Assembly (NCBI GenBank): GCA_021844425.1
Contig: JAKBTL010000076.1
Location: forward strand, 62,001 to 126,000
Direction of reading: 5' to 3'
Source: Actinomycetes bacterium
Lineage (GTDB): Bacteria > Actinomycetota > Acidimicrobiia > Acidimicrobiales > RAAP-2
DNA length: 64,000 nucleotides
Made by a program: the position numbers and the translations under genes. Below the pieces are notes generated by a model. That model did no database searches. It had not been told where the DNA came from and saw only the letters and a list, made by a program, of their open reading frames with translations. Numbering within the stretch: the first letter of the stretch is position 1; each line of letters starts with the position of its first letter. Shown in pieces: positions 1 to 64,000 of the stretch.

Positions 1-910
1 GGGTCACCTCGATCGGCGACGAGTAGTGCGCGCGCAGGACGAGGAGCCGGTAGGCACGAGCGTCGCCGCGCTCGAGCAGGTCGGCGATCGTCGTGAAGTT
101 CTCGAGGGACTTCGACATCTTCTCGCCGCCGACCGTGACCCAGCCGTTGTGCAGCCAATGGTGAGCGAAGTCCTTCCCCGCCGCGACGGCCTGCGCGCGC
201 TCGTTCTCGTGGTGGGGGAAGATCAGGTCCTGGCCGCCGCCGTGCAGGTCGAAGCTCTCGCCGAGCAGGCTGAGCGACATCACGACGCACTCGGTATGCC
301 ATCCAGGGCGTCCCTCTCCCCACGGAGAGGGCCACGTGGGCTCGCCGGGCTTCGCCTTCTTCCACAGTGCGAAGTCGAGGGGCGAGCGCTTCTGGGCGGA
401 GCTCTCCACGCGCGCCCCCGAGCGCAGCGATTCGAGCGGCTGGTGCGCGAGCAGTCCGTACCCGTCGACCGTGTCGACTTGCAGGTAGACCCCATCGTCG
501 GTCTCGTACGCCGAGCCGCGGGCGACGAGGTCGGCGACGAGGTCGACCATGCCCTGGATGTAGGCGGTCGCGTGGGGCACGCCGGTGGGACGTAGCACCT
601 CGAGGGCGTCCATGGCCTCCCACCATCGGGCCTCGTACTCTGCCGCGACCTCCGGCTCCCTGCGACCTTCCCGTGCCGCGCGCTCGATGATGTGGTCGTC
701 GATGTCGGTGACGTTGGAGACGTGCACCACGTCGAGCCCGGTGAACGTCAGGTACCGGCGCAGGACGTCGAAGACCAGCATGAAGCGCCCGTGACCGAGG
801 TGGGGCGCCTCGTAGACGGTCGGGCCGCAGACGTACATCGAGCAACGGCCTGGGTCGCGCAACGCCAGCGGACGAACGGAACCGGTGGCCGTGTCGTGGA
901 GTCGCAGCAT
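1..910 (-). CDS. cysS: Cysteinyl-tRNA synthetase, N-terminal part (runs off the window)
   Basis: Class I aminoacyl-tRNA synthetase that charges tRNA-Cys in the cytoplasm. The protein starts MLRLHDTATG at an ATG whose complement is at 908-910. MYVCGPTVY, with the zinc-binding Cys, is followed by a HIGH-type motif HLGHGR and the TDIDDHII block, and a KMSKSLENF signature lies near the window edge. About 303 codons are visible; the C-terminus is outside the window. The N-terminus matches CysRS better than the paralogous mycothiol ligase MshC, which has a longer leader before MYVCG. It is divergent from valS with only 20 bp between start codons, so its promoter must overlap valS. Confidence 0.95.
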   Translation of the reverse strand, partial: MLRLHDTATGSVRPLALRDPGRCSMYVCGPTVYEAPHLGHGRFMLVFDVLRRYLTFTGLDVVHVSNVTDIDDHIIERAAREGRREPEVAAEYEARWWEAMDALEVLRPTGVPHATAYIQGMVDLVADLVARGSAYETDDGVYLQVDTVDGYGLLAHQPLESLRSGARVESSAQKRSPLDFALWKKAKPGEPTWPSPWGEGRPGWHTECVVMSLSLLGESFDLHGGGQDLIFPHHENERAQAVAAGKDFAHHWLHNGWVTVGGEKMSKSLENFTTIADLLERGDARAYRLLVLRAHYSSPIEVT

Positions 911-930
911 GAAGGTACGGTAACGCGGTC

Positions 931-3681
931 ATGTCCGCTCCGAAGGAAGGCAACGAAGGTGACGCCGTCCAGTCGGCACCCGGCACGCCGCGCGCACCCG
1001 GCACCTCGCGCGCGGTGCGCGTCCCGGACAAGCCGAGCGTCGACGGCCTGGAGACGAAGTGGGGCGAGGCGTGGGAGGCGGCCGGCGCCTACCGGTTCGA
1101 CAGGGACGCTCCTGCCGATCGGGTGTTCGCCATCGACACGCCCCCTCCCACGGTGTCCGGGGCGCTGCACATCGGGCACGCGATGTCCTACACCCACACC
1201 GACGTCACCGCGAGGTTCCAGCGCATGCGCGGGAAAGCCGTGCTCTACCCGATGGGATGGGACGACAACGGGCTCCCCACCGAGCGCCGGGTGCAGAACT
1301 ACTTCGGGGTGCGCTGCGACCCCGACCTCGCCTACGACCCCGGCTTCGAGCCGCCGCCGCAGCCGGGCAAGGAGCTCATCGCGGTCTCCCGGCCGAACTT
1401 CGTCGAGCTCTGCCACCGTCTGACCGCCGAGGACGAGCGGGCCTTCGAGCACCTCTGGCGGACCCTCGGCCTCTCAGTGGACTGGAGCCGGACCTACACC
1501 ACGATCGGAGACGTCGCGCGCAGGGCTTCTCAGCGGGCGTTCCTCCGGATGCTCGCGCGCGACGAGGTCTACCACCACGAAGCCCCGACGCTCTGGGACG
1601 TCGACTTCGGCACGGCGGTGTCCCAGGCCGAGCTCGAGGACCGGGAGCGTCCGGGGGCCTACCACCGGATCCGCTTCGGGCTCGTCGATGTCGACAGCCC
1701 CTCGTCCGTCGAGATCGAGACGACGCGTCCCGAGCTCCTCCCTGCCTGCGTCGCGCTCGTCGCGCACCCTGACGACGACCGCTACCGCCCGCTCTTCGGG
1801 CGCAGCACGTGCACGCCGCTGTTCGGCGTGCACGTGCCGGTGGTCGCACATCGCCTCGCCGATCCGGAGAAGGGAACGGGGATCGCGATGGTCTGCACCT
1901 TCGGCGACACGACCGACATCGTGTGGTGGCGAGAGCTCGACCTCCCGACGCGCACGGTGGTCGGGCGCGACGGGCGCCTCGAGCCCGTGCCGTGGGGCGC
2001 CGCCGGCTGGGAGTCGGACGACCTCGACCGGGCGCTCAGCGCCTACGGCGAGCTCGTCGGTCGGACGGTCCGCCAAGCTCAGGAACGCATCGTGGAGCTG
2101 CTGGCTCGCTCGGGCGACCTCATCGGCGAGCCCCAGGCGATCACCCACCCGGTCAAGTTCTACGAGAAGGGCGAGCACCCCCTCGAGATCGTCTCCTCGC
2201 GCCAGTGGTTCGTGCGGACCCTGCGCCTGCGGGAACGCCTGCTCCAGCGCGGCGACGAGCTCCGGTGGCATCCCCCGTTCATGGCGCATCGCTACCGGGC
2301 GTGGGTCGAAGGTCTGAACAGCGATTGGAACATCAGCCGTCAGAGGTTCTTCGGGGTGCCCTTCCCGGTGTGGTACGCGGTCGACGACGACGGCACCGTG
2401 CGCTACGACAAGCTGCTGATCCCCTCCGAGGACCGGCTGCCGGTCGACCCGTCGACCGACGTGCCCGACGGCTGGGACCCCGACCGGCGAGGCCGGCCAG
2501 GCGGCTTCGTCGGTGACCCCGACGTGATGGACACCTGGGCGACGTCGTCGCTCACGCCCATGATCGCCGGCGGGTGGGAGGAAGATCCGGATCTCTTCGC
2601 CCGGGTCTTCCCCTTCGACCTGCGCCCGCAAGCGCACGAGATCATCCGGACGTGGCTCTTCTCCAGCGTGGTCCGCTCCGAGCTCGAGCTCGGGGTGCTC
2701 CCATGGTCCGACGCCGCCATCTCCGGCTTCGTCGTGGACCCCGACCGCAAGAAGATGTCGAAGTCCAAGGGCAACGCGACCACCCCTCTGCCCTACCTCG
2801 AGCGTCACGGCGCCGACGCGGTCCGCTACTGGGCGGCGAGCGGAAGGCTCGGCACCGACACCGCGCTCGACGAGGGGCAGATGAAGGTCGGGCGGCGCCT
2901 CGCGATCAAGATCCTCAACGCGTCGAAGTTCGTCCTCGGTCGAGTCGGCGACGCCGAGGAGGCGGATCGAGCGGCCCTCGCCGAAGAGGCCAGGGAAGGC
3001 GGCGGGGTCGGGGAAGTCGGCGACGTGCGCGTCAGCGAGCCGATCGACCAGGACCTCCTTCGCCGCCTCGGAGGCGTCGTCGAAGAGGCGACCGGCGCCC
3101 TCGCGGGCTACGACCACTCCCGAGCGCTCGAGACCACCGAGAGCTTCTTCTGGTCGTTCTGCGCCGACTACCTCGAGCTCGTGAAGCTCCGCTCCTACGG
3201 TGAGCCCGGCGACGCCGCAGCGGCCTCGGCGCGCGCGACCCTTTCCCTCGCGCTTTCCGTACAGCTCCGCCTCTTCGCACCGTTCCTCCCCTACGTGACC
3301 GAGGAGGTCTGGAGCTGGTGGCGGGCGGGGTCGGTCCATCGCGCGCCCTGGCCCGACGCCTGGGCAGAGCTCGCACCGTTCGTGCGCGGCAGTGACCGCG
3401 AGGCAGCTGAGGGAGAGACGCCGATGCGCTGGGGCGAGTCCCCCGTGCTCGACGCCGTCACGGCCGTCCTGGCGGCGGTCCGCAGGGAGAAGACTGCCCA
3501 GAAGAGGTCCATGCGGGCACGTGTTGCCAGTCTCACGGTGGTGGACCACCCGCAGCGTCTGGACCATCTGCGCTCGGCCCGTCGCGATCTCCTCGACGCC
3601 GGCGGAATCGACGCCGAAGGGCTCGTCCTGCAGGAGGGTGAGCCTTCGTCGGTGTCGGTCATCCTCGACAAGAGCGCGTAG
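931..3681 (+). CDS. valS: Valyl-tRNA synthetase, archaeal/rickettsial-like type
   Basis: Class I synthetase charging tRNA-Val, 916 aa from the ATG at 931. HIGH motif GALHIGHAM is near residue 80 and DRKKMSKSKGN near residue 607; the editing and anticodon-binding regions follow. The block after HIGH reads GWDDNGLPTERRVQNYFG, as in archaeal and rickettsial ValRS, rather than the usual bacterial GTDHAGIATQ. Residues 1-28 are low-complexity (APGTPRAPGTS); the conserved start VPDKPSVDGLE lies just after an in-frame GTG at 1015, so the real start may be 1015 rather than 931. Confidence 0.95.
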   Translation: MSAPKEGNEGDAVQSAPGTPRAPGTSRAVRVPDKPSVDGLETKWGEAWEAAGAYRFDRDAPADRVFAIDTPPPTVSGALHIGHAMSYTHTDVTARFQRMRGKAVLYPMGWDDNGLPTERRVQNYFGVRCDPDLAYDPGFEPPPQPGKELIAVSRPNFVELCHRLTAEDERAFEHLWRTLGLSVDWSRTYTTIGDVARRASQRAFLRMLARDEVYHHEAPTLWDVDFGTAVSQAELEDRERPGAYHRIRFGLVDVDSPSSVEIETTRPELLPACVALVAHPDDDRYRPLFGRSTCTPLFGVHVPVVAHRLADPEKGTGIAMVCTFGDTTDIVWWRELDLPTRTVVGRDGRLEPVPWGAAGWESDDLDRALSAYGELVGRTVRQAQERIVELLARSGDLIGEPQAITHPVKFYEKGEHPLEIVSSRQWFVRTLRLRERLLQRGDELRWHPPFMAHRYRAWVEGLNSDWNISRQRFFGVPFPVWYAVDDDGTVRYDKLLIPSEDRLPVDPSTDVPDGWDPDRRGRPGGFVGDPDVMDTWATSSLTPMIAGGWEEDPDLFARVFPFDLRPQAHEIIRTWLFSSVVRSELELGVLPWSDAAISGFVVDPDRKKMSKSKGNATTPLPYLERHGADAVRYWAASGRLGTDTALDEGQMKVGRRLAIKILNASKFVLGRVGDAEEADRAALAEEAREGGGVGEVGDVRVSEPIDQDLLRRLGGVVEEATGALAGYDHSRALETTESFFWSFCADYLELVKLRSYGEPGDAAAASARATLSLALSVQLRLFAPFLPYVTEEVWSWWRAGSVHRAPWPDAWAELAPFVRGSDREAAEGETPMRWGESPVLDAVTAVLAAVRREKTAQKRSMRARVASLTVVDHPQRLDHLRSARRDLLDAGGIDAEGLVLQEGEPSSVSVILDKSA

Positions 3682-3905
3682 GTTTCCTGTCGGGCCCGTC
3701 GGCGAAGGCGGTGCCGGGTCTTGGAACGCAGGTGGGCGGATGCAGGGATCGGGGTATAGGGGAGATCTGCGGAGGACTCGCTCACCGAGCAAACGAGGTT
3801 GCGCGCCCCGACCCGTACTGCGCCCTGCGCACGGCGGCCCCCGGTGGCGAGGGTCCCGAACCAGCCCGCGCGCGGAGAGAACCCAGGTAAAGGAGCTGTG
3901 ACCGA

Positions 3906-4259
3906 ATGGACCAGACCTTCACGATCGACGACGAGGAGATCGACGGCATCCCGGTCGTCTCGGCGTCCGGGGAGATCGACGTCGCGACCGCGCCGCCGCT
4001 CCGCGACCGGCTGCAGGCGCTCAGCTCGTCCGGCAAGCCCACCGTCGTCGTGAACCTCCTCGGGGTGACTTTTCTCGACTCGACCGCGCTCGGAGTGCTG
4101 GTCGGCGCGCTCAAGCGCTGCCGCGAGACCGGAGGGGACCTCCCCCTCGTCATCGACGAGCCGCGCATCCTCAGGGTGTTCGAGATCACCGGCCTCACCG
4201 GCGTCTTCTCGATCTTCGGGAGCGTGAAGGCGGCAGTCCAAAGCGTGAGGTGCACATGA
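3906..4259 (+). CDS. STAS-domain anti-sigma factor antagonist
   Basis: RsbV/SpoIIAA-like partner-switch protein of 117 aa. The STAS fold is clear, with GEIDVATAPPL near residue 22 and the phospho-acceptor loop LDSTALGVL, where Ser would be phosphorylated by the kinase encoded next. A Shine-Dalgarno AAAGGAG sits 9 bp before the ATG. Its stop overlaps the ATG of the anti-sigma gene (ATGA), indicating translational coupling. When unphosphorylated such proteins bind the anti-sigma factor and release the sigma factor; that role is inferred from the family and the operon. Confidence 0.9.
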   Translation: MDQTFTIDDEEIDGIPVVSASGEIDVATAPPLRDRLQALSSSGKPTVVVNLLGVTFLDSTALGVLVGALKRCRETGGDLPLVIDEPRILRVFEITGLTGVFSIFGSVKAAVQSVRCT

Positions 4260-4660
4260 CGGAGCGCAAGACGGGCACCATCTCGGTCGATCTTTCGATC
4301 CCGGTCCAGGCTGATCTCGTCGTGCTCGCGCGGCTGGCGGCCGCGACGCTCGCGAGCCGCGCCGGGTTCGGCGTCGAAGACATCGAGGACCTTCGGCTAG
4401 CCGTCGAGGAGCTGTGCCTCTCGCTCGTCGGAAGCCGCGAGCACGGCCGGCTCCATCTGAGCTACGAATGCGAAGGTGATGCGATCGAGGTGGCCTGCTG
4501 GTACGAGGACGACCACGCGGTGGACAGCGCGCGCCTGGTGCGAGCGGACGACCTTTCATTGAGGATCCTCGACGCCCTCGTGGACGAGCACGGGCGCGGG
4601 CTCCGGGACGGGCGCGCAGGCGCCTGGTTGCGAAAGCGTCGATCCGACAGGGTGGTCTGA
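4256..4660 (+). CDS. Anti-sigma factor, RsbW-like HATPase kinase
   Basis: About 134 aa, GHKL/HATPase-like anti-sigma factor that should bind the sigma factor encoded immediately downstream. The ATG at 4256 overlaps the upstream stop; a GTG at 4250 is an alternative start. The N-box helix reads DLRLAVEELCLSLVG: the Asn that usually binds Mg-ATP is absent and the glycine boxes are poorly preserved. This degenerate form may bind sigma by fold while phosphorylating weakly or not at all; that is inference. It ends 7 bp before the sigma gene. Confidence 0.85.
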   Translation: MTERKTGTISVDLSIPVQADLVVLARLAAATLASRAGFGVEDIEDLRLAVEELCLSLVGSREHGRLHLSYECEGDAIEVACWYEDDHAVDSARLVRADDLSLRILDALVDEHGRGLRDGRAGAWLRKRRSDRVV

Positions 4661-4667
4661 CGATGGC

Positions 4668-5561
4668 ATGTTGACGGACGATGCACCCAGGCAGGGGGAA
4701 GAGACGAAGGCGCTCTTCTTCGAGCTGGCCGCGAGCCGAGATCCGGCTGTCAGAGACCGGCTCGTCACCGCGCACCTCGGGCTCGCCCACCAGCTCGCAC
4801 GCCGCTACCTCAACCGCGGAGAGCCGTACGAGGACCTGGTGCAGGTGGCCTCTCTCGCCATCGTCAAGTCGGTCGACCGCTTCGACCCGGACCGGGGCAT
4901 CGAATTCACGACCTTCGCGACGCGAACGGTGATCGGAGAGCTGAAGCGCCACTTCCGCGACAAGGGATGGGCAGTCCGCGCCCCGCGCCGGGTGCAAGAG
5001 CTGTACCTCGAGCTCGGCAGGGCCACCGAGACGCTCTCACAGCAGCTCGGCCGCTCCCCGACGGTGAGCGAGCTCGCCGCGTCGACGGGCGCGACGGAGG
5101 AAGCCGTCCTCGAAGCGCTCGAAGCCGGCCAGGGGTACCGCACGTCGTCGATCGACGCCACCGGGCGCAACGAAGAGACGATCGGCTCCCACATCGGCGG
5201 GGAGGATGCCTCGCTCGGCACCATCGAAGACCGCGAGCTGCTCGCACCGGCGCTCGCGGCCCTCGCGCCCCGCGAGCAGCTGATCCTCCAGCTTCGGTTC
5301 GCCCACGGCCTCACCCAGTCGGAGATCGCCGCGCGTGTGGGCATCAGCCAGATGCACGTCTCGCGCCTGCTCGCCGCGAGCTTGAAGCGGCTGCGCTCGA
5401 GCGTCGCCGAGGCAGGCAGCACCCAGTCAGGCGGACAGGCGCAGCCGGCGCAGCCGGAGCGCCAGAGCACGCGTCCGTCGGGGAGAGAGGGTCGCGCCGC
5501 GTCGAGCTCCCGAGCAGCGCGTGAGCGCGACGGCGAGGTGGGCGGAGCCGCCGCCCGGTAG
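4668..5561 (+). CDS. RNA polymerase sigma factor, SigB/SigF group 3
   Basis: Sigma-70 family factor of 297 aa for stress or stationary-phase genes. Region 2 spans about residues 25-95 (YEDLVQVASLAIVKSVDRFD, FTTFATRTVIGELKRHFRD), region 3 about 105-180, and region 4 about 200-255, with the helix-turn-helix LTQSEIAARVGISQMHVSR. The last 45 residues are low-complexity Gln/Ala/Arg/Ser and look dispensable. As third gene of the STAS/anti-sigma/sigma operon it is the target of the switch. The SpoIIE-type phosphatase at 13895 is a plausible upstream activator. Confidence 0.92.
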   Translation: MLTDDAPRQGEETKALFFELAASRDPAVRDRLVTAHLGLAHQLARRYLNRGEPYEDLVQVASLAIVKSVDRFDPDRGIEFTTFATRTVIGELKRHFRDKGWAVRAPRRVQELYLELGRATETLSQQLGRSPTVSELAASTGATEEAVLEALEAGQGYRTSSIDATGRNEETIGSHIGGEDASLGTIEDRELLAPALAALAPREQLILQLRFAHGLTQSEIAARVGISQMHVSRLLAASLKRLRSSVAEAGSTQSGGQAQPAQPERQSTRPSGREGRAASSSRAARERDGEVGGAAAR

Positions 5562-5573
5562 CGTCGAGGGTCG

Positions 5574-7322
5574 ATGTCCGACTCCGTGCCCTCCGCCTCG
5601 GTTCCCTCCGTGCCCTCCGTCTCGGTTCCCTCCGTGCCCTCCGTCTCGGTTCCCTCGGTGCCCTCCACCTCGGTTCCCTCCGTGCCCGGACCGCACAGCC
5701 CGCTGCGCGAGCGCCCCGCCTTCCGTGCGCTCGAGCGCCATCACGCCGAGGTCGCGCGCACCCATCTCAGAGAGCTCTTCGCCGTCGACCCTGGCCGAGC
5801 CGACCGGTTCAGCCTGGAGGCGGCGGGCCTCTTCTGCGACTACTCGAAGAACAAGATCACGGACGAGACTCTGGGCCTCCTCGTCCAGCTCGCGCGCGAG
5901 TCGGGCCTCGAGGCGCGCCGCGACGCCATGTTCGCCGGCGCGCACGTGAACGTCTCGGAAGACCGTCCCGCGCTGCACGTCGCCCTGCGCATGACCAGAG
6001 GCACCTCGCTCGTGGTGGACGGCACCGACGTGGTGAGGGAGGTGCACGAGGTCCTCGACCGGATGGCGAGCTTCTCTGAGAAGGTGCGCTCGGCAGAATG
6101 GCTGGGCTACACCGGAAGGCCGATCCGAAACGTCGTCAACATCGGGATCGGCGGCTCGGACCTCGGGCCCGAGATGGCTTACGAGGCGCTGCGGTGGTAC
6201 TCGCGCCGCGACATGGCGTTCCGTTTCGTCTCCAACGTGGACCCGACCGACCTCGTCGAGGCCACGAGGGACCTCTTGGCCGACGAGACGCTCTTCATCG
6301 TGTCGTCGAAGACCTTCACCACGCTCGAGACGATCGAGAACGCGACGTCCGCGCGCGCGTGGATCGTGGACTCCCTCGGCAGTGACGAGGCCGTCGCCAA
6401 GCACTTCGTCGCCGTGTCCACGAACAAAGCGCGCGTCGCCGGCTTCGGCATCGACACCGAGAACATGTTCGGCTTCTGGGACTGGGTTGGCGGCCGGTAC
6501 TCCATGGACTCGGCGATCGGGCTCTCCACGATGCTCGCCATCGGACCTGACCGCTTCTACGAGATGCTCAGCGGCTTCCACCAGATGGACGAGCACTTCC
6601 GCACCGCGCCGCTCGAGCGCAACATGCCCGTGGTCATGGGGCTGCTCTCCTTCTGGTACAACGAGCTCTTCGGGGCGCAGTCGATGGGGGTCATGCCCTA
6701 CAGCCAGTACCTGAAGCGCTTCCCCGCATACCTCCAGCAGCTCACCATGGAGTCGAATGGAAAGCGCGTCACGCTGGACGGCGCTCCCGTCGACTACGAC
6801 ACGGGCCCCGTGTACTGGGGCGAGCCCGGCACCAATGGGCAGCACAGCTTCTATCAGCTCCTCCATCAAGGCACGCGGCTCGTGCCCGTCGACTTCATCG
6901 GCTTCGCGAGGAGCCTCAACCCCGTACGCGAGCACCACGACCTGCTCATGTCGAACGTCTTCGCACAGGCGCAGGCGCTCGCCTTCGGGCGAAGCGCGGA
7001 GGAGGTCCGGGCCGAGGGCGCCGAGGAAGCCATCGTCCCCCACAAGGAGATGCCCGGGGACCGCCCGAGCAACGTGCTCCTCGCGGAGCAGCTCACGCCC
7101 CGCGTCCTCGGCGCTCTCGTCGCGCTCTACGAGCACAACGTGTTCGTCCAGGGCGCACTTTGGGACATCGACTCGTTCGACCAGTGGGGGGTGGAGCTCG
7201 GCAAGCAGCTGGCGAAGGCGATCGTCCCCGAGCTCGAGACCAGCTCGGAACCGGAGCTCGCCCACGACGCGTCCACCAACGCGCTGATCCGGCGCTATCG
7301 CGCGCTCAAGCAGCTCGGCTGA
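5574..7322 (+). CDS. pgi: Glucose-6-phosphate isomerase
   Basis: Interconverts glucose-6-phosphate and fructose-6-phosphate in the cytoplasm, linking glycolysis with the pentose phosphate and glycogen genes that follow. The family signatures are present: [26 protein letters not shown], and the second PGI signature around [12 protein letters not shown] near residue 425, plus the catalytic-region [10 protein letters not shown]. Length is 582 aa from the ATG at 5574, but the first ~38 residues are a VPS repeat; conserved PGI sequence starts near [11 protein letters not shown]. The true start may be one of the in-frame GTG codons in the repeat. It follows the sigma gene by 12 bp. Confidence 0.95.
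5583..5687 (+). repeat. 24-bp tandem repeat inside the pgi start region
   Basis: Four full 24-bp units (5583-5606, 5607-5630, 5631-5654, 5655-5678) plus a 9-bp partial copy. Units 2 and 3 are identical; units 1 and 4 differ by one to three bases. The unit length is divisible by three, so copy number changes would only lengthen or shorten a Ser/Val/Pro-rich leader (SVPSVSVP per unit). Each unit begins with an in-frame GTG within the first codons, giving several possible start codons. Confidence 0.95.
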
Positions 7323-7402
7323 GGCCCTGCGCCCGGTCCGCGGCGGCTGTCCGGCCCCCGCGCGCTCGACGACGCGAGCAGTGCCCGGCGTAGGGTGGCG
7401 CC

Positions 7403-8440
<1,038 letters not shown>

Positions 8441-8446
8441 AGGCCG

Positions 8447-9118
8447 GTGCACCACGACCTTGTCGTCTTCGACGACCTCGACGCGCTCTCTCGGGCAGGC
8501 GCCCGCTACGTGACCGGCCTCGCGCACGACGCGGTCCGTCACGACGGGACCTTCCACTTCGCCGTGAGCGGCGGCAGGACGCCGTGGCAGATGCTCGCCG
8601 TGCTGGCCACCTTGGACATGCCCTGGGAGCGCACCGTCATCTGGCAGGTCGACGAGCGGGTTGCGCCCGAAGACGACCCCGACCGGAACTTGGCCCACTT
8701 GCGGGAAGCACTGGGGGACGCGGCGGCTCAGGTCCGCCCGATGCCGGTGGAGGACGCCGATCTCGACGCCGCGGCCGCGCGCTACGGGGCTGCACTGCCG
8801 AACCGGCTGCACCTCGTCCACCTCGGCCTCGGTCCCGACGGGCACACGGCGTCCCTCGTCCCGACAGACCCGGTCCTCTCGGTACAGGACCTCCCGGTGG
8901 CGCTCACCGCCACCGGGTATGGGGGGCGGCGGCGCATGACGCTGACCTACCCGGGGATCAAGCGTGCACGCTGGCTGCTGTGGCTCGTGAGCGGTGACGA
9001 CAAGCGTGGAGCGCTCGAGAAGCTCCTTGCAGCGGACCCCTCGATCCCCGCCGGGCGCGTGGAGGCGGGATCGTCGCTCATCATGGCCGACCGCGCCGCG
9101 GCGCCGGGCCGCGACTGA
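8447..9118 (+). CDS. pgl: 6-phosphogluconolactonase
   Basis: Hydrolyses 6-phosphogluconolactone, the step before Gnd. The 223-aa product starts at a GTG preceded by AGAGGCC. Family motifs: HFAVSGGRTPW near residue 37, WQVDERVAPEDDPDRN and HLGLGPDGHTASL near residue 125. The 6-bp gap to gnd indicates co-transcription. It is convergent with rpiA, whose stop is 5 bp away. Confidence 0.93.
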   Translation: MHHDLVVFDDLDALSRAGARYVTGLAHDAVRHDGTFHFAVSGGRTPWQMLAVLATLDMPWERTVIWQVDERVAPEDDPDRNLAHLREALGDAAAQVRPMPVEDADLDAAAARYGAALPNRLHLVHLGLGPDGHTASLVPTDPVLSVQDLPVALTATGYGGRRRMTLTYPGIKRARWLLWLVSGDDKRGALEKLLAADPSIPAGRVEAGSSLIMADRAAAPGRD

Positions 9119-9123
9119 CCGGC

Positions 9124-9783
9124 TCACCGCCCGTCTCCACCGGGCCGCAGCCGCTCGGCACTCCCGCCACGGCCCACGACGACCTCGGTGACCATCTCGG
9201 GCGGGAAGAGGCCGTGCTCGACCACTCCCGGGATCCCACACAGCGCGTCGGCGAGCCGACGCGGATCGTCCACGGCGCCCAGGTAGTCGTAGATCACGCC
9301 TCGGTCGGGGCTCCGCGCGGCGTCGCGGCGCCGCACCGGACCTATGGCCTCGATCCTACGGACGGTCGAGGCGAGGCCGAACGCGAGCAGCTCGAGGGGC
9401 ACGGGCGGACGGAGGGCGTGGACCAGCTTCGACGAGTCCACGATCACGACGAAGCGGTCGGCAGCCGATGCCACGAGCTTCTCACGCGTGTGGGCGCCGC
9501 CGCCGCCCTTGACGAGCCACCCGTCCGGCGCGACCTCGTCAGCTCCGTCGACGGCGATGTCGAGGCGATCGACCGTGGAGAAGCGCTCGACCCGTAGACC
9601 AGCCCCCCGAGCCAGGGTCTCGGTGTGCGGAGAGGTCACAGCGCAGCGGACGTCGAGGCGACGAGCGGCCAGCGCCGGCACGAAGTACGCGACCGTCGTG
9701 CCGGTCCCGAGCCCGACGGACATCTTGTCCTCGACGAGCTCGGCCGCGGCGCGAGCTGCGACGCGCTTCTCGTGATCTGCCAT
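9124..9783 (-). CDS. rpiA: Ribose-5-phosphate isomerase A
   Basis: Interconverts ribose-5-phosphate and ribulose-5-phosphate in the non-oxidative pentose phosphate pathway. The 219-aa product beginning MADHEKRVAAR fits the usual RpiA length. Motifs: VGLGTGTTVAYF near residue 24, IAVDGADEV and VKGGGGAHTREKLVA. The reading frame stays open upstream across the end of glgX, but the protein family begins at the ATG at 9783, so the longer frame is a GC-driven shadow. Convergent with pgl. Confidence 0.93.
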   Translation of the reverse strand: MADHEKRVAARAAAELVEDKMSVGLGTGTTVAYFVPALAARRLDVRCAVTSPHTETLARGAGLRVERFSTVDRLDIAVDGADEVAPDGWLVKGGGGAHTREKLVASAADRFVVIVDSSKLVHALRPPVPLELLAFGLASTVRRIEAIGPVRRRDAARSPDRGVIYDYLGAVDDPRRLADALCGIPGVVEHGLFPPEMVTEVVVGRGGSAERLRPGGDGR

Positions 9784-9851
9784 GGTCACCGTGACCGATT
9801 GTCCCACGACCCCCGGGGGGAGGGGACAAGAAGCGGCCGGTGAGCCGGCCG

Positions 9852-11972
9852 TCAGCGGCGATGGTGCCGTTGCCTGTAGCCCGGCGACACGAAGAGCGTG
9901 CATGCCCGGGCCGGCGCGAGGAACGGCTTCGCCGGATCGACATGGGACCCGACCACGAGGTCGCCGGCGGTGTCGAGGGCGACCGTCCAGCGCGCCGCCC
10001 GGTGGGGCGGGAGCCGCCAGTCGATGGGCTCGTCGTGCGCGTTGAGGACGAGGAGGAACCGGTCGTCGGTCACCTCCCTGCCGCGTTCGTCGCGGTCGGG
10101 GATCGCGTCGCCGTTGAGGAAGACGGCGACCGACTTGGCGAACCCCGACTCCCAGTCGGCGTCGTCCATCTCCCTCCCGTCGGGCCGGAACCACGCGATG
10201 TCGGGCGTGCCACGGATCGGCCGCCCTTGGAACCAACGGCGCCGTCGGAAGATGGGGTGCTCGCGCCGCAGGGCGATCACCTGCCGGGTGAACTCGAGGA
10301 GCTCGTCGTCCGCGAGCTGCCAGTCGAACCACGAGACCTCGTTGTCCTGGCAATAGGCGTTGTTGTTCCCACGCTGGGTGCGCCCGATCTCGTCGCCCCC
10401 GAGCAGCATCGGCACACCCTGGGAGAGGAACAGGGTGGCGAGCAGGTTCCGCTGCTGACGTCGGCGGCAGGCGAGGATCGCGGGATCGCCGGTCCCGCCC
10501 TCGACACCGCAGTTCCAAGAGCGGTTGAAGCTCTCTCCGTCGCGATTGTCCTCGCCGTTGTCCTCGTTGTGCTTCTCGTTGTAGGAGACGAGGTCGGCGA
10601 GCGTGAACCCGTCATGGGCGGTCACGAAGTTGACGCTGGCGACGGGGCGGCGAGAGTCGGACTGGTAGAGATCGGAGCTCCCGGTCAGCCGCGACGCGAG
10701 CTCGGGAAGCGTCGCGGGCTCGCCGCGCCAGAAGTCGCGGACGGTGTCGCGGAACTTGCCGTTCCACTCAGACCAGACCGGGGGGAAGTTTCCCACCTGG
10801 TAGCCGCCCTCTCCGACGTCCCACGGCTCCGCGATCAGCTTCACCTGGCTCACGAGCGGATCCTGCTCGATGAGGTCGAAGAACGCGGAGAGCCGGTCCA
10901 CCTCGTGGAACTGGCGCGCGAGCGACGCGGCGAGGTCGAAGCGGAACCCGTCGACGTGCATCTCCGAGATCCAGTAGCGCAACGAGTCCATGATCAGCTG
11001 CAGGCTCCGGGGATGGCGGACGTTCAGGCTGTTGCCGGTCCCGGTCGTGTCGTAGTAGTGCCGCGGGTCGTCGGGCACGAGCCGGTAGTACGCGCGGTTG
11101 TCGATGCCCTTGAACGAGAGCACCGGGCCGAGATGGTCGCCTTCTGCAGTGTGGTTGTAGACGACGTCGAGGATCACCTCGATGCCCGCGTCGTGCAGCG
11201 CCCGGACCATCGTCTTGAAATCCTGGACCTGTTGACCCAGGTCGCCGGAGGCGTACTCGTTATGCGGCGCGAAGAACCCGATCGAGTTGTAGCCCCAGTA
11301 ATTCCGCAGGCCCCGCGCGACCAGGCGCGCGTCGTGGACGAATTGGTGCACCGGCAGGAGCTCGACCGCGGTGACGCCAAGCGCGCGCAAGTAGTCGATC
11401 GCCACCGGGTGCGCGAGACCGAGATACCTGCCACGCAGGTGCGGCGGGATCTGAGGATGCCCGATCGTGAAGCCCTTCACGTGGACCTCGTAGATGACGG
11501 TGTCATGCAGCGGAGTGCCGGGCGGACGGTCGGAGCCCCAGTCGAAGTAGGGGCTGTGGACGACGCTCTTCGGCACGTGAGGAGCGCTGTCTCGGTCGTC
11601 GCGGGCTTTCTCGTCGCCGGGGGCGGAGCCGAAGCAGGCAGGATCCCAGTCGACCATGCCGGCAATCGCCTTCGCGTAGGGGTCGATGAGCAGCTTGTTG
11701 GGATTGCAGCGCAGCCCCTGCGAGGGGTCCCACGGGCCGTGCACACGGTAGCCATAGCGCTGGCCTGGCCCTACTCCAGGCAGGTACGCGTGCCAGCAGT
11801 GGGCGTCCACCTCCTCGAGGGGCACACGTATCTCCCGCCCGTCGTCGGCCACGAGGCACAGGTCGACGCCCTCGGCGACCTCCGTGAACACCGAGAAGTT
11901 CGTCCCCGCGCCGTCGTACGTGGCCCCCATCGGGTAGGCACGACCGGGCCACGCCTCCACATGGTCGACCAC
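9852..11972 (-). CDS. glgX: Glycogen debranching enzyme GlgX, GH13 isoamylase type
   Basis: Hydrolyses alpha-1,6 branches of limit-dextrin glycogen. An N-terminal CBM48-like region (YPMGATYDGAGTNFSVF) precedes the GH13 barrel. GH13 motifs are DVVYNHTAEG, GFRFDLA with the nucleophile Asp, IAEPWDVG with the acid Glu, and TAHDGFTLADL. About 706 aa from a GTG at 11972, preceded by GAGGA; a second GTG at 11960 is possible. It starts 27 bp after the glgP stop, so debranching and phosphorolysis are co-transcribed. Confidence 0.93.
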   Translation of the reverse strand: MVDHVEAWPGRAYPMGATYDGAGTNFSVFTEVAEGVDLCLVADDGREIRVPLEEVDAHCWHAYLPGVGPGQRYGYRVHGPWDPSQGLRCNPNKLLIDPYAKAIAGMVDWDPACFGSAPGDEKARDDRDSAPHVPKSVVHSPYFDWGSDRPPGTPLHDTVIYEVHVKGFTIGHPQIPPHLRGRYLGLAHPVAIDYLRALGVTAVELLPVHQFVHDARLVARGLRNYWGYNSIGFFAPHNEYASGDLGQQVQDFKTMVRALHDAGIEVILDVVYNHTAEGDHLGPVLSFKGIDNRAYYRLVPDDPRHYYDTTGTGNSLNVRHPRSLQLIMDSLRYWISEMHVDGFRFDLAASLARQFHEVDRLSAFFDLIEQDPLVSQVKLIAEPWDVGEGGYQVGNFPPVWSEWNGKFRDTVRDFWRGEPATLPELASRLTGSSDLYQSDSRRPVASVNFVTAHDGFTLADLVSYNEKHNEDNGEDNRDGESFNRSWNCGVEGGTGDPAILACRRRQQRNLLATLFLSQGVPMLLGGDEIGRTQRGNNNAYCQDNEVSWFDWQLADDELLEFTRQVIALRREHPIFRRRRWFQGRPIRGTPDIAWFRPDGREMDDADWESGFAKSVAVFLNGDAIPDRDERGREVTDDRFLLVLNAHDEPIDWRLPPHRAARWTVALDTAGDLVVGSHVDPAKPFLAPARACTLFVSPGYRQRHHRR

Positions 11973-11998
11973 GGGTCCTCGTAGCTCCCCGACCGGCC

Positions 11999-13753
11999 TC
12001 AGGCGTCGATCGCCGGACGATACGCCCTCCGCACGTACTCCTCGACCATGCGGTGGGCCGAGAAGTAGGACGCGTTGAGCGCGATGGCGTGACGCCCGAC
12101 GGCCGAGAACGCGTCCGGGTCTTTGTAGTACAGAGGGGCGACGACCGTCTCGAGCGCCCTGTAGAGGCGCTCGGCATCTCCGTCGCCGGGAATGGCCTCT
12201 CCGGCGGGGCCTCCCCCAGCCCCCTCGGGCACGTCGATCGCCCACCCCGTGACACCCTGGATCCAGCCCTCGAGCCACCAACCGTCGAGCGTGCTCAGGC
12301 TCGGCACGCCGTTCAGCGCCGCCTTCATCCCGCTCGTGCCGGAGGCCTCGTTGGGAGGGATCGGGGTGTTCAGCCACACGTCGACACCCGCACAGAGCAG
12401 GCGGCCGACCTGCATCCCATAATTCTCCACGAACGCGACGCTCACCCCGCTCGGAGGTGCTCCGGTCGCCGACGCCACGTGGCGGATCATCGCTTTCGCC
12501 TCGAGATCACCGGGGTGCGCCTTACCTGCGAAGACGATCTGGATCGGCGCGCACTCGGCGATCGCAGAAAGCCGGTCGAGATCGGCGAGGACGAGGTCGT
12601 TGCGCTTGTACGTCGCGAACCGCCGCGCGACCCCGATGGTGAGCACATCGGGCCGCAGAGCGACGCCGGAGCGCCGGCGAACCTCGGCGCACATCAAGTG
12701 CTTGTTCCGCTCGTGTGCCGCGCGCAGCTCCGACAGCGGGATGCCGGATGCGCAGCGGAGCCGCTGGCTGTCCTGGCGCCAGCCCGGCAGGTGCCGGTCG
12801 AACAGCTCCGCGGTCGCAGGCGCCGCCCACGTCACGCTGTGCACGCCGTTGGTCACCGCCTCGACCGGCCGCCACGGAAACATCGCATGCGTCACGTCGC
12901 GGTGCCGGAGAGACACGCCGTTCACGAAGCTCGCACTGCGCATGCCGAGCACGGTCATGTTCAGCGTGCCGTCCTCCTCCAGGCACCCCAGAGCGTCCAA
13001 GGCGTCGAGCAAGGGTTGCCCGAGCACGACGTCGGCAGTTCCTCGGGAGAACCGGTCGTGCCCAGCCGGAACCGGGGTGTGGGTGGTGAAGACGCACCGT
13101 CGCCGGACGGCGGCGAGGTCAGTCTGCGCCACACCGACGAGGTGGCCTGACAGCGCTCCGGCGGGATCGAACCCCGCGACGCGCCGTGCGAGCAGCGCCA
13201 CGGGGACGAGCGAGCCGTGCCCCTCGTTCAGGTGGTGGACCTTGATGCCCTGGTACCCGAGGGTGTCGAGGACCAGAGGGCCGCCCAGCCCGAGCACCGC
13301 TTCCTGGCGCAGCCGATCGTAGGGGTCGCTCACGTACAGCCGGTCGGTGATCCTGCGGTCTTCGGGCGCGTTCTCCTGCAGGTCGGTGTCGAGGAAGTGG
13401 ACCGGCACACGGTGGCCGTCGACGCCCTCGACGACCGTCCGCCACACGCCGAGCTCGACCCGTCGCCCCGAGATCACGACGGCGACGCGCACGGGGAGCT
13501 CCTCGAGCTGCGACGACGGGCACCATTCGACTGGCTCCTCATGCTGCTCGCCACCCGCAGTCGACTGGTCGAAGAACCCGTGGGCGTACAACAGCGTCAC
13601 CGCGCCGAGCGGCAGGCCTCGATCGGCAGCTGCCCGCACGTGGTCGCCCGCCAGCACTCCGAGCCCGCCGCTGAACGTCGGCAACCGGTCGTCGAGGGCG
13701 ATCTCCATCGAGTAGTACGCGATCGTCACAGGGGGCAGATCCAGGCGCACCAC
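11999..13753 (-). CDS. glgP: Alpha-glucan (glycogen) phosphorylase, short form
   Basis: Releases glucose-1-phosphate from glycogen using phosphate and pyridoxal phosphate. The 584-aa protein belongs to the short alpha-glucan phosphorylase group without the long N-terminal extension. Visible motifs: YYSMEIALDDRLPTFSGGLG at the N-terminus, TTHTPVPAGHDRF, and the PLP-lysine region EASGTSGMKAALNGV near residue 480. Starts at a GTG. It leads a two-gene operon with glgX; its upstream region faces the divergent phosphatase gene at 13895. Confidence 0.93.
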   Translation of the reverse strand: MVRLDLPPVTIAYYSMEIALDDRLPTFSGGLGVLAGDHVRAAADRGLPLGAVTLLYAHGFFDQSTAGGEQHEEPVEWCPSSQLEELPVRVAVVISGRRVELGVWRTVVEGVDGHRVPVHFLDTDLQENAPEDRRITDRLYVSDPYDRLRQEAVLGLGGPLVLDTLGYQGIKVHHLNEGHGSLVPVALLARRVAGFDPAGALSGHLVGVAQTDLAAVRRRCVFTTHTPVPAGHDRFSRGTADVVLGQPLLDALDALGCLEEDGTLNMTVLGMRSASFVNGVSLRHRDVTHAMFPWRPVEAVTNGVHSVTWAAPATAELFDRHLPGWRQDSQRLRCASGIPLSELRAAHERNKHLMCAEVRRRSGVALRPDVLTIGVARRFATYKRNDLVLADLDRLSAIAECAPIQIVFAGKAHPGDLEAKAMIRHVASATGAPPSGVSVAFVENYGMQVGRLLCAGVDVWLNTPIPPNEASGTSGMKAALNGVPSLSTLDGWWLEGWIQGVTGWAIDVPEGAGGGPAGEAIPGDGDAERLYRALETVVAPLYYKDPDAFSAVGRHAIALNASYFSAHRMVEEYVRRAYRPAIDA

Positions 13754-13894
13754 GACGCCCGACGCTATCGGAAGGCGCGCACCACGCAGCGGCGCCGCGA
13801 GGTCGCCTGGGGCGTGCAGCGGTCGCGGACACGCCCGTGACAGGTCCTGTGCAAACGGCGAAGCTAGCGTCGGTCCATCGGCGACTCCACCGCA

Positions 13895-15568
13895 GTGACC
13901 CGTGCAGGTGCCCAGAAGGCCGTTCCACCGGCCGTCGGCGACCTGCTCCCCGACGGCGCTCCGAACCGCTCAGAGCGCGAACGACCAGCTCGTAGGCGTC
14001 GCGTCCACCTCGTCACCGTCCTCGTCAGCGCCGTGGGCGCGATCGTGGTGGCCTCGCTGGTCTGGCTGACCGGCGTCGTCAGCTCCCACACCCAGTCCCA
14101 TCTCCTGAGCATCCAGACGGACGCCGCGGGCGCCCTCCTCGGGGAGGGCGTCTCCCTCGTCCAGACACCCCTCGCGACGGCTGCAGCGGTGGCGCAGGCA
14201 ACCCATGGTGACGTCGTCGCGGTCGAACGCTCCGTCGGGAGCGAGGTCGGCACGCGGCCGCGGCTCTTCCGGTCGTTCTCGTTATGGGAGCTCACCGCTC
14301 GGGGCCCGGTGCGGCTCATGGGACTGGGCGAGCACACATCCCTGAGCGCCCGCGCTGCGACGTTCGCCCCGGTGATCTCCAGGATCCGGGGCCCGCAGGA
14401 GCTCACCGTCGTCGACTTCCACAGCTCTCGCGGCTCGCCGCCTCGGCTCGACTGCGCGCTGGAGTCCGCCGGCACACCGACCTACGCGGTGCTCGCGGAC
14501 GTGGCGCTCCCGCTGGGGCGGCACGCGATCGTCCCGCCGTCTCCGGCGTTCCGCGACCTCGAATTCGCCCTCTACCTCGGCACCCGGCCGCGCGCGGGCC
14601 GCCTGCTCGAAGCGACGTCGCCGCCGCCGCCGCCGCACGGCGCGACTGCGAGCGTTCGCGTGCCGTTCGGCACGACCGCGCTCGATTTCGTCGCGTCTGC
14701 CCATCGCCCCCTCGGCGGCGGACTCCTGCCTGCGCTTCCGTGGATCGTCGGCATCCTGGGTAGCGCCCTCTTGGTCGCCGCGGCCGTCACCACCCAATGG
14801 CTGATGCGACGCCGCCAGACCGCCGAGCTGCTCGCCCACGAGAACTTGCGCCTCTACGCGGAGCAACGCTCGATCTCCGAAGTGCTGCAGAACGCCCTCC
14901 TCCCCAAGCGCCTGCCCTCCGTGCCGGGGGTCGCGCTGGCGGCGCGCTACGTGCCGGGGGACTCCTCGGCGGACATCGGCGGCGACTGGTACGACGTCAT
15001 CCGCTGCGACGACAGGTCGTTCATCTTCGCGGTCGGCGACGTCTCGGGACGAGGGGTCCCGGCGGCAAGCGTCATGGCTTCCCTGCACTACGCGATCCGC
15101 GCCTACGCGGCGCAAGGCGACCGCGCGGAAGCGATCCTCCACAAGCTCACGTCCCTGCTCGACGTGGCGCGCGACGGCCACTTCGCCACGGTGCTCCTCG
15201 GCCACGTCGACGTCCCGGGCCATCGGCTGACCCTGGTGAACGCCGGTCACCTGCCGCCGCTCGTCGTCTCAGCCGAAGGCGCCCGCTTCGTCCACGTCGT
15301 TCCCGGCGCGCCCATCGGCGTCGTCGAGGGCCATCACTACGTGCCGCGCACCTTCAAGGTACCCCGGGGCGCGTTGGTGCTCGCCTACACCGACGGCCTG
15401 GTCGAACGCCGCGGCGAGCCGCTCGACGCAAGCCTGGCTCGACTGCGAAAGGTGGTGGCCGTGGTGCCCGAAGCCCCCGAGCGGCTCCTCGACCGCGTGA
15501 TCTCGACGCTCACCTCCGACGCCGCTCCCGACGACGTCGCTCTGCTCGCGATTCGGTGGACCGAATGA
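13895..15568 (+). CDS. Membrane-anchored SpoIIE/RsbU-type PP2C phosphatase
   Basis: Product of 557 aa from a GTG. An N-terminal membrane segment (about residues 37-62) and a second one (about 285-308) bracket a ~220-residue extracytoplasmic sensor without a recognised fold. The cytoplasmic C-terminus is a SpoIIE/PP2C phosphatase: DIGGDWYDV, FAVGDVSGRGVPAA, NAGHLPPL, and PDDVALLAIRW supply the metal-binding Asp residues. Such proteins dephosphorylate STAS antagonists, so the STAS protein at 3906 is the natural candidate substrate. The partnership is inferred; the genes are 8 kb apart. Confidence 0.88.
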   Translation: MTRAGAQKAVPPAVGDLLPDGAPNRSERERPARRRRVHLVTVLVSAVGAIVVASLVWLTGVVSSHTQSHLLSIQTDAAGALLGEGVSLVQTPLATAAAVAQATHGDVVAVERSVGSEVGTRPRLFRSFSLWELTARGPVRLMGLGEHTSLSARAATFAPVISRIRGPQELTVVDFHSSRGSPPRLDCALESAGTPTYAVLADVALPLGRHAIVPPSPAFRDLEFALYLGTRPRAGRLLEATSPPPPPHGATASVRVPFGTTALDFVASAHRPLGGGLLPALPWIVGILGSALLVAAAVTTQWLMRRRQTAELLAHENLRLYAEQRSISEVLQNALLPKRLPSVPGVALAARYVPGDSSADIGGDWYDVIRCDDRSFIFAVGDVSGRGVPAASVMASLHYAIRAYAAQGDRAEAILHKLTSLLDVARDGHFATVLLGHVDVPGHRLTLVNAGHLPPLVVSAEGARFVHVVPGAPIGVVEGHHYVPRTFKVPRGALVLAYTDGLVERRGEPLDASLARLRKVVAVVPEAPERLLDRVISTLTSDAAPDDVALLAIRWTE

Positions 15569-15614
15569 GAAGCGCTCGGGCCTCGTCGTAGCACGCGACT
15601 CGTCCCGCCCGGCC

Positions 15615-16529
15615 TCAGCGGGCGACCTTCGCCTCCCCGCCGGAGTAGTCGTAGAAACCGCGTCCGGTCTTCTTGCCGAGGAGACCCGCGTCGACCATTC
15701 GTGCGAGCAGTGGCGGGGGAGCGTAGAGGGGCTCCTTGAACTCCTCGTACAAGGAGTTCGCGACGGCCATGGTCGTGTCGAGACCGATGAGGTCGGTGAG
15801 CGCGAGCGGTCCCATCGGGTGCGCGCAGCCCTTCACCATGCCGGTGTCGATGTCCTCGGGAGTCGCGAAGCCCGACTCCATCATGCGGATCGCGGAGAGC
15901 AGGTACGGGACGAGGAGCGCATTGACGATGAACCCCGCGCGGTCCTTCGAGCGGATCGCGTGCTTGCCGAGCGCGCCCACCGCGAACTCCTCGGCGCGCT
16001 CGATGGCCTCCTTCGAGCTGAGAAGGGAGGCGACCACCTCGACCAGCGGAAGGATCGGCACGGGGTTGAAGAAGTGGAGCCCGACGACCTGCTCGGGACG
16101 CTGGGTGGCCATCGCGAGCTTCATGATCGGGATGGAGGAGGTGTTGGAGGTCAGCAGCGCGTCGGGCGCCTCGACCACCTTGTCCAGGGCTTCGAAGACG
16201 CGCACCTTCTCGGGCTCCGCCTCGACGACGGCTTCGACCACCAGCTGGCAGTCGCCGAGAGTGCCGACGTCCGTGCCAAGCTCCATGCGCCCGAGCGCCG
16301 CCTCACCCTCCTCCTCGGTGAGCTTTCCGGCGGAGACAGCTCGTCGGATCGACGCCTCGATGCGGTTCCGCCCGCGTGCGAGGGCTCCGGGGTCGAGCTC
16401 CACCACGGTCACCGACCGTCCCTTGCGGGCGCACACCTCGGCAATGCCTGAGCCCATGAGCCCGCAGCCGACCACGCCGACCCGCTGGATGCTCTCTGCT
16501 CCCACTGCGACCACCTCTTTCGTCCCCAT
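15615..16529 (-). CDS. fadB2: 3-hydroxybutyryl-CoA dehydrogenase, FadB2-like
   Basis: NAD(P)-dependent oxidation of 3-hydroxyacyl-CoA in beta-oxidation or butyrate/PHB metabolism. 304 aa from the ATG at 16529. The Rossmann motif VGVVGCGLMGSGIAEV is at about residue 18, then SNTSSIPIMKLA and the catalytic His block VVGLHFFNPVPILPLVE. The C-terminal domain contains the family block GPLALTDLIGLDT and ends GKKTGRGFYDYS. Overall pattern is very close to mycobacterial FadB2. Convergent with the phosphatase gene; divergent from the Ddn-like gene. Confidence 0.92.
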   Translation of the reverse strand: MGTKEVVAVGAESIQRVGVVGCGLMGSGIAEVCARKGRSVTVVELDPGALARGRNRIEASIRRAVSAGKLTEEEGEAALGRMELGTDVGTLGDCQLVVEAVVEAEPEKVRVFEALDKVVEAPDALLTSNTSSIPIMKLAMATQRPEQVVGLHFFNPVPILPLVEVVASLLSSKEAIERAEEFAVGALGKHAIRSKDRAGFIVNALLVPYLLSAIRMMESGFATPEDIDTGMVKGCAHPMGPLALTDLIGLDTTMAVANSLYEEFKEPLYAPPPLLARMVDAGLLGKKTGRGFYDYSGGEAKVAR

Positions 16530-16745
16530 TCGGCGCCACCAGCGCTTCCGGGCCTCCCGGCGTTCCGTTTCGACCTCGAAGGATGCTACCGGCGCGACCG
16601 CCACCGGCCCACTCGAGCGAAGAGGGCGCGAGGCGATCAGGCGAGCAGAGCAGCTATCGTCCGGCGGGACGACGGGATGCCGAACCCGCCGCCTCGATCC
16701 GCGGCCGACAACCGTCCCGGCCCACGACACGAAGGAGGTCCAACG

Positions 16746-17195
16746 ATGCCTCTCGACGGAGAGTACGAGCCCTCGCCGTCGGAGTGGGTGCGCGACCAGG
16801 TCGCCGAGTACGAGCGTTCCGGCGGGACGCGCGCCAACACGCTGCGAGACACGGGACTGCCGGTCGTCATCGTCACGACGAGGGGTGCCAAGACGGGAAA
16901 GCTCCGCAAGTTCGCGCTCATGCGCGTCGAGCACGACGGCGAGTACGCGCTCGTGGCCTCGAAGGGCGGCGCCCCGGATCATCCGCAGTGGTACTGGAAC
17001 TTGAAGGCCGACCCCACCACGCTCATGATCCAAGACGGTCCGGAGGCCTTCGACTTCGTCGCACGCGAGGTGACGGGCCAGGAGAAGGCAGCGTGGTGGG
17101 CGCTGGCAGTCGCTGCCTTTCCCCCCTACGCGGAGTACCAGGAGAGCACCACTCGGGAGATCCCGGTCTTCGTCGCCCGTCGAGCGGAGAGCTGA
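16746..17195 (+). CDS. Deazaflavin (F420)-dependent nitroreductase family protein, Ddn-like
   Basis: 149 aa from the ATG at 16746, chosen because a near-perfect Shine-Dalgarno AAGGAGGTC lies just upstream and family members begin in this region. Family features: VIVTTRGAKTGKLRKFALM, GGAPDHPQWYWNLKADP, and EKAAWWALAVAAFPPYAEYQ near the C-terminus. Members bind coenzyme F420 and reduce quinones or nitro compounds; the natural substrate here is unknown. Presence implies F420 synthesis elsewhere in the genome. Confidence 0.88.
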   Translation: MPLDGEYEPSPSEWVRDQVAEYERSGGTRANTLRDTGLPVVIVTTRGAKTGKLRKFALMRVEHDGEYALVASKGGAPDHPQWYWNLKADPTTLMIQDGPEAFDFVAREVTGQEKAAWWALAVAAFPPYAEYQESTTREIPVFVARRAES

Positions 17196-17240
17196 CCCGA
17201 AGAGATCTCCGAGCGCCAGGACGAACAGGGCCGACCTGGC

Positions 17241-18527
17241 TCACCCCCCTCGGACTTCGCCCTCCTCGTCGTTGCCCGCCGGGCCCCCTTCTTCTTCTGC
17301 CTTCTTGTCTTCTTCAGCTGCCCCTCCTCCTTCTTGCTCGCCCTCCGTCGGTGCCTTCGCCTCCTCTCGACGTGCGCGCTCCGCGTGCTCTGCGTGTGGG
17401 CCACGGTGCACGAGGGCTGCCGCCACGCCAGTGAGCCGGGCCGGCTTGGGCGCGCGGTGCTGAACGAAGACGAGCGCCAGGCTGCCGATCCCGGCCATCC
17501 CGAGAGTGGTCACGAGCCTGTAGATCACGGTGGCGACGACCGCGTCACCTGCGGGGGTCCCAGCGAGGGCGAGCGCGCCGATCATCCCGCCCTCGACGAA
17601 GCCGATGCCGCCCGGCACCGGGGAGAGCGCGCCGGCCACCTGCGCGACCGCGTACGCGAACAACAGGGCGCGCCAGGGCACCGGCAGGGCCACGATCGCG
17701 AAGCCGGTGGCAAGCACCACGACATCGAGGCCCCAGTTGACGACGCTGAGGGCGTAGACCTCCAGTCCGCCTGAGACCGTCGTCCGGAAGTGCGATACGT
17801 CGCCAACGTGACGGATCGCGCGCCGCGCGAGTCCCAGCCCGGGCATCCTCCGCTCCCGCTCGAGCCATTCCCGGACCGCCGAGAGATGGTGCACGATGGC
17901 GACGCCCGCGACTGCAGCACCTGCGAGAACCACCAGCAGCCCGACGAGCGGCCCCGGGCCGAGCAGCCCCGCGATGGCCGCACCCACAAGGCACAGCAAC
18001 AGCACTGAGATCCCTGCGGCGAAGCCACCGGCAAGGACGGCCCAGAGCGCGAGCGGCAGCGGCACGCCGTGGCGACGGTACTGCGTGACCAGCCACCCGC
18101 TCGAGGGCGCGGTGCCGCCCGGCACCAAGTTGGAGATACCGGTGGCGGCGGCAGTAAGGCTCACGATCGTCCTGCGCGTCAAGTGCGCCCCGCCTGCCGC
18201 GAGCAGCCGCCGCTGCACGAGCGCATACGCGAAGAACGAGACCCCTTCTGCAAAGAACGCGGCGGGCAGCCACACGAGCCCATAGGGACTGATGCGGTGG
18301 ATGGCGGTGTCGAGATCTCCTCGGATGCGATAGAGGAGGATCCCGAAGGCGACCACGATCACGATGACGAGGAGGACTTTCAGGGGCGGCAGCCATCGCG
18401 GCCAGCGCCACTTGCCGACGTGGTCGCCCGGGCGCTCAGGGGGGACCGGCGTCTTGCCGCCTGCACCGTCGTGACCTGTCGGCGAAAGGGGCACCGTAGG
18501 GAGGAGAGCAGGCTTGCCGACGGCCAT
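17241..18527 (-). CDS. Flippase-like integral membrane protein (LPG synthase TM / UPF0104 family)
   Basis: 428 aa from the ATG at 18527. A soluble, Pro-rich N-terminus of about 50 residues precedes roughly seven or eight hydrophobic segments starting at LPPLKVLLVIVIVVAFGILL. Family motifs include NLVPGGTAPSSGWL and SPVPGGIGFVEGGMIGAL. The last ~60 residues form a strongly charged Glu/Lys/Gly-rich tail (EEDKKAEEEGG). Family members act as lipid flippases or lipid-modifying membrane proteins; the substrate cannot be named. The upstream frame remains open but shows no homology. Confidence 0.85.
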   Translation of the reverse strand: MAVGKPALLPTVPLSPTGHDGAGGKTPVPPERPGDHVGKWRWPRWLPPLKVLLVIVIVVAFGILLYRIRGDLDTAIHRISPYGLVWLPAAFFAEGVSFFAYALVQRRLLAAGGAHLTRRTIVSLTAAATGISNLVPGGTAPSSGWLVTQYRRHGVPLPLALWAVLAGGFAAGISVLLLCLVGAAIAGLLGPGPLVGLLVVLAGAAVAGVAIVHHLSAVREWLERERRMPGLGLARRAIRHVGDVSHFRTTVSGGLEVYALSVVNWGLDVVVLATGFAIVALPVPWRALLFAYAVAQVAGALSPVPGGIGFVEGGMIGALALAGTPAGDAVVATVIYRLVTTLGMAGIGSLALVFVQHRAPKPARLTGVAAALVHRGPHAEHAERARREEAKAPTEGEQEGGGAAEEDKKAEEEGGPAGNDEEGEVRGG

Positions 18528-18589
18528 CCCCACGAGTATTCCCCGCGTTCGCCCAGCCCAGGGGGTACGCCCCAGGACGCCGAGCAGAG

Positions 18590-20122
18590 CTACTGGCCCG
18601 GAGGCGGGTGGAGCGCTGCTGTCAGCACCGCCCGCATGATGGGTCCCGCCGTGGTCGCCCCGTAGGTGCCCGACGGCTGGAAGGGGACCATCACGCAGAC
18701 CGCCACCTCCGGGTGTGTGTACGGTGCGAACCCGATCATCCAGTCGTGGATGTCGGCTGTGAGGTTCGGGAGGCCGGTCTGCGCGGTGCCGGTCTTCACG
18801 GCGACCCTGAGCGACGGAGGGAAGATGCCGTACGCGGTCCCGTCGGGTGCGGTGGCGACCGTCTGCATGAGCCTGCCGACCTCGGCGGCGGCAGACGCGC
18901 TCATCGAGTGCTTGTAGACGGTCGGGTGGTAGCGCTTCACGACCTGGCCGTTGGAGTCTCGGATGACGGAGAGGACATGGGGCGTCATGAGGTTGCCGCC
19001 GTTCGCGACCGCCGCGGCGACCATGGCCTGCTGCAGGGCGGTCGCCTTCACGTCCTGCTGCCCGAAGGCAGAGTACGCGAGACCCGGCGGGCCGAGCTTT
19101 GTCACCGCGAATGTCCCGGGAGCGGGGAAGGTCGACGCGGAGACGTAGCCCGGAAGGTCGATCGGAGGCCTCTGGTTGTACCCGAAGAGGTCGGCCTGAC
19201 GAGAAAGGACTGTGCCGCCGAGAGCGAGCCCGAGGTTCGCATAGCCCGGGTCGCACGAGGGCGGGAGCATCTGGGCGATGGTGCCCCCGCACGGGGTGGC
19301 ACCACCGGGATTTGTCGCGTCGTTGCAGAGCAGCTTTGTCGAGTCCGGCAGCGTCGTGCACCTGTGCGTCGGATAGTCGAAGCTCTCGAGCGACGGCTTC
19401 AGGTTGTAGACGGCCGTGGTGGTGACCACCTTGAACGTCGAGCCCGGAGGCTCCGGGTCGTACGTCGCGACCGGCGCCCCAGGGTAGAAGCCCTCGTGGT
19501 CGGGCACTGTGAAGTCTGCGTGGCCCGCGGCCTTCTCCGTGGCGATGTTCGGCGAGACGAGCGGGTTGGGTGTGTAGGTGGGGTTCGAGGCCATCGCGAG
19601 CACCGCTCCTGTCTGCGGCTTCAGCACGACGATCGCGCCGTCCTTGTTCGCCGAGGGGATGGTCAAGAGCTCGTGCATGGCGAACGCCTGGAGGTAGGGC
19701 TCCACGGTGAGCGCGACCGAGTCAGTCGTCGGGGGAGGCGGTGTGAGGACCTGCCCCAGGTTCTGCGGCGACTGGGCATGAGGGATGAGCCACCGGTTGT
19801 ACTCGCCCTCGACGCCGTTCGTGCCGTAGAAGGGCGAGTCGAAGCCGACGATCTGGGAGAACAGCGACCCGGTCGGGTACTGGCGCAGGTACTCGTAGGG
19901 CCCGGAGCCCTTCGGCGCCTTGACCGAGCGGGCAAGGATCTCGCCGTTGGCGGCAAGGATGTCGCCGCGCAGGTTGTCGTAGAGGCTCGCGGCGACTCTC
20001 GGGTTTGTCGGCGACGCGTCGAGGGCGTGCGCCTGGCGCATCTGGATGTTCACGAGCTGAGCGAGGACGAGCCCGAAGCACACGGCCAGCACGACCCCCA
20101 GCCACCGGATCCGCCGTCCCAA
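18590..20122 (-). CDS. Penicillin-binding protein 2-type D,D-transpeptidase
   Basis: 510-aa class B PBP anchored by one N-terminal membrane helix (about residues 7-25) and cross-linking peptidoglycan outside the membrane. Catalytic motifs: PGSTFKVV (SxxK) near residue 226, SCDPGYANLG (SxD, third-position Asp as in some PBP2s) near 288, and VAVKTGTAQTG (KTG) near 443. The first available start is a TTG directly after an in-frame TAG. No FtsW/RodA partner gene is adjacent, unlike the usual pbpA-rodA pair. It starts 190 bp from the MarR gene stop. Confidence 0.9.
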   Translation of the reverse strand: MGRRIRWLGVVLAVCFGLVLAQLVNIQMRQAHALDASPTNPRVAASLYDNLRGDILAANGEILARSVKAPKGSGPYEYLRQYPTGSLFSQIVGFDSPFYGTNGVEGEYNRWLIPHAQSPQNLGQVLTPPPPTTDSVALTVEPYLQAFAMHELLTIPSANKDGAIVVLKPQTGAVLAMASNPTYTPNPLVSPNIATEKAAGHADFTVPDHEGFYPGAPVATYDPEPPGSTFKVVTTTAVYNLKPSLESFDYPTHRCTTLPDSTKLLCNDATNPGGATPCGGTIAQMLPPSCDPGYANLGLALGGTVLSRQADLFGYNQRPPIDLPGYVSASTFPAPGTFAVTKLGPPGLAYSAFGQQDVKATALQQAMVAAAVANGGNLMTPHVLSVIRDSNGQVVKRYHPTVYKHSMSASAAAEVGRLMQTVATAPDGTAYGIFPPSLRVAVKTGTAQTGLPNLTADIHDWMIGFAPYTHPEVAVCVMVPFQPSGTYGATTAGPIMRAVLTAALHPPPGQ

Positions 20123-20313
20123 CTAGCTCGCCCCCACCGCCGCCCTCGGCGGCTCGACGCTCTCGGGTACCAGGGCGAGGCTGGCCTTGCGCCGAGCGGC
20201 GAATACCTCCGTCACAGCTTCCGAGCAGCCAGGCGAGACACGGCCGTATCGTAGAGCACGTCGCCGCCGATGGCTGGACGCGGCCTGCAGGCTGACCGGG
20301 ATCAAGCCGCGGA

Positions 20314-20898
20314 TCACCCCTGAGCAACGGCGAGGGTGGCGTCCTGTGCCACAACAGCCGTGACGGCTCCTCCCCCATCGTCACGGCCGTGCGTGCGCTC
20401 GGCACGCTCGACCGCGTCGACCACTCGCCGAGCGACGTCAGCGATCGCGTCCAGCTGCTCGTCCGAGAGCGGGTCGATGAAGAACCGCCGGACCGCGCGC
20501 ACGTGCCCGGGCGCGGCGGACTCGATCGCGCGCCTGCCCGCGTCGGTCACGACGACGACCGATCCTCTGCGGTCTGAGAGACACCGCTCCTTTCGCACGA
20601 GACCCCGCGCTGCCATGCGTGCGATCTGGTGCGAGACCCGGCTGCGCTCCCAGCCGAGGGCGACGGCCAGCTCGAAGAGCCGCGCCGCGCCCTGTGGCCT
20701 CTCGGTGAGGACGACGAGGACCATGTAGTCCGCCAGCGACAGGTCGGAGTCCGCCGCAAGCTCGCTCCCGAGCGCGGCGTTGAGACGTGCCTGCATCACC
20801 TGGAGCGAGCGCCAGGCACGCTGCTCGCGCTCGTCGAGCCACGGCGCCAGCTCTAGCCCCTGGACCGTCTCCCCCTGGACTGCAGGGCGCTGCGTCAT
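20314..20898 (-). CDS. MarR-family transcriptional regulator
   Basis: 194-aa winged-helix repressor starting at the ATG at 20898. Helical dimerisation segments flank the wHTH: SLADYMVLVVLTERPQG, LGWERSRVSHQIARMAARGL (recognition helix, about residues 80-100) and the wing CLSDRRGSVVVVTDAGRR. It is divergent from yceI, with a 10-bp palindrome between them, so it probably controls both genes. The effector is unknown. Confidence 0.9.
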   Translation of the reverse strand: MTQRPAVQGETVQGLELAPWLDEREQRAWRSLQVMQARLNAALGSELAADSDLSLADYMVLVVLTERPQGAARLFELAVALGWERSRVSHQIARMAARGLVRKERCLSDRRGSVVVVTDAGRRAIESAAPGHVRAVRRFFIDPLSDEQLDAIADVARRVVDAVERAERTHGRDDGGGAVTAVVAQDATLAVAQG

Positions 20899-20942
20899 CG
20901 ACCCAGTGTACGCCGGAACCGCGGGAATATGTGATATGTCCT

Positions 20943-20952
20943 TCAACGTTGA
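20943..20952. promoter_or_regulatory. Palindrome TCAACGTTGA with overlapping TTGACA box
   Basis: A perfect 10-bp palindrome sits in the 150-bp MarR/yceI divergent region. A consensus -35 hexamer TTGACA for the yceI direction begins inside it at 20949. The surroundings are AT-rich for this genome. The -10 element is not clear. Position and symmetry suit a MarR operator repressing yceI and itself. Confidence 0.6.
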
Positions 20953-21048
20953 CAGGGACGTCCGCTTCCAGAGGGGAACGGGCGGGCAGTGCGAGCACGA
21001 TCGAGCCGGGAGCACGAGGAGCTCCCCGAGAAAAAGGAGAGGGTCCCC

Positions 21049-21621
21049 ATGACCACCACGGTCCCCGCGACGATCACGGGCACGTACAAGATCGACCCGA
21101 GCCACAGCCGCATCGGGTTCGTCGCCCGTCACGCCATGGTGGCAAAGGTGAGGGGCTCGTTCAACGAGTTCGACGGCACTGGGTACTTCGACGCCGAGAA
21201 CCCCTCGAGATCGCACTTCCAGCTCACGATCAAGGCCGCGAGCATCGACACCCGGAACGCCGAGCGCGACGCGCACTTGCGGAGCAACGACTTCTTCTCG
21301 ATGGACGAGTACCCAGAGATCAGCTTCGCCTCGACCAAGGTCGAGCCGTTGTCGGCGAACTCCTATCGAGTCACCGGTGACCTCACGCTCAAGGGCGTCA
21401 CCAAGTCGATCACCTTCGACCTGGAGTACACCGGGAACGTCGTCGACCCGTGGGGCAACACCCGGATCGGCTTCGAAGGGTCGACCACGGTCAACCGGAA
21501 GGACTGGGGAGTGAACTGGAACGTGGCGCTCGAAGCAGGCGGCGTCCTCGTGAGCGAGAACGTCACCTTGGAATTCGAGATCTCGGCAGTCCGGATCCCC
21601 GAAGGGGAACCCGCGGCCTGA
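21049..21621 (+). CDS. YceI-family lipocalin-like protein
   Basis: 190 aa from the ATG at 21049, preceded by AAAAAGGAGAGGG. Pattern typical of YceI: GTYKIDPSHSRIGFVARHAM at the start, FSMDEYPEISFAST, GDLTLKGVTKSITFDLEY and WNVALEAGG near the end. The fold is a beta-barrel that binds isoprenoid or polyprenyl lipids. No signal peptide, so it is probably cytoplasmic, as in many actinobacteria. Likely repressed by the divergent MarR protein. Confidence 0.92.
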   Translation: MTTTVPATITGTYKIDPSHSRIGFVARHAMVAKVRGSFNEFDGTGYFDAENPSRSHFQLTIKAASIDTRNAERDAHLRSNDFFSMDEYPEISFASTKVEPLSANSYRVTGDLTLKGVTKSITFDLEYTGNVVDPWGNTRIGFEGSTTVNRKDWGVNWNVALEAGGVLVSENVTLEFEISAVRIPEGEPAA

Positions 21622-21729
21622 GCGAGCCCGCGGCGCCTGCGGCGCCCTCAGGGGCCGCGGGCGCCGCGGCTGTGCCCCCAGCGCCCAAATGGCCTCGGCG
21701 CGCCGGAGAGGGGCAACGGGAATGTGCCG

Positions 21730-22380
21730 TCACCTGGTGACGGCACTCTCGGCGCCGCGATTGTCTCGCGCGTACAGCTCGACAGCCCGCCAGCAGTACC
21801 ACGCGACCACCGACCGGTACGGCCGGTAGGAGTCGCCGAGCGGGTCCAGCTCGCGGGCGCTCGGCCTCGGCACGCTCCACGCGAGGCCGTAGCCGCGGCG
21901 GACCCCGAGGTCCCCGGTCGGCCAGACGTCGAGCCGGCGGAGCTGGAGCATGAGGAACATCTCCGCCGTCCACTTGCCGATGCCGCGCACGCTCGAAAGG
22001 CGGGCAACGACCTCCTCGTCGTCTGCACGGTCGAGCCCTCCCCCTCCGAGCACGACCGTGCCGTCGAGCACCTTCGACGCGAGGTCGCGTAACGACGCTG
22101 CCTTCGTAGCCGAGAGCCCGACCGAACGCAGCTGTGCACCGGAGAGCTGGAGGAGCCGATCGGGCTCCACTCGACCCCCGAGCCGCTCGAGCAGCCGGCC
22201 GTGGATCGCCGCGGCAGCGGGGCCGGCGAGCTGCTGGTAGACGACCGCGCGCACCAGCGCGTCGAAGTGGCTCGCAAGGGGTGGGCGAAGCCGCGGCGCC
22301 CCGACCTGTTCGTAGAGCCGGGCGATCACCGGGTCGCGCCCTGAGAGGATGCGGGCCGCCCCGGCGTACGAGATGCTCAT
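21730..22380 (-). CDS. alkA: DNA-3-methyladenine glycosylase II, AlkA-like
   Basis: 216-aa HhH-GPD glycosylase that removes alkylated bases from DNA. The helix-hairpin-helix is VRGIGKWTAEMFLM near residue 133 and the catalytic Asp lies in VWPTGDLGVRRGY. An early segment, FDALVRAVVYQQLAGPAAAAI, matches the family. Its ATG overlaps the stop codon of the alkyltransferase-like gene, so both are translated from one message. Confidence 0.92.
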   Translation of the reverse strand: MSISYAGAARILSGRDPVIARLYEQVGAPRLRPPLASHFDALVRAVVYQQLAGPAAAAIHGRLLERLGGRVEPDRLLQLSGAQLRSVGLSATKAASLRDLASKVLDGTVVLGGGGLDRADDEEVVARLSSVRGIGKWTAEMFLMLQLRRLDVWPTGDLGVRRGYGLAWSVPRPSARELDPLGDSYRPYRSVVAWYCWRAVELYARDNRGAESAVTR

Positions 22381-22718
22381 CCCGCCATCCGTGCCCGGGC
22401 GAGGTCGACCCGGCCACCGTTGAGCGGCACCCCCTCGCGCCGAAGCCGAGCACGCTGGGCATCACCCATGGGGACCGAACCGTCCGCTCGGACGACCCGG
22501 TGCCAGGGCACGCGCTCGTGCGTGGTGGCGAGCACGTGCCCTACGAGGCGTGGGGCCTTCGGGTCGACGTCTCGGTAGGTGCGCACGAAGCCTGGCGGGA
22601 TGGCTCGCACTCTGGCGAGGATCTGCGCGGCCCGCTGGCCGGAAGGCAGCGGACGGGCCGAGCCGAGCGACAACGAGGGACGCTCGACATGCTGGTCCAC
22701 CGCCGGCGGCGCCCCCAT
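22377..22718 (-). CDS. Alkyltransferase-like protein (ATL), Cys-less MGMT homologue
   Basis: 113 aa from the ATG at 22718. The O6-alkylguanine-DNA alkyltransferase fold is recognisable (VRAIPPGFVRTYRDV, then VPWHRVVRADGS), but the acceptor Cys of the PCHRV motif is Trp (PWHRVV). That substitution defines ATL proteins, which bind O6-alkylguanine and flag it for nucleotide excision repair without transferring the alkyl group. Its stop overlaps the alkA start (ATGA), placing two alkylation-damage functions in one coupled unit. Confidence 0.88.
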   Translation of the reverse strand: MGAPPAVDQHVERPSLSLGSARPLPSGQRAAQILARVRAIPPGFVRTYRDVDPKAPRLVGHVLATTHERVPWHRVVRADGSVPMGDAQRARLRREGVPLNGGRVDLARARMAG

Positions 22719-23108
22719 CGGCGCGGCGGCGCGGCAAGCGGCTTCGGAACAGCGTTCGCTCGTCACGTCGAGCGAGTGTAGGAGCGCGGCGGCGTCGCCA
22801 AGGCTTCGATCTGCCACCGGTGGTCGTCGGAGGGCACGCTCGGCTTCGACGCGTTCGTGGCGGACCTGCTTCTCGACCTCCTCCACGGGCCCGCCCACCC
22901 AAGGCTGCTCCACGGCCACCTGCCACTCAACGGCGCCTTGGTCGAGGACCTGGTCGTAGCCTTCATGGTGACCATCGAGGTGCAGGCTGTCTGACCGCGG
23001 CGGAAGCGACCGAACCGAGGACCGCCGCGTCCCAAGTGGGGTGACGTCCCCCGGCACAGGGCCGTTCGGCCCTTGTGCGGGTACCGCAAAGATGGCAAGT
23101 CTCGTCGC
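22719..23108. other. Gene-poor stretch before the broken ABC transporter
   Basis: No convincing gene. On the plus strand a frame without a good start codon, ending at 22994, reads like the tail of a soluble protein (FDAFVADLLLDLLHG), but I cannot assign a family. It may be a relic of a regulator that preceded the transporter. Confidence 0.4.
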
Positions 23109-23528
23109 GTGCCCACAGACACGACGACCGCCGAGCCTGTGACGGTATCCGCAGGCGAACCAGGCCCGACGCTCGCCGTGGAGCTGTCGAACCTCTCCAA
23201 GCGCTACGGCGACGTCGAGGCAGCGAAGGGGGTCGCATTCGACGTCGGCCCTGGCGAGATCTTCGCTCTGCTCGGCCCGAACGGCGCCGGGAAGAGCACC
23301 ACCATCGAGACGCTCCGCACGCTCGCCCTCCCGAGCAGTGGCACGGCGAAGGTCGGCGGCTTCGACGTCCGGCGCCAACCGAAAGCCGTCCCTCGCCGGA
23401 TCGGCCTCGTCTTCCAGGAGCAGACGCTCGAGGACGTCTTCCTGCACTTCACGGGTCGTCAGATCCTGGAGGACCACGGGGAGCGGGTGGTGCCGATGGC
23501 CGTGCGCGCACGAGCAGGGCGGCACTGA
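23109..23528 (+). pseudogene. DrrA-type ABC exporter ATPase with its core deleted
   Basis: 139-codon open frame from a GTG. The first part is a normal DrrA-like ATPase: LSNLSKRYGDVEA, Walker A LGPNGAGKSTT, then the Q-loop RIGLVFQEQTL. It then joins directly to EDVFLHFTGRQI, the sequence that closes this family near residue 230-250. The LSGGQ signature, Walker B, D-loop and H-loop, some 150-200 residues, are missing. It cannot hydrolyse ATP. The frame is preserved across the joint, and 'TLED' occurs on both sides in intact relatives, suggesting a deletion between short repeats. Confidence 0.85.
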
Positions 23529-23530
23529 CC

Positions 23531-24414
23531 TTGGCGTCGGCCCCTCTCCCCTTGCATCCGTCCACACCGAGGCTTCTCGACGAGCGCGGCGACCTGGTCG
23601 CTGAGCTCCGAACCATCGGTACGGTGTGGGAGCGTGAGGCGATCCGATTCGCCAGGACCCGGACGCGGATCCTCTCGAGCTTCGTCCAGCCGATCTCGTT
23701 CCTGTTCGTCCTCGGCTACGGAATGACGACCCTCGTGGGGACGACCGCGAGCTTCACATTCAAGAAGTTGGTCTTTCCCGGCGTCGTCGCGATGTCGGTC
23801 GTCATGACCGCGCTCTTCTCGGCGATCTCCATCGCGTGGGATCGAGAGCTCGGCCTCCTGCGCGAGATGGTCGTGGCTCCCGTGAGCAGGTCCTCGCTCG
23901 TCATCGGAAAGGCGCTGGGGGCTCGAGCATCGCAACCGTGCTGGGCACGATCATGCTCGCGCTGGCGCCGCGCATCGGAGTGCACCTCACCGCTGTCCTC
24001 GTCGGACAGATGATCGGCCTCGAGCTGCTCGTGGCGGTGGGCTTGACCAGCTTCGGCCTGTTCGTCGCGAGCCGCGTCCAGCGGATCGAGGCGTTCCAGG
24101 TCGTGATGCAGCTCCTGCTCCTCCCGATGCTGTTCCTCTCCGGAGCGATGTTCCCCCTGAACGGGCTTCCCACCTGGCTCGCTGTCCCGGCCCGGCTGAA
24201 CCCCGTCACCTACGCAGTCGACCCGCTCCGCCGAGTGGTCTTCGCGGCCCAGGCGATGCCGCCCGCGGCCGCGGCTCGCTTCTCCACCGGGATCAGGCCG
24301 TTCGACACCACGCTCTCGCTCTCCGCAGAGATCGGGATCTTCTCCGTGTTCACGTCCGTGTTCACGTCCGTGCTCCTCGTCCTTGCGATCGCCGGTTTCG
24401 GGAAGCCCGAATGA
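23531..24414 (+). pseudogene. ABC-2 type permease (DrrB-like) with a single-base frameshift
   Basis: The N-terminal half (EREAIRFARTRTRILSSFVQPISF ... SSLVIGKALG) is in one frame and the C-terminal half (SSIATVLGTIMLALAPRIG ... LFLSGAMFPLNGLPTWL) in another. The shift lies at a run of five G at 23917-23921; a sixth G would restore one continuous ~294-residue permease with about six membrane helices. A TTG at 23531 follows the ATPase stop. Its ATPase partner is also broken, so true decay is likely, though a homopolymer read error is possible. Confidence 0.85.
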
Positions 24415-24833
24415 GCACGGGACTTCCCAGCGCTGTGGCAGGGAGCGCAGACGACCGGGGACAGGGCCAGGCGCTCGAAGCACAGCGAGCCCGCAAGCCT
24501 GGCAAGCTCTGGAGGATCGAGGGATCGGTATCTGCAGTGCGTGCCGAGATCGCTCAGCTCACGTCACTCGACGACGAGGCGCTGTGCACCAGCATCGCAG
24601 TGCTCGAACGCCGCTGGCGTGCCGGGCTCGTCGCCGTCTTGCCCGAGTCGGTCGTCCCCGAGCTTCACGAGTACTTCGACTGGCTCGGCGAGGTGCCGCC
24701 GCGCGTCTCGGAGCTTCGCACCGGCTTCGCACAGCTCTCGGGCTGGCTCGACGGGATCATCGTGGGGCTCGGCGTGGCGATCAGCGCCGAAAGCCCGAGA
24801 GACGGGGGCCCAGACGACGGTGAGCCGTCATGA
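24411..24833 (+). CDS. Bpa/PafE-like protein (bacterial proteasome activator family)
   Basis: 140 aa overlapping the permease stop by 4 bp. The helical core KPGKLWRIEGSVSAVRAEI ... LPELHEYFDWL ... ELRTGFAQLSGWLDGIIVGL aligns with the Bpa core of mycobacteria (KVMRIGTMIKQLLEEVR ... AQLVGWLEGLFHGIQ). Bpa forms rings that open the 20S proteasome without ATP. Mycobacterial Bpa ends in GQYL, the residues that dock into the proteasome; this protein ends GPDDGEPS and lacks that motif. Family call is from pattern similarity; function as a proteasome activator is therefore doubtful. Confidence 0.7.
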   Translation: MSTGLPSAVAGSADDRGQGQALEAQRARKPGKLWRIEGSVSAVRAEIAQLTSLDDEALCTSIAVLERRWRAGLVAVLPESVVPELHEYFDWLGEVPPRVSELRTGFAQLSGWLDGIIVGLGVAISAESPRDGGPDDGEPS

Positions 24834-24879
24834 GGCAGCACGGAGGCTCAGGACGACGATGGAAGGAGGACCGACGACG

Positions 24880-25431
24880 ATGCGAAGCGCGCTCGTAGTG
24901 GTGGACATGCTCAACGACTTCATGGACGGCGTCCTCGGCAACCCGGCTGCAGCCGGCATCGTCGTACCGATCCGGGAGCTCGCGGCCCGTGCCCGAACGA
25001 CAGCCGACTGGGTCGTCGTCTATGCCTGCGACGCCCATGAGCTCTCGGACGTCGAGCTCCGGGTCTTTCCCCCGCACGCGATGGCCGGCACGCCGGGCGC
25101 AGCCGTCGTCGACGAGCTGGAGCCCCAGCACGGCGACGTGGTGGTGCCAAAGCGTTTCTACTCCTCTTTCACCGAGACCCGGCTCGAAGACGAGCTGCGC
25201 GCGCACGACGTCGGACGCGTCGTCCTCGTGGGCCAGCACACCGACTGCTGCGTGCGCCACACCGCGTACGACGCGTTCGCCAGGGCCTTCGAGCTCGCGG
25301 TCTGCCCTGACGCGACGACCGTGTTCGAGCCCGGTTCGATGGAGCCCCTCGCAGAGCGGCAAGCCCGTGCGCTCGACTACCTACGCACCTACTACGGCGC
25401 CCGACTGCTCGCGTCGAGCGTCGTCGCTTGA
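24880..25431 (+). CDS. Isochorismatase-family cysteine hydrolase (nicotinamidase-like)
   Basis: 183 aa from the ATG at 24880, preceded by GGAAGGAGG; an ATG at 24859 is the alternative. The Asp-Lys-Cys triad is visible: VVVDMLNDF (Asp), VVPKRFYSSF (Lys), and GQHTDCCVRHTAYDAF (Cys). Metal ligands usual for nicotinamidases are not obvious beyond FPPHAMAGT. Members hydrolyse nicotinamide, isochorismate or other amides; the substrate is not predictable here. Confidence 0.88.
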   Translation: MRSALVVVDMLNDFMDGVLGNPAAAGIVVPIRELAARARTTADWVVVYACDAHELSDVELRVFPPHAMAGTPGAAVVDELEPQHGDVVVPKRFYSSFTETRLEDELRAHDVGRVVLVGQHTDCCVRHTAYDAFARAFELAVCPDATTVFEPGSMEPLAERQARALDYLRTYYGARLLASSVVA

Positions 25432-25495
25432 CGCGTGAAGGCGGCCTGGCATCTCGGAAGAAGAGGGACACAGCACAGCTGGCGAGGAGGAGACC

Positions 25496-26350
25496 ATGCG
25501 AAGACGCACGCGTTGGATGGTCGCGGGAGCGAGTGCCGCGATGACTGCCGCAGCCGTTGCGAAATGCCGTCCGGGCACCCTGCTCTCGAAGAGCTGCGGC
25601 CGTGCGCTCACCCACGTGCGCAGCCGCCTGCGCTACACGGAAGGCCGGATCGAAGGAGCCGTCTATCGGCTGCGCGGACGTGAACCCGATCCCACGGTCA
25701 CAGACCTCACGCTCGCCGACCGCATCCGCTCCAGTCTCGGCGAGACCGAGCGGAAGCTGGACCTCCCCCATGTGCACGTCATGGTGGAGCACCACGTGGC
25801 GCTGCTCCACGGGGCGGTCGGAACCGAGCACGACGCGGAGGAGATCGAGCGAGCCGTCGCGGCCGTTCCGGGCGTGGCTGGCGTCGAGTCGTACCTCCAC
25901 GTGGGGCTGGGTCCGTGGGACACGCGACCCTCGGCGGGACGCCGCGTCCACCGTCCGTCCGCGGCGATGGAAGCCCTCCTCTGTGCCGCTGAGAAGGCAG
26001 GCGTCTCGTCCACGGCGGCACCCTTGGTCGTGCGAGGCGTGCTCGCGACGTTCGCAGATCGGTTGCCCCCCGCCCAACGCGCGCACCTTTCGTCCAATCT
26101 CCCCGCGGACGTCCGTCCGCTCTTCACACCGCCGCGGCGCATCCACGGAGCCTCGCCCGCGCGCTCGCTGCGCGACCTCGTCGGGCGCGTGCTCGTGACC
26201 ACGTCCGACTTGCCGCTCGATCGAGCCGAACAAGTGACCGTGCGCGTCGTCCGGGCATTGCGCGACCTGGTCCCGGGCGACGTGCGCGAGATCGCAGCCG
26301 TGCTGCCCCGCGAGCTCCGAGAGCTGTGGGAGTCTCCGGCGGCTCCCTGA
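25496..26350 (+). CDS. BON-domain plus DUF2267 protein
   Basis: 284 aa. A short hydrophobic N-terminal stretch (WMVAGASAAMTAAAVA) could be a membrane anchor. Residues about 70-140 resemble a BON domain (TLADRIRSSLGETERKLDLPHVHV ... GVAGVESYLHV), a phospholipid- or ligand-binding fold. Residues about 160-280 resemble DUF2267 (LVVRGVLATFADRLPPAQRAHL ... LPRELRELW). Such proteins recur in stress-related gene sets of actinobacteria. Function unknown. Confidence 0.72.
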   Translation: MRRRTRWMVAGASAAMTAAAVAKCRPGTLLSKSCGRALTHVRSRLRYTEGRIEGAVYRLRGREPDPTVTDLTLADRIRSSLGETERKLDLPHVHVMVEHHVALLHGAVGTEHDAEEIERAVAAVPGVAGVESYLHVGLGPWDTRPSAGRRVHRPSAAMEALLCAAEKAGVSSTAAPLVVRGVLATFADRLPPAQRAHLSSNLPADVRPLFTPPRRIHGASPARSLRDLVGRVLVTTSDLPLDRAEQVTVRVVRALRDLVPGDVREIAAVLPRELRELWESPAAP

Positions 26351-26470
26351 CGCAGCCAGCCGGCCTCGGAGTAGGGCTCGAGGCGTGGAAAACGGCTCGA
26401 GCTCCCGAACGGCGGACTAGGCCCAGTAGGCGAAGCCAATGTTCACGGATCGGTCAAGTTTGGACCGCGT

Positions 26471-27325
26471 TCATGCCGCCGCGAGCCCATCGTCGATGAA
26501 CCGATCGAGGGTGCGGTGGACCTCGCGCCAGGCGACGGCGAGCGGACTGCGAGCGGCGACGTCGTCGGGCAACGCGATGTCCACGACCGCGAGGCCCGGT
26601 GCGAGAACCAGGCCATGGGTCTTGGTGAGGAGCACCGCCACGCGACGGCCGGTCGGGGTGACGTCGTAGTGCTGGCTGTGGGATCGTCGGACGATCAGCT
26701 CTTTTCGTCGGAGACGTCGCAGGTCGTAGGTGGCCTGACGGCTCGTGCACGCCTCGCCAAGTAGCGCCTCCGCCAGCTCCGCCAGCTGGCGGATGGTGAA
26801 CCCCCCCAAGGCGTGGCCATAGCTCGCCAGCGCGCTGAGAAGTGCCATTACCCAGGGCTCACCGCGAAGAGCCCCAAAAGTCCCGGCTGTCGCAGATCAC
26901 CGTCTCGGTGCGCAGCGCCCGTCCTTCTTTGAAGTACTGGTTCAGCCGGGAGGACTCGTAGAAGATCGTGATCTGGGGGTCGACCCCCTTGGTGAGGACC
27001 TTGGTACGGAAGGCGCCAGGAGTCCGCCGGGTGATCGCACGGTCGAAGAGGAGCGCCACCTCTTCGGGGCGCCCCAAGTCGAGATGCTCTCGAATGACGC
27101 CTTCGAAGAACGCCCGGCCAGCTTGGGGCCGGTCGACGACGCGCGAACCGGAGAGCTCGAACTGGCGGAACGCGAGGTCGTAGACGATGCCCTGCCGCAC
27201 GTCTCGCCGGGTGAAGGGGGACGGGAGGCGGCGTTGCCAGCGCCAGAAGAAGCCCTTTACCATTCCCGGTCCGAGACGATCGCAGACCCACTGGAGAGCT
27301 TCGGGGTCCTCGCAGGACGAGAGGC
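26471..27325 (-). pseudogene. Remnant of an uncharacterised conserved protein with C-terminal winged helix
   Basis: The upstream part reads LPSPFTRRDVRQGIVYDLAF ... FFEGVIREHLDLGRPEEV ... RRTPGAFRTKVLTKGVDP ... QYFKEGRALRTETVICDSRDF, then breaks; a different frame resumes at EPWVMALLSALASYGHALGGF and continues through a winged helix (TSRQATYDLRRLRRKELI ... TPTGRRVAVLLTKTHGLVLAPG). In intact relatives I recall, about 70 residues lie between these parts and some 170 more precede them. So the gene has lost its 5' end, has an internal deletion and a frameshift. The deleted 5' end abuts the ku remnant at about 27325. Confidence 0.75.
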
Positions 27326-27727
27326 CTCCTCTACGCCGACGAGGTGCGGGACCCGGTCCAAGAGATCAGCACGCTGTCGGCGGACGCGCAGTGGTCGCCC
27401 CAGGAGTTGGACACCGCCTTGCTGCTCATCGGCTCGATGACGACCGACGGGGAGCCAGAGCGCTACCACGACACCTACCGGGAACGGCTCGAAGACCTCA
27501 TCGACCAAGAGCGCGCCGGCACGGTCGTGCCTGCGGCGCCCCAGGCGACCGAGCGAGCGCCGGTCATCGACCTCCTCCAGGCGCTCGAGGCGAGCCTTCG
27601 CGCCGCCCGGTGCTCGGTGCCCGCCTCGACGGGCGAGCACGCTGCAGCGGCCGGGACCGCGGCGACAGGGGAGCCGGTGAAGCGATCCGGCGCGACGGGC
27701 CGGCGAAAGGCCTCCTCGCGCCTATGA
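27326..27727 (+). pseudogene. ku: C-terminal fragment of the DNA end-joining protein Ku
   Basis: Translates as GLLYADEVRDPVQEIS, then ELDTALLLIGSMTTDGEPERYHDTYRERLEDLI and a basic tail with VIDLLQALEASLRAA, which is the C-terminal third of bacterial Ku. The N-terminal ~180 residues, including the beta-barrel ring that encircles DNA, are absent and there is no upstream start. No LigD is in the window. The 5' truncation coincides with the truncated end of the neighbouring divergent pseudogene. Confidence 0.8.
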
Positions 27728-28429
27728 GCCGGCGAGGAGCTTCACCAGCAGCTCCGTCTCAGAGAGGTTCTCGACAACCGCGTCGGCATCGAGAGCCCGC
27801 ACCGCGTCGAATCCGTCGCGCCCAGTGCCGACGATGAGGCACCGGACGCCGCCGGCCCTCGCGCAGCTGAGGTCTCGGACCGTGTCACCGACCACCCAGA
27901 CCTCGCTCGGGAGGTAAGTCTCCCCACGTCGCTCCTCGGCGCGCTCGAGCGCGATCGGCACGAGGCCTTCGCGTTCGGGGTGGTCTGTACCGTAGGCACC
28001 GACCTCGGGGTCGAGGTACCGCTCGAGCCCGAACGTGCGGACCTTCACGAGAGCGTTCGGGGCGATGTTCCCGGTGAGAAGGCTCTGGCGCACGCCCTCC
28101 ACCGAAGACAGCGCCTCGAGCAGCTCCGGCACGCCGGGGTGGACGACGCCGTCTTCGCGGATCCGATCAGCCGCGGCCGCGAGGACGCGCTCTGCTTCCT
28201 CCAGCGCGCGCGGCAGCACCCTGCGGACTTCCTGCGGCGAGAGCCCCGCCAGCGAGAGGAGCTCCCGCAGGATCTGCGGGTCGGTCTTTCCGGCCATCGC
28301 GACGCACGGAACCTCGGCGAGCCCCGCGGCCCGGCACGCGCCGAGCTCGAGCGCGCGCCGACCGATGGGGCCGGTTGTGAGCAGCGTGCCGTCGATGTCC
28401 CACAGGACGAGCCGCCGGGGCATCTCCAC
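27722..28429 (-). CDS. HAD-family hydrolase (phosphoglycolate phosphatase-like)
   Basis: 235 aa. HAD motifs: LVLWDIDGTLLTTG (nucleophile and acid Asp), LLTGNIAPN (motif II), the Lys region before EREGLVPIALERA, and VWVVGDTVRDLSCARAGG (motif IV). A helical cap sits after motif I. Substrate not determinable; nucleotide or sugar phosphates are typical. Its stop overlaps the end of the ku remnant. Confidence 0.88.
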   Translation of the reverse strand: MEMPRRLVLWDIDGTLLTTGPIGRRALELGACRAAGLAEVPCVAMAGKTDPQILRELLSLAGLSPQEVRRVLPRALEEAERVLAAAADRIREDGVVHPGVPELLEALSSVEGVRQSLLTGNIAPNALVKVRTFGLERYLDPEVGAYGTDHPEREGLVPIALERAEERRGETYLPSEVWVVGDTVRDLSCARAGGVRCLIVGTGRDGFDAVRALDADAVVENLSETELLVKLLAGS

Positions 28430-28518
28430 AGCCTCGCCGCCCCGAGCCGACTGCGCAACGTCGCGCCCCAGCGCGTTACCTTGTCCTGCAGCAGGCCCTG
28501 ACGACGAAGGGAGCGACC

Positions 28519-29262
28519 GTGGCGCAACGACCTGTGGAATTCGAGGCTGCAGACGGGAACTGTCAAGCCTCTCTGAGCGTCCCCGAAGGCGACGGGCCCT
28601 GGCCGGCAGTGCTCATGTACGCGGATGCCGGGGGGATGCGCGACACGATGCGGCACATGGGTGAGCGGCTCTCGACGCTGGGCTACGTGGTCCTCGTGCC
28701 CGACTTCTACTACCGCAACGGACCGTACGACCCGGTCGACATGCGCACCGCGTTCTCCACGAAGGAGAGCGCCGAGAAGCTGATGGCCATGATGCAGGGC
28801 TACACGGTGGACATGGCCCTGCGCGACGCCCAGGCGTTCGCGGACTACCTGGACTCCGTGCCCCAGAAGAAGCCAGGTGGCATCGGCATCACCGGCTACT
28901 GCATGGGGGGGCGCCTCTCGCTCCTCAGCGCAGCGTCCCTGGGCACGCGCGCCGCAGCCGCAGCCTCCTTCCATGGCGGGAACCTCGCCAAGGCCGACGA
29001 CCCCGGCAGCCCCCATTACAAGGCCCGCGCCATCAAGGCAGCGGTCTACGTCGCCGGAGCGATCGAAGACCCCTCGTTCCCCGAAGAGCAGAAAGCGCTG
29101 CTCGAGAAGTCGCTGAGCGAGGCGGGTGTCACCCACACCATCGAGACCTACGAAGCGCGCCACGGCTTCGCGGTCCCAGACAACCCGAGCTACGACGTTG
29201 CCGCGGCCGAACGCCACTGGAGAGCCACGGAGCACTTCTTCGGGTCGGCTCTCGGGGAGTGA
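28519..29262 (+). CDS. Dienelactone hydrolase family protein
   Basis: 247-aa alpha/beta hydrolase from a GTG preceded by GAAGGGAGCG. The nucleophile elbow is GITGYCMGGRLS near residue 130 with Cys as nucleophile, the acid region is AGAIEDPSFP, and the catalytic His is in YEARHGFAVPD. The stop codon lies inside the first copy of a 17-bp tandem repeat. Confidence 0.9.
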   Translation: MAQRPVEFEAADGNCQASLSVPEGDGPWPAVLMYADAGGMRDTMRHMGERLSTLGYVVLVPDFYYRNGPYDPVDMRTAFSTKESAEKLMAMMQGYTVDMALRDAQAFADYLDSVPQKKPGGIGITGYCMGGRLSLLSAASLGTRAAAAASFHGGNLAKADDPGSPHYKARAIKAAVYVAGAIEDPSFPEEQKALLEKSLSEAGVTHTIETYEARHGFAVPDNPSYDVAAAERHWRATEHFFGSALGE

Positions 29263-29318
29263 CCCGCCTCGGGGAGTGACCCGCCTCGGGGAGTGACCCG
29301 CCTCGGGGAGTGACCCGC
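29251..29318 (+). repeat. 17-bp perfect tandem repeat, four copies
   Basis: Unit ctcggggagtgacccgc repeated exactly at 29251-29267, 29268-29284, 29285-29301 and 29302-29318. The first copy contains the last three codons and the TGA stop of the dienelactone hydrolase gene, so the repeat grew from the gene's 3' end. Perfect identity implies recent expansion and variable copy number between strains. Confidence 0.97.
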
Positions 29319-29329
29319 CTCGAGAGGCT

Positions 29330-29348
29330 CCTCGGGAACACGCCGAGG
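29330..29348 (+). terminator. Short GC hairpin after the 17-bp repeat
   Basis: CCTCGG and CCGAGG form a 6-bp stem around a 7-nt loop. There is no T-run, so this is a weak candidate for termination of the hydrolase transcript. Confidence 0.35.
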
Positions 29349-29526
29349 CGATGACTGGAGATGTGCTCCTCCGGACCGCAGCCGAGCTTGCGACCGCGGG
29401 CTCCTCGCGTGCCCGCGCTCGCACAGTGAGGACCGAAGGTCCCTTGCGCGGACGACGCCGGCTGCGCATAGTCGTTGAAGACGGGGAACGGGGTCCGGTT
29501 CACCAGGCTCGGCACAGGGAGGGTCC

Positions 29527-30108
29527 ATGGCACGAGGACCGTCGAACAGTTCGGGATGGAGGTGGCTCGGGCCATGGCGGGCGCGTCACGTGCAAGACCC
29601 AGATCGCCCGTGCGCCCGAGACGACCCCTTCGAAGCAGCGACCAGGAGGAGGCGGGGACGCGGCATCAGCCTGGCGCGGCGCCACGAGCGAGAGCTTTCA
29701 CGGGAGGTGGTGGGGGAATGCGAGGCCTTCCTACTTGGACGCTACCTCGAGCACCTCGAGTCCCGTTCGTTGGCGGTGCCCGTATGGGCGTGGACCAACG
29801 TCCTCGCCCACGGGACCTCCGACGACCTGCGCCGGACGGCAGATGACTCCCGAGTGGCCCCGGTCGACACGCGCGAATGGCGGGCAGCACGCGCCTACGT
29901 GGCGGCCGAGCTCCTAGAGGCGACGGCGCGTGGCCAGTCGCTCGCAGACACCCAGCGGCAGCTCATCGTCCCTCTCGAGCTGCGGCTGGCAGCCCGAAGC
30001 GACGTGGAGCGATGGACCCCGCAGCGATGGGTGACGACGGTCCCGTCGTCCATCGCGAGGCGGGTACCGCGCGATCTCAGGAGATACGGCAACACGCGTC
30101 GGGGATGA
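29527..30108 (+). CDS. Conserved hypothetical protein
   Basis: Up to 193 aa. The first ~50 residues are Arg-rich and low-complexity, and the real start is probably internal. From about residue 50 the protein looks genuine: a helical region (EVVGECEAFLLGRYLEHLESRSL), AVPVWAWTNVLAHGTSDDLR, then REWRAARAYVAAELLEA and IVPLELRLAARSDVERWTPQRW. I recall similar uncharacterised actinobacterial proteins but know no function. No membrane segments. Confidence 0.6.
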   Translation: MARGPSNSSGWRWLGPWRARHVQDPDRPCARDDPFEAATRRRRGRGISLARRHERELSREVVGECEAFLLGRYLEHLESRSLAVPVWAWTNVLAHGTSDDLRRTADDSRVAPVDTREWRAARAYVAAELLEATARGQSLADTQRQLIVPLELRLAARSDVERWTPQRWVTTVPSSIARRVPRDLRRYGNTRRG

Positions 30109-30236
30109 GCGCAGCTCCACGTCCTGCTATCTCTCGGGTGTCGTGCGCCACGTGCTGCCTCGGGCGTCGTGCGTCACGTGCAGGCAGGCCGGCCGGCCAA
30201 GCCCGCCTACGTCCAGCGCCGACTGTCCAGCGCCGA
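30109..30236. repeat. Short direct repeats between convergent genes
   Basis: Two imperfect ~26-bp copies (about 30131-30156 and 30157-30182) share the core cgtcgtgcgtcacgtgc with two or three changes. They are followed by a doubled gtccagcgccgact element at about 30211-30238 that runs into the end of the universal stress gene. No coding or RNA signal. Confidence 0.6.
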
Positions 30237-30719
30237 CTACGTCCAGCGGGCGTCGGCCCGGACCACCACGACGGGGCAGTGCGCATGGGTGACCACGCGC
30301 TCGGTCACGTCGCCCAGGAGCCGCTCCGTCGGCTCGCCGTTGCCCTGTCCCTGGCACCCCACGACGAGCAGTGACGCCGAGCTGGACAGCTCGACGAGGG
30401 CCGCGTCAGCCTGGCCTCGAAGCACGTTGGCCGTCACCGTGACGCCGGTGTCGCCGACGACCTCGGCCAGCGTCTCGGCCAGCCTGTTCCTCACGTAGCG
30501 CTCGATCTCGGGACTGACGGGGCCCTCGACGTCTGCCGGCAGCGACCACGCCGACACGGCGAGAAGAGGCGAGCCGACGCGCCGAGCATGTTCGACGGCC
30601 CATGCCAATGCCGCCCGCGCCGCCGGTGAGCCGTCGATGCCGACCACGATCGCACCCGATGTCGAGTCGAAGCGATCCGCCCGTTCGGCGATGCGGGAGA
30701 GCTCGGAACCCAGTGCCAT
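30237..30719 (-). CDS. Universal stress protein, single UspA domain
   Basis: 160 aa from the ATG at 30719. UspA fold with AIVVGIDGSPAARAAL at the start and the ATP-binding G-2x-G-9x-G(S/T)-like region LLVVGCQGQGNGEPTERLLGDV near the C-terminus, ending CPVVVVR. A GGGACC-AA-GGTCCC palindrome 35 bp upstream resembles a DosR/DevR box, suggesting induction by hypoxia or redox stress. The upstream frame is open but non-homologous. Confidence 0.9.
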   Translation of the reverse strand: MALGSELSRIAERADRFDSTSGAIVVGIDGSPAARAALAWAVEHARRVGSPLLAVSAWSLPADVEGPVSPEIERYVRNRLAETLAEVVGDTGVTVTANVLRGQADAALVELSSSASLLVVGCQGQGNGEPTERLLGDVTERVVTHAHCPVVVVRADARWT

Positions 30720-30753
30720 ACTGCATGGTCGCAGCGCGGCACCCCTGAGGAAA

Positions 30754-30769
30754 AGGGACCAAGGTCCCT
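30754..30769. promoter_or_regulatory. DosR-like box between the stress protein and the PGK-like gene
   Basis: AGGGACC-AA-GGTCCCT: seven-base arms in perfect inverted symmetry around two bases. The DosR/DevR consensus core is GGGAC-N4-GTCCC, matched exactly here. It lies in the 189-bp divergent region and could serve both genes. Confidence 0.6.
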
Positions 30770-30908
30770 CCCTCCGCCGTCGAAGCCCGAACCGCGCGAC
30801 GAAGCCTAAGGGCAGCCGCCGGAGGCTCCAGGCCGAAGGGCACTTGTCCACGCGACCTACGGGGCGGAGACTGGGATCGTGCGCGCTGCCGCTGCTCTCA
30901 GGCGCCCG

Positions 30909-32105
30909 ATGGGGCTGCCGACCATCGAGGACCTGCCCGACCCAACCGGCAAGCGCGTGCTCCTCCGAGCGACGCTCGACCTTCCGCTCTCGGCGGACGC
31001 CGACCATCCCCTCGCTCGAGCGCGAGCCGAGGGACTGGCGTCGACGGTACGGTGGCTCGTCGAGCGAGGTGCGCAGGTCACTGTGTGGGGAAGCCCTTGC
31101 TCCCCGCCCCCTACCGATGCCGACGTCGGTGCGGGCATGGATGATCGCTCCGGGGTACCGCGTGCCGCGCGCGGGCGGTTGCCGCACGTCCGGGCGGTGG
31201 TCCGCGAGCTCGAGCCTGTGCTCGCCGGAAGCCCGGCCATTCACGTGCGGACGTGCACCGAAGACTCCAGGGCGGTCGACCGTGTCGCCTCGGAGCACGA
31301 CTTCTTCGTGAACGACAGCCTGCAGGACTCGCTCCTCCCCCTCCCGAGCGTCATGCTTCCTCCCACGCGGCTCCCTTCGGCGATCGGGCGCACGCTGCAG
31401 CGCGACTTGAGCACCCTCGAGCCGCTCACGACCGGGCCGGACCGGCCCTTCGTGGTGGTGCTCGGCGGCGAGCGGACGTACCAGCGCCTCCACGGGCTCG
31501 TCGGGCTCGTCCTGCGCGCCGACGCCGTGCTGCTTGGTGGCGGCCTCGCGCTTGCGATGCTGCAGGCTGTCGGACGCGAGCCGCGCGACGGCGCCGACGA
31601 CGACTTCCTCTGGGAGTGCCGGGAGGTGCTGGGGCTGGCCCAACGGCTTCGTCACCGACTCGTCCTCCCTGACGACCTCGTGTGGGCACACGACGGACCG
31701 GCACGCGTCTCGCGGACCCACACGCATGAAGGCGACCAGGTCGTAGACATCGGGCCTGTCACCTGCGTGCGCTTCGGAGAGGAGCTCCAGGGAGCCGCGG
31801 CGGTGCTCTGGGCCGGCAGCGTCGGGAGGGTCGAACGCGAGCCGTCCCGTGCGGGAACCCGCGCGCTCGCGGCGGCGCTGCGCGAGTCGCAGTCGATCGT
31901 CCTCGGGGGCGACGCTCTCGTCGACCTCCTCTCCCGTGAACGGCTCCAGCCAGCGGCAGCCGCCCTCCTCACCTCCACGGACAGCGCGATCGAGCTGCTG
32001 AAGAGCGGGGGGCTCCCCGCGATCTCTACGATGCGCGACGGCGCGCACCGCCTCGAGATGCGACTGCTCGGTCGGCGCCACGAGCCGAGGGCCGCGCGAA
32101 GCTGA
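30909..32105 (+). CDS. Degenerate phosphoglycerate kinase paralogue
   Basis: 398 aa from the ATG at 30909 (GTG at 30879 is upstream). The order of blocks follows PGK: KRVLLRATLDLPL, TVRWLVERGAQVTVWG, FFVNDSLQDS, RPFVVVLGGERTYQRLHGL, ADAVLLGGGLALAML, VLPDDLVWA, DIGPVTCVRF, VLWAGSVGRVE. Key residues are gone: R-x-DFN-x-P is RATLDLP, HLGRP is WGSPCSPP, NDAFG is NDSLQDS, WNGPxGxFE is WAGSVGRVE, and the nucleotide loops GGGDS and TGGGA are replaced. Catalysis is therefore unlikely; a ligand-binding or regulatory role is possible. It has a full-length, undamaged frame, so it is maintained. Confidence 0.75.
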   Translation: MGLPTIEDLPDPTGKRVLLRATLDLPLSADADHPLARARAEGLASTVRWLVERGAQVTVWGSPCSPPPTDADVGAGMDDRSGVPRAARGRLPHVRAVVRELEPVLAGSPAIHVRTCTEDSRAVDRVASEHDFFVNDSLQDSLLPLPSVMLPPTRLPSAIGRTLQRDLSTLEPLTTGPDRPFVVVLGGERTYQRLHGLVGLVLRADAVLLGGGLALAMLQAVGREPRDGADDDFLWECREVLGLAQRLRHRLVLPDDLVWAHDGPARVSRTHTHEGDQVVDIGPVTCVRFGEELQGAAAVLWAGSVGRVEREPSRAGTRALAAALRESQSIVLGGDALVDLLSRERLQPAAAALLTSTDSAIELLKSGGLPAISTMRDGAHRLEMRLLGRRHEPRAARS

Positions 32106-32150
32106 TGCCGGGCTGGGCAGGGGCGACCGGCCGGATGCTCCCCGTCGGGC

Positions 32151-33326
32151 TCACCCCGCCGCCGGGAGCCCGAACACCGGCCCGAGCCGCCCATGGGCAA
32201 CGGCTTCGGGCTGATCGTCGTCCGGTCCGGTCGCGAACGGCGCGCGCTCGACTGCTCTGTTACCCGTGATCGTGCGGTACAGGCGCTCGTAGGAGTCCAC
32301 CATGACCTCGGCCGAGAACCGCCGCTCCGCCCTTGCCCGGCAGGCGTACGGCGAAAGTCGCCCGGCTTCCGTCACCGCTTCTGCCATGCCCTCGATCGTC
32401 GAGCGGAGGAACCCCGTGACGCCGTCCACGACGATCTCGGGCGCCGCGCCGAGTGGCCTCGCGACGACGGGGGTCCCGCATGCCATGGACTCGGTCATCA
32501 CCATGCCGAACGGTTCCGGCCAGTCGATCGGAAAGACCATGGCCTGAGCTCTTCCGATCACGTCCACCTTCACGTCGTGGGGCGGCTGGTCGAGCACCTC
32601 CACGTCGGCGCCGAGGCGCGGGGCGACGACGTCGTCCCAGTAGGCCAGCTCCGCAGGCTCGCTCCGTTTCACGATCATCGCCAGCGGTAGCCCCGCGAGC
32701 CGGGCGATGTCGATGGCGAGCTCCGGCCGTTTCTCCGGGCTGACCCGTCCGACGTAGACGAGAAACCGCTCCTTCCTCGCTCGGAAAGGGTGGGCGGCGA
32801 GGTCGACCCCGTTGTAGATCATGCCTGAGTAGTGCACGGCAAGGTTGGCCCGGCGCTGGGCGTCGCTGATCGCGACGAGGTGCACGCGTCCGTCGAGCAG
32901 CCTGAAGAGACGCTTCGAGGGCGCCGTCCACGGACCGTGCAGCGTGTGGACGACCGGGACGCGCGGGTAGAGCATCGCGCCGAGCACCGGGCCGTAGCTC
33001 GTGTGGTCGTGGACGAGGTCGAACTGCTCGGCCGCGACGAAGGCTGCTGCCGTGTGGTACTGGTCGTCCGCCAACGATGCCGGGTCGCCGAGAAGCGGCG
33101 CGGCGTCGAGCGGCACGACGAGGCGTGCTCGGGTCCTCGAACCTGGTCCCGCGAACACCGTCACCTCGTGTCCACGCGCCACGAGCCCCTCCGCGAGCAT
33201 GGCGACCACCCGCTCGATTCCGCCGTACGCGGGGGGAGGCACCGGCAGGAACGGGGGCGCGACCAGCGCGATGCGCAGCGAAACGCCGCCGGGCAGGCGC
33301 CAGCCTTGGAACTGTCCTTGTTCCAC
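32151..33326 (-). CDS. Glycosyltransferase family 4 protein
   Basis: 391 aa, GT-B fold. The N-terminal domain starts RIALVAPPFLPVPPPAYGGIERVV, and the C-terminal donor domain has FLVYVGRVSPEKRPELAI, then PIDWPEPFGMVMTESMACGTPVVA with the E-x7-E motif. It transfers a sugar from a nucleotide donor to an unknown acceptor in the cytoplasm. It is the last gene of the minus-strand run that begins at the adenosine-specific kinase, 62 bp after the two-domain stress protein. Confidence 0.9.
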   Translation of the reverse strand: MEQGQFQGWRLPGGVSLRIALVAPPFLPVPPPAYGGIERVVAMLAEGLVARGHEVTVFAGPGSRTRARLVVPLDAAPLLGDPASLADDQYHTAAAFVAAEQFDLVHDHTSYGPVLGAMLYPRVPVVHTLHGPWTAPSKRLFRLLDGRVHLVAISDAQRRANLAVHYSGMIYNGVDLAAHPFRARKERFLVYVGRVSPEKRPELAIDIARLAGLPLAMIVKRSEPAELAYWDDVVAPRLGADVEVLDQPPHDVKVDVIGRAQAMVFPIDWPEPFGMVMTESMACGTPVVARPLGAAPEIVVDGVTGFLRSTIEGMAEAVTEAGRLSPYACRARAERRFSAEVMVDSYERLYRTITGNRAVERAPFATGPDDDQPEAVAHGRLGPVFGLPAAG

Positions 33327-33388
33327 GTCTCCTCCTCGTCCTCATGGCCACCTGCCGGCCGCACCGCTCTGGTGGCCGGGACGCACCA

Positions 33389-34279
33389 TCACGGTGCACC
33401 ATGCGACGCGGCGTCCGGTAGGGCCGTACGTCCCGCGTCGCCAGCCACCGGCAAGAGCAGGACGGGGATCGCCGAGGTGCTCAGCACGTCGCGCACGACG
33501 CGCGCTCGCCCACCAGAGCTGACTTGGGACCAGCTGAGCACGATCATGCCACACGGACCCTTGTCGCAGGCCTCGCGCACGCGGTCCGCGATGGGACCCG
33601 CGCGCAGCAGGATCCGGCTCGCACCCGGACAGTGCTTGGCGAGGAGCTCGCGACCGATCAGCTCGAAGTCCCGAACCGGGTCGTCGAGCATCCGAGGCAA
33701 CGTCTCCTGGGTGAACACGTGCAGCACCTCCACCTCGGCACCGGTCACGAGCAACGGGAACAGCGCCTCGAGGATCGGGCGTGACGAGGACGCCGTGCCC
33801 TCGAGGGGCACGAGCAGGTGGCTCAGCGGCCCTTCCGACCCCTTCGGCGCGACTGGCACGATCACGACGAACTTGCTCGACCGCTCGGCGACGTACCGGG
33901 TCGTGGGGCCGACAGGGTGGCGTCCGCTGCGCTCGAGACCAGCACCGACCACGATCGCGCGCACCTCCGGCCGCACGATCTCGGCGACGAGCGCACGGTT
34001 CGCCGGGCCGTCGATCCGACGAAGCGCCACGCCGGCGCGCCGGGCGAGCATGCAGAGTGTGGCGGGGAGCGATGTGCCGGCGTGCAGGGCTTCCACTCCG
34101 GCACCGATGATCTCAGCGAACTTGACCCCGGTGCCGAGGACCGAGGACGAGGAATCGTCCTTATCGAGCGCCGCGAGGACCACCGGCACCCGTGGGGGCT
34201 CGAGGGCCTGCGGGGGCTCGGGTGACCGGGGCTGCTCGGGGGCCTGCGGGGTCCGTGAGGTCGGTGGGATCTCGGTCAT
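33389..34279 (-). CDS. Two-domain universal stress protein
   Basis: 296 aa from the ATG at 34279, which overlaps the GH65 stop. A Pro-rich N-terminal stretch (~30 residues) precedes two UspA-like halves: VPVVLAALDKDDSS ... AIVVGAGLERSGRHPVGPTTRYV and LSHLLVPLEGTASSSRPIL ... GMIVLSWSQVSSGGRARVVRDVL. The second half ends with STSAIPVLLLP. Coupling to the sugar phosphorylase suggests a joint carbohydrate and stress role. Confidence 0.82.
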   Translation of the reverse strand: MTEIPPTSRTPQAPEQPRSPEPPQALEPPRVPVVLAALDKDDSSSSVLGTGVKFAEIIGAGVEALHAGTSLPATLCMLARRAGVALRRIDGPANRALVAEIVRPEVRAIVVGAGLERSGRHPVGPTTRYVAERSSKFVVIVPVAPKGSEGPLSHLLVPLEGTASSSRPILEALFPLLVTGAEVEVLHVFTQETLPRMLDDPVRDFELIGRELLAKHCPGASRILLRAGPIADRVREACDKGPCGMIVLSWSQVSSGGRARVVRDVLSTSAIPVLLLPVAGDAGRTALPDAASHGAP

Positions 34280-36798
34280 GGCGGGCTCCTCTTGGCGGCC
34301 TTCACGGCCGCGCGCGACGGCGACCCGACGGGGACGACCAGCGGCGCTCCTCCGCGATGTTCGATTTCGGTTCCCGCCACGGCGAGCTGGAGGGGGGCAC
34401 TGGACGCGATGATGACGTCGTCGCGCGACGCGCGCACCTCTACGGGGACCCCCTGGACACGGAAGCGCATCGAGAGCTCGCGCCATGCCGACGGGAGGTG
34501 CGGATCGACGACGACCCTGTGCGAGTCGGTGCGAACACCGAGGAACCCGTAGGCGAGCGCCTGCCATACGCCGCCCATCGCGGCAAGGTGCAGGCCCCCG
34601 GCGGTCGTCCCGGTCACGTCGTCGAGATCGAGCCTGGCGGCGGTTCGGAAGAGGTGCAGCGCCTCGTCCGGCCGGCCCGCCCGGGCAAGGAGCGTTGCCG
34701 AGATGGCTGGAGAGAGCGAGCTGCCGTGCGCGGTCCGGGGTTCGTAGAAGTCGATGCAGCGCTCGAGCGAACCCCGGGGGGGAATTGTCGGCAGCACGTG
34801 ATGGATCATGAGCACGTCTGCTTGCTTGATGAGCTGGGACGCCCGAACGCGCTCTGGGCCGAGCAGGACGTCGATGGCGACCGGCGGGCGGGCGACGTCC
34901 GACACGACGAGCGGCTCCAGCCCGAAGTACCCCGCGAACTGCTCGTAGATGCCCTGCTCGGCAACGAAGCCGTCCACGAGGCGCGCAGCGAGATCACGCC
35001 ACGCTGCGGTCTCCCCCGCACGCGACCCCGCGCGCGACCCCGCACGCGACCCCGCGCGCGACCCCGCAGGGTCGGCGCTCCCGCCACCCGGCCCCTGTAC
35101 CTGGTCCAAGAGGTCCGCAGCGCATCGGAGGTTCCAGCGCGCCATCACATTGGTGAATGCGTTGTCGTCGACCACCTCGTGGTACTCGTCCGGGCCCATC
35201 ACTCCGTAGAGGTGGGCCCGGCCGGCTCGGTCCAGCCGTATGCGGCTCGCCCAGTAGCGAGCGGTCTCGACGACAAGGCCGCGGCCCGGCCCCTCGAGGA
35301 AGGCCCCGTCCCCACTCCACTCGGCGTACCGGACCGCCGCCCAGGCCACGTCGGCCACGATGTGCTCCTCATGGGCTCCGGTGAGGATCGGGATCGGCTC
35401 GCCGTGCGGACCGTGGACGAGGCGGGGGGTGACGTCGCTCCCGTCCCGCGCCGACTCCCACGGAAACCGCGCACCTGTGCGCCCGAGCGCTGCGGCCTGC
35501 GCGCGGGCGGCAGGCAGCCGGCGGATGCGGTACTCGAGCATCGCACGTGCCGCCTCCGGACGCAGCGCGACGAGTGCAGGCAGCACGAACACGTCGGCGT
35601 CCCAGAACACATGGCCGTCGTAGGCGTCGCCGGTCAGGCCACGCGCCCCGACCGCCGCTTCGCCGCCGGCGGAAGCCGCCGCGAGCAGGTGGAACACCGA
35701 GAAGCGAGCTGCGAGCTCGTCCCTGGCCGCCTCGGGACCTCCGACGATCGTCACCTCGGCTCCTCGCCATCGCTGAGCCCATGCCCTGCGCTGCCCGGCC
35801 AACAGGGCATCGAACCCGACGGAGGCAGCGCGTGCGAGCTGCCTCGCCGCACGTCGCTCGGCCGGCGCTCCGTCACGGCCCGTCGACCATGCGCAGAGGC
35901 GCTCGAGGGTGACTCGGTCAGCATCCCCTGCCCACTGCTCGCGTGCAGCGACCGCGAGCGTTCCGAGTGCCGAGCCGCTCGACGCGACCGTGGCGCCTCC
36001 CTGACGCCGGGTGCGCCCACCTCCTCCGTCGGGAACTTCGAGCACGTCCCCGGGCAAGAGCGCGCCGTCGAACGCCTCGGCGCGCAGCGCCATGGCGTGC
36101 AGCTGCTCGCTCGAGACGAAGCGAAGCGAGCGCACACCGGTCTTGGCGTCGACGCGGACGAGGACGCCCGTCCGCAGGTCGACGGCGCCGACCACAGGCT
36201 GCGGCGAGTCGTCCGCCACGTTGGCGACCGTCCAGATCGGTCCGCGGACGAGGCGGCTCCGGTCGTCGTAGAGGCCTGCCGCGGCGAACAGCGGAGACGC
36301 ACGCTGACCCGTGCGCTCGGCCGAGCCGCGTACCCCGACCCTGCCGTTCGCAAGAGTGCCGAGAGCCTCGGTGACCCGCACCTTCGAGGGATCCCGGGGA
36401 AGGGGCACCACCCAACGGGGGTCGTCGTCGACGCCGGGCACACGGCGCGCCGCCCGGCGCTCCAGTTGCGCGTCGAGGATCTCGATGAGCCGGAGCTGAC
36501 CTCCGCCCATCAGCTGCACGCCGGAAGCGACTCCCCCGGTCTGGTCGCCGACCGAGACCGCGACCGCACGGACGAGCTCGTCCACCAGCATCGTCGCGTC
36601 GCTGCCGGGCACGCCGCCGAGAGAGCCGAGCTCGTCGCCGGCGACGAGGACGAGCGAGCCGGTCACCCCCTGATCACCGAGCACGCGCGCCGCGAACCGT
36701 GCCGAGTCGGACCTGGCGGTGAGCGAGAGCTCGACGTACCTCACGTCAGTCGTGACTCGGACGTCGTCGAGCGCGGCCCGGCGCGCCGCACGCCGCAC
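34276..36798 (-). CDS. GH65 glycoside phosphorylase, carrying the C-terminal part of a HAD domain
   Basis: 840-aa frame starting at a GTG inside a 7-bp repeat. Residues 1 to ~115 are not GH65: VTTDVRYVELSLTARSDSAR and VAGDELGSLGGVPGSDATML are the end of a HAD phosphatase, with its motif IV. GH65 follows, with the catalytic-acid block GVMGPDEYHEVVDDNAFTNV near residue 535 and phosphate-binding AHGSSLSP. The enzyme should phosphorolyse a disaccharide such as trehalose or kojibiose. Taken with the HAD frame at 36741 this is one ~1,020-aa HAD-GH65 gene broken by a frameshift. A (GSRA)4 repeat lies near residue 580. Confidence 0.85.
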   Translation of the reverse strand: MRRAARRAALDDVRVTTDVRYVELSLTARSDSARFAARVLGDQGVTGSLVLVAGDELGSLGGVPGSDATMLVDELVRAVAVSVGDQTGGVASGVQLMGGGQLRLIEILDAQLERRAARRVPGVDDDPRWVVPLPRDPSKVRVTEALGTLANGRVGVRGSAERTGQRASPLFAAAGLYDDRSRLVRGPIWTVANVADDSPQPVVGAVDLRTGVLVRVDAKTGVRSLRFVSSEQLHAMALRAEAFDGALLPGDVLEVPDGGGGRTRRQGGATVASSGSALGTLAVAAREQWAGDADRVTLERLCAWSTGRDGAPAERRAARQLARAASVGFDALLAGQRRAWAQRWRGAEVTIVGGPEAARDELAARFSVFHLLAAASAGGEAAVGARGLTGDAYDGHVFWDADVFVLPALVALRPEAARAMLEYRIRRLPAARAQAAALGRTGARFPWESARDGSDVTPRLVHGPHGEPIPILTGAHEEHIVADVAWAAVRYAEWSGDGAFLEGPGRGLVVETARYWASRIRLDRAGRAHLYGVMGPDEYHEVVDDNAFTNVMARWNLRCAADLLDQVQGPGGGSADPAGSRAGSRAGSRAGSRAGETAAWRDLAARLVDGFVAEQGIYEQFAGYFGLEPLVVSDVARPPVAIDVLLGPERVRASQLIKQADVLMIHHVLPTIPPRGSLERCIDFYEPRTAHGSSLSPAISATLLARAGRPDEALHLFRTAARLDLDDVTGTTAGGLHLAAMGGVWQALAYGFLGVRTDSHRVVVDPHLPSAWRELSMRFRVQGVPVEVRASRDDVIIASSAPLQLAVAGTEIEHRGGAPLVVPVGSPSRAAVKAAKRSPP
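35019..35066. repeat. 12-bp in-frame tandem repeat in the GH65 gene
   Basis: Four 12-bp units alternating cacgcgaccccg and cgcgcgaccccg (two 24-bp units), encoding GSRA four times. Copy number change would keep the frame. Confidence 0.95.
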
Positions 36799-37343
36799 GC
36801 CGCACGCCGCACGAGGTCTACGACCCCGGCCAGCCCCGCGATGTCGGCCTTGGCCAGGCGCGTGTCGAGCGCGGACAGCATCTCGGTCCTCCAGGCCTTC
36901 TTCGGGTCCGGCCGATCGGCCTCTGGGATCAGGTCGATCGTGTAGCGGCTCGGTCCGTCAGCAGCCATGTGCACCGTAAGGCCCTTCGCCTCGAACGCAG
37001 CGAGGCTGAGGGCCGCTGCGCGCTCGAGCCCAGCAGCCTCTTGCGGCGTCCAGGACTGACGGAAGACGAGATCGATTCCCCGCGTGTTCGCCCGAAACGC
37101 CTCTGCCCCATGGTTCGCGCACAGGTAGAGACGACCCGGGCCCGACGGCCGAGCCGCGAGCTGCCCGTCGACGTCGTCCACAGACCTCGCGCTCACCACG
37201 AACACGTAGACGCCATAGCGGCAGAGAGCCTCGATCCGCTCGCGCAGGACGCCGGCATCGCTGGCGCGGCCGTCGACCGCGGTACCCTCCCAGTCGAAGA
37301 GGATCCCTTCGAAGGTCGTGTCGAGGGTCTCGGGGATCGTCAC
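36741..37343 (-). CDS. HAD sugar-phosphatase domain, N-terminal part of the split HAD-GH65 gene
   Basis: About 200 codons from a GTG at 37343, preceded by GAGGCGGAGGA. HAD motif I is GILFDWEGTAVDG, where the second acidic residue is Glu instead of Asp; motif II is FVVSARSVDDVDGQ. A trehalose-phosphatase-like arrangement follows (LCANHGAEAF, IDLIPEADRPDPKKAW). After the 7-bp repeat the frame runs into 15 unrelated residues and stops, before motif IV, which lies in the next frame. On its own this part cannot be an active phosphatase. Confidence 0.82.
   Translation of the reverse strand: MTIPETLDTTFEGILFDWEGTAVDGRASDAGVLRERIEALCRYGVYVFVVSARSVDDVDGQLAARPSGPGRLYLCANHGAEAFRANTRGIDLVFRQSWTPQEAAGLERAAALSLAAFEAKGLTVHMAADGPSRYTIDLIPEADRPDPKKAWRTEMLSALDTRLAKADIAGLAGVVDLVRRAACGVRRAGPRSTTSESRLT
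36783..36810. repeat. 7-bp tandem repeat (gccgcac x4) at the HAD-GH65 frameshift
   Basis: Four exact copies on the plus strand; on the coding strand the unit is gtgcggc. The HAD frame enters the repeat in one phase and the GH65 frame leaves it in another. Because 7 is not divisible by 3, two or five copies would join both frames, while four, as here, separate them. Confidence 0.95.
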
Positions 37344-37478
37344 TCCTCCGCCTCGCAATGGCGCCTCTGGCCTCCGACGACGCCGAAGACACGGTGGGGC
37401 GTCACAGACGTCAAGGGGCAGAGGACACTGCCGCGGAGCCCTGACCGGACCGCCCCGCCCTCTCGACCCCCCGAGCGA

Positions 37479-37922
37479 TCACGCGACCGGAAGGGCGCTG
37501 TCGCGGTGGGCGTGGGCGATCTCGGCGGTGATCGGGCGGCTCGGGTCGACCAGGTCCCTCGCCAAGTCGACGAGCAGGTCGTCGACAGTGACCATGCCGA
37601 CGAACTGCCCGTCGCGGACGACTCCGAGCCGGCGGACCCCATGGGTCCAGAAGAGGGCGAACGCCTCGTGAAGATCGGCGTCGGCCTCGATCGAGACGGC
37701 GGGCGAGGTCATGACGTCGTCCACGCGGGCGTCGGGGGACGTGCCCGTGGCGAGCACGCGACGGAGGAGGTCGCGATCGGTCAGGATGCCGCGGAGCCTC
37801 GCTCCGTCGACCACCGCGAGCGCCCCTACGCCGGTGCGCTCCATGACCTGCGCGGCTTCACGGACGGTCTGCTCGGGCCCGACGCCAATGCCCGATCGGC
37901 GAATCGCATCGATCGTTCGCAT
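37479..37922 (-). CDS. CBS-domain pair protein
   Basis: 147 aa from the ATG at 37922. Two CBS motifs: GPEQTVREAAQVMERTGVGALAVVD ... GILTDRDLLRRVLA and VDDVMTSPAVSIEADADLHEAF ... VRRLGVVRDGQFVGMVTVDDLL. Stand-alone CBS pairs bind adenosine nucleotides and often sense energy state. It sits 32 bp after DUF1918 in the same run. Confidence 0.9.
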   Translation of the reverse strand: MRTIDAIRRSGIGVGPEQTVREAAQVMERTGVGALAVVDGARLRGILTDRDLLRRVLATGTSPDARVDDVMTSPAVSIEADADLHEAFALFWTHGVRRLGVVRDGQFVGMVTVDDLLVDLARDLVDPSRPITAEIAHAHRDSALPVA

Positions 37923-37954
37923 GGTGGTCCTCCACTTCTGGGGTGGTCGAGCTC

Positions 37955-38164
37955 TCAGGCTCGGGTGTGCTCGAGGTGCTCGAGGTGCTCGATCGCGGCG
38001 TCTGAGCCAGGGAAGAAGAGCGTCTCGTGCCCGCTGTCGCTCCAGCGCACGAGGTACGGGGGACCCCCGTCCGGGCCGTGCACCTCGATCACCTCGCAGT
38101 CCCGAACGGGCTCGTCGACCCGGTGGCCATTGATCACGATCCGATCGCCGATGTGTGCGTGCAC
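37955..38164 (-). CDS. DUF1918 small protein
   Basis: 69 aa from a GTG at 38164, chosen because AAAGGAGAG lies 4 bp upstream on the coding strand. The sequence HIGDRIVINGHRVDEPVRD, CEVIEVHGPDGGPPYLVRW and HETLFFPGSDA matches the DUF1918 SH3-like family common in actinobacteria. Function unknown. Frequently found near dormancy and stress genes, as here. The His/Glu-rich end (IEHLEHLEHTRA) is encoded by a short gaggtgctc repeat. Confidence 0.85.
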   Translation of the reverse strand: MHAHIGDRIVINGHRVDEPVRDCEVIEVHGPDGGPPYLVRWSDSGHETLFFPGSDAAIEHLEHLEHTRA

Positions 38165-38215
38165 TGAGCTCTCCTTTCTCTCCTCGGCTCGTCTCTCCTC
38201 GCTCGCGTCCAACGC

Positions 38216-38704
38216 TCAGAGCTTGTACCCGATGCTCCGCAGCAGCTCCCTGCGGGCCGACTCGTCCGCCGCCGTCTCGATGCCGGCCGGAGGCATCCCG
38301 TCGATCACGCCGAGCACGGCGCGTCCGAGCTCGGTCTGGGCCACGATGACCTCGACCTGGTTGGACGTAGCGCAGAAGACCGTGACGACCTCGGGAACCA
38401 GCTTGACCGCGTTCAGCACGTTGATCGGGAACCCGCCGCGCATGTAGACGACGAAGACGTGACCGGCGGCGATGGCTTCCGCGTTCCTCGTCGCGAGCTC
38501 CACAAGCTCGCTGTCGTTGCCTGACCGGCGAATGAGGCATGGCCCGGACGCCTCGGAGAACGCGACGCCGAACCGCAGATGCGGCCCGGCACTCGACATC
38601 GCCTCGTGGAGGTCCTCCACCGTCTTGATGAAGTGCGCCTGCCCGATGATCACGTTGACGTGTTCGGCCATCTCGATCGGGACGGCGCTCAGTTCCAGCG
38701 CCAT
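38216..38704 (-). CDS. Adenosine-specific kinase family protein (PF04008/DUF355)
   Basis: 162 aa from the ATG at 38704. Conserved blocks: VIIGQAHFIKTVEDLHEAM, LRFGVAFSEASGPCLIRRSGND, AGHVFVVYMRGGFPINVLNAVK, FCATSNQVEVIVAQTELGRAVLGVIDG. The family is mainly archaeal and named for adenosine binding/phosphorylation in a crystal structure study; its role in bacteria is unclear. First gene of the minus-strand run; 51 bp before DUF1918. Confidence 0.85.
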   Translation of the reverse strand: MALELSAVPIEMAEHVNVIIGQAHFIKTVEDLHEAMSSAGPHLRFGVAFSEASGPCLIRRSGNDSELVELATRNAEAIAAGHVFVVYMRGGFPINVLNAVKLVPEVVTVFCATSNQVEVIVAQTELGRAVLGVIDGMPPAGIETAADESARRELLRSIGYKL

Positions 38705-39145
38705 CACGCCTCCCGCTGAGCGTCGTCGGCCTGCACGGCCGTCGCAAAGAGCACCAGACCCATCGTCGGGCCGGCGCCCTGGCCGGCGACAGGGCCGAAC
38801 GTCACACGTCACCGGCTTCTCCGCGCTCGGCATCTCAGCGCTCGGCGTCTCTGCTGGGAACATCCGCGAATCGTCGGTGTTGAAAAGGTCGGGTGCCCCA
38901 GAACCCATCCGAGGATCCGAGAAGGACCCGGAAGGAGGCAGGGAGGCGTGACCAGGGATTGGTGAGCGAGGCGTACGGTCGTGGGTCGCTCGTCGTGAGC
39001 TGAGCTCGGGACGAGCGGGGCCAGCAATGCGAGGCAGGGCAGTCTTCTCGAAGACGCTGCAGCGGCAAGGGGCCCCGAAGGCTCCGCTGGATTTTCCACG
39101 CCGAACTGCTCATGCACAGTTGAGAAGAGGCGCTCGATTCCTGCG

Positions 39146-39168
39146 AAGGCGCGGGACGGGCGCCTTTT
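39146..39168 (+). terminator. Rho-independent terminator
   Basis: AAGGCGC, a 7-nt loop, GCGCCTT, then TT: a perfect 7-bp stem ending in a run of four T. On the minus strand there is no T-run, so direction is plus. No upstream plus-strand gene is recognised. Confidence 0.65.
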
Positions 39169-39263
39169 CATAATTTTCGCATCCGTGTGGTCCCTGTTTC
39201 GGGTCCGCTCTGTTTCTTGCCCGAATCGTCGACGGCGCACGCGTACCGTCCAGAAAGTGGGAC

Positions 39264-39285
39264 CTGATACCCTCCTGGGTATCAG
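39264..39285. promoter_or_regulatory. CstR-type operator, site 1
   Basis: Nine-base arms CTGATACCC and GGGTATCAG form a perfect inverted repeat around four bases. The core ATACC-N6-GGTAT (39267-39282) is shared with sites at 41699, 42992 and 44499. It lies 27 bp before the small CxxC gene, where it would block or overlap the promoter. Confidence 0.75.
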
Positions 39286-39308
39286 ACTGCGACAACGGGA
39301 GGTCGAGA

Positions 39309-39479
39309 ATGTGCCGTGCCGTGAGGTGCAGGACGTGCGGGAAGACGACGTGGGCCGGCTGCGGCCAACACGTCGACCAGGTGATGCGGCGAGTGCCCGC
39401 GTCCCAGCGCTGCCCTGGCCACCCCAAGCCGACTGGAAGCCGGCAGTCGGTGCTGCGTCGCCTGTTCTCTCGCTCCTGA
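39309..39479 (+). CDS. Small Cys-rich (zinc-ribbon-like) protein
   Basis: 56 aa: MCRAVRCRTCGKTTWAGCGQ, then HVDQVMRRV and QRCPGHPK. Six Cys, with CxxC and CGQH, look like a metal-binding or thiol site. A Shine-Dalgarno GGGAGG is 6 bp upstream. I recall near-identical small proteins widely in actinobacteria, always unannotated or hypothetical. Basic tail RQSVLRRLFSRS. The CstR-type operator in front suggests a role in persulfide or thiol stress. Confidence 0.8.
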   Translation: MCRAVRCRTCGKTTWAGCGQHVDQVMRRVPASQRCPGHPKPTGSRQSVLRRLFSRS

Positions 39480-39486
39480 GACGACG

Positions 39487-40058
39487 TCACCTTTCCAGTC
39501 TCCCGCGCTGCTCCTTCTCGCTCGTCGGGCCGGGTGAGACAGGAAAGAGCAGGTCGTCGAGTGGTCGGTCGTGGGTGAGCGGGTCGGCCACGTCGGCCAG
39601 GAGCGCGCTCACCGTGCACACGCGGAGCTTCTCCGCCTCTTTGACCGGGAGCGTGTCGGTGAGGTGGACGCCACCTGGACCCAGACGCACGATCCGTTCC
39701 ATCGCGCCAGCGACGAGCGGTCCGTGCGTGGCCACGACGGTCGGGCCGACGACGAGGAGGCGGTCCGCCGCGGACGATGCGACGGCATCGGCGAGCGCGC
39801 GAGGGGCGACGGCCTCTCCGGGGTTGCTTCGGAGGTCCTGGCAGGCGTAGCCGAAGTACGGCTCGACGACGCGCTCGCTGACCGGCGGCCCGGTCGACCG
39901 GAAGACGAAAACGTCGTCGTCGCCTTTGCGACGACCGGCCGCAGCTCGCCGTCGGGCAACCGTTCGACCTCGCAGGGAGCCAACTCCGTGCCCACCTCCG
40001 CGGCGACGGCGCTCGTCAGCGCTGCGGGCACCGAGCCGGACACGAGTCGAGCGGTCAT
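39487..40058 (-). pseudogene. PRPP-synthetase-like gene with deletions and a frameshift
   Basis: Starts normally at the ATG at 40058: MTARLVSGSVPAALTSAVA, ELAPCEVERLPDGELRPVVA. A missing base near 39925 shifts to the frame DDDVFVFRSTGPPV. Two in-frame deletions follow: PPVSER joins EPYFGYACQDLRSNPGEAV (about 25 residues lost), and ADRLLVV joins VATHGPLVAG (over 100 residues lost, including the central catalytic and PRPP-binding parts). The C-terminus LTDTLPV ... VSALLADVA ... RPLDDLL is intact. It cannot be functional. Confidence 0.82.
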
Positions 40059-40317
40059 TCGGCACTTCTGCTTGCGCGTTCGAAACGTGTTCCAGCCAGG
40101 TTCCAGGTTCCAGGCTCCGAAGGCCTGGGCGGCGCATCGAAAGCGGTGGGGCCAGGCGTGCCTCAAGGGTCGGCAGCTACCCGGGCCTCCCACAGGGCCG
40201 TTGGTCCCCACGCGGTGCACCTGCCAGGGTCCGTGGAGACCTCGCGGCCATTCTTGGGCCCATCGACCCTGGCGCCGAGCGTCGGCCCGGGGGAAGGTGG
40301 CAGCGGAGGTGGCGATC

Positions 40318-41649
40318 ATGTTCGAAGATCGCGTCGACGCGGGCCGGCGGCTCGCGGAGAGGCTCATCCATCTTCGAGGCGACGGCGTCGTCGTGCTCGG
40401 CCTCCCCCGGGGTGGGGTGCCGGTAGCCTTCGAGGTCGCCAGCGCGCTCGGGGCGCCGCTCGACGTCATCATCGTCCGCAAGCTCGGCGTGCCGTTCCAG
40501 CCGGAGCTTGGGATGGGAGCCATCGGCGAGGGCAACGTGCGCGTGGTCGACGAAGACGTCATCCGGCGTGCAGGGATCACGCAGGCAGAGATCGCGGCCG
40601 TCGAAGCGCGCGAACGGACGGAGCTGGAGCGACGGGCGCAGCGCTTCCGCGGCGACCACCCCCCGGTCCCGCTCTCGGGCCGCACGGCAGTAGTCATCGA
40701 CGACGGCATCGCGACCGGGTCGACCGCTCGGGCCGCGTGCCAGGTCGCGCGAGCCCAAGGCGCGGCCAAGGTGATCCTCGCGGTGCCGGCCGCGCCACGA
40801 GGCTGGGAGTCGCGGATCGGCTCGGATGCCGACGAGCTGGTCAGCCTCGCCACGCCCGAGTCGTTCTTCGCGATCGGCCAGTTCTACGACGACTTTTCCC
40901 AGACCACCGACGAAGAGGTGGTCGACCGCCTTGAGCGAGCGCGCCTCGGCACCCCCGCGGCCGCGCCGTCGAGAGCGGGAACGTACGATCCGCCGACGCG
41001 CGACGAGGACGTCGAGGTCCAGGCCGGCTCCGTGCGTCTGGCAGGGCACCTCGCGCTCCCCGAGCACCCTATCGGGGTCGTGTTGTTCGCCCACGGCAGC
41101 GGCAGCAGCCGCCACAGCCCCCGGAACCGCTACGTCGCCGGCGTGCTCGAGCAGGCGGGGATCGGCACCCTGCTGTTCGACCTGCTCACCGCGGAGGAAG
41201 AGCTCGACCGGGCGAACGTGTTCGACATCCCGCTGTTGGCTCGGCGCCTCTCGGAGGTCACCCGCTGGCTGCGAGGCCAACCTGACCGCGTGAGCCTCCC
41301 GATCGGGTACTTCGGGGCGAGCACCGGGGCCGGCGCGGCCCTGTGGTCGGCCGCGGAACCGGGCGCGGGCGTCGCGGCTGTCGTCTCCAGAGGTGGGCGT
41401 CCGGACCTCGCCGCACCACGCCTCCCCCGGGTCACCGCCCCGACGCTCCTCGTCGTGGGCGGACGCGACGAAGTCGTCTTCGCCCTCAACCGCGACGCGC
41501 AGAGTCAGCTGACCTGCAAGAGCAGCCTGGTCGTCATCCCCGGAGCCTCCCACCTCTTCGAGGAGCCCGGCACCTTGCGCGCGGCCGCAGAGGCCGCCCG
41601 AGATTGGTTCGCCGGCCATTTCGGCTCCGTCCCGGAGCGTGCGGGCTGA
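40318..41649 (+). CDS. Phosphoribosyltransferase fused to a dienelactone-hydrolase-like domain
   Basis: 443 aa from the ATG at 40318. Residues ~1-220 are a type I PRTase: VVVLGLPRGGVPVAFEVA, VRKLGVPFQPELGMGAIGEG and the PRPP loop TAVVIDDGIATGSTARAA. Residues ~235-440 are an alpha/beta hydrolase: GVVLFAHGSGSSRHSPRN, IGYFGASTGAGAALWSAA (nucleophile elbow) and VIPGASHLFEEPG. Fusions of this type are common in actinobacteria, often next to stress genes and PRPP-synthetase-like genes; here that neighbour is the decayed divergent gene. Substrates unknown. Confidence 0.88.
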   Translation: MFEDRVDAGRRLAERLIHLRGDGVVVLGLPRGGVPVAFEVASALGAPLDVIIVRKLGVPFQPELGMGAIGEGNVRVVDEDVIRRAGITQAEIAAVEARERTELERRAQRFRGDHPPVPLSGRTAVVIDDGIATGSTARAACQVARAQGAAKVILAVPAAPRGWESRIGSDADELVSLATPESFFAIGQFYDDFSQTTDEEVVDRLERARLGTPAAAPSRAGTYDPPTRDEDVEVQAGSVRLAGHLALPEHPIGVVLFAHGSGSSRHSPRNRYVAGVLEQAGIGTLLFDLLTAEEELDRANVFDIPLLARRLSEVTRWLRGQPDRVSLPIGYFGASTGAGAALWSAAEPGAGVAAVVSRGGRPDLAAPRLPRVTAPTLLVVGGRDEVVFALNRDAQSQLTCKSSLVVIPGASHLFEEPGTLRAAAEAARDWFAGHFGSVPERAG

Positions 41650-41698
41650 CTGGCACAGAGAGGTCGCACGGGCACGAGAGCGGGGCTGATCGGCGGGA

Positions 41699-41714
41699 AT
41701 ACCCCGGCAGGTAT
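41699..41714. promoter_or_regulatory. CstR-type operator, site 2
   Basis: ATACC-CCGGCA-GGTAT, the same ATACC-N6-GGTAT pattern, 100 bp before the thioredoxin gene. Confidence 0.7.
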
Positions 41715-41813
41715 GGTCGTTGTGCTTGGTCGGAGCTGCGAGGCAGCTCTCGGAGCAGGTCCGAGGCGGCCGTTCCAACAGCCGGCCCGAGAGAGGGCCG
41801 AGAGGGAGGCACC

Positions 41814-42185
41814 ATGGCTACGGTGGCGTTGAACAACGAGAACTTCGAAGAGACCGTGAAGTCGAACGAGACGGTGCTCGTCGACTTCTGGGCCAGTTGG
41901 TGTGGGCCGTGCCGCATGTTCGCCCCGGTCTTCGAATCGGCGTCGGTCGAGCATCCTGACATCGTGTTCGCGAAGGTCGACACCGAAGCCGAGCAGGAGC
42001 TCGCTGCGCGCTTTGGGATCATGTCGATCCCCACGCTCATGGCATTTCGCGACAACATCTTGCTGTACGCCCAGCCCGGAGCGCTGCCTGGTCACGTCCT
42101 CGAAGAGCTGATCACCAAGGTGAAGGAGCTCGACATGGACGACGTTCGCCGCCAAGTCGAAGAACGGGCAGGCGCCGCGTCGTAA
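41814..42185 (+). CDS. trxA: Thioredoxin
   Basis: 123 aa from the ATG at 41814 after GGGAGGCACC. Thioredoxin fold with FWASWCGPCRMFAPV active site, VDTEAEQELAARFGIMSIPTLM and the cis-Pro. A ~15-residue C-terminal extension (MDDVRRQVEERAGAAS) is beyond the usual domain. It would reduce disulfides or persulfides in the cytoplasm. The operator site 2 upstream suggests regulation by the persulfide sensor. Confidence 0.93.
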   Translation: MATVALNNENFEETVKSNETVLVDFWASWCGPCRMFAPVFESASVEHPDIVFAKVDTEAEQELAARFGIMSIPTLMAFRDNILLYAQPGALPGHVLEELITKVKELDMDDVRRQVEERAGAAS

Positions 42186-42228
42186 GCGCCGGCGCTGGAA
42201 CGCTGGCTACCCGGACGCATCGCTCAGG

Positions 42229-42313
42229 ATGATCGCCCGACGACTCGGCATGCGCCATGATCGCCCGGTGACTGCGGCACGCGCCATGATCGCCCGGTGA
42301 CTGCGGCACGCGC
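42229..42313 (+). repeat. Three tandem ~29-bp repeats overlapping the PIG-L gene start
   Basis: Copies at 42229-42256 (28 bp, diverged), 42257-42285 and 42286-42313; the last two are near identical. Each begins atgatcgcccg. The GTG start of the deacetylase gene lies in the third copy, so each copy brings a possible start region. No coding across the repeat. Confidence 0.92.
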
Positions 42314-43001
42314 ACCGAGAAGCCACGACCTCCCGTCCGCCAGATCGGTCCTGGCGGTCTGCGCGCACCCCGACGACGAGAGCTTCGGCTTGGGAGCCGT
42401 GCTCCACCGCTTCGTCGAGGGCGGCGCCCAGGTGGCCTTCCTCTGCTTCACCCGAGGCGAGGCGTCCACCCTGGGCACCCCCGGACCTGCGCTGGGTGAG
42501 CTGCGTCGCGCCGAGCTCACGCGTGCGGCCGCTGAGCTCGGCGTACGCCGGGTGGAGCTACTCGAGCATCCCGACAGCTCGTTGGCCTCCGAACCGCTCG
42601 AGGTGCTGGCCAGAGAGGTGGCGGACATGACCGCCGAGGCCGAGGCCGATCTCGTGGTCGTCTTCGACGACGACGGCGTCACCGGGCATCCCGATCACCG
42701 GCGCGCCACCGAGGCAGCTCTTGCCGGCGCGCCGGAGCTGCCCGTGCTGGCGTGGACTCTGCCCCGCCAGGTTGCCGACACGCTGAACGACGAGCTCGGC
42801 ACGTCGTTCCGGGGGCATGACGAGCACGCGATCGACATCGTCCTGCACGTGGACCGCACCATCCAGCGCCGCGCGATCGCCTGCCACGAGAGCCAATGCG
42901 ACGGCAACCCTGTGCTGGCGCGTCGCCTCGCCTTGCTCGGGGACGACGAGTGCCTCCGCTGGCTCCGTGCACCTGGGTGCGGCATGCCTACATACGGGTA
43001 G
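42297..43001 (+). CDS. PIG-L family deacetylase
   Basis: 234 aa from a GTG. Metal-binding motif AVCAHPDDESFG near residue 20 and TGHPDHRRA near residue 130 define the LmbE/PIG-L fold. Members deacetylate GlcNAc conjugates in mycothiol (MshB) or are mycothiol S-conjugate amidases (Mca). The setting among thiol genes favours a mycothiol-related substrate, which is inference. The end of the gene contains operator site 3. Confidence 0.88.
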   Translation: MTAARAPRSHDLPSARSVLAVCAHPDDESFGLGAVLHRFVEGGAQVAFLCFTRGEASTLGTPGPALGELRRAELTRAAAELGVRRVELLEHPDSSLASEPLEVLAREVADMTAEAEADLVVVFDDDGVTGHPDHRRATEAALAGAPELPVLAWTLPRQVADTLNDELGTSFRGHDEHAIDIVLHVDRTIQRRAIACHESQCDGNPVLARRLALLGDDECLRWLRAPGCGMPTYG

Positions 43002-43007
43002 GGGTAT
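42992..43007. promoter_or_regulatory. CstR-type operator, site 3 (one mismatch)
   Basis: ATACG-GGTAGG-GGTAT: matches ATACC-N6-GGTAT except one base. It overlaps the stop codon of the deacetylase gene and lies 55 bp before the rhodanese-MBL gene. A TATATA stretch at 43005-43010 may be its -10. Confidence 0.65.
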
Positions 43008-43061
43008 ATAGTGAGAAGATCGACCCTGACCATCGATCCTGAACCTGCACGGAGGAGACCG

Positions 43062-44168
43062 ATGAACGTTGGCCCCGGAGCAGTGCCCGAGATCACCGCC
43101 ACAGAGCTGGCAGCAGTGCTCGGGACCCCCGACGCCCCAGAGCTGCTCGACGTCCGAGAGCCAGAGGAGTTCGACGCGTGGGCGATGGCCGGCGCGCGCA
43201 ACGTCCCCCTGGCGCGATTGGCGACGGAGATCGACGACGTCGTGGGGGATCGCGAAGTCGTCGTGATCTGCGCGAGCGGCTCGCGGTCCGCGCGAGCGGT
43301 CGTGGCGCTGCGCTCGGCGGGGATCCCGGCACGCAACCTGGCAGGCGGGATGCTCGCATGGGCCGCCGTCTACGACACCGCGATCCTCGAGCTCGGCGCG
43401 GCGCGCGTCGTCCAGGTCCGCCGCCGGGGCAAGGGCTGCCTCTCCTATGTCGTCGGCGCGAAGAACGAGGCGTTCGTGGTCGATCCTTCGCTCGACGTCG
43501 AGCACTACCTCGGCGTGGCCGAACAGCACGGATGGCGGATCACCCGGGTGTTCGACACCCACTTGCACGCCGACCACCTGAGCGGCGTCCGCGCGCTGGC
43601 CTCGGCGACGGGAGCCTCGGTGCACCTGAACCCTGCCGACGGCTACCGCTTCCCCTTCGAGCCGCTCGACGACGAGCAATGGTTCAGCCTCGGGGGCCAA
43701 GAGCACTTCGTCGTGACGGTCCTGCGCTCCCCCGGCCACACGCCGGGCTCGACGATCTACGAAGTGGGCGGCCGCGCGCTGCTGACCGGCGACACCCTGT
43801 TCGTCGACGGCGTGGGCCGCCCGGACCTCGCGGACCATGCGGAAGCCTTCGCCCGTGAGCTCCACCGATCCTTGCACACCAAGGTGATCGCGATGCCGGT
43901 GGACGCGACCGTGCTTCCCGCCCACTACGGCGAGACGGTCGCCGTCACGCCGCACAAGGTCGTCGGTGCGTCGCTCGGAGAGCTCCGCTCCTCCCTTCCT
44001 CAGCTCTCGTGGCCCGAGGACCGCTTCGTGGAGTGGGCGTCCAGCCGGGCCCGGCCGCGACCGCCCCACTACCGCGAGATCGTCAGCGTGAACGCCGGCG
44101 CCGCTCCGGCTCCGCTCGTCGACGACCTGCGCCGGCTCGAGCTCGGACCGAACCGCTGCGCCGCGTGA
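43062..44168 (+). CDS. Rhodanese-metallo-beta-lactamase fusion, persulfide dioxygenase-like
   Basis: 368 aa from the ATG at 43062 after GGAGGAG. N-terminal rhodanese domain: PELLDVREPEEFDAWAMAGA and the active loop VVICASGSRSARAV (Cys). C-terminal MBL domain: FDTHLHADHLSGVRALA, VTVLRSPGHTPGSTIYEV, LLTGDTLFVDGVGRPD, AHYGETV, the ETHE1-type Fe site. Predicted to oxidise glutathione, mycothiol or CoA persulfide to sulfite, with the rhodanese moving sulfane sulfur. The usual PDO fusion order is MBL first; here it is reversed. CstR-type operator upstream. Confidence 0.87.
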   Translation: MNVGPGAVPEITATELAAVLGTPDAPELLDVREPEEFDAWAMAGARNVPLARLATEIDDVVGDREVVVICASGSRSARAVVALRSAGIPARNLAGGMLAWAAVYDTAILELGAARVVQVRRRGKGCLSYVVGAKNEAFVVDPSLDVEHYLGVAEQHGWRITRVFDTHLHADHLSGVRALASATGASVHLNPADGYRFPFEPLDDEQWFSLGGQEHFVVTVLRSPGHTPGSTIYEVGGRALLTGDTLFVDGVGRPDLADHAEAFARELHRSLHTKVIAMPVDATVLPAHYGETVAVTPHKVVGASLGELRSSLPQLSWPEDRFVEWASSRARPRPPHYREIVSVNAGAAPAPLVDDLRRLELGPNRCAA

Positions 44169-44186
44169 CGTGCACGTCGGCGACGC

Positions 44187-44456
44187 TCACGCCAGGCGCG
44201 TGAACATCCGCTGCAGCTCCTCCAAGGGGTAGCCCTGCTCGGCGGCCTCCACAGGATGCTCGATGCAGAACGTGAGGCCCGCCGCGATGATCTTGAACCC
44301 GACCTGCTCGAGCGCTTTGGTCGCGGCGGAGAGCTGCGTCACGATGTCCTTGCACTCGCGGCCTTCGGCGAGCATCCGGTCGACCGCCTCGACCTGACCT
44401 GCCGCTCGATGCAGACGCCGGCGCGCATCCTTCACCACGTCATCAGGCAGTTCCAC
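44187..44456 (-). CDS. cstR: CsoR/DUF156-family repressor, CstR-like persulfide sensor
   Basis: 89 aa from the GTG at 44456, preceded by GAGGAGG at ideal spacing (a GTG at 44477 is upstream). CsoR fold: DDVVKDARRRLHRAAGQVEAVDRMLAEG, ECKDIVTQLSAATKALEQV, FKIIAAGLTFCIEHPVEAA. Copper-sensing CsoR uses Cys-His-Cys; here both Cys are kept but the His position is Gly, as in CstR where Asn occupies it. This points to a dithiol persulfide sensor. Site 4 lies 43 bp upstream for autoregulation. Confidence 0.85.
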   Translation of the reverse strand: MELPDDVVKDARRRLHRAAGQVEAVDRMLAEGRECKDIVTQLSAATKALEQVGFKIIAAGLTFCIEHPVEAAEQGYPLEELQRMFTRLA

Positions 44457-44498
44457 TCCGGCCTCCTCGCATCGCACTCAGGCCCCCACGTGGTGATC

Positions 44499-44514
44499 AT
44501 ACCTACTGGGGTAT
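44499..44514. promoter_or_regulatory. CstR-type operator, site 4
   Basis: ATACC-TACTGG-GGTAT in the divergent region between the sensor gene and the hypothetical gene at 44646. A perfect match to the half-sites of sites 1 and 2. Confidence 0.75.
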
Positions 44515-44645
44515 TGGCAGCTGGCCGATCGACAGCCTTCGACTCCGTGACCTTCGGCCCTATCAGGTCTCGGGCTCTTCCTGCGACGCTGGTCGTAGCG
44601 GGCCGTCACCATGCAGGCAACCCGCACCGGGAAGGAGGAGCAGCC

Positions 44646-45152
44646 ATGCAACCGCAGACCGGCGCCGCAACCGAGACTCCTGAACGACACGAGCCGACCC
44701 TCCATGAACTCGCCGAAGCTCTGGCGCACCACGTCGCGGCGAACGGAACGGTGCGGCCAGGTGTCGACGCCCAGCTCGTCGCCGAGAACGGATGGCACGG
44801 ACGGCTGATCGACGTCCTTGGCATCCTCACCGAGGACACAGCGCGCATGGGCTACCTGGCGGGGGGCCGCAAGCCCGAGGAGCTGCTGACATGGCTCCCG
44901 CTCTGGGCCGACTCGCCGTACTCCCTCGAGCAGATCCGCACCATCGTGACGAGCGCCGGCTGGGACCCCGAGCCGTTCGGGGTCGTCGTGCGCAACGGCC
45001 TCTTGGAGCGGCTCGTCTACCGCCCCGACGGGTCGTTGCGACGCGTCCACGGTGAGCTCGCCGGAGCCTGGCTGAGCGACCAGTTCGCGTTGGCGGACGA
45101 CGAAGAGATCCTGCGCGCCGCGCGTGCGGTGATCGGCGGGGACCAGACCTGA
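44646..45152 (+). CDS. Hypothetical protein divergent from cstR
   Basis: 168 aa from the ATG at 44646 after GGAAGGAGG. Soluble, no membrane segment and no recognised domain. Stretches HELAEALAHHVAANGTVRPG, GWHGRLIDVLGILTEDTARM and PYSLEQIRTIVTSAGWDPEPF suggest a mostly helical fold. The shared divergent operator suggests co-regulation with the persulfide sensor, so it is a candidate new member of that response. Confidence 0.7.
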   Translation: MQPQTGAATETPERHEPTLHELAEALAHHVAANGTVRPGVDAQLVAENGWHGRLIDVLGILTEDTARMGYLAGGRKPEELLTWLPLWADSPYSLEQIRTIVTSAGWDPEPFGVVVRNGLLERLVYRPDGSLRRVHGELAGAWLSDQFALADDEEILRAARAVIGGDQT

Positions 45153-45427
45153 AAGGCCCCGCGGATTGCCCCTCCCGGGGCATTCGGCAGGCGTCGCCGC
45201 ACCGGCTGCGCGCGCTCTCGTGCGCCGCGACACCCAGTCCGCCCTCTACGACGTGGCTACGACCCAGACCTCCACGGGTTCGGTCGACGGGTCCAACGAC
45301 TCCTAGAACGCGACGGCCGGGTTCGGGCTGTTGGGCGGCATGATGCGACGCGCTGGTCGACCAGCACGGGCTCCTCGTGCTGCTGGACCCGCTCTACCGC
45401 TTCGAAGGACGCTCACGGGCGACTCGC
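45153..45427. other. Intergenic region with weak hairpin and coding scraps
   Basis: GCCCCG (45156-45161) and CGGGGC (45176-45181) could form a stem after the hypothetical gene. Short coding-like scraps follow, such as DALVDQHGLLVLLDPLYRFEG on the plus strand, but there is no start or continuous frame. Nothing else is seen. Confidence 0.35.
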
Positions 45428-46342
45428 TCAGTCCGCGTCCTCTGCCCGCACGGCGATCGCGAGAAGCCGGGAGCTGACGGAGCTGGGCGGATGGCTGGTC
45501 GCCCAGATCGCCCGTATCGTCCGTTCGAGCCTGAGGTCTGCGCAACTGATCGCGACGAGGCCCCCGTCCCGTAGCTCGGCGCGAACCGCGAGCGCGGAGA
45601 CCACCGCGGGCGCCGTGCCGCTCATGGCCGCGGCCTTGATCGCGGTCGTGGAGCCGAGCTCCATGGCCGCAGTGACACCAAGGCCGCGGGTCGCCAGCGC
45701 GTCGGTCAGCACCTCTCTCGTGCCCGACCCCGGCTCACGTAGGACGAGCGGCGTGCCCGCCAGCTGGCTGGCGGTGATCGGCCGGCGGCGACGGCTCCAG
45801 GGATGTCCGGCACCGACCACGATCACCAGCTCGTCGGCGAGCAGTCCCCGGGACCGGAGTCGTCCGGGGGGTCGGGGGCCTTCGATGAACCCGAGATCTG
45901 CCTGCCCGCGGGCGACCAGGCCCGCGACGTGGACGGTGTTGCCCATCTCGAGCGAGACCCTGGTGCTCGGGATCTCCGCCGAGAGCCGATGAAGCCACCG
46001 CGGCAGGAGGTACTCGGCGACGGTGAGGCTCGCAGCCAGGCGAAGCTGGGAGTGGCGATCTCTGCGCAGGGCCGCCGCGCCGGCGAGCAGCGTGCGCATG
46101 TCGCCGAGGACGGCCACAGCCCATTCCGCGGTGGCCATGCCCGCGGGAGTGAGCCGGGCTCCCCTGGTCGAGCGATCCAGGAGGGGGATGCGCAGCAGCC
46201 GTTCGAGTGCCCGAAGCCGCATGCTGGCTGCGGGCTGAGAGACGCCGTGCGCGGCGGCTGCGGCGCTGATGGACCCGAGCTCTCCGACGCTCACCAGCAG
46301 ATCGAGCGAGGGCAGGTCGGGGTACGGCTCGGGGAGCGGCAC
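45428..46342 (-). CDS. LysR-family regulator, YeiE/CysL-like
   Basis: 304 aa. N-terminal wHTH (SLDLLVSVGELGSISAAAAAHGVSQPAASMRLR, given here only as position 12-45) and effector domain with ASLTVAEYLLPRWLHRL, GQADLGFIEGP, LVLREPGSGTREVL and MELGSTTAIKAA. The GFIEGP and REPGSGTRE blocks are typical of the YeiE/CysL branch, which responds to sulfite in enterobacteria. It lies 53 bp downstream of the YeiH-like exporter gene in the same direction, echoing the known yeiE-yeiH pairing. Confidence 0.88.
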   Translation of the reverse strand: MPLPEPYPDLPSLDLLVSVGELGSISAAAAAHGVSQPAASMRLRALERLLRIPLLDRSTRGARLTPAGMATAEWAVAVLGDMRTLLAGAAALRRDRHSQLRLAASLTVAEYLLPRWLHRLSAEIPSTRVSLEMGNTVHVAGLVARGQADLGFIEGPRPPGRLRSRGLLADELVIVVGAGHPWSRRRRPITASQLAGTPLVLREPGSGTREVLTDALATRGLGVTAAMELGSTTAIKAAAMSGTAPAVVSALAVRAELRDGGLVAISCADLRLERTIRAIWATSHPPSSVSSRLLAIAVRAEDAD

Positions 46343-46394
46343 GAGCCGACCATAGAGCCTGGCCGCTCGCCGGGCCGGTGCCCCGGCGGCGGCG

Positions 46395-47507
46395 TCAGAG
46401 CGTGCCGGTCATGGCCTGCAGCCCGAGGCTCGCCAGACCGACCGTGAGCCAGAGGATCGCACCGAGCACCAGCGGCCGGGCACCGGCTCGACGGATGTGG
46501 CCCACGTCGGTCGACAGCCCGATCGCCCCCAGCGCCGCGGTGATCATCCAGATCGAGAGCTCCGACATCGGGTGGTGCCAGCTGGCCGGCACCAAGCCGA
46601 CCGTGTTGGCCGCGACGGCGGCGACGAAGACGACGATGAAGAACGGCAGGACACGGCGAAGGTCGACCCGCCTCCCCGATGACGCATCGCGCGTCGCACC
46701 GCTGCGCCAGCCCCTGAGCGACGCCAGGGCGAGGCTGATCGGGATGATGGCGAGCGTGCGGGTGAGCTTCACGATCACGCCGTACGACGCGGCCGCGTGG
46801 CCGTAGGTCGTGGAGGCGGCGACGACCGAGGACAGGTCGTTGATCGCGGTGCCGGCCCACAGCCCGAAGGTTCGTTGCGAGAACCCGAAGGCGTGGCCGA
46901 TGAACGGGTAGAGGAGCACCGCGACCACGTTGAACGTGAATATGGTGGCGATCGCGTAGCTGACGTCGGCCTCGTCCGCGGAGATGACCGCGTCCGTTGC
47001 CGCGATCGCCGACGCGCCGCAGATGGCGGTGCCGACCCCGATCAGCGTGCGCAGGTCTGCGGGCAGCCGGAGCAGGCGACCAGCCAGCCAGGCCATCGCG
47101 AGGGCCGCGACGAGGGTGCCGACGAGGACCGGCAAGGAGCCGGTGCCGGTCGAGACGACCTGGCCAAGCGAAAGCCCGAAGCCGAGCACGACGATCGACC
47201 CTTGGAGCACCTTCTTCGCGGTGAAGGAGATCCCGGGCAGAAGACGCGGCGAGGGCCTCTTCACCAAGGAGATCACGATCCCGCAGAGGATCGCGATCAC
47301 CGGCGCGCCCACGACGGGAACGAGCCCGCCGAGCAGCGTGGCGACCAGCGCGATCGCAGCGGTGACGCCGGCTCCCGGGAGGAGCGCCCACGCGCTGCCC
47401 GCCATGCTCTCCCACGGGGTCGCCCGCGTGAGCGCCACCGCGGCGGCGCTGCTGCTGGCGATCTCGATTCGCGCACCATCCATCTCCACGTCGTGGGCTG
47501 CCGGCAC
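46395..47507 (-). CDS. yeiH: YeiH-family putative sulfate/sulfonate exporter (UPF0324)
   Basis: 370-aa integral membrane protein with about ten helices. Conserved blocks: SFTAKKVLQGSIVVLGFGLSL, GVGTAICGASAIAATDAVI, FGLWAGTAINDLSSVVAAS and VIVKLTRTLAIIPI. The family is annotated as putative sulfate exporters on slender evidence. Context with the YeiE-like LysR and the sulfur oxidation genes supports export of sulfate, sulfite or an organosulfonate. Confidence 0.88.
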   Translation of the reverse strand: MPAAHDVEMDGARIEIASSSAAAVALTRATPWESMAGSAWALLPGAGVTAAIALVATLLGGLVPVVGAPVIAILCGIVISLVKRPSPRLLPGISFTAKKVLQGSIVVLGFGLSLGQVVSTGTGSLPVLVGTLVAALAMAWLAGRLLRLPADLRTLIGVGTAICGASAIAATDAVISADEADVSYAIATIFTFNVVAVLLYPFIGHAFGFSQRTFGLWAGTAINDLSSVVAASTTYGHAAASYGVIVKLTRTLAIIPISLALASLRGWRSGATRDASSGRRVDLRRVLPFFIVVFVAAVAANTVGLVPASWHHPMSELSIWMITAALGAIGLSTDVGHIRRAGARPLVLGAILWLTVGLASLGLQAMTGTL

Positions 47508-47581
47508 TCGGCACCTCCTTTCCGGCGCCAGTGTCCGCCCGACGACGATGTCCGTGAAGCGGTGACCTGCTGATACACCTC

Positions 47582-47621
47582 TCAGCTGCGCTTATGGCCG
47601 GTCAGCTGCGCGTATGGCCGG
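47582..47621. repeat. 20-bp tandem duplication in the yeiH-GT2 intergenic region
   Basis: Two adjacent 20-bp copies (47582-47601, 47602-47621) differ at one base. They lie in the 238-bp divergent region and could be duplicated regulatory sites. Confidence 0.85.
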
Positions 47622-47745
47622 CGCCTGCTGCGCCTGAGATATCGGGAAGCCCATCGACCACCCGCGCGGGCTCGGAGGCACAGAAGCGCTACGGTACCGA
47701 GACGGCACTGCCGGCAGGGAGGTGGGTCAGGGCGAGGAGACGCTG

Positions 47746-48621
47746 ATGGACGAGGATCGGCTTGCGACACGAACGGTGGCGCGGCCGCGGTTCAGCGTCG
47801 TCATTCCCGCGCTGAACGAGGAGCGGTACCTGGCGGACTGCCTGCGTTCCCTCGCCCGGCAGGACTTCGCCGGCGAGGTCGAGGTGATCGTCGTCGACAA
47901 CAACAGCACCGACCGGACCGCGGCGATCGCCCACTCCTTCGGCGCTGTGGTCGTCCACGAAGCGCGCGCTGGCGTGTGCTGGGCCCGCCAGCGCGGCACG
48001 GCCTTTGCCCGAGGCGAGATCGTCGTGTCCACCGATGCAGACACGGTCTTCGATCCGGGCTGGCTCGCCCGGATCGACCGTGCGCTCGAGCAGCATCCCT
48101 CCTGCGTCGCCGTCGCGGGTCCGTGCCGCTTCGCTGCGGGAAGCCCGTCCTGGGCGGCGGCGTACCCACGCGTCCTGTTCGGCGCGGTCGCCCTCGTCCA
48201 GCGGATGACCGGGCACGTGTTCTACGTCACGGCGACGAACCTCGCGTTCCGCCGCTCCGCGTGGCCTGGCTACAACACCCAGATGACCCAGGGCGGCGAC
48301 GAGCTCGACCTGTTACGCAGGCTCCAGCGACAGGGACCGGTGGTCTTCGACGGGCACAACCCCACGTACACGTCGCCTCGCCGCCTCAACCAGGGTCTCG
48401 CCTACAACCTCGTCGTCACCTTCTTCGTGTACTACCTGCTCGCCTACTGGCTGAACCGGGTCAGCGGGCGTCCGCTGCTCGGCACCGCACCGGCGTTCCG
48501 CCACGACACCCGGTCGCGGTCGGCCGTGCTCTGGGTCGGCCGCGTGCTCTTCACCTCCACGATGCTCGCCCTCGGCTTCGTCCTGTTCCGGACCGGCATC
48601 TACGTGGTGGGCCTGATCTGA
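47746..48621 (+). CDS. Glycosyltransferase family 2 membrane protein
   Basis: 291 aa from the ATG at 47746, supported by GAGGAG 7 bp upstream; a GTG at 47722 is an alternative. GT-A fold: FSVVIPALNEERYLADCL, IVVDNNSTDRTAAIA, VVSTDADTVFDPGWL (DxD-type), and TQGGDELDLLRRL. Two C-terminal membrane helices follow (NLVVTFFVYYLLAYWL and VGRVLFTSTMLALGFVLF). It probably glycosylates a lipid carrier. It overlaps the deacetylase gene start by one base. Confidence 0.9.
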   Translation: MDEDRLATRTVARPRFSVVIPALNEERYLADCLRSLARQDFAGEVEVIVVDNNSTDRTAAIAHSFGAVVVHEARAGVCWARQRGTAFARGEIVVSTDADTVFDPGWLARIDRALEQHPSCVAVAGPCRFAAGSPSWAAAYPRVLFGAVALVQRMTGHVFYVTATNLAFRRSAWPGYNTQMTQGGDELDLLRRLQRQGPVVFDGHNPTYTSPRRLNQGLAYNLVVTFFVYYLLAYWLNRVSGRPLLGTAPAFRHDTRSRSAVLWVGRVLFTSTMLALGFVLFRTGIYVVGLI

Positions 48622-49373
48622 TGCCAGGTGGCGCTCCGGGAGCCGGCTGGCGGCGGCTCGGGGCCCGAGGGATCGCACCTGCAGCGATCGGCATTGCGGC
48701 AGCGTCCTATTGGACGTTCATGTCTCCGTACTCGCAGCTGCTCGGCCCGTTCCCATACCGGTTCTCGACGACCGAGCCCGTCGTCGCGTTGACGTTCGAC
48801 GACGGGCCCAACGAGCCCTACACGTCCCAGATCGCCGACGTCCTCGGCGCGTCCGGCGCCCGCGCCACCTTCTTCGCGGTCGGTACATGCGTCGAGCGCG
48901 ATCCCGAGCCGGCCCGTCGCCTCGCTCGGGACGGGCACGTGCTCGGCAGCCACGGCTACTCCCACCGGCTCGACCGGTGCGTCGGTCTCGAGGTGCTGCG
49001 AGATGAGGTGAGCCGGGCCGAGGCAGCGTTCAGCCGCCACCTGGGGCTCCGGCCGGTCCTCTTCCGGCCGCCGTGGCTCCTGCGGACGCCGGGCCTGTTC
49101 ACCATCGCGCACGAGCAGTCGCTGCGGCTCGTCTCAGGCGAGTTCGCCCACGTGCTCGAGGTGCTCCAACCTTCCCCCGAGCGCATCGCACGGCGAGCGG
49201 TAGCCAAGGCACGGCCGGGCAGCGTGCTCATCTTCCACGACGGCGTCGAAGCGAAAGGCGGCGACCGCTCGGCCACCGTTGCCGCCGTCGAGCTCGTCGT
49301 CGCCGAGCTCTCCGCCCGCGGCTACGGGTTCACCACCGTCGACCGCCTGCTCGGCATCGACCCCTACCGATGA
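48621..49373 (+). CDS. Polysaccharide deacetylase (NodB/CE4)
   Basis: 250 aa. N-terminal hydrophobic segment (ARGIAPAAIGIAAASYWTFM) acts as signal or anchor. CE4 motifs: VALTFDDGPNEPYTSQIADV (catalytic Asp, metal Asp), GSHGYSHRLD (metal His pair), LFRPPWLLRTPG and SVLIFHDG. It removes acetyl groups from a cell-surface glycan, likely the product of the coupled GT2 (TGATG overlap). Confidence 0.9.
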   Translation: MPGGAPGAGWRRLGARGIAPAAIGIAAASYWTFMSPYSQLLGPFPYRFSTTEPVVALTFDDGPNEPYTSQIADVLGASGARATFFAVGTCVERDPEPARRLARDGHVLGSHGYSHRLDRCVGLEVLRDEVSRAEAAFSRHLGLRPVLFRPPWLLRTPGLFTIAHEQSLRLVSGEFAHVLEVLQPSPERIARRAVAKARPGSVLIFHDGVEAKGGDRSATVAAVELVVAELSARGYGFTTVDRLLGIDPYR

Positions 49374-49624
49374 TCGGGTACCTCGCAGGCATCGGCGCGA
49401 CCGGAGCTCGCATCCGCCAGCTCCCATGAAGAGAACGCGCCGCGCCGGACGCGGCCGTCCGCGCCGTGCTCGGCGTCCCGGTTGCCTTGGCCGTGCTCGC
49501 CGCCTTGACCGGGCGGAAGCGTGCTCGGCGCACGCCCGGACCGGACAGGTGGACGTCCGGCCGGCCTCGCGGACAGCACCGTTGAGGAGTCCCGGGCTTC
49601 GCGCGCCCAGCTTCAGGAGGCCCG

Positions 49625-50962
49625 CTACTCGAGGTCCACTTGCTCCAGGCCCGCCGACGCCGCACCCGGTGCTGCATCAAGCGCACGAGCCGGCAGCGCC
49701 TCCGCCACCGGTGCCGGCCGGGGCGGCCGAAGGGAGAAGAGCAGGCCGTACACCAGCGCGTTCGCGATCTGGAGCAGCCCCGCCAGCTCGAACGGTGCTG
49801 CCAGGCTGACCTCGTCGAACAGGTAGCCGGCGGCCGCCTGGCCGGCGGCCATCGTCGCCTGCGCCGGAAGGTTGGAGAGTGCAGCGACGCTTGCCCGCTC
49901 CTCGGGATGCGCCATGTCCTGGGTGAACGACTGGCGCAGGGGCAGGCCGACCCGCTGCACCAGCATGCGCACGAAGAAGACGGCGCCGGCGATCCAGAAC
50001 GCCGGCGCGAGCACCATCGGGACGAGCAACGCCCCGCCGACCGCCCGCACCACGACGATCGCCCGCACGGTCCCGAGCCAGCGGGCCACACGGGCGGCAA
50101 CGAGGGCGGACACGAGCGACCCCAGGTTGACGATGGCGAAGAGCACGCCGATCGTCCCGGGAGCCGCCCCGTAGCGGCGGTACAACCAGTAGCTCATGAA
50201 GGGCCCGAACAGTCCGATCGCCGCCCCGTTCGTGCCGTTGGTCACCCAGAATCGCCACAGTGCCGGCCACGAGCTCCTGGGCCACCTGAACCGCGGGCCG
50301 CGACCTGTCGCGACATCCTCGCGCTGGCGCGACGGCTCCTCGAGCAGCAGGGCGAGCAGCCCGGCCACGACCGCAAGGCCGGCGGCGATGAGGAACGCCG
50401 GACGGTACGCGGCGGTCGCCTCCGCCGCGGTCATGTGACGCGTCGTGCGGACGACCTCGGCCGCCAGGCCTCCGACGAGGGCGCCGAGCGAGGAGGCGAA
50501 GGCGATCCGGCCAAAGGCGACCGCCCGCCGATCCCCGGTCACGCTGTCGGCCACCAGCGCGGACTCGGCCGGTTGGTACGGACCGACGTTGCCCGCGCCA
50601 GCCCCGGCGCCGCGCCCGAAGGAACCGAGCGCAGCGGCGACGAACAGCACGGCGGTGACCCTGACCTCGGCATAGACGACGCCGGCGCAGGCGGCGACGA
50701 GGGGGACGACGACCAGGAAGGGCTTGCGCCCCCAACGGTCGGCGAGCAGGCCGACACCGGCGCTCATGAGGGCCGAGGCCGCCGTCACGGCGACGAAGAG
50801 CACCCCGATCTCGATCGCGGAGAACCCGATGGCCGCCAGGTAGAGCGCGGTGACGACCGACGCGATCGCCCGCCCGAGGCTCATCCCCACCCGGGCAGCG
50901 AGGATCACCCGGAGGTTGCGATCGGCCCATTTCGGCACGATCGCCTCCCAGATCCTTCGCAT
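49625..50962 (-). CDS. Major facilitator superfamily transporter
   Basis: 445 aa with about twelve membrane helices. The motif between helices 2 and 3 is GLLADRWGRKPFLVVVP, and the symmetrical block in the second half is less conserved. The C-terminal tail is Ala/Pro-rich. Resembles drug or sugar-type efflux MFS proteins; substrate unknown. The upstream region contains the palindrome TAACGTTA at 51042-51049, a possible operator. Confidence 0.87.
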   Translation of the reverse strand: MRRIWEAIVPKWADRNLRVILAARVGMSLGRAIASVVTALYLAAIGFSAIEIGVLFVAVTAASALMSAGVGLLADRWGRKPFLVVVPLVAACAGVVYAEVRVTAVLFVAAALGSFGRGAGAGAGNVGPYQPAESALVADSVTGDRRAVAFGRIAFASSLGALVGGLAAEVVRTTRHMTAAEATAAYRPAFLIAAGLAVVAGLLALLLEEPSRQREDVATGRGPRFRWPRSSWPALWRFWVTNGTNGAAIGLFGPFMSYWLYRRYGAAPGTIGVLFAIVNLGSLVSALVAARVARWLGTVRAIVVVRAVGGALLVPMVLAPAFWIAGAVFFVRMLVQRVGLPLRQSFTQDMAHPEERASVAALSNLPAQATMAAGQAAAGYLFDEVSLAAPFELAGLLQIANALVYGLLFSLRPPRPAPVAEALPARALDAAPGAASAGLEQVDLE

Positions 50963-51253
50963 CGTTGCGCGTCCTTCCTGCAGGCCGCCGGCGCGGGTCG
51001 ACCGGGGCGGCCCCCCGAGCTCACTCGTGCAGGCCTACTCCTAACGTTAACGGCAACAATTGCGTCGACTTCACCACGACCGCCTGCAGGTGGACGCGCA
51101 GCCCGTTCGCCTGGAGGAGCTCCGGGCGGGGCTGGACGGCGCACCGTGTGCTCCGGCGCGCGACGGAGCCGGCACGCGGCTGCTCGTCGCGGGCCGGTCG
51201 CGAGCGGAGCGCCGAGGACGCGGCGTGCGAGCCACCGTTCACCAGCGACCTTC
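50963..51253. other. Intergenic region upstream of the MFS gene
   Basis: An AT-rich patch around 51042-51062 holds TAACGTTA followed by AACGGCAACAATTG, a likely promoter/operator for the MFS gene. The remainder to 51253 has no recognisable gene on either strand. Confidence 0.45.
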
Positions 51254-52336
51254 TCAGCCGGCGTCGCCGGGCGCCCTCCTGGCGGCTCTCGCCGGATCGG
51301 CCAGGCGGAAGTAGACGTCGAAGACCGGGTCGGGCACACCACGCAAGCTGACCCAGTACAGCCGGGCGAAGCCCATCTTCATCAGGTGCTTCATCCGGCT
51401 CGGCGGCGACGGCACCACCGGTGCACGGTAGGTCCCGGCGACGAAGGTGGCCCCGGCCCCCGGCGACGTCGAACGGGCAGTGCGTGCGACCCTCGAAGAC
51501 CGCCGGTGCCCCGCTGAGCGTCCTTGCCACCACCTTCGCTTCGAGGTGCGCGCCGACACCGGACTTCGAAGTGGGGAGGCTCGTCGCGTCCCCGCCGACG
51601 AACGGCGGGATGACGATCGGCAGGTCGCACTCGATCACGTCACCCTCGATCGACGTCAGCGTCCGGGTGTCCGGGTCGATGTGGTCCAGGTCGAAGAAGG
51701 TCAGCACCTCGATGCTGCGTTCCTTCAGGATCGGCTCCACGATGCGGTTCATCGGCTCCGCCGGGTACGCCCTCGGGTAGCGGGTGAAGAACACGAGACG
51801 GCTCTTGTGCCGGATGTCGCGCGCTCGGAGCAGCTCGTCGACGAGCAGGATGCCTTCGAGGGGCGAGGGGGGCACTTGCAGATCGGCGTCGCCTGGCCCA
51901 GCGCGATCGTGCCGCCGCTGAACCCGCTGAGGGTCTGCCACAGCTGGCGAGCGTGCTCCAGCGACGAGTGGTAGTTGCCCACCTCTTCGCCCACCTGCGC
52001 GAGGCCCGGGATCTGGGACGGGTCGGTGCCGATACCGGTGGCCACGACCAGCTGGTCGTAGGCGAGGCGCTGGCCACCTGCGGTCTCGACCCCCTTCTCG
52101 CGAAGGTCGACACGAGCAGCCGAGTCCTGGAGGAAGTGGACGCGGCGCTTGAGCAGCCTCCGCTCCTCGCGCACGAGCCGGCTCCGTTCGCCCTTGAAGG
52201 CGACGTAGAGCAAGCCGGGCTGGAACAGGTGATCGGGGGAGGGGCTGACGACCGTGGTCTCGAACGCCGATCCGAGGCTGTTGGCGACGATGGTGCCGCC
52301 GCTGCCGCCGCCCAGTACGAGCACTCGCTCGGTCAT
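51254..52336 (-). pseudogene. sqr: Sulfide:quinone oxidoreductase-like gene with two frameshifts and a deletion
   Basis: Begins at the ATG at 52336: TERVLVLGGGSGGTIVANSL (FAD site), DQLVVATGIGTDP, and Cys-bearing GQATPICKCPP. A six-base C run (G run 51867-51872 on the plus strand) breaks the frame; a seventh base restores SPLEGILLVDELL. Then IVIPPF joins GGDATSLPTSKSG, skipping about 45 residues that hold part of the active site. A second homopolymer shift at 51451-51461 leads to ATFVAGTYRAPVVP and KMGFARLYWVSLRG. SQR oxidises sulfide to persulfide at the membrane; this copy looks dead. Confidence 0.85.
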
Positions 52337-52337
52337 C

Positions 52338-52588
52338 TCACCGCTGCTGTATCTCGACGGCGACCACGATCTTCCCGTCCTGCTCCTCGAGCGAGACGAT
52401 CGGGTTGCCGGTCTTCTCCGACCATGCACGCGTGTCCGCCGTCACTTCACCCCCGGGTCGGTGGCCCAGAGCTCGATGACGTCGCCAACCTTCGACCGCC
52501 TGTAGGCCATCGCCAGGTCGGTGATCGGACCCGGGCAGGTAGAGCCCTGGGAGTCCACGAGCGTGTGCGCCGGCTGAGTTGCGTCCAT
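52338..52588 (-). pseudogene. tusA: TusA-family sulfur carrier with a single-base frameshift
   Basis: Starts at the ATG at 52588: DATQPAHTLVDSQGSTCPGP (Cys-Pro active site), ITDLAMAYRRSKVGDVIELWATDPG. In a run of five G (52450-52454 as C on the plus strand) the frame shifts; with one more base it continues EVTADTRAWSEKTGNPIVSL, EEQDGKIVVAVEIQQR to the stop one base before sqr. TusA passes sulfane sulfur between enzymes. A homopolymer read error is a real alternative to decay. Confidence 0.82.
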
Positions 52589-52669
52589 CGTGCCTCCTCT
52601 CGAGCGGGACCGCGTGGTCGACGCGTACCGAGAACTGCAGATACCTGGTCCTCGGACGAAGCACGGTCG

Positions 52670-53125
52670 TCAGATGAAGAAGGTCTCGCCGGCCTCTGCG
52701 GTCTGCAGGAAGGTCGCCGCGCCGAGGACGTCGTCCACTAGGTCGTTGAAGTCGTCGGCTTCTAGGCCCATGACTCCGCTCATCATCGAGTAGGCGTAGA
52801 CCTTGGCGCCGAGCTCATTCGCCTGGCGCAGCATGTCGTCCCACGGCGCGACGTGCTTCGCGCTCATTCCCCGAGCGACCGCCGGAGCCAGCGAGACGAG
52901 CTCCGCAGGGAAGGGCAGCCCGTGCCGCTCCTTGGTAAACGCGTGCAGCGCGAACCCGGTGACGAAGACGCGCACCTCCATCCCCATGGCAGCCCCCGCT
53001 TGAGCGAGCACGGCCAGAGGGATGAACTTGTCCGCAGTCCCACTGAACATGACGATCGAGACCTTGTCGCTGGCCGGACGCGCCCCCACCGCCTCGGCCG
53101 TCGCGCTGAGGGCCGTTTCGGTCAT
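52670..53125 (-). CDS. DsrE-family sulfur-relay protein
   Basis: 151 aa from the ATG at 53125 after GGAGG. DsrE/DrsE fold: VSIVMFSGTADKFIPLAVL, AAMGMEVRVFVTGFALHAF, ELGAKVYAYSMMSGVMGLEADDF. The catalytic Cys of DsrE is not seen in its usual place. Its neighbours TusA and SQR make a sulfur transfer role likely. A GGACC-TT-GGTCC palindrome is 52 bp upstream. Confidence 0.85.
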   Translation of the reverse strand: MTETALSATAEAVGARPASDKVSIVMFSGTADKFIPLAVLAQAGAAMGMEVRVFVTGFALHAFTKERHGLPFPAELVSLAPAVARGMSAKHVAPWDDMLRQANELGAKVYAYSMMSGVMGLEADDFNDLVDDVLGAATFLQTAEAGETFFI

Positions 53126-53176
53126 GGCAACCTCCTTCTCCCCGGCAAGGCTGGGCCGGCGGTCGCGCCGCGACCA

Positions 53177-53190
53177 AGGACCTTGGTCCC
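53177..53190. promoter_or_regulatory. DosR-like box upstream of dsrE
   Basis: GGACC-TT-GGTCC core with one outer base pair lost; on the minus strand it reads GGGACCAAGGTCC, identical over these 13 bases to the box before the universal stress protein at 30754. Confidence 0.5.
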
Positions 53191-53251
53191 GATCCGTGCG
53201 CGTCGGCGAGCGTTCGACCGTCGCTTCGGCCGAGACGCGAGAAGAGGGCGG

Positions 53252-54121
53252 CTATGCCGCAGTTCGGACGGCGTCGGCGAGGACTTCGGCCGCGCCTCGA
53301 GCCCGGGCTGCCCACCACTTCCCCACAGGCTCCAACGCGCCACGGTGCCAACGGCCGTGGAGACCGGACCACTCCGCTGCAAGCGCAGCGAGCCAGGTGA
53401 GCACGGCTGCAGGATCCTGGTCGAGAAGCCCTTCGAGCGCGAAGCGACGCTCGCCCCGCCGCACACCCAGCCCGAGGTCCCCGCCGGCTCGGACGAGGTC
53501 TGCCTGAGTGATGACCATGCCGCTGCGCGCCGGGGTGAGCACCGCGTCGACGAGCTCCCGGCGGGATCCGATGCCCAGGGGGGGCGGCGCATCGCAGAGG
53601 GCGGTGGGGAGCTCTGCGCGCGCCGGCAAGGCGTCCGCCTCAGCGGAGAGGACGTCGAGGGCGAGGCTGGCCCACGCACGATGAAACCCGTCACCCACCC
53701 GGTCGACGGTGGCGAGGTGCACGGGCACCCAGGGTGCGAGATGCTCCCAGAGCAGCCCGGCGCGCGCACTCCTGACGGCTGATCGGCGACGGTCGTCGAG
53801 CGGGAAGGCCAGCTCCTCGACCCCCAGGAAAGCGTAGAGCTCGAGCAACGTGCGGAGATGGTCCGGCTCGGTCGGCGGGACCATTCCCAGAGCCCGCCAG
53901 AACCCGGCAACCCTGTCGCCGGCGTCGCCGCCGATCATGCCCTCCGCTCCAAGGTGGACCGAAGCGTAGGGATGGGTCTCCAGCACGAAGACCTCGGTGT
54001 GCGCAGCCGCGTCGGGTGGAGGGGGAAGCCCGACCAGGCGGCACACCTCGGCCTCCGGCGACGGCCCGGCCAAGGCTGCGAGCGCGCGCGCCAGCTCCGG
54101 CCGGGTGACGGTGCCGCTCAC
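53252..54121 (-). CDS. TorD/DmsD-like molybdoenzyme chaperone
   Basis: 289 aa from a GTG at 54121 that overlaps the molybdoenzyme stop. A helical protein with the TorD-family blocks VFVLETHPYASVHLGAEGM, VAGFWRALGMVPPTEPDHLRTLLELYAFL, LLWEHLAPWVPVHLATV. The C-terminal third (AVLTPARSGMVITQADLVRAG) is longer than in TorD. It should assist cofactor insertion into the enzyme encoded just upstream. Confidence 0.8.
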   Translation of the reverse strand: MSGTVTRPELARALAALAGPSPEAEVCRLVGLPPPPDAAAHTEVFVLETHPYASVHLGAEGMIGGDAGDRVAGFWRALGMVPPTEPDHLRTLLELYAFLGVEELAFPLDDRRRSAVRSARAGLLWEHLAPWVPVHLATVDRVGDGFHRAWASLALDVLSAEADALPARAELPTALCDAPPPLGIGSRRELVDAVLTPARSGMVITQADLVRAGGDLGLGVRRGERRFALEGLLDQDPAAVLTWLAALAAEWSGLHGRWHRGALEPVGKWWAARARGAAEVLADAVRTAA

Positions 54122-57100
54122 CGCGGCGTCACCACTGGCATCGTGAACGCCGACGCGGACGGCTTGAGCGGGCGCATGAGCCAGCTGGGACGGCGGGTGG
54201 CGTCGGGGGAGACCTCCGCAGCACCCCGGGTCATCTCCAGCCACTCTGCGTAGACCGCGCGCGCCTTGGCGGTGTCGACAGCCACGTCGCCCACGGCGTC
54301 ACCAGGCAGCGCGCGGCGAACCCTGACCGCCTGGTGCCAGCAGTGCATCCCCGAGATGGGGTCAGGGTGGACCGGAAAGGTGAGGTTCTGGTGCACGCCG
54401 ATCTCGGTCCACCACATCCTGGCCGTGTCTGGGTCCGACGACGCATAGGGCTGCGGTCCGTGCTGGACCTGCATCGCCCAGCTCGTCCCGTCGTTGCGCA
54501 GCGCGACCGTCGACATGGCTTGCCCCTGACCACCGGTCTGGCCCTCGGGCCTCCAACGGCCCATGTGGTGGCTGCAGGCCACCACCCCGGGTCGGATGCC
54601 CTCGGTGACCCAGGCCTTGGCCACGAAGTGGCCGATCGCCGTCTCCACTCTCACGAGGTCGCCGGTCATGAGCGGCCGGCGGTCCCCGGGCGGGCCGTCA
54701 CCCGGGTCCCCCGCGCCGAGCCGGGCGGCGTCGACGGGGTGCACCCACAGCGGGTTGGTGTGGGCGAGCTCGTCGAGCCACTTGGCATTGGCCGACCGGG
54801 TGTGGATGTGGGTGGGGAGCCGGAAGGTCGAGATGAGCACCAGCTCGTCGGGCTCGAGCGCTGAGGGGTGGACATGGCTTCGGATGTACCCGGGCAGTGC
54901 GTGCTCGGGCCAACCCCATGCGGCGAGCGTCGACGAGTAGAACTCGAGGCGCCCCGAGGGCGTCGGGAAGCCGCGGCGCACGGCCTTGTCGCCGTCGACC
55001 ACGACCCCGACCGGGCGCCTGCCGCCGGGACCTGGCGACGGCGAGCTCGTCGGGGCGATGTTGGGTGAACGCGGCGGCGGCGCTGCGGAGAAGACGCGTC
55101 CGAACCCCTCGACGGCGACGTCGGCGAGCTCTTCCTCAGGGACCACCTCCTCGTGACGCTGGCCGACCTTGCGGCTGATCTCGAAGGCGCCGTGCCGGCG
55201 CATGTAGTCGAGCGGGGTGAGCCCCTCCGCCGCTGCGGCCTCGGGCAGCCCGGGCACCGAGTGCTCGAACATCCAGCCGTAGTACTCCTCGACCGTCAGC
55301 TTCGTGCCGGGGCGGGCCTTCGACTCGTGGTACTGACGGATCCCGAGGGCGCCGTCGGGGTCGATGCGCCACGACAGCTCGATCCACAGCTCGTTCTCCT
55401 CCCACACCTCCCCGGGGTTGGCACCGCGAGTGTCGTCGACCAGCTGGCCGAGCCGGCGCCGCGCCTCGCGCAGGACCGGCTGGCGGAATCCGATCCACTG
55501 CCCGTCGTACTGCTCGTAGGAATGGGTGTCGTGGCGCTCCGGGGAGTGCCCCACCGGCAGGACGTAGTCGGCGAAATAGGCGGTCTCGTTCCACGTCGGC
55601 GTGAGGGCCACGTGGCAGCCAACGAGCGACTCGTCGGTGAGCACCTCGACCCAGGACATCCCGTCGGGGTTGGTCCACACCGGGTTGTAGACGCGCGTGA
55701 AGTACACGTCGAGCTTCCCCCGCCCGTCTTTCAGGAAGTGCGGCAGGAGGAACGACAGCTCGTTCTGGGCAAGCGGGTACTCCGTCGGCCAGGTGAGCTC
55801 GTTCCAGACCTCGGGGTGCGGGGGGACGTGGATGGGGCGAGGCACGAACTTGTTCCAGGCGTTCGGGAAGGTCCCGCCCTCGGTCGCCACTGCGCCTAGG
55901 AGGGCCGAGATCATGAAGACCGTCCGGCTGACCTGCCAGCCGCCCAGGTTGCCGGCTGCCGCGGAGCGCCAGTTGTGGGCGGCGAAGCGGGTGCCCGCCG
56001 ACGCGACCACCTCTGCGACCTCGCGCAGGGTGCCGGCGTCGATCCCCGACTCGGCTGCTGCGAGCTCGAAGGTGAACCCTTCGTACTCTGCACGCAGCGC
56101 CTGCTCGAACGCCTCGAACGTGACCGGCAGGTCGGGCCGGCAGGCGGTCAGGTACTCCTCCCAGTTCCACCACCGGCGCACGAAGTCGGCGTCGTAGGAC
56201 CCGGTTTCGAGCAGGTGACGGCAGATGGCGAGGTTGATGGCCGCCTCGCTCCCGGGCTGGGGGGCGAGCCAGTAGTCGGCATGGGTGGCCGTATTGGAGA
56301 GCCTGGTGTCGAGCACGATGACCTTCGCCCCCTCCGCCCGCGCCTCGATGATGCGCTGAGCGTGGGGATTGAAGTAGTGACCCGTCTCGAGGTGCGAGCT
56401 GATGAGATAGATCACCTTCGCGTTGGCATGGTCGGGGCTCGGGCGGTCGATCCCCATCCAGAACTGGTAACCGGTGCGCCCTCCGCTCGAGCAGATGTTC
56501 GTGTGGGAGTTGTGGCCGTCCACACCCCAGCTCGCCAGCACCCTCTCGGTGAAGCCGTCCTCCCCGGGTCGTCCGAGGTGGACCATGATCTCGTTGCGGC
56601 GCTCCTCTTCGATCGCCCGGCGGATCCGTCCCGCAAGGTCGTCGAGCACCTCGTCCCACGACACCCGCTCCCAACGCCCCCCACCCCTCGCGCCGACCCG
56701 ACGCAGCGGGTACAGCACCCGGTCGGGGTCGGTCACCTGGTTGATCGTCGCAGGTCCCTTGGCGCAGTTGCGCCCCCGCGAGCCGGGATGCTCAGGATTG
56801 CCCTCGAGCTTCCGTATGGTGAGCGTGTCCCGGTCGACGTAGGCGAGCAGCCCGCAGGCCGACTCGCAGTTGAAGCAGGTGGTGGGGACGAGGAGGTAGT
56901 GGCGCTCGGAGCGCTCGGGCCACGATCGCGAGTCCAGCTCCACCCAGTCGTCCCAGCGCTCCGGAGGCGGGAAGGCAGCCAGGTGACCGCCGCTCGGGCC
57001 TGGGTACGACGGGCCGCCGCGCTCGGCGTTCGTGCGTGCCGCACGCAACGACGCCTCGAGCCCGTCGAGCTGGGCCTGACGGTTCCCGCCGTCCTTGCGG

Positions 57101-57129
57101 GTCCACCGAACGAAGCGGTCGGGTCTCAT
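54118..57129 (-). CDS. Molybdopterin oxidoreductase catalytic subunit, SoeA/PsrA-like
   Basis: 1003 aa from the ATG at 57129, DMSO-reductase superfamily. The N-terminal 4Fe-4S site is TTCFNCESACGLL ... GRNCAKG, followed by the molybdenum-region TNICSSGGRTGYQFWMG and C-terminal bis-MGD blocks (STFRLPTHIHTRSANAKWL, NPLWVHPVDAARLG). No twin-arginine signal is present, so it should remain cytoplasmic, as in the sulfite dehydrogenase SoeABC and unlike exported polysulfide or thiosulfate reductases. With SQR, TusA, DsrE and a LysR regulator nearby, sulfite oxidation to sulfate is the favoured role; a reductase is not excluded. Confidence 0.8.
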   Translation of the reverse strand: MRPDRFVRWTRKDGGNRQAQLDGLEASLRAARTNAERGGPSYPGPSGGHLAAFPPPERWDDWVELDSRSWPERSERHYLLVPTTCFNCESACGLLAYVDRDTLTIRKLEGNPEHPGSRGRNCAKGPATINQVTDPDRVLYPLRRVGARGGGRWERVSWDEVLDDLAGRIRRAIEEERRNEIMVHLGRPGEDGFTERVLASWGVDGHNSHTNICSSGGRTGYQFWMGIDRPSPDHANAKVIYLISSHLETGHYFNPHAQRIIEARAEGAKVIVLDTRLSNTATHADYWLAPQPGSEAAINLAICRHLLETGSYDADFVRRWWNWEEYLTACRPDLPVTFEAFEQALRAEYEGFTFELAAAESGIDAGTLREVAEVVASAGTRFAAHNWRSAAAGNLGGWQVSRTVFMISALLGAVATEGGTFPNAWNKFVPRPIHVPPHPEVWNELTWPTEYPLAQNELSFLLPHFLKDGRGKLDVYFTRVYNPVWTNPDGMSWVEVLTDESLVGCHVALTPTWNETAYFADYVLPVGHSPERHDTHSYEQYDGQWIGFRQPVLREARRRLGQLVDDTRGANPGEVWEENELWIELSWRIDPDGALGIRQYHESKARPGTKLTVEEYYGWMFEHSVPGLPEAAAAEGLTPLDYMRRHGAFEISRKVGQRHEEVVPEEELADVAVEGFGRVFSAAPPPRSPNIAPTSSPSPGPGGRRPVGVVVDGDKAVRRGFPTPSGRLEFYSSTLAAWGWPEHALPGYIRSHVHPSALEPDELVLISTFRLPTHIHTRSANAKWLDELAHTNPLWVHPVDAARLGAGDPGDGPPGDRRPLMTGDLVRVETAIGHFVAKAWVTEGIRPGVVACSHHMGRWRPEGQTGGQGQAMSTVALRNDGTSWAMQVQHGPQPYASSDPDTARMWWTEIGVHQNLTFPVHPDPISGMHCWHQAVRVRRALPGDAVGDVAVDTAKARAVYAEWLEMTRGAAEVSPDATRRPSWLMRPLKPSASAFTMPVVTPR

Positions 57130-57164
57130 ACGCGGTTCTCCTGGGGTGCTCCTGCGGTCGGCCT

Positions 57165-58679
57165 TCATGCGAGCGGCACCGACTGTCCAGCCTGGACGTA
57201 AGCGTGCTTGTGGCCTGCGATCCCGAGCAGCGCCGCCACCGCCCCGACGGGCCCGATCCACGGCGAGAAGACCGCGACGACCGAGAGCACGAGCCCGACC
57301 CAGAAGAACCCCGCGAAGCGCCCGTGCACCATTTCGGTGACGGCCATGTGGGCATGTGCGGTCGGGTGCCTGGGCATGGCCTCACCCGCCACCATGAAGA
57401 GATGGAGCGCGGCCGTCGCCGAAAGCAAGTCGGCGAGCCCGACGCCGGTCGTGCCGATCGAGGTCCCGACGATGAAGAGCGCGGCGGCGCCCACCATGAG
57501 CGATTGCGCCAACAGGTGCGGCGCGAGCAACTGGCTCTGCCAGAGGTCCCGGCCACGGGCCTGCGCGAACAGGTAGGCGGTGTACCCGGCGGCGAGGGCG
57601 GCCAAGGGGAGCGCGAAGCCGGCGACCACCTCCTGGGCGCCGACGGAGCCTGCCGCGCCGGCACCCAGCGCGGCGACGAGCGCGGCGCCGTAGGCGGAGA
57701 TGATGACCCCGCCGCGCACGAGCCAGCTGCGCCACTGGGGACGCACGAAGAGCATCCAGAAGCGCCACGGATGCTCGAGGTCCCACACGAGGATCGCACC
57801 GGTGATCGCCAGCATGGCCAGCGCGACGGCCGGCCCCGCCCAGCGGAACAGGGCGCTCGACCACGCCAGCCGACCGGCCAGCACGAGGACGAGGGGCGCG
57901 AGGTAGGCGCCGGCGGAGATGCCCTTGGTCCACGTGTAGAGGCTCACCCGCCAGTCCCAGGGCGCCTTGTGGGGCACGTCGTAGGAGACGATCGCCGCAG
58001 CCGACGAGTTGTGCTCGTGCGGATGTCCGGCTCCGACCCGGCGTGAGCTGCCCGGCCCCTGTCCCGCCCAGGCGTAGATGCCCCCCGTCGGCCGAGCGGC
58101 CCCCAGCGGGTCCAGGGTGGCGAGGCCGGCTCCCCGGTAGAAGACGCCCGGCTGGGTCTCCTTCTCGGGCCGTCGCACGGCCACCGGCGAGCGGTGCACG
58201 AACTTCGCGACCTTGGAGGTCGGATCGGCGAGGTCCCCGACCGTGATGGCCTCCGTCGGGCAGACCACGACGCAGGCGGGCTCGAGGCCCACGTCCAGGC
58301 GGTGCGCGCAGAAGTTGCACTTCTCGGCCGAGTGGTCGTCGGGGTTGATGAAGATGGCGTCGTACGGGCACGCGGCCATGCATGCCTTGCACCCGATGCA
58401 CACCCGCTTGTCGAAGTCGACGATGCCGTCGGGGCGGCGGTACATGGCGCCGGTCGGGCAGGCCTCGACGCATGGCGGGTCCTCGCACTGGTTGCACCGG
58501 GTGACCTGGAAGGCGCGGCGAGCAGTGGGGAAGATCCCGACGTCCACCGACTTCACATAGGTACGGGTGACCCCGACCGGCACCTCGTTCTCGGACTTGC
58601 ACGCCGTGGTGCAGGCGTGGCACCCGATGCAGCGGGTCTGGTCGAGGACCTTGACCCAGCGGGAGGCGACGTCGGTCAC
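57165..58679 (-). CDS. Fused iron-sulfur (4x[4Fe-4S]) and NrfD membrane subunit, SoeB-SoeC-like
   Basis: 504 aa from the GTG at 58679. Residues ~12-165 carry four Cys clusters (TRCIGCHACTTACK, CNQCEDPPCVEACP, RVCIGCKACMAACP, CNFCAHRLDVGLEPACVVVCP). After a linker with HPHEHNSS, an NrfD/PsrC-type domain has about eight helices (DWRVSLYTWTKGISAGAYL, WDLEHPWRFWMLF). B and C subunits are normally separate genes; here they are one polypeptide. It passes electrons between the molybdoenzyme 35 bp downstream and the quinone pool. The start was chosen because a promoter places the transcript's 5' end at that GTG. Confidence 0.85.
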   Translation of the reverse strand: MTDVASRWVKVLDQTRCIGCHACTTACKSENEVPVGVTRTYVKSVDVGIFPTARRAFQVTRCNQCEDPPCVEACPTGAMYRRPDGIVDFDKRVCIGCKACMAACPYDAIFINPDDHSAEKCNFCAHRLDVGLEPACVVVCPTEAITVGDLADPTSKVAKFVHRSPVAVRRPEKETQPGVFYRGAGLATLDPLGAARPTGGIYAWAGQGPGSSRRVGAGHPHEHNSSAAAIVSYDVPHKAPWDWRVSLYTWTKGISAGAYLAPLVLVLAGRLAWSSALFRWAGPAVALAMLAITGAILVWDLEHPWRFWMLFVRPQWRSWLVRGGVIISAYGAALVAALGAGAAGSVGAQEVVAGFALPLAALAAGYTAYLFAQARGRDLWQSQLLAPHLLAQSLMVGAAALFIVGTSIGTTGVGLADLLSATAALHLFMVAGEAMPRHPTAHAHMAVTEMVHGRFAGFFWVGLVLSVVAVFSPWIGPVGAVAALLGIAGHKHAYVQAGQSVPLA

Positions 58680-58685
58680 CGCGAC

Positions 58686-58714
58686 ACGGTAAAGACCAGA
58701 ACCCCTCATGTCAA
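58686..58714 (-). promoter_or_regulatory. Promoter for the Soe-like operon, apparently leaderless
   Basis: On the minus strand: TTGACA (58714-58709), 17-bp spacer, TACCGT (58691-58686, matching the actinobacterial TANNNT). Seven bases further is the G of the GTG start at 58679. Confidence 0.6.
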
Positions 58715-58718
58715 AGGA

Positions 58719-59705
58719 ATGTGTTCTATCATTATCATTACGGAACTTCATGGATATTCTCCGCGCTCACCGAGCGCGGTCACGATCGAGCAGCTACGGA
58801 CGTTCGCGGTCGTCGCCGAGCACCAGCACGTCACCCGGGCCGCCCGCGCGTTGGGTCTGACCCAGCCCGCGGTCAGCCACCAGCTGAAGGCCCTCGAGCG
58901 CAGCCTCGGCCTGGCCGTGTTCGAGCGGGTGGGGCGGGGCATCCGCCTCACCGCGGACGGACGTGCCCTTCTCCCGGCGGTGTCCTCGGCGCTCGCCGCC
59001 CTGCGTTCGGTCGAGGAGGAGGCCGCTGCGCGAGCGGGGCTCCTCCAGGGCGAGCTCACCGTCGCGGCCAGCAACACCATCGGCATCTACCGAGTGCCCG
59101 CGTGGTCAGCCGGGTTCCTGGAGCGCCACCCCGGGGTCGGGTTGCGGGTCAGAACGGTGAACACCCGTGAGGCCATCGCCCTCCTCCGAGAGGCTGTGGT
59201 CGACTGCGCGCTCGTCGAGGGTCCAGACACACACGACGGGTTCGATGCACTGGGGGTCGAGACCGACGAGCTGGTGGTGGTGGCCGCCGCCGGGCATCCG
59301 CTCGCCAGGCACGACGTCGTGCATCCGACCGACCTCGCCGCCCACCGCTACCTCGCGCGCGAGCGCGGCTCGGGCACCGAGGCGTTGGCGGCCGAGCTGC
59401 TCGGCCCCTCGTACCGTGCAGGGCCCGTCCTGGAACTTGGCCAGGTCGGTGCGGTGCGGGCAGCCGCTCTCGCCGGACTGGGGTTCGCGGTCCTGCCTCT
59501 CGCGGCGATCAGCGACGACCTGGCCACCGGTCAGCTGTGCCAGCTGGCCATCGGGCGTCCCACCCTCAGGCGCACCCTCACCGCCCTGCGCCGGCCCTCG
59601 TCGCGCTCCCCCGCCCTCGACGCCTTCTGGGCGCACCTCACGGCGCTCGCCACCACGACGCCCAGCACGCCGGGCTCTGCGGCGACGGGGTCGGACCGCC
59701 CCTGA
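58719..59705 (+). CDS. LysR-family regulator divergent from the Soe-like operon
   Basis: Up to 328 aa from the ATG at 58719; the conserved LysR start is VTIEQLRTFAVVAEHQHVTR about 22 residues in, and no better start codon exists. wHTH residues ~22-80 (ALGLTQPAVSHQLKALERSL), effector domain with VDCALVEGPD, YLARERGSGTEALAAELL and LGQVGAVRAAALAGLGFAVLP. Similar to the YeiE/CysL branch, as is the LysR at 45428. An AT-rich tract (GTTC, 16 nt, GAAC) at 58723-58746 lies over its start and may be its operator. Confidence 0.85.
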   Translation: MCSIIIITELHGYSPRSPSAVTIEQLRTFAVVAEHQHVTRAARALGLTQPAVSHQLKALERSLGLAVFERVGRGIRLTADGRALLPAVSSALAALRSVEEEAAARAGLLQGELTVAASNTIGIYRVPAWSAGFLERHPGVGLRVRTVNTREAIALLREAVVDCALVEGPDTHDGFDALGVETDELVVVAAAGHPLARHDVVHPTDLAAHRYLARERGSGTEALAAELLGPSYRAGPVLELGQVGAVRAAALAGLGFAVLPLAAISDDLATGQLCQLAIGRPTLRRTLTALRRPSSRSPALDAFWAHLTALATTTPSTPGSAATGSDRP

Positions 59706-59723
59706 CCGGCCAGGGACACCATC

Positions 59724-59762
59724 GCCGCGCCGGCGCCGCGCCGGCGCCGCGCCGGCGCCGCG
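59724..59762. repeat. 11-bp GC tandem repeat
   Basis: gccgcgccggc repeated three times (59724-59756) plus six bases. The unit contains GGCGCC palindromes at junctions and could fold into hairpins, perhaps ending the LysR transcript. Confidence 0.9.
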
Positions 59763-59800
59763 ACCAGACCGGCCGAGCGGCCGCTCGCGAAGATGTGACC

Positions 59801-60436
59801 ATGGGCATCTGGAGAGACCAGGTGGTGCCGCGGGCAACCGACCTCCTGCTCGACACGGCCGAGATCCGCCGCCTCAGGAGGGAGACGGTCGCCGGGGTGC
59901 GCGGGAACGTCGTAGAGATCGGCTTCGGCTCCGGGCTCAACCTCGCCTTCTACCCTCCTGCGGTGCACAAGGTCCTCGCCGTCGAGCCGTCGGCGGTCGC
60001 CGCACGGCTGGCCGCCCAGCGGATCGCTTCCGCCCCGGTCCCGGTCGAGGTCGTCGGCGACGACGCGCAGGCGCTCCCCGTCGAGAGCTCGTCGCTCGAC
60101 GCCGCGGTGTCGAGCTTCACGCTGTGCACCATCCCTGATCCCCGCGCTGCCCTGGAGGAGCTGCTCCGCGTGCTCCGACCCGGCGGGACGTTCCACTTCC
60201 TGGAGCACGGGCTCTCCCCCTCGACTTCGGTGGCGCGCTGGCAGCACCGGCTCGACCCGCTCCAGCGACGGCTCGCAGCGGGATGCCACCTCGATCGACC
60301 GATCGACAGGCTGCTGGAGGACGCCGGCTTCCTCCTCGGCGATCTCCGGAACTTCGAGCTGCCCGGTCCTCGAGCGCTGCGCCCCTTCGGGTACCTCTAC
60401 ATCGGCACCGCGACCAAGCCCGGGTGTGGTCCCTGA
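59801..60436 (+). CDS. Class I SAM-dependent methyltransferase
   Basis: 211 aa from the ATG at 59801. SAM-binding motif I NVVEIGFGSGLNLAFY near residue 37, motif II region VLAVEPSAVAARLA, motif around SSSLDAAVSSFTLCTIPD and the post-motif LRVLRPGGTFHFLEHG. UbiE/Methyltransf_11 type; substrate unknown. An antisense TPP riboswitch lies 60 bp past its stop. Confidence 0.9.
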   Translation: MGIWRDQVVPRATDLLLDTAEIRRLRRETVAGVRGNVVEIGFGSGLNLAFYPPAVHKVLAVEPSAVAARLAAQRIASAPVPVEVVGDDAQALPVESSSLDAAVSSFTLCTIPDPRAALEELLRVLRPGGTFHFLEHGLSPSTSVARWQHRLDPLQRRLAAGCHLDRPIDRLLEDAGFLLGDLRNFELPGPRALRPFGYLYIGTATKPGCGP

Positions 60437-60496
60437 GCCGCCAGTGAAGGGATGAGACAGGGGACACGCGCCGACACGTCTGTCAACGGTCCACGG

Positions 60497-60587
60497 GATG
60501 ACCTCCCTTCGCCGGCATTGTCCGGATCAGGTGATCGGGGTCGCTGACGTCTCAGCCTCTCAGCCCGTTCTGGCTCCCCCTGCCATC
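60497..60587 (-). promoter_or_regulatory. TPP riboswitch (THI element) with no downstream gene
   Basis: On the minus strand the aptamer is complete: GATG (P1 5' side), GGGGGAGCC, GGGCTGAGAG, a P3a hairpin GCTGA/TCAGC, ACCCC, then ACCTGATCCGGACAATG, CCGGCGAAGGGA and CATC (P1 3' side). These match the conserved CUGAGA and ACCUGAUCYGGRUAAUGCCRGCGNAGGGA segments. Downstream on the minus strand there is only the antisense of the methyltransferase gene and no thiamine gene. Confidence 0.9.
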
Positions 60588-60628
60588 TCGTGAACCACTT
60601 GCATTCAACCGCCCCCAGGACCGCTGCG

Positions 60629-61855
60629 TCAGGGTCGAAAGTCCCGAGCTCCGCTCATCCCTTCACTACCCCCGAGGGGTCGAAGCCGGGCGAGTCCCCG
60701 TGCCGACGTCCCTCGGACGGCGATGCCGGCGGACTCGAGCTCGTGCCGCAGGGCCTCTCCGCGTACCTGGCGCAACGCGGCGTGCCGGCTCATCTGCCGT
60801 CCGGCTCCGTGACAGGCCGAGGAGAACGCGCCCCCCGGATCGAGTCCCACGAGCACGTAGGACGCCGTCCCCATCGATCCGGGCACGAGCACGGGCTGGC
60901 CCGCCGCGCGAAGGTCCTCAGGCAGGTCGGGGTGTCCGGGCACAAGCGCTCGGGTCGCCCCTTTCCGATGCACACAGAGCTGCCGGGCCTCTCCGGCGAC
61001 GCTGTGGCGCTCCACCTTCGCCAAGTTGTGCGACACGTCGTAGACGAGCGCCAGCGCTCCGGTGCCGACCACCTCGTCGAACGCTCGACGCGTCGCAGCC
61101 GTGAGCGCCTGCCGGTTCGCCCAGCCGTAGTTGGCGGCAGCCGCCATCGCGCCAAGGTAGGCCTGACCCTCGGGCGACTCCACGGGGGTGCACGCGAGCT
61201 GCGGGTCGGGCACGCTGATGGAGTAGCGGCACATCGCAGTGATCATGGTGCGCACGTGGTCCGAGCAGATCTGGTGCCCGAGCCCTCTCGAGCCGCAGTG
61301 GATCATCACGCACACCTGGGACCGGGAGATCCCGAATGCCTGCGCGCACGCGGGGGCGAAGATCTCCTCGACCACCTGGACCTCCAGGAAGTGATTGCCC
61401 GATCCGAGGCTCCCGACCTGACCGAGTCCGCGAGCGAGGCCTCGCTCGCTCACCTGGGAAGGGTCGGCTCGGGCGAAGACGCCGCCGTCCTCGCAGCGCA
61501 GGAGGTCGGCCTCGGTGCCCAGCCCCGCGGCGAGCGCAGCACCCGCACCGTCTTCGAGGACCACCTCCAGGCTGGGCCGGTCGGGAAGGTGCCATACGCC
61601 GCCGCGGCCGAGCCCGCGGGGAATACCGTCGTCCAGCGCGTCCATGAGCGCAGTGAGCCTCGGCCGGAGCTCGTCGACGGTGAGCGGCGACGCGAGCAGC
61701 CGAACCTCGCACGAGATGTCGAAGCCGACGCCACCCGGGGAGACCGCTCCCCCTGCCTCGACGTCCGTCGCGGCAACGCCGCCGATGGGGAAGCCGTACC
61801 CCCAGTGGATGTCCGGCATGGCGAAGGAAGCGAAGACGATCCCCGGCACCCTCAT
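60629..61855 (-). pseudogene. rtcB: RNA ligase RtcB with internal deletions
   Basis: 408-codon frame with most RtcB motifs: [90 protein letters not shown]. Homology continues upstream of the ATG ([14 protein letters not shown]) but without a start codon. [10 protein letters not shown] joins directly to FAMPDIHWG, missing about 35 residues, and near the C-terminus ARGLA joins RLRPLG, missing the invariant EEAPxAYK block; the usual VVKG end is also replaced. RtcB seals 2',3'-cyclic phosphate RNA ends; this copy is probably inactive. Confidence 0.72.
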
Positions 61856-61925
61856 CGCCCCCGCAGGTTCGATGCGCCACTGGTCGTGGAGACCCGCGGA
61901 TGCTGCTTGATTCTGGGGCCGATCC

Positions 61926-62150
61926 CTATCGCGAACTCAGGCGCAAACCAGGTCCTACGAGCTCGACCTCGCTCGTGGGCACCTCCTCCATGTCCCCCGC
62001 GAAGCTGCCGACCTCCGCCTCGACCAGGTGGTACCGGACCGGCACGACGCCGAGCGCGTCGACCACGTAGACGACCTCTTCGAGCAGCGACACGAGCACG
62101 TCCTGCGCACCGGCGGCGGGAGCCCCGAGCGACCCGCGCCAGCCGACGCG
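61926..62150 (-). pseudogene. Archease fragment
   Basis: The frame DVLVSLLEEVVYVVDALGVV, PVRYHLVEAEVGSFAGDMEEV, TSEVELVG followed by an early TAG resembles the C-terminal half of archease, the RtcB cofactor. The N-terminal half, with the conserved HTADV segment, is not found, and the end is truncated before the final GGW block. Adjacent to and upstream of rtcB, the usual archease-rtcB order. Assignment is from short similarity only. Confidence 0.55.
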
Positions 62151-62344
62151 GCCTTCCTGGCTCGGTTCGACGTGGCCACGCTCCGAGATTGCCCCGCGTC
62201 GAACCAGGCGGCGTAGAGGCGAAGTGCCCGTTCACGGGCGCCCACAAGAACGCTCCCAGGTGGCTGGCGTGAATCGAAGGGCATCCAGCGCGCCCGGCGC
62301 CCCTTGTCCGCAGGCGATCGCCGGCACGGCTCCCCTCGGCTACG

Positions 62345-63760
62345 ATGCCGCGCATCGACACGGGCCGTGCAGGAGAGCTGGAACGTCGCTACCGAGCTCG
62401 AAGCCTGTGGCTGGAACTGGTCCCCGATCCCCTGCGTCCCCGCCCGGCCCTCCCAGGGGACGTCACCTGTGACGTGGCGATCGTCGGCGCGGGCTTCACC
62501 GGCCTGTGGACGGCGTACCACCTGAAGCGTCTCCAGCCCGACGCCAGAGTCGTGGTCGTGGAGCGGGAGATCGCTGGCTTCGGGCCCTCGGGGCGCAACG
62601 GTGGATGGGTCTCGTCCAAGATCGCCGGGAGCTGGGACGTCTACGCGGCACGTGCCGGGCGTGACGCCGTCGGCCGCGCCGAACGGGCCACGTACCAGGC
62701 CGTCGACGAGATCGGGAGCGTGGTCGCGCAGGAGTCCATCGACTGCGGCTTCATGAAATCCGGGATGCTCGCCGTCGCCACGAGCGACCCTCAGGCAGCG
62801 CGGCTTCGCGCCGACCTCGATGCCGCGCGCGTCCACGGCATCGGCGCCGAGGACCTGCGCCAGCTGGAACGATCCGACGTCGACGATCTCGTGCACCTGC
62901 CCGACTGCCGGCTGGCCATCTTCTCTCCACACGGCGCGCGCATCGACCCCGCACGGCTTGCACGAGGGTTGGCCGACGCGTGCGAGCGCCTCGGCGTGAC
63001 CATCTACGAGCGCACCGAAGCCCTGAGCATCGCCCGTGGTCAGGTTCGCTGCCGCGGAGGCGTCGTCGCCGCAGACCACGTCATCAGGGCGACCGAGTCC
63101 TACACCACCGAGCTGCCAGGCGAGCGATTGCGCTACCTGCCGCTCTACAGCCTGATGATCGCGACCGAGCCGCTGGCGCCGAGCGTGTGGGAAGAGATCG
63201 GCTGGCACGACGGGCTCTTGATCCGAGACCACCACCACCTGTTCTTCTACGCCCAGCGCACCGCCGACGGGCGCATCGCGATCGGCGGCCGAGGGGCGCC
63301 CTACCGGCTTTCAGAACCGATAGGCGAGACGTCCGAACGCGACGCTGCGGTCCGGGCACGCCTCGAGGAGACGGTCCGTCGTCAGTTCCCCGCCGCAGAG
63401 GGCGCGGCGATCACCCACCACTGGGGAGGGCCGCTGGCGGTGCCTCGGGACTGGTCCATGGCGATCACCTACGATCCCGTGACGGGTCTCGGATGGGCCG
63501 GCGGCTACTCGGGCCATGGGGTCGTCGCAGCGAACATCTCGGGACGGACCCTGGCCGATCTCGTGCTCGGCCGTGACACGGATCTCGTGAGACTGCCCTG
63601 GGTCGGGCATCGCGCACGGTCCTGGGAGCCAGAACCCCTGCGCTACCTGGCGTCGAAGGCGATCGTCGAGGTGCTGGCGTCAGCGGATCGGTACGAGGAC
63701 CGCTCGGGCCGCCCGGCGCGCCGGACGCGACTGCTCGCGCCCGTCATGCCTCCCTCCTGA
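62345..63760 (+). CDS. FAD-dependent oxidoreductase, DadA/glycine oxidase family
   Basis: 471 aa. FAD-binding GxGxxG: CDVAIVGAGFTGLWTAYHL near residue 43, then VVVEREIAGFGPSGRNGGWVSS, the PuuB/OrdL-like signature. Central substrate domain with GMLAVATSD, and C-terminal FAD contacts THHWGGPLAVPRDW and GLGWAGGYSGHGVVAANISG. Likely oxidises an amino acid or polyamine. The nearby peptide ABC permease gene could supply substrate. Confidence 0.88.
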   Translation: MPRIDTGRAGELERRYRARSLWLELVPDPLRPRPALPGDVTCDVAIVGAGFTGLWTAYHLKRLQPDARVVVVEREIAGFGPSGRNGGWVSSKIAGSWDVYAARAGRDAVGRAERATYQAVDEIGSVVAQESIDCGFMKSGMLAVATSDPQAARLRADLDAARVHGIGAEDLRQLERSDVDDLVHLPDCRLAIFSPHGARIDPARLARGLADACERLGVTIYERTEALSIARGQVRCRGGVVAADHVIRATESYTTELPGERLRYLPLYSLMIATEPLAPSVWEEIGWHDGLLIRDHHHLFFYAQRTADGRIAIGGRGAPYRLSEPIGETSERDAAVRARLEETVRRQFPAAEGAAITHHWGGPLAVPRDWSMAITYDPVTGLGWAGGYSGHGVVAANISGRTLADLVLGRDTDLVRLPWVGHRARSWEPEPLRYLASKAIVEVLASADRYEDRSGRPARRTRLLAPVMPPS

Positions 63761-63798
63761 CGCCAAGCGAGCGAGAGGGGCAACGCCGCGCCGAAGCC

Positions 63799-64000
63799 TC
63801 ACTTCGACGAGACCGACTGGCGCTTCGAGATGACGTCGTAGAAACCGTCGCCGATCGCACTCACCGCGATGACGGTGAGGGTGATGAGGGCGGCGGGCAG
63901 CCACAGCTCCCACCAGTAGCTGTCGAAGAGATGGTGGATGCCGAGCGTGAGTGTCTCACCCCAGCTCGTCGCGGGCGGAGGCACGGAGAGGCCGAGGAAG
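63799..64000 (-). CDS. Peptide ABC transporter permease (DppC/OppC-like), C-terminal end
   Basis: Partial, running off the right edge. The visible 67 residues read FLGLSVPPPATSWGETLTLG, a membrane helix LWLPAALITLTVIAVSAIGDGFYDV and the end ISKRQSVSSK. This matches the close of DppC/OppC permeases (LGLGxxPPxPSWG ... GDGLRDxLDPR). Convergent with the FAD oxidoreductase gene, 38 bp apart. Confidence 0.85.
   Translation of the reverse strand, partial: FLGLSVPPPATSWGETLTLGIHHLFDSYWWELWLPAALITLTVIAVSAIGDGFYDVISKRQSVSSK

Follow-up and report, generated by a model that had tools for sequence, protein, structure and literature searches.

A gene on the forward strand of the actinobacterial DNA analysed here (a stretch of 64,000 nucleotides, referred to as the window) quite probably encodes a catalytically dead paralogue of phosphoglycerate kinase (PGK), kept by selection in one family of uncultured actinobacteria (probably Acidimicrobiia, order Acidimicrobiales) and placed within a DosR-like response to hypoxia or dormancy. 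A central metabolic enzyme seems here to have been diverted to a different role, and the protein, called PGKL below, probably works by binding a ligand or another protein. A first-pass annotation of the window had described the gene as a maintained PGK paralogue without catalytic motifs. This description is borne out by losses common to nine orthologues and by dN/dS values of 0.15–0.25. To our knowledge, PGK is among the most conserved metabolic enzymes, and nearly all known copies are catalysts.

Descent, fold and maintenance of the paralogue

The gene is defined as follows, on the evidence of a PF00162 match, nine orthologues, dN/dS, a structure model and an upstream alignment of four genomes:

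30909..32105, + strand, PGK-like paralogue (PGKL)

The frame is open and encodes 398 amino acids, in which PF00162 is the only Pfam domain found. The match covers the full length with 132.6 bits (E 2.3e-38) and clears the curated cut-off of 27 bits. Residues 5–376 were aligned to solved PGKs with phmmer, and the block order of PGK, which the annotation had read over the full length, holds. The sole NCBIfam match is a PGK/TIM fusion model, with a score far under its cut-off. Structure prediction, which the annotation had proposed, gave a confident PGK fold. The AlphaFold model, built from an alignment of the nine PGKLs and 69 ordinary PGKs, has a pLDDT of 89.7 and a pTM of 0.88; it is closest to Thermotoga maritima PGK (1vpe; Z 38.3, 359 residues, rmsd 3.2), and its comparison with closed human PGK (2wzb) gives Z 36.4. 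The model thus predicts the two-domain PGK fold. Because its alignment consists mostly of ordinary PGKs, the pocket geometry may lean towards PGK and the fine detail is not trustworthy; the model obtained from eight PGKLs alone was poor (pLDDT 56.5). By descent and fold, PGKL is a member of the PGK family.

An antisense open reading frame of 614 amino acids (30237–32081, − strand) overlaps the gene. It was rejected as a real gene, given the PGK homology and the lowest dN/dS in the sense frame, and the universal stress protein contained in it is there only by a chance joining of two frames.

When 61 relatives were searched with the protein and 172 family members with a profile, PGKL was identified in nine genomes (G000, which is the host genome, G001, G007, G008, G019, G022, G035, G024 and G063), which belong to five genera in one family of the order. 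The host assembly comprises 3.0 Mb in 138 contigs and is 92% complete; its PGKL is 78% identical to that of G001. After the PGKLs, profile scores fall from 476 to 280 bits, and the next matches are ordinary PGKs. No PGKL was found outside the family in overlapping, non-exhaustive samples that covered 395 genomes of the class, 397 of the order and 396 of the phylum. Order-level matches of 285–298 bits were rejected as further members, since the nine that were checked all have intact motifs. Each of the nine PGKL genomes also encodes an ordinary PGK whose motifs are complete; in the host, this gene lies on a separate contig (C11).

The nine PGKLs are monophyletic (SH-aLRT 100), and the stem that leads to them is long, at 0.89 + 1.35 or about 2.2 changes per site; within the clade, G035, G024 and G063 are split from the other six. 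The tree is rooted by midpoint only and therefore does not fix where PGKL arose with respect to the ordinary PGKs of actinobacteria. Some family members carry a second motif-intact PGK clade (L119, L121, L124 and L125, in G092, G062, G023 and G116), grouped against PGKL with an SH-aLRT of 100. These second copies were rejected as intermediates: their catalytic lysines and 3-phosphoglycerate (3PG) motifs are intact, and the tree places them among the ordinary PGKs.

The selection estimates agree with maintenance of the gene. By YN00, dN/dS is 0.25 for the G000/G001 pair and 0.15 for G007/G008, which argues that the gene is not decaying; bootstrap ranges by NG86 for four pairs are 0.31–0.55, 0.14–0.35, 0.23–0.50 and 0.18–0.36. 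The sense frame gives 0.39 by NG86 and 0.25 by YN00. The other five frames of the same DNA give 0.52–1.40 by NG86, with four above 1.2 and the fifth, on the minus strand, at 0.52 and containing stops. Since the frame is conserved in nine genomes at a dN/dS of 0.15–0.25, chance is excluded, and the earlier claim of an undamaged frame under selection stands. The annotation had also named two outcomes that would count against it, orthologues with intact PGK motifs and dN/dS near one; neither was found, as the motifs are gone in all orthologues. Ordinary PGK in the same pairs has values of 0.04 and 0.13 (YN00), and the constraint on PGKL is therefore weaker than that on PGK in one pair and about the same in the other. 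The C-domain identities among close relatives, PGKL versus ordinary PGK, are 0.70 versus 0.70 and 0.97 versus 0.90.

Residues lost, kept and newly fixed

The nine orthologues were compared with 69 ordinary PGKs in a MAFFT alignment. Motif residues are numbered as in human PGK1, with positions matched through the conserved motifs of PGK structures. The catalytic lysine K215 (GGAK), present in all 69 ordinary PGKs, is replaced by R, D, N or S in every PGKL, and the K219 position is arginine in all nine. The basic 3PG patch (H62, R65, R122 and R170, with D23, N25 and R38) is dismantled. H169, R170 and H172 are gone from all nine proteins and R65 from eight; D23 and H62 are absent in six and retained in G035, G024 and G063; the R122 column is gappy and unreliable. 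The annotation was right that HLGRP is changed, and partly right about the substrate Arg/Asp/Asn motif: N25 has become aspartate in 9/9 and D23 is lost as just described, but the residue aligned to R38 is still arginine in six proteins, that of the window included. Its statement on the NDAFG motif also needs qualification, as the ND part is still present.

Both nucleotide loops are changed, as had been claimed. N336 and P338 are gone from 9/9 PGKLs, GGG395–397 has become A/S-T-D/G, with G395 and G396 lost throughout, and GGGDS reads GGDAL or GGDSL. With the GGGDT loop counted in, all the nucleotide-phosphate loops are thus altered in every member. The alignment of the GGGD/GGGDT loop is ambiguous by one residue, as phmmer and MAFFT disagree there, and for this reason the Mg-ligand aspartate may persist as D335. 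E343 (E309 in PGKL) is retained in eight of the nine and glycines 237, 337 and 340 in all. The adenine-pocket positions 312–313 and 341 are also changed, so nucleotide binding may be gone. Altogether, 35 of 106 strongly conserved PGK columns are unchanged across the nine PGKLs. Judged by its residues, PGKL is not a functional phosphoglycerate kinase.

The losses are accompanied by gains. Eleven positions are invariant among the PGKLs and unlike ordinary PGK, including D24, Q139, D166, R193, D335, L337, T357 and K365. In PGK, three separate loops hold the nucleotide phosphates, and several of the PGKL-specific fixed residues fall in these loops. Such coordinated fixation, as read from the alignment, is easier to reconcile with a new function than with decay. 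The former 3PG loop has become hydrophobic and conserved (LxDSLLPLPS, residues 138–147). Loop 61–118, the HLGRP site in PGK, is low in both model confidence and conservation and is glycine-rich in G007 and G008.

Gene neighbourhood and predicted DosR-type control

The following features surround PGKL in the window:

30237..30719, − strand, universal stress protein (USP), divergent from PGKL (PF00582)
32151..33326, − strand, GT4-type glycosyltransferase, converging with PGKL (PF13439, PF00534)
33389..34189, − strand, second USP (PF00582)
34276..36798, − strand, GH65 family sugar hydrolase/phosphorylase (PF03632)
36741..37343, − strand, HAD/trehalose-phosphatase-like part, split from GH65 (fused to it in G001 in a protein of 1006 amino acids, L045)
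30755..30768, unstranded, palindrome GGGACCAAGGTCCC, a DosR-like box between the divergent USP and PGKL, with one mismatch to GGGACYTTNGGCCC
30832..30845, + strand, promoter block GCCGAAGGGCACTT, a degenerate DosR-like box about 40 bp before GTG 30879, conserved in G000, G001, G007 and G008
30867..30872, + strand, putative −10-like hexamer GAGACT, six bases before GTG 30879

Beyond the HAD part, the window holds CBS, adenosine-specific kinase, phosphoribosyltransferase-hydrolase and DsrE genes. The annotation had placed PGKL next to sugar phosphorylase genes: GH65 is indeed present, but on the other strand and beyond the glycosyltransferase and the second USP. It had also spoken of many broken genes in the region. 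A Ku remnant and the HAD–GH65 split agree with this, but most neighbours of PGKL are intact. The Ku remnant (27326–27715, + strand) is the C-terminal half only (residues 168–308); the Ku gene of G001 is intact and adjoins ligase D-like genes (L045 2763–6200). The HAD–GH65 fusion has been split by a frameshift in the window, since G001 has a single protein without the repeat found here. That repeat, a perfect 7-bp unit (CGCCGCA, 4.3 copies, 36784–36813, − strand), lies at the junction of the two frames, and the frameshift could reflect slippage or phase variation. Just after the dienelactone hydrolase gene, the 17-bp unit CTCGGGGAGTGACCCGC stands in tandem (29251–29322; 4.2 copies, 100% identical). 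A plasmid search gave no match.

The PGKL neighbourhood of G001 has the same order as the window, and the PGKLs of G007 and G008 share a location that differs from it. In G019, the gene is surrounded by HAD, acyl-CoA ligase and pyruvate dehydrogenase-like genes, and the adenosine-specific kinase is close by; in G022, it lies near an ADP-forming acyl-CoA ligase. In G035, it adjoins an arginine-deiminase-type set (L050 6805–11469), with an amino acid kinase family gene identified by Pfam and carbamoyltransferase and deiminase-like genes assigned by eye, and in G024 a USP lies within 6 kb. The neighbours in G035 and G022 would be in keeping with energy metabolism at low oxygen. Only close relatives share the gene context, and there is no single conserved partner gene among the orthologues; the common theme of the neighbourhoods is energy metabolism under low oxygen or stress.

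PGKL may start at GTG 30879 (408 amino acids) instead of ATG 30909. The stretch before this GTG (a block beginning GCCGAA, then GAGACT, six bases and GTG) is conserved in G001, and G007 and G008 have the same layout, with ATG at the position aligned to GTG 30879. The ACT of the hexamer is conserved in the four genomes. From this layout, the transcript is probably leaderless. A DosR-like box probably precedes PGKL, and the palindrome agrees with the earlier reading of a USP lying opposite the gene behind such a box. Compared with GGGACYTTNGGCCC, the block at 30832..30845 has one mismatch in G001 and three in G007 and G008. The empirical fractions for the upstream box scores are 0.013 in G000, 0.043 in G001, 0.38 in G007, 0.17 in G008, 0.14 in G019, 0.05 in G022, 1.0 in G035, 0.09 in G024 and 0.027 in G063; no DosR-like box was found upstream of the G035 gene. 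Taken over the nine PGKLs, these scores are no more than suggestive of DosR-type control.

In the window, GGGACYTTNGGCCC with up to two mismatches has 11 sites against 5.1 expected, a number reached in 2 of 100 shuffles; seven of the sites lie at most 160 bp upstream of called genes, mostly of the stress type. Across the whole genome, the motif with one mismatch allowed has 19 sites against nine in the control, which is a modest excess. About 12 of the 19 are intergenic according to our own gene calls, and nine lie before genes. The genes behind these boxes include a USP, Hsp20, radical SAM/nitroreductase, ADH, a sigma factor and a HAD/AAA_33 pair. A search that tolerated one mismatch gave no site in the genome for the exact block GCCGAAAGGCCCTT; the exact block as such is therefore not a genome-wide box, and the degenerate GGGACYTTNGGCCC is. 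The palindrome GGGACYWWRGTCCC occurs at nine sites genome-wide against eight in the control and shows no excess. On contig C89 of the host (L157 4261–7297), a DevR/DosR-like response regulator, a DevS/DosT-like GAF histidine kinase and a USP stand in a row. The best solved relative of the regulator is Mycobacterium tuberculosis DevR/DosR (3c3w, E 1.4e-72), and the kinase is closest to DevS/DosT (2vzw, E 2e-37). The DosR-like setting suspected in the annotation is therefore recognizable in the host, and DosR-type regulation of PGKL is predicted from the boxes together with these homologues. The host genome has 15 USP matches, which is many for 3 Mb.

Possible roles and relation to known systems

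In the mechanism that we propose, PGKL would keep the two-lobed, hinge-closing body of PGK, while the rebuilt cleft (D24, Q139, R193, D335, T357, K365) and the hydrophobic loop at 138–146 would bind a ligand, a partner protein or both. The ligand is perhaps an adenylate, since E343 and glycines 237, 238 and 340 are largely kept. The protein could then report the energy state or tune glycolysis when oxygen runs out, without phosphate transfer. Metabolite sensing, which the annotation had suggested, is a putative role. A bolder claim, which we make tentatively and which may well prove wrong, is that no earlier bacterial family is known to have turned the PGK scaffold into a sensor or a new enzyme, here acting in a hypoxia response of the DosR type with a ligand site rebuilt from these same residues.

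PGKL could also be a new enzyme with another substrate or reaction (e.g., another acyl phosphate or a nucleotide), in which R193, D335, T357, K365 and D24 form a new active site. The invariant residues lie exactly at former active-site positions, where a mere scaffold would not need them, the two domains are kept and the K219 position is strictly arginine. Nevertheless, PGKL has lost the phosphoryl-transfer lysine and most of the contacts to the nucleotide phosphates, its 3PG loop is now hydrophobic, and loop 61–118 shows little conservation and is rich in glycine in two members, which leaves this reading rather doubtful. A subunit that forms complexes with ordinary PGK, GAPDH or some other protein, and controls this partner without a small ligand, is conceivable at the level of perhaps one chance in a few. 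The conserved hydrophobic loop resembles an interface, but no conserved gene partner lies nearby, and PGKL would have inherited no oligomer, because ordinary PGK is usually monomeric (PMC7729029). The likelihoods given to a binding pseudoenzyme and to an interaction subunit overlap, since the second is a sub-case of the first, which is the best explanation.

The remaining readings find much less room. A weak or conditional phosphoglycerate kinase could draw on the kept fold, the R38-aligned arginine in 6/9, E309 (E343) in 8/9 and possibly a Mg-ligand aspartate, but it is highly improbable: K215, R170, H172, N336, P338 and the GGG loop are lost in 9/9 and R65 in 8/9, and an ordinary PGK is present in every PGKL genome. 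Still harder to credit is a decaying duplicate, a pseudogene in progress. PGKL evolves about two to three times faster than ordinary PGK of the same genomes (branch sums), and Ku and the HAD–GH65 fusion nearby are broken; however, the clade is old and covers five genera, none of the nine frames is broken, dN/dS is well below one in every comparison among the PGKLs, and new residues have been fixed. Decay is refuted by the selection tests, unless these were misled by base composition.

If the preferred reading of a dead but selected PGK paralogue is true, bacterial PGKL would be a clean case of a glycolytic enzyme becoming a regulator: catalysis would have been lost in an ancestor and new residues fixed, with the paralogue retained alongside the normal PGK among genes of a hypoxia type. 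Automatic annotation would name genes of this type phosphoglycerate kinase, which calls for caution. The graded loss, with D23 and H62 kept in G035, G024 and G063 and lost in six, provides an ordered series for studying the transition.

Compared with PGK itself (PF00162; T. maritima 1vpe, human 2wzb), PGKL has the same two-domain fold over its whole length but lacks the catalytic lysine, the basic 3PG patch and the nucleotide-phosphate loops; its identity is about 17–30% to solved PGKs and 28–35% to the ordinary PGKs of relatives. Mycobacterial DosR regulons include heat shock proteins, USPs, a nitroreductase and the Rv2004c orthologue (PMC10034137). The host likewise has a DevR/DosR–DevS/DosS-like pair, USPs, Hsp20, a nitroreductase and DosR-like boxes, but the regulon descriptions examined contain no PGK-like protein, and regulation by the boxes in the host is a prediction. 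In the literature searched, which lay mostly outside subscription journals, no bacterial dead PGK was found, and the published cases are kinetoplastid only. A conserved bacterial family of dead PGKs therefore appears to be new.

The kinetoplastid proteins, from Trypanosoma brucei and Bodo saltans, are paralogues without key catalytic and 3PG-binding residues that occur beside active PGKs, and several are large, being fused to cAMP-binding and membrane domains, or flagellar (PMC7729029, PMC4106842). Bacterial PGKL resembles them in having lost the catalytic residues and in being kept beside an active PGK. The two groups presumably arose independently, to judge from hosts and architecture rather than from a joint tree: the bacterial protein has bare PGK size (398 amino acids), without a cAMP-binding or transmembrane fusion, and stands in a DosR-like setting.

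Follow-up and report, generated by a model that had tools for sequence, protein, structure and literature searches.

Is a short tandem repeat at the point where two out-of-phase reading frames part a reversible switch, or the trace of a mutation that broke a single gene? The question was raised by the window, a stretch of 64,000 nucleotides from the draft genome (G000) of an Acidimicrobiaceae-type actinobacterium, in which a HAD-like frame and a GH65 frame, lying in different phases, separate at a run of 7-bp copies. The original prediction saw here a possible phase-variable HAD-GH65 fusion gene with four exact copies of the unit at the point of separation, and four exact copies were indeed found; read on the minus strand, the array is (GTGCGGC)4 followed by two bases. 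The features concerned are the following.

36784-36813, minus strand: 7-bp tandem array, period 7, 4.3 copies, 100% matches; 14 bp longer than in the relatives G001 and G005.
37358-36741, minus strand: HAD-like N-terminal frame of 205 aa, cut off after the array.
36798-34276, minus strand: GH65 frame of 840 aa, holding a HAD motif IV remnant and then the GH65 N-terminal, catalytic and C-terminal domains.
36744-36741, minus strand: GTGA overlap of the HAD stop (TGA) with a GTG of the GH65 frame, a candidate termination-reinitiation start.
35014-35068, minus strand: second array of the same gene, with 12/24-bp units, in frame, giving SRAG repeats inside GH65.

The HAD frame probably starts at GTG 37343, opposite the Met of G001 in the alignment. 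As had been proposed, the two HAD motifs fall in different frames, motif I (FDWEGT) in the HAD frame and motif IV (GDELGSLGGVPGSD) in the GH65 frame. Frame arithmetic, done by hand, also bore out the idea that two or five copies would restore one frame, since a single frame is obtained only with copy numbers of 2 modulo 3 (2, 5, 8). The two-copy state would give a junction segment of 19 residues (VVDLV...DDVRV), and this segment has 19 residues in G001 (VVELVRHAAGRAGLENPRA) and in G005 (VVELARLVARRAGLADPRV) too.

The comparison with relatives showed which state is the exception. The closest relative, G001, is a metagenome-assembled genome from the same genus; it is syntenic with the window at 83% DNA identity and carries the homologue as a single frame of 1051 aa; in G005 it is a single frame of 1037 aa. 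The sole frame-breaking indel in coding sequence between the window and G001 was the 14-bp addition at the array, exactly two units, and the remaining indels within the gene, at the 12/24-bp array, added 33 bp in total and kept the frame. HAD and GH65 lay in one gene in all of the 19 homologues aligned, members from Chloroflexi and Deltaproteobacteria included, and in none of the 19 was the frame broken at the junction. The claim that the two frames were once a single gene was thus upheld, the fused frames being intact in G001, G005 and other homologues and a two-unit change having broken the window copy. In domain order and junction length the gene in the window agrees with the intact fusion proteins (G001, G005, G034, G086, G093 and others), and it differs from them in that its frame is split in the HAD domain, so that one open frame no longer spans both halves, and in that the motif I Asp has become Glu. 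A search of the literature on HAD-GH65 fusions gave no match.

The array itself was also confined to the window. At the junction G001 has a single GTGCGGC followed by a divergent heptamer, which indicates that relatives are without the array, and no tandem array was seen in the junction of any homologue examined, G001 and G005 included. A lineage-specific expansion of 14 bp in a heptanucleotide array therefore splits the fusion gene, and this event is real. We also considered a dispersed (GTGCGGC)n element and rejected it for exact copies, the exact three-copy pattern occurring in G000 solely at the HAD-GH65 locus; GC-rich stretches similar to the array were found elsewhere in the genus.

To place the array among others of its kind, perfect arrays with a period of 4-30, at least 3 copies and at least 20 bp were surveyed in 551 kb (the window plus sampled contigs). 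This gave 61 arrays, or about 110 per Mb, the longest of 133 bp, and as five Markov-5 simulations contained 0 arrays each, the array cannot be put down to chance. In samples from other genera, all small, the density was 0 to 64 arrays per Mb, and it was 8 per Mb over a likewise small set of 68 loci taken from other genomes; the density in G000 is unusual and the other sampled genomes were mostly lower. The period was divisible by three in 42 of the 61 arrays. In a simple coding model the best coding frame was the same on both sides for about 16 of 38 arrays with such a period and for 2 of 16 frame-shifting ones. By ORF layout, of the 16 frame-shifting arrays examined over 0.55 Mb, only the one at 36784 splits a gene; the others lie between genes or at gene ends. 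A genome-wide set of contingency loci was rejected on these two grounds, coding frames and ORF layout, and the pattern agrees with slippage as a general process, frame-breaking arrays being selected against, and not with a set of switches. Lineage-specific tandem insertions were common, examples being the 12/24-bp array in the HAD-GH65 gene, a 17-bp array at 29251 and an addition of 12 bp at 24364. The 17-bp array (29251-29322, 4.2 perfect copies) lies at the end of an ORF at 28381-29259 and is lineage-specific relative to G001.

What the broken gene could still do depends on its two halves. The GH65 frame matched Glyco_hydro_65m (PF03632) at E 2e-101, over the cut-off, together with PF03633 and PF03636, and its translation contains MGPDEYH; it thus has the catalytic Glu motif and all three domains (N-terminal, catalytic and C-terminal). 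Its best match among solved structures was kojibiose phosphorylase (PDB 3wiq; residues 316-798, E = 3.9e-85), the chain of which, at 764 aa, is too short to hold a HAD domain of the window type as well. Searched by itself, the 205-aa HAD frame matched nothing in Pfam or NCBIfam. For an active HAD phosphatase one expects a motif I of the form DxDxT/V and intact acidic residues in motif IV; the window has DWEGT, with the acid/base Asp replaced by Glu, and the GDE...GSD of motif IV is present but in the other frame.

Against G001, dN/dS was 0.49 for HAD before the array, 0.66 for HAD after it and 0.22 for GH65. Canonical HAD motifs (DWDGT, GDEFG..GSD) were kept in G034, G015, G086, G092, G093, G062 and G064; motif I is degraded in the genus of the window (DWEGT, DWRGT, GWAGT), both aspartates of motif IV are gone from G001, and motif I and/or IV is degraded in about half of the homologues, among them several genera besides that of the window. 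The HAD half of the family lies almost always within open frames of about 840-1400 aa, and GH65 frames standing alone without HAD occur in G014, G018 and G033; identity over the GH65 frame was 57-84% in an alignment of five members. The contrast in dN/dS, the degraded HAD motifs, the retained GH65 domains and the stand-alone GH65 frames together suggest that the HAD half is under weak constraint and that the enzyme could work without it. The idea that a switch would uncouple phosphatase from phosphorylase activity is also doubtful, given DWEGT at motif I here and the missing motif IV aspartates of G001. The GH65 of G067 switches frame close to its 3' end, an event unrelated to the present one, and the G013 locus has kept only a HAD remnant, both of which indicate that the HAD-GH65 gene decays sporadically. 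Several genera have lost or altered motifs I/IV while keeping the fused frame (homologues L002-L009 and L057-L067), and part of the HAD domain is absent from G024, G067 and G117, the frame being unbroken there.

A further comparison is with Mycobacterium tuberculosis OtsB1 (Rv2006), a large actinobacterial protein in which HAD/phosphatase-type and GH65 domains are joined. It can be likened to the window gene by description, but it differs in having 1327 aa and a trehalose-phosphatase domain. A review reports that phosphatase activity is absent from OtsB1 and that its deletion has no obvious phenotype (PMC11046441).

If GH65 is made on its own, the place of its start matters. The start codon proposed earlier, a GTG within the array, does exist in the GH65 frame (36798), but it makes a weak start as no Shine-Dalgarno sequence precedes it. 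Stop/start overlaps of the GTGA type are a layout used for termination-reinitiation, and the overlap at 36744-36741, which is likewise without a Shine-Dalgarno sequence, makes GTG 36744 the better candidate for an internal start; judged from the sequence, a stand-alone GH65 may be translated by re-initiation there.

The HAD-GH65 gene is not the only damaged one. An ABC transporter (23050-24411, plus strand) is broken twice relative to G001, where both genes are intact: the ABC-2 permease frame breaks at 23917, beside a G run, where one base is missing, and in the ABC ATPase a deletion between short direct repeats has removed about 600 bp, with its junction near 23424-23434. Because these two genes are also broken, the HAD-GH65 break does not stand alone, as would be expected from decay by slippage or, with lower probability, from noise in the assembly.

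Our preferred explanation is that a recent expansion by slippage probably disrupted a HAD domain under weak constraint, that GH65 is possibly re-initiated, and that no dedicated on/off switch is involved. A formerly single fusion gene would have gained two units (+14 bp) by slippage between 7-bp direct-repeat copies, presumably during replication and not long ago, and the frame would thereby have been broken in the HAD domain. The break would be tolerated because the HAD half is weakly constrained in this clade and GH65 presumably remains useful, perhaps as a separate product of re-initiation at the GTGA overlap. One competitor is an error of assembly or consensus in the draft, the true copy number being 2 or 5 and the gene intact. 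The genome is in 138 contigs with about 92% completeness, its GC content is 70%, and a second nearby gene has the 1-bp break beside the G run, all of which speak for it. Against it, an array of 30 bp fits within a usual short read, the length difference amounts to exactly two whole units, a search of G000 turned up no alternative contig of the locus, and clean lineage-specific arrays are found throughout the genome. We regard such an error as unlikely, while accepting that the consensus could be erroneous or could represent just one of the states present in a mixed population. It is extremely improbable that the full fusion is still produced by a -1 ribosomal frameshift within the overlap (36957-36741): moving from the HAD to the GH65 frame does take a -1 step, and the two overlap by about 210 nt, but inspection by eye of this GC-rich overlap found no A/T-rich slippery heptamer and no homologue breaks frame at the site.

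The reading with which the locus was introduced, a phase-variable contingency locus, holds that slippage at the array can fuse HAD and GH65 and part them again, so that some cells would make the fusion and others only GH65 or no product at all. Like the contingency loci that vary by slipped-strand mispairing of simple sequence repeats (SSRs), the window has a short tandem repeat with a unit not divisible by three inside coding sequence (36784-36813), and its two extra units relative to relatives can be counted as a further likeness; the genome is prone to tandem expansion. That layout, and the fact that GH65 and HAD show no further disabling change and the gene no other frame break, as would also be expected of a reversible switch, count against the slippage-mutation explanation. 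A study of Haemophilus SSRs took >2 copies as the threshold for 7-bp units, which the array exceeds, but the heptanucleotide promoter arrays of the hmw1a/hmw2a switches have 13-38 copies in the strains listed there, so that 4.3 copies is short (PMC2651432). Tandem-repeat copy number varies among subpopulations of another actinobacterium, M. tuberculosis, but in promoters (PMC12817950). Unlike known SSR contingency loci, the window offers a single allele (G000 has one copy of the locus, and no second copy number was found in its assembly); both the array and a frame break are missing from the site in G001, G005 and the other homologues examined; the product looks like an intracellular sugar enzyme rather than a surface structure or a modification enzyme; and the other frame-shifting arrays in 0.55 Mb split no genes. 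In the GeneTack survey of prokaryote frame transitions, moreover, isolated cases were considered likely indel mutations or sequencing errors (PMC3711429). The claimed switch is therefore not borne out, and we hold phase variation here to be distinctly unlikely. The fuller version, in which the low-copy 7-bp array is a reversible HAD/GH65 phosphorylase switch, one of the slippage-prone arrays of a tandem-repeat-rich environmental acidimicrobial genome, is very unlikely.

On the slippage-mutation explanation, the locus illustrates clearly, through the comparison with relatives, how the expansion of a tandem repeat can break a fused gene, here in a domain whose catalytic motifs were already being lost. 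The density of perfect arrays in G000 makes slippage a visible force on its genes. Should the copy number turn out to vary in populations, the locus would instead be an uncommon case of a metabolic contingency locus outside host-associated bacteria.

The surroundings of the gene, at 30000-44000, contain genes for universal stress proteins, a CBS protein, a PGK-like protein, an adenosine-specific kinase, a phosphoribosyltransferase-hydrolase and thioredoxin, a cluster that may resemble the mycobacterial DosR set. The PGK-like protein (30882-32102, plus strand) matches only positions 122-350 of the PGK Pfam model, its N-terminal part being divergent, and a frame similar to it is open in G001.

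Follow-up and report, generated by a model that had tools for sequence, protein, structure and literature searches.

The CsoR family includes repressors that respond to reactive sulfur. In S. aureus, CstR is a persulfide repressor of this family that has the Cys-x-Cys signature and controls sulfur-detoxification genes. A small Cys-rich protein, MymT, is a target of the copper regulon in M. tuberculosis. YrkD of B. licheniformis is also a Cys-x-Cys persulfide repressor of the CsoR family and acts on sulfur-detoxification genes (PMC9918477). In S. coelicolor, ScCsoR (SCO0620) binds ATACC-N6-GGTAT, uses Cys37 and Cys66, is released by polysulfide, and controls the genes of PDO, rhodanese and TauE together with its own gene (PMC7533328). 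Copper regulators elsewhere, namely RicR and CsoR of G. thermodenitrificans, bind similar sites (PMC7533328), and the CstR-like protein TTHA1953 of T. thermophilus gave no response to NaHS (PMC10318464).

Palindromes and the genes behind them

The window, i.e. the whole stretch of 64,000 nucleotides that was analysed, contains three exact copies of the ATACC-N6-GGTAT palindrome and one with a single mismatch, all at the places reported in the initial annotation. That annotation also noted no further match in the 64 kb. Indeed, none exists at one mismatch or fewer, and allowing two mismatches adds just the positions 15655 and 63474, no more than chance predicts. First-order Markov simulations of the window (300 runs) yielded on average 0 exact palindromes versus three observed, and 0.077 palindromes with at most one mismatch (maximum 2) versus four observed; thus a chance origin is ruled out. 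The source assembly comprises 3.0 Mb in 138 contigs and is 91.8% complete. The genome-wide search that had been suggested found a single exact palindrome outside the window, on contig C44 at the gene of an MMPL-family transporter, which brings the exact total to four; a further six have one mismatch, including that of the window.

The genes that had been claimed to follow the palindromes are all present. The operator ATACCCTCCTGGGTAT (39267-39282) starts 42 bp before cys56 (39309-39479, plus strand), a member of a conserved family, which encodes a protein of 56 amino acids with five cysteines; this operator contains TANNNT (TACCCT). The operator ATACCCCGGCAGGTAT (41699-41714) lies upstream of the gene of a thioredoxin with the WCGPC motif (41814-42185, plus strand; PF00085, E 1.2e-26; TIGR01068 above the cut-off). 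The thioredoxin gene is possibly co-transcribed with the downstream gene (42297-43001, plus strand) of a PIG-L deacetylase/amidase of the BshB/Mca kind (PF02585, E 1.2e-30), which scores under the cut-offs of all thiol-specific NCBIfam models. The operator with one mismatch, ATACGGGTAGGGGTAT (42992-43007), overlaps the PIG-L stop codon and precedes the gene of a rhodanese-metallo-beta-lactamase (MBL) fusion (43062-44168, plus strand; PF00581 and PF00753). Judging by its domains, the fusion is a probable persulfide dioxygenase/sulfurtransferase; it does not reach the cut-off of the Blh model NF040641 (42.3 of 625 bits). Finally, ATACCTACTGGGGTAT (44499-44514) is situated between the divergent genes of the sensor, a CstR-type repressor of the CsoR family (44187-44477, minus strand), and of u168, a protein of 168 amino acids (44646-45152, plus strand).

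A scan of genome contigs revealed ten MAGs with relatives of u168, and six of these (L042, L043, L045-L048) are syntenic with the locus. In all six, a site with at most one mismatch occurs both before the thioredoxin gene and between the CstR gene and its divergent partner. In three of them, L042, L043 and L047, a site also stands ahead of the rhodanese-MBL gene; there the fusion adjoins CstR and is 83-93% identical to that of the window. L042 and L043 also retain the cys56 site. The operators of cys56 and of the rhodanese-MBL gene are identical to those of the window in both L042 and L043. The rhodanese-MBL gene of L048, in contrast, had no upstream site with one mismatch or fewer. The gene order trx-(DUF302)-PIG-L is maintained among the relatives. 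Taken together, the palindromes are very probably binding sites of a repressor sensing reactive sulfur.

The DUF302 gene between trx and PIG-L is seen in L045 (4056-4454), L046 (4001-4399; confirmed by Pfam) and L048 (2838-3233), and is absent from the window. One of the plasmid islands of sulfur genes (L194) likewise contains DUF302.

The core of the system is not new, as the identical operator and a polysulfide-sensing repressor have been published for S. coelicolor (PMC7533328). The two circuits share the operator, a CsoR-family sensor with two cysteines, and persulfide dioxygenase and rhodanese as (here predicted) targets. However, thioredoxin, cys56, u168 and MMPL are added in the present case, and the rhodanese and MBL domains are fused. 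The sensor also resembles S. aureus CstR and YrkD in its description as a Cys-x-Cys repressor of the CsoR family; to our knowledge, thioredoxin, cys56, u168 and MMPL have not been described in the regulons of these two repressors.

The sensor and the specificity of the palindrome

The sensor is a clear member of the CsoR family (PF02583, E 4.7e-20, 72 bits versus a cut-off of 22.8). It has Cys-Gly-Cys where copper-sensing CsoR and RicR have Cys-His-Cys, glycine replacing the histidine ligand, and the same is true of all six syntenic relatives. This agrees with the earlier statement that, as in CstR, both cysteines are kept and the copper-ligand histidine is missing. The best sequence matches in PDB are 7mq1, 7mq2 and 7mq3, with alignments that span residues 22-82 only and have low identity; these structures were deposited as CsoR, and we take them to be the persulfide sensor CstR of S. 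pneumoniae. At the histidine position 7mq1 has asparagine. By these sequence features the sensor is classified as a CstR-like member of the CsoR family.

The sample of the class consisted of 119 genomes, in which 92 of 95 CsoR-family genes could be typed: 63 have Cys-His-Cys and 29 have Cys-x-Cys, with one additional match that is gapped. Counting sites with up to one mismatch within approximately 320 bp upstream, the palindrome accompanies 21 of the 29 Cys-x-Cys genes versus none of the 63 Cys-His-Cys genes. The two types also fall apart (support 0.991) in a tree from whose alignment the three diagnostic columns had been removed, although a single gapped sequence is misplaced; the tree is made of sequences other than an experimentally verified CstR. 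Given these counts and the tree split, the palindrome marks the persulfide type in this class. Thus it tells apart, in these genomes, two types of regulators that are easily mixed up in annotation, where the term is 'metal-sensitive transcriptional regulator'.

One could suppose that the sensor is instead a regulator of copper or another metal, of the CsoR/RicR kind, and that cys56 is a copper metallothionein similar to mycobacterial MymT. In M. tuberculosis the operator is indeed similar and one target is a small Cys-rich protein; the palindrome resembles the sites of RicR and of G. thermodenitrificans CsoR (PMC7533328), the top functional-family model match of the sensor is RicR (43 of 175 bits), and a CopC gene was found near one plasmid copy of cys56. 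However, the sensor lacks the histidine ligand, none of the copper-type genes of the class carries the palindrome, and the same genome has a separate Cys-His-Cys CsoR adjoining a CopA-like ATPase on contig C27, with no palindrome within one mismatch. Moreover, in contrast to MymT, cys56 tracks Cys-x-Cys sensors only, and its neighbours are sulfur genes. In the 119 genomes, a Cys-x-Cys sensor was present in 16 of 21 genomes with cys56 versus 13 of 98 without it (Fisher p 2.7e-8), and copper sensors had no excess in cys56 genomes (p 0.48); these p values are too optimistic, as the genomes are related and their independence is overstated. The missing histidine, the absence of the palindrome from copper-type genes and the lack of co-occurrence between cys56 and copper sensors led us to reject copper regulation, and a metal-sensing role is highly improbable.

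A partial CsoR-like frame next to a CopA-like fragment was observed at the end of contig C56 (230-361; L009).

In all likelihood, the regulon is a persulfide (sulfane-sulfur) stress response under a CstR-type repressor. This reading, already given in the initial annotation, is supported by the distribution of the palindrome between the two sensor types and by the fact that related MAGs keep sites at corresponding genes. The missing NaHS response of TTHA1953, the low Blh score of the fusion and the cases that lack a site or a sensor count against it. In the proposed mechanism, the reduced sensor would occupy the ATACC-N6-GGTAT sites and thereby cover the promoters of cys56, trx(-PIG-L), rhodanese-MBL, its own gene with u168, and MMPL. 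Persulfide would then link two cysteines of adjacent protomers, and the repressor would let go. Among the products of the released genes, rhodanese-MBL would oxidise excess sulfur and thioredoxin would reduce it, and binding or export of the excess is possible as well. We infer the DNA binding of the sensor, its effector and the functions of all regulon proteins from sequence.

The cys56 family and its promoters

Relatives of cys56 were found in 60 of 296 genomes of the class, in 48 of 397 genomes sampled over the phylum, and on 75 actinobacterial plasmid records, where they are mostly unannotated. The operator lies at most 130 bp upstream of cys56 in 19 of 29 other relatives from the class and in all six syntenic ones (25/35), at most 150 bp upstream in 8 of 34 genes from the remaining phylum, and at cys56 in 7 of 9 plasmid loci examined. 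All sensor genes typed beside cys56 encode the Cys-x-Cys kind (29/29, some loci overlapping), and so do the plasmid ones (8/8). The plasmid islands carrying cys56 contain genes of rhodanese, MBL, TauE/SafE, DsrE, DUF302 and Trx. This comparison links a widespread, mostly unannotated family to the response to persulfides in Actinomycetota at large and on their plasmids. The initial annotation had nominated both genes of unknown function for this response: the case is strong for cys56, given the site in 25 of 35 relatives and the co-occurrence with the sensor, whereas u168 is limited to one clade.

For the SUL module of Antarctic Arthrobacter plasmids, an unnamed small protein has been listed, to which the accessible part of the publication assigns no regulation, operator or family (PMC6305408). 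The plasmid pA8H1 of this group carries cys56 at a distance of 85 bp from an upstream palindrome, and its neighbours there are a Cys-x-Cys sensor, MBL, rhodaneses and TauE. As cys56 occupies that place on pA8H1, the unnamed protein is very probably cys56.

Two distant relatives of cys56 were seen on viral contigs.

Ten of the 35 relatives have no site, and a Cys-x-Cys sensor is missing from five of the sampled class genomes that carry cys56; thus some cys56 genes are controlled otherwise. In two genomes, G031 (locus L023) and G008 (L025), the CstR palindrome is missing and another palindrome, AAATGTCCGGACATTT, is located just upstream of cys56. Since no CsoR-family gene was found in either genome, another regulator may act at the cys56 genes with AAATGTCCGGACATTT.

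A distinct architecture was observed in 20 different cys56 promoters, where the final AT of the palindrome is the AT of the ATG codon. All of them have T at site position 7, creating TANNNT at -13 to -8, compared to 3 of 24 unfused sites (p 1e-9). Conversely, a Shine-Dalgarno-like stretch is present in none of the 20 fused versus 20 of the 24 unfused sites. The operator, promoter and start codon seem to be fused, since the palindrome ends in ATG, holds a -10 box and is not accompanied by a ribosome site. This fits a leaderless transcript with the -10 box inside the operator, a compact regulatory design in which the repressor would cover the promoter, the transcript start and the start codon at once. 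The cys56 copy of the window is of the unfused kind. The sensor and the operator being of an already known kind, the new part consists of the unknown members of the regulon, above all cys56, and of the fused operator.

An alignment of 35 cys56 sequences shows no variation at C2, C7, C10, C18, H21 and C35. The last ligand, C37 or H38, forms either C-x-C or C-x2-H in each of 85 inspected sequences, which were collected with a search pattern that fixed the earlier cysteines and left this ligand free. An exchange of Cys for His at this position would suit a metal ligand. Sequence comparison with solved structures provided no usable PDB relative of cys56, a fold search with the predicted model gave no match, and a literature search on the sequence motif returned nothing relevant. 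From sequence, the most likely role of cys56, although we would put it at somewhat below even chances, is that of a small zinc-thiolate protein taking up or shuttling sulfane sulfur, or shielding thiols.

Alternatively, the regulon may be as described above and cys56 may be a zinc-finger regulator or adaptor, e.g. a CstR partner or anti-repressor, that does not handle sulfur. The constant C-x-C or C-x2-H pattern of the last ligand is typical of a structural zinc site; the predicted model contains a hairpin with the C7xxC10 knuckle and a helix beginning after H21, and there are weak matches to the DUF702/LRP1 zinc finger, both below the cut-offs (15.1 of 20.6 bits and 14 of 42 bits). However, the model is only moderate (pLDDT 75.7, pTM 0.46), and cys56 is frequently alone at its own operator, apart from the sensor gene. 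On balance, this role is rather unlikely. The sulfur-handling role can be extended, more tentatively, to the whole family: cys56 might be a hitherto overlooked protein dedicated to sulfane-sulfur homeostasis in actinobacteria, accepting or shuttling persulfide by means of zinc-thiolate chemistry, and in the class it would most commonly be controlled by a short palindrome that combines operator, -10 box and start codon on a leaderless transcript.

The MMPL transporter, u168 and adjoining genes

The exact palindrome on contig C44 (35582; L004 1501-1516) encloses the ATG of an MMPL-family transporter frame (Pfam 124 bits). Two further operators are found in L047 between an MMPL gene, 83% identical to that of C44, and a TauE/SafE gene. 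On the plasmid pRHL3 of R. jostii RHA1, cys56 is found together with genes of a rhodanese, an MMPL protein and a Cys-x-Cys sensor, and operators are present. The arrangements on C44, in L047 and on pRHL3 suggest that MMPL is a conserved target, and the MMPL gene of C44 is assigned, by its site, the fifth promoter of the regulon, outside the window. In the accessible portions of the literature found for MMPL and persulfide, MMPL was met only in an unrelated module. A gene of a luciferase-like monooxygenase is divergent from the C44 MMPL gene.

The u168 protein has no conserved cysteine. It is helical in its predicted model (pLDDT 82.8, fair); the fold search gave no match (best E 1.5), and no solved structure usable by sequence was found. 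No relative of u168 was found in 295 other genomes of the class. The protein is 70-90% identical across the six syntenic relatives. In the window as well as in L042 and L043, the operator directly precedes u168. L045-L048 differ in that cys56 is inserted after the CstR operator, ahead of u168 and on the same strand; thus both genes of unknown function follow one operator there. In the four remaining MAGs of the ten (L044, L049, L050 and L051), u168 is situated apart from CstR, and the fetched stretch contains no site with one mismatch or fewer. Hence the link of u168 to the regulon, as read from gene positions, is positional and clade-limited, and our best guess is that u168 plays an accessory part in the response to sulfur. 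It could also be that u168 just neighbours the operator and has no functional part in the response, consistent with the four MAGs where it is away from CstR and with the lack of conserved cysteines; but the shared operator and strand in L045-L048, the adjacent operator in the window, L042 and L043, and the identity level in the syntenic relatives make this unlikely. The MMPL transporter and the clade-specific u168 are thus nominated as candidate persulfide-response genes.

Adjoining the regulon, the window contains genes of a LysR regulator similar to YeiE and of a putative sulfate exporter of the YeiH family (45428-47507). In L048, an operator at 2319 separates YeiH (minus strand) from trx (plus strand). 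Near-perfect short repeats catgatcgcccggtgactgcggcacgcgc occur between trx and PIG-L of the window (42240-42310). A ribose-phosphate pyrophosphokinase-like frame at 39487-40137 (minus strand) has partial matches only, and since its similarity to L042 is split into several pieces, it may be a decaying gene.
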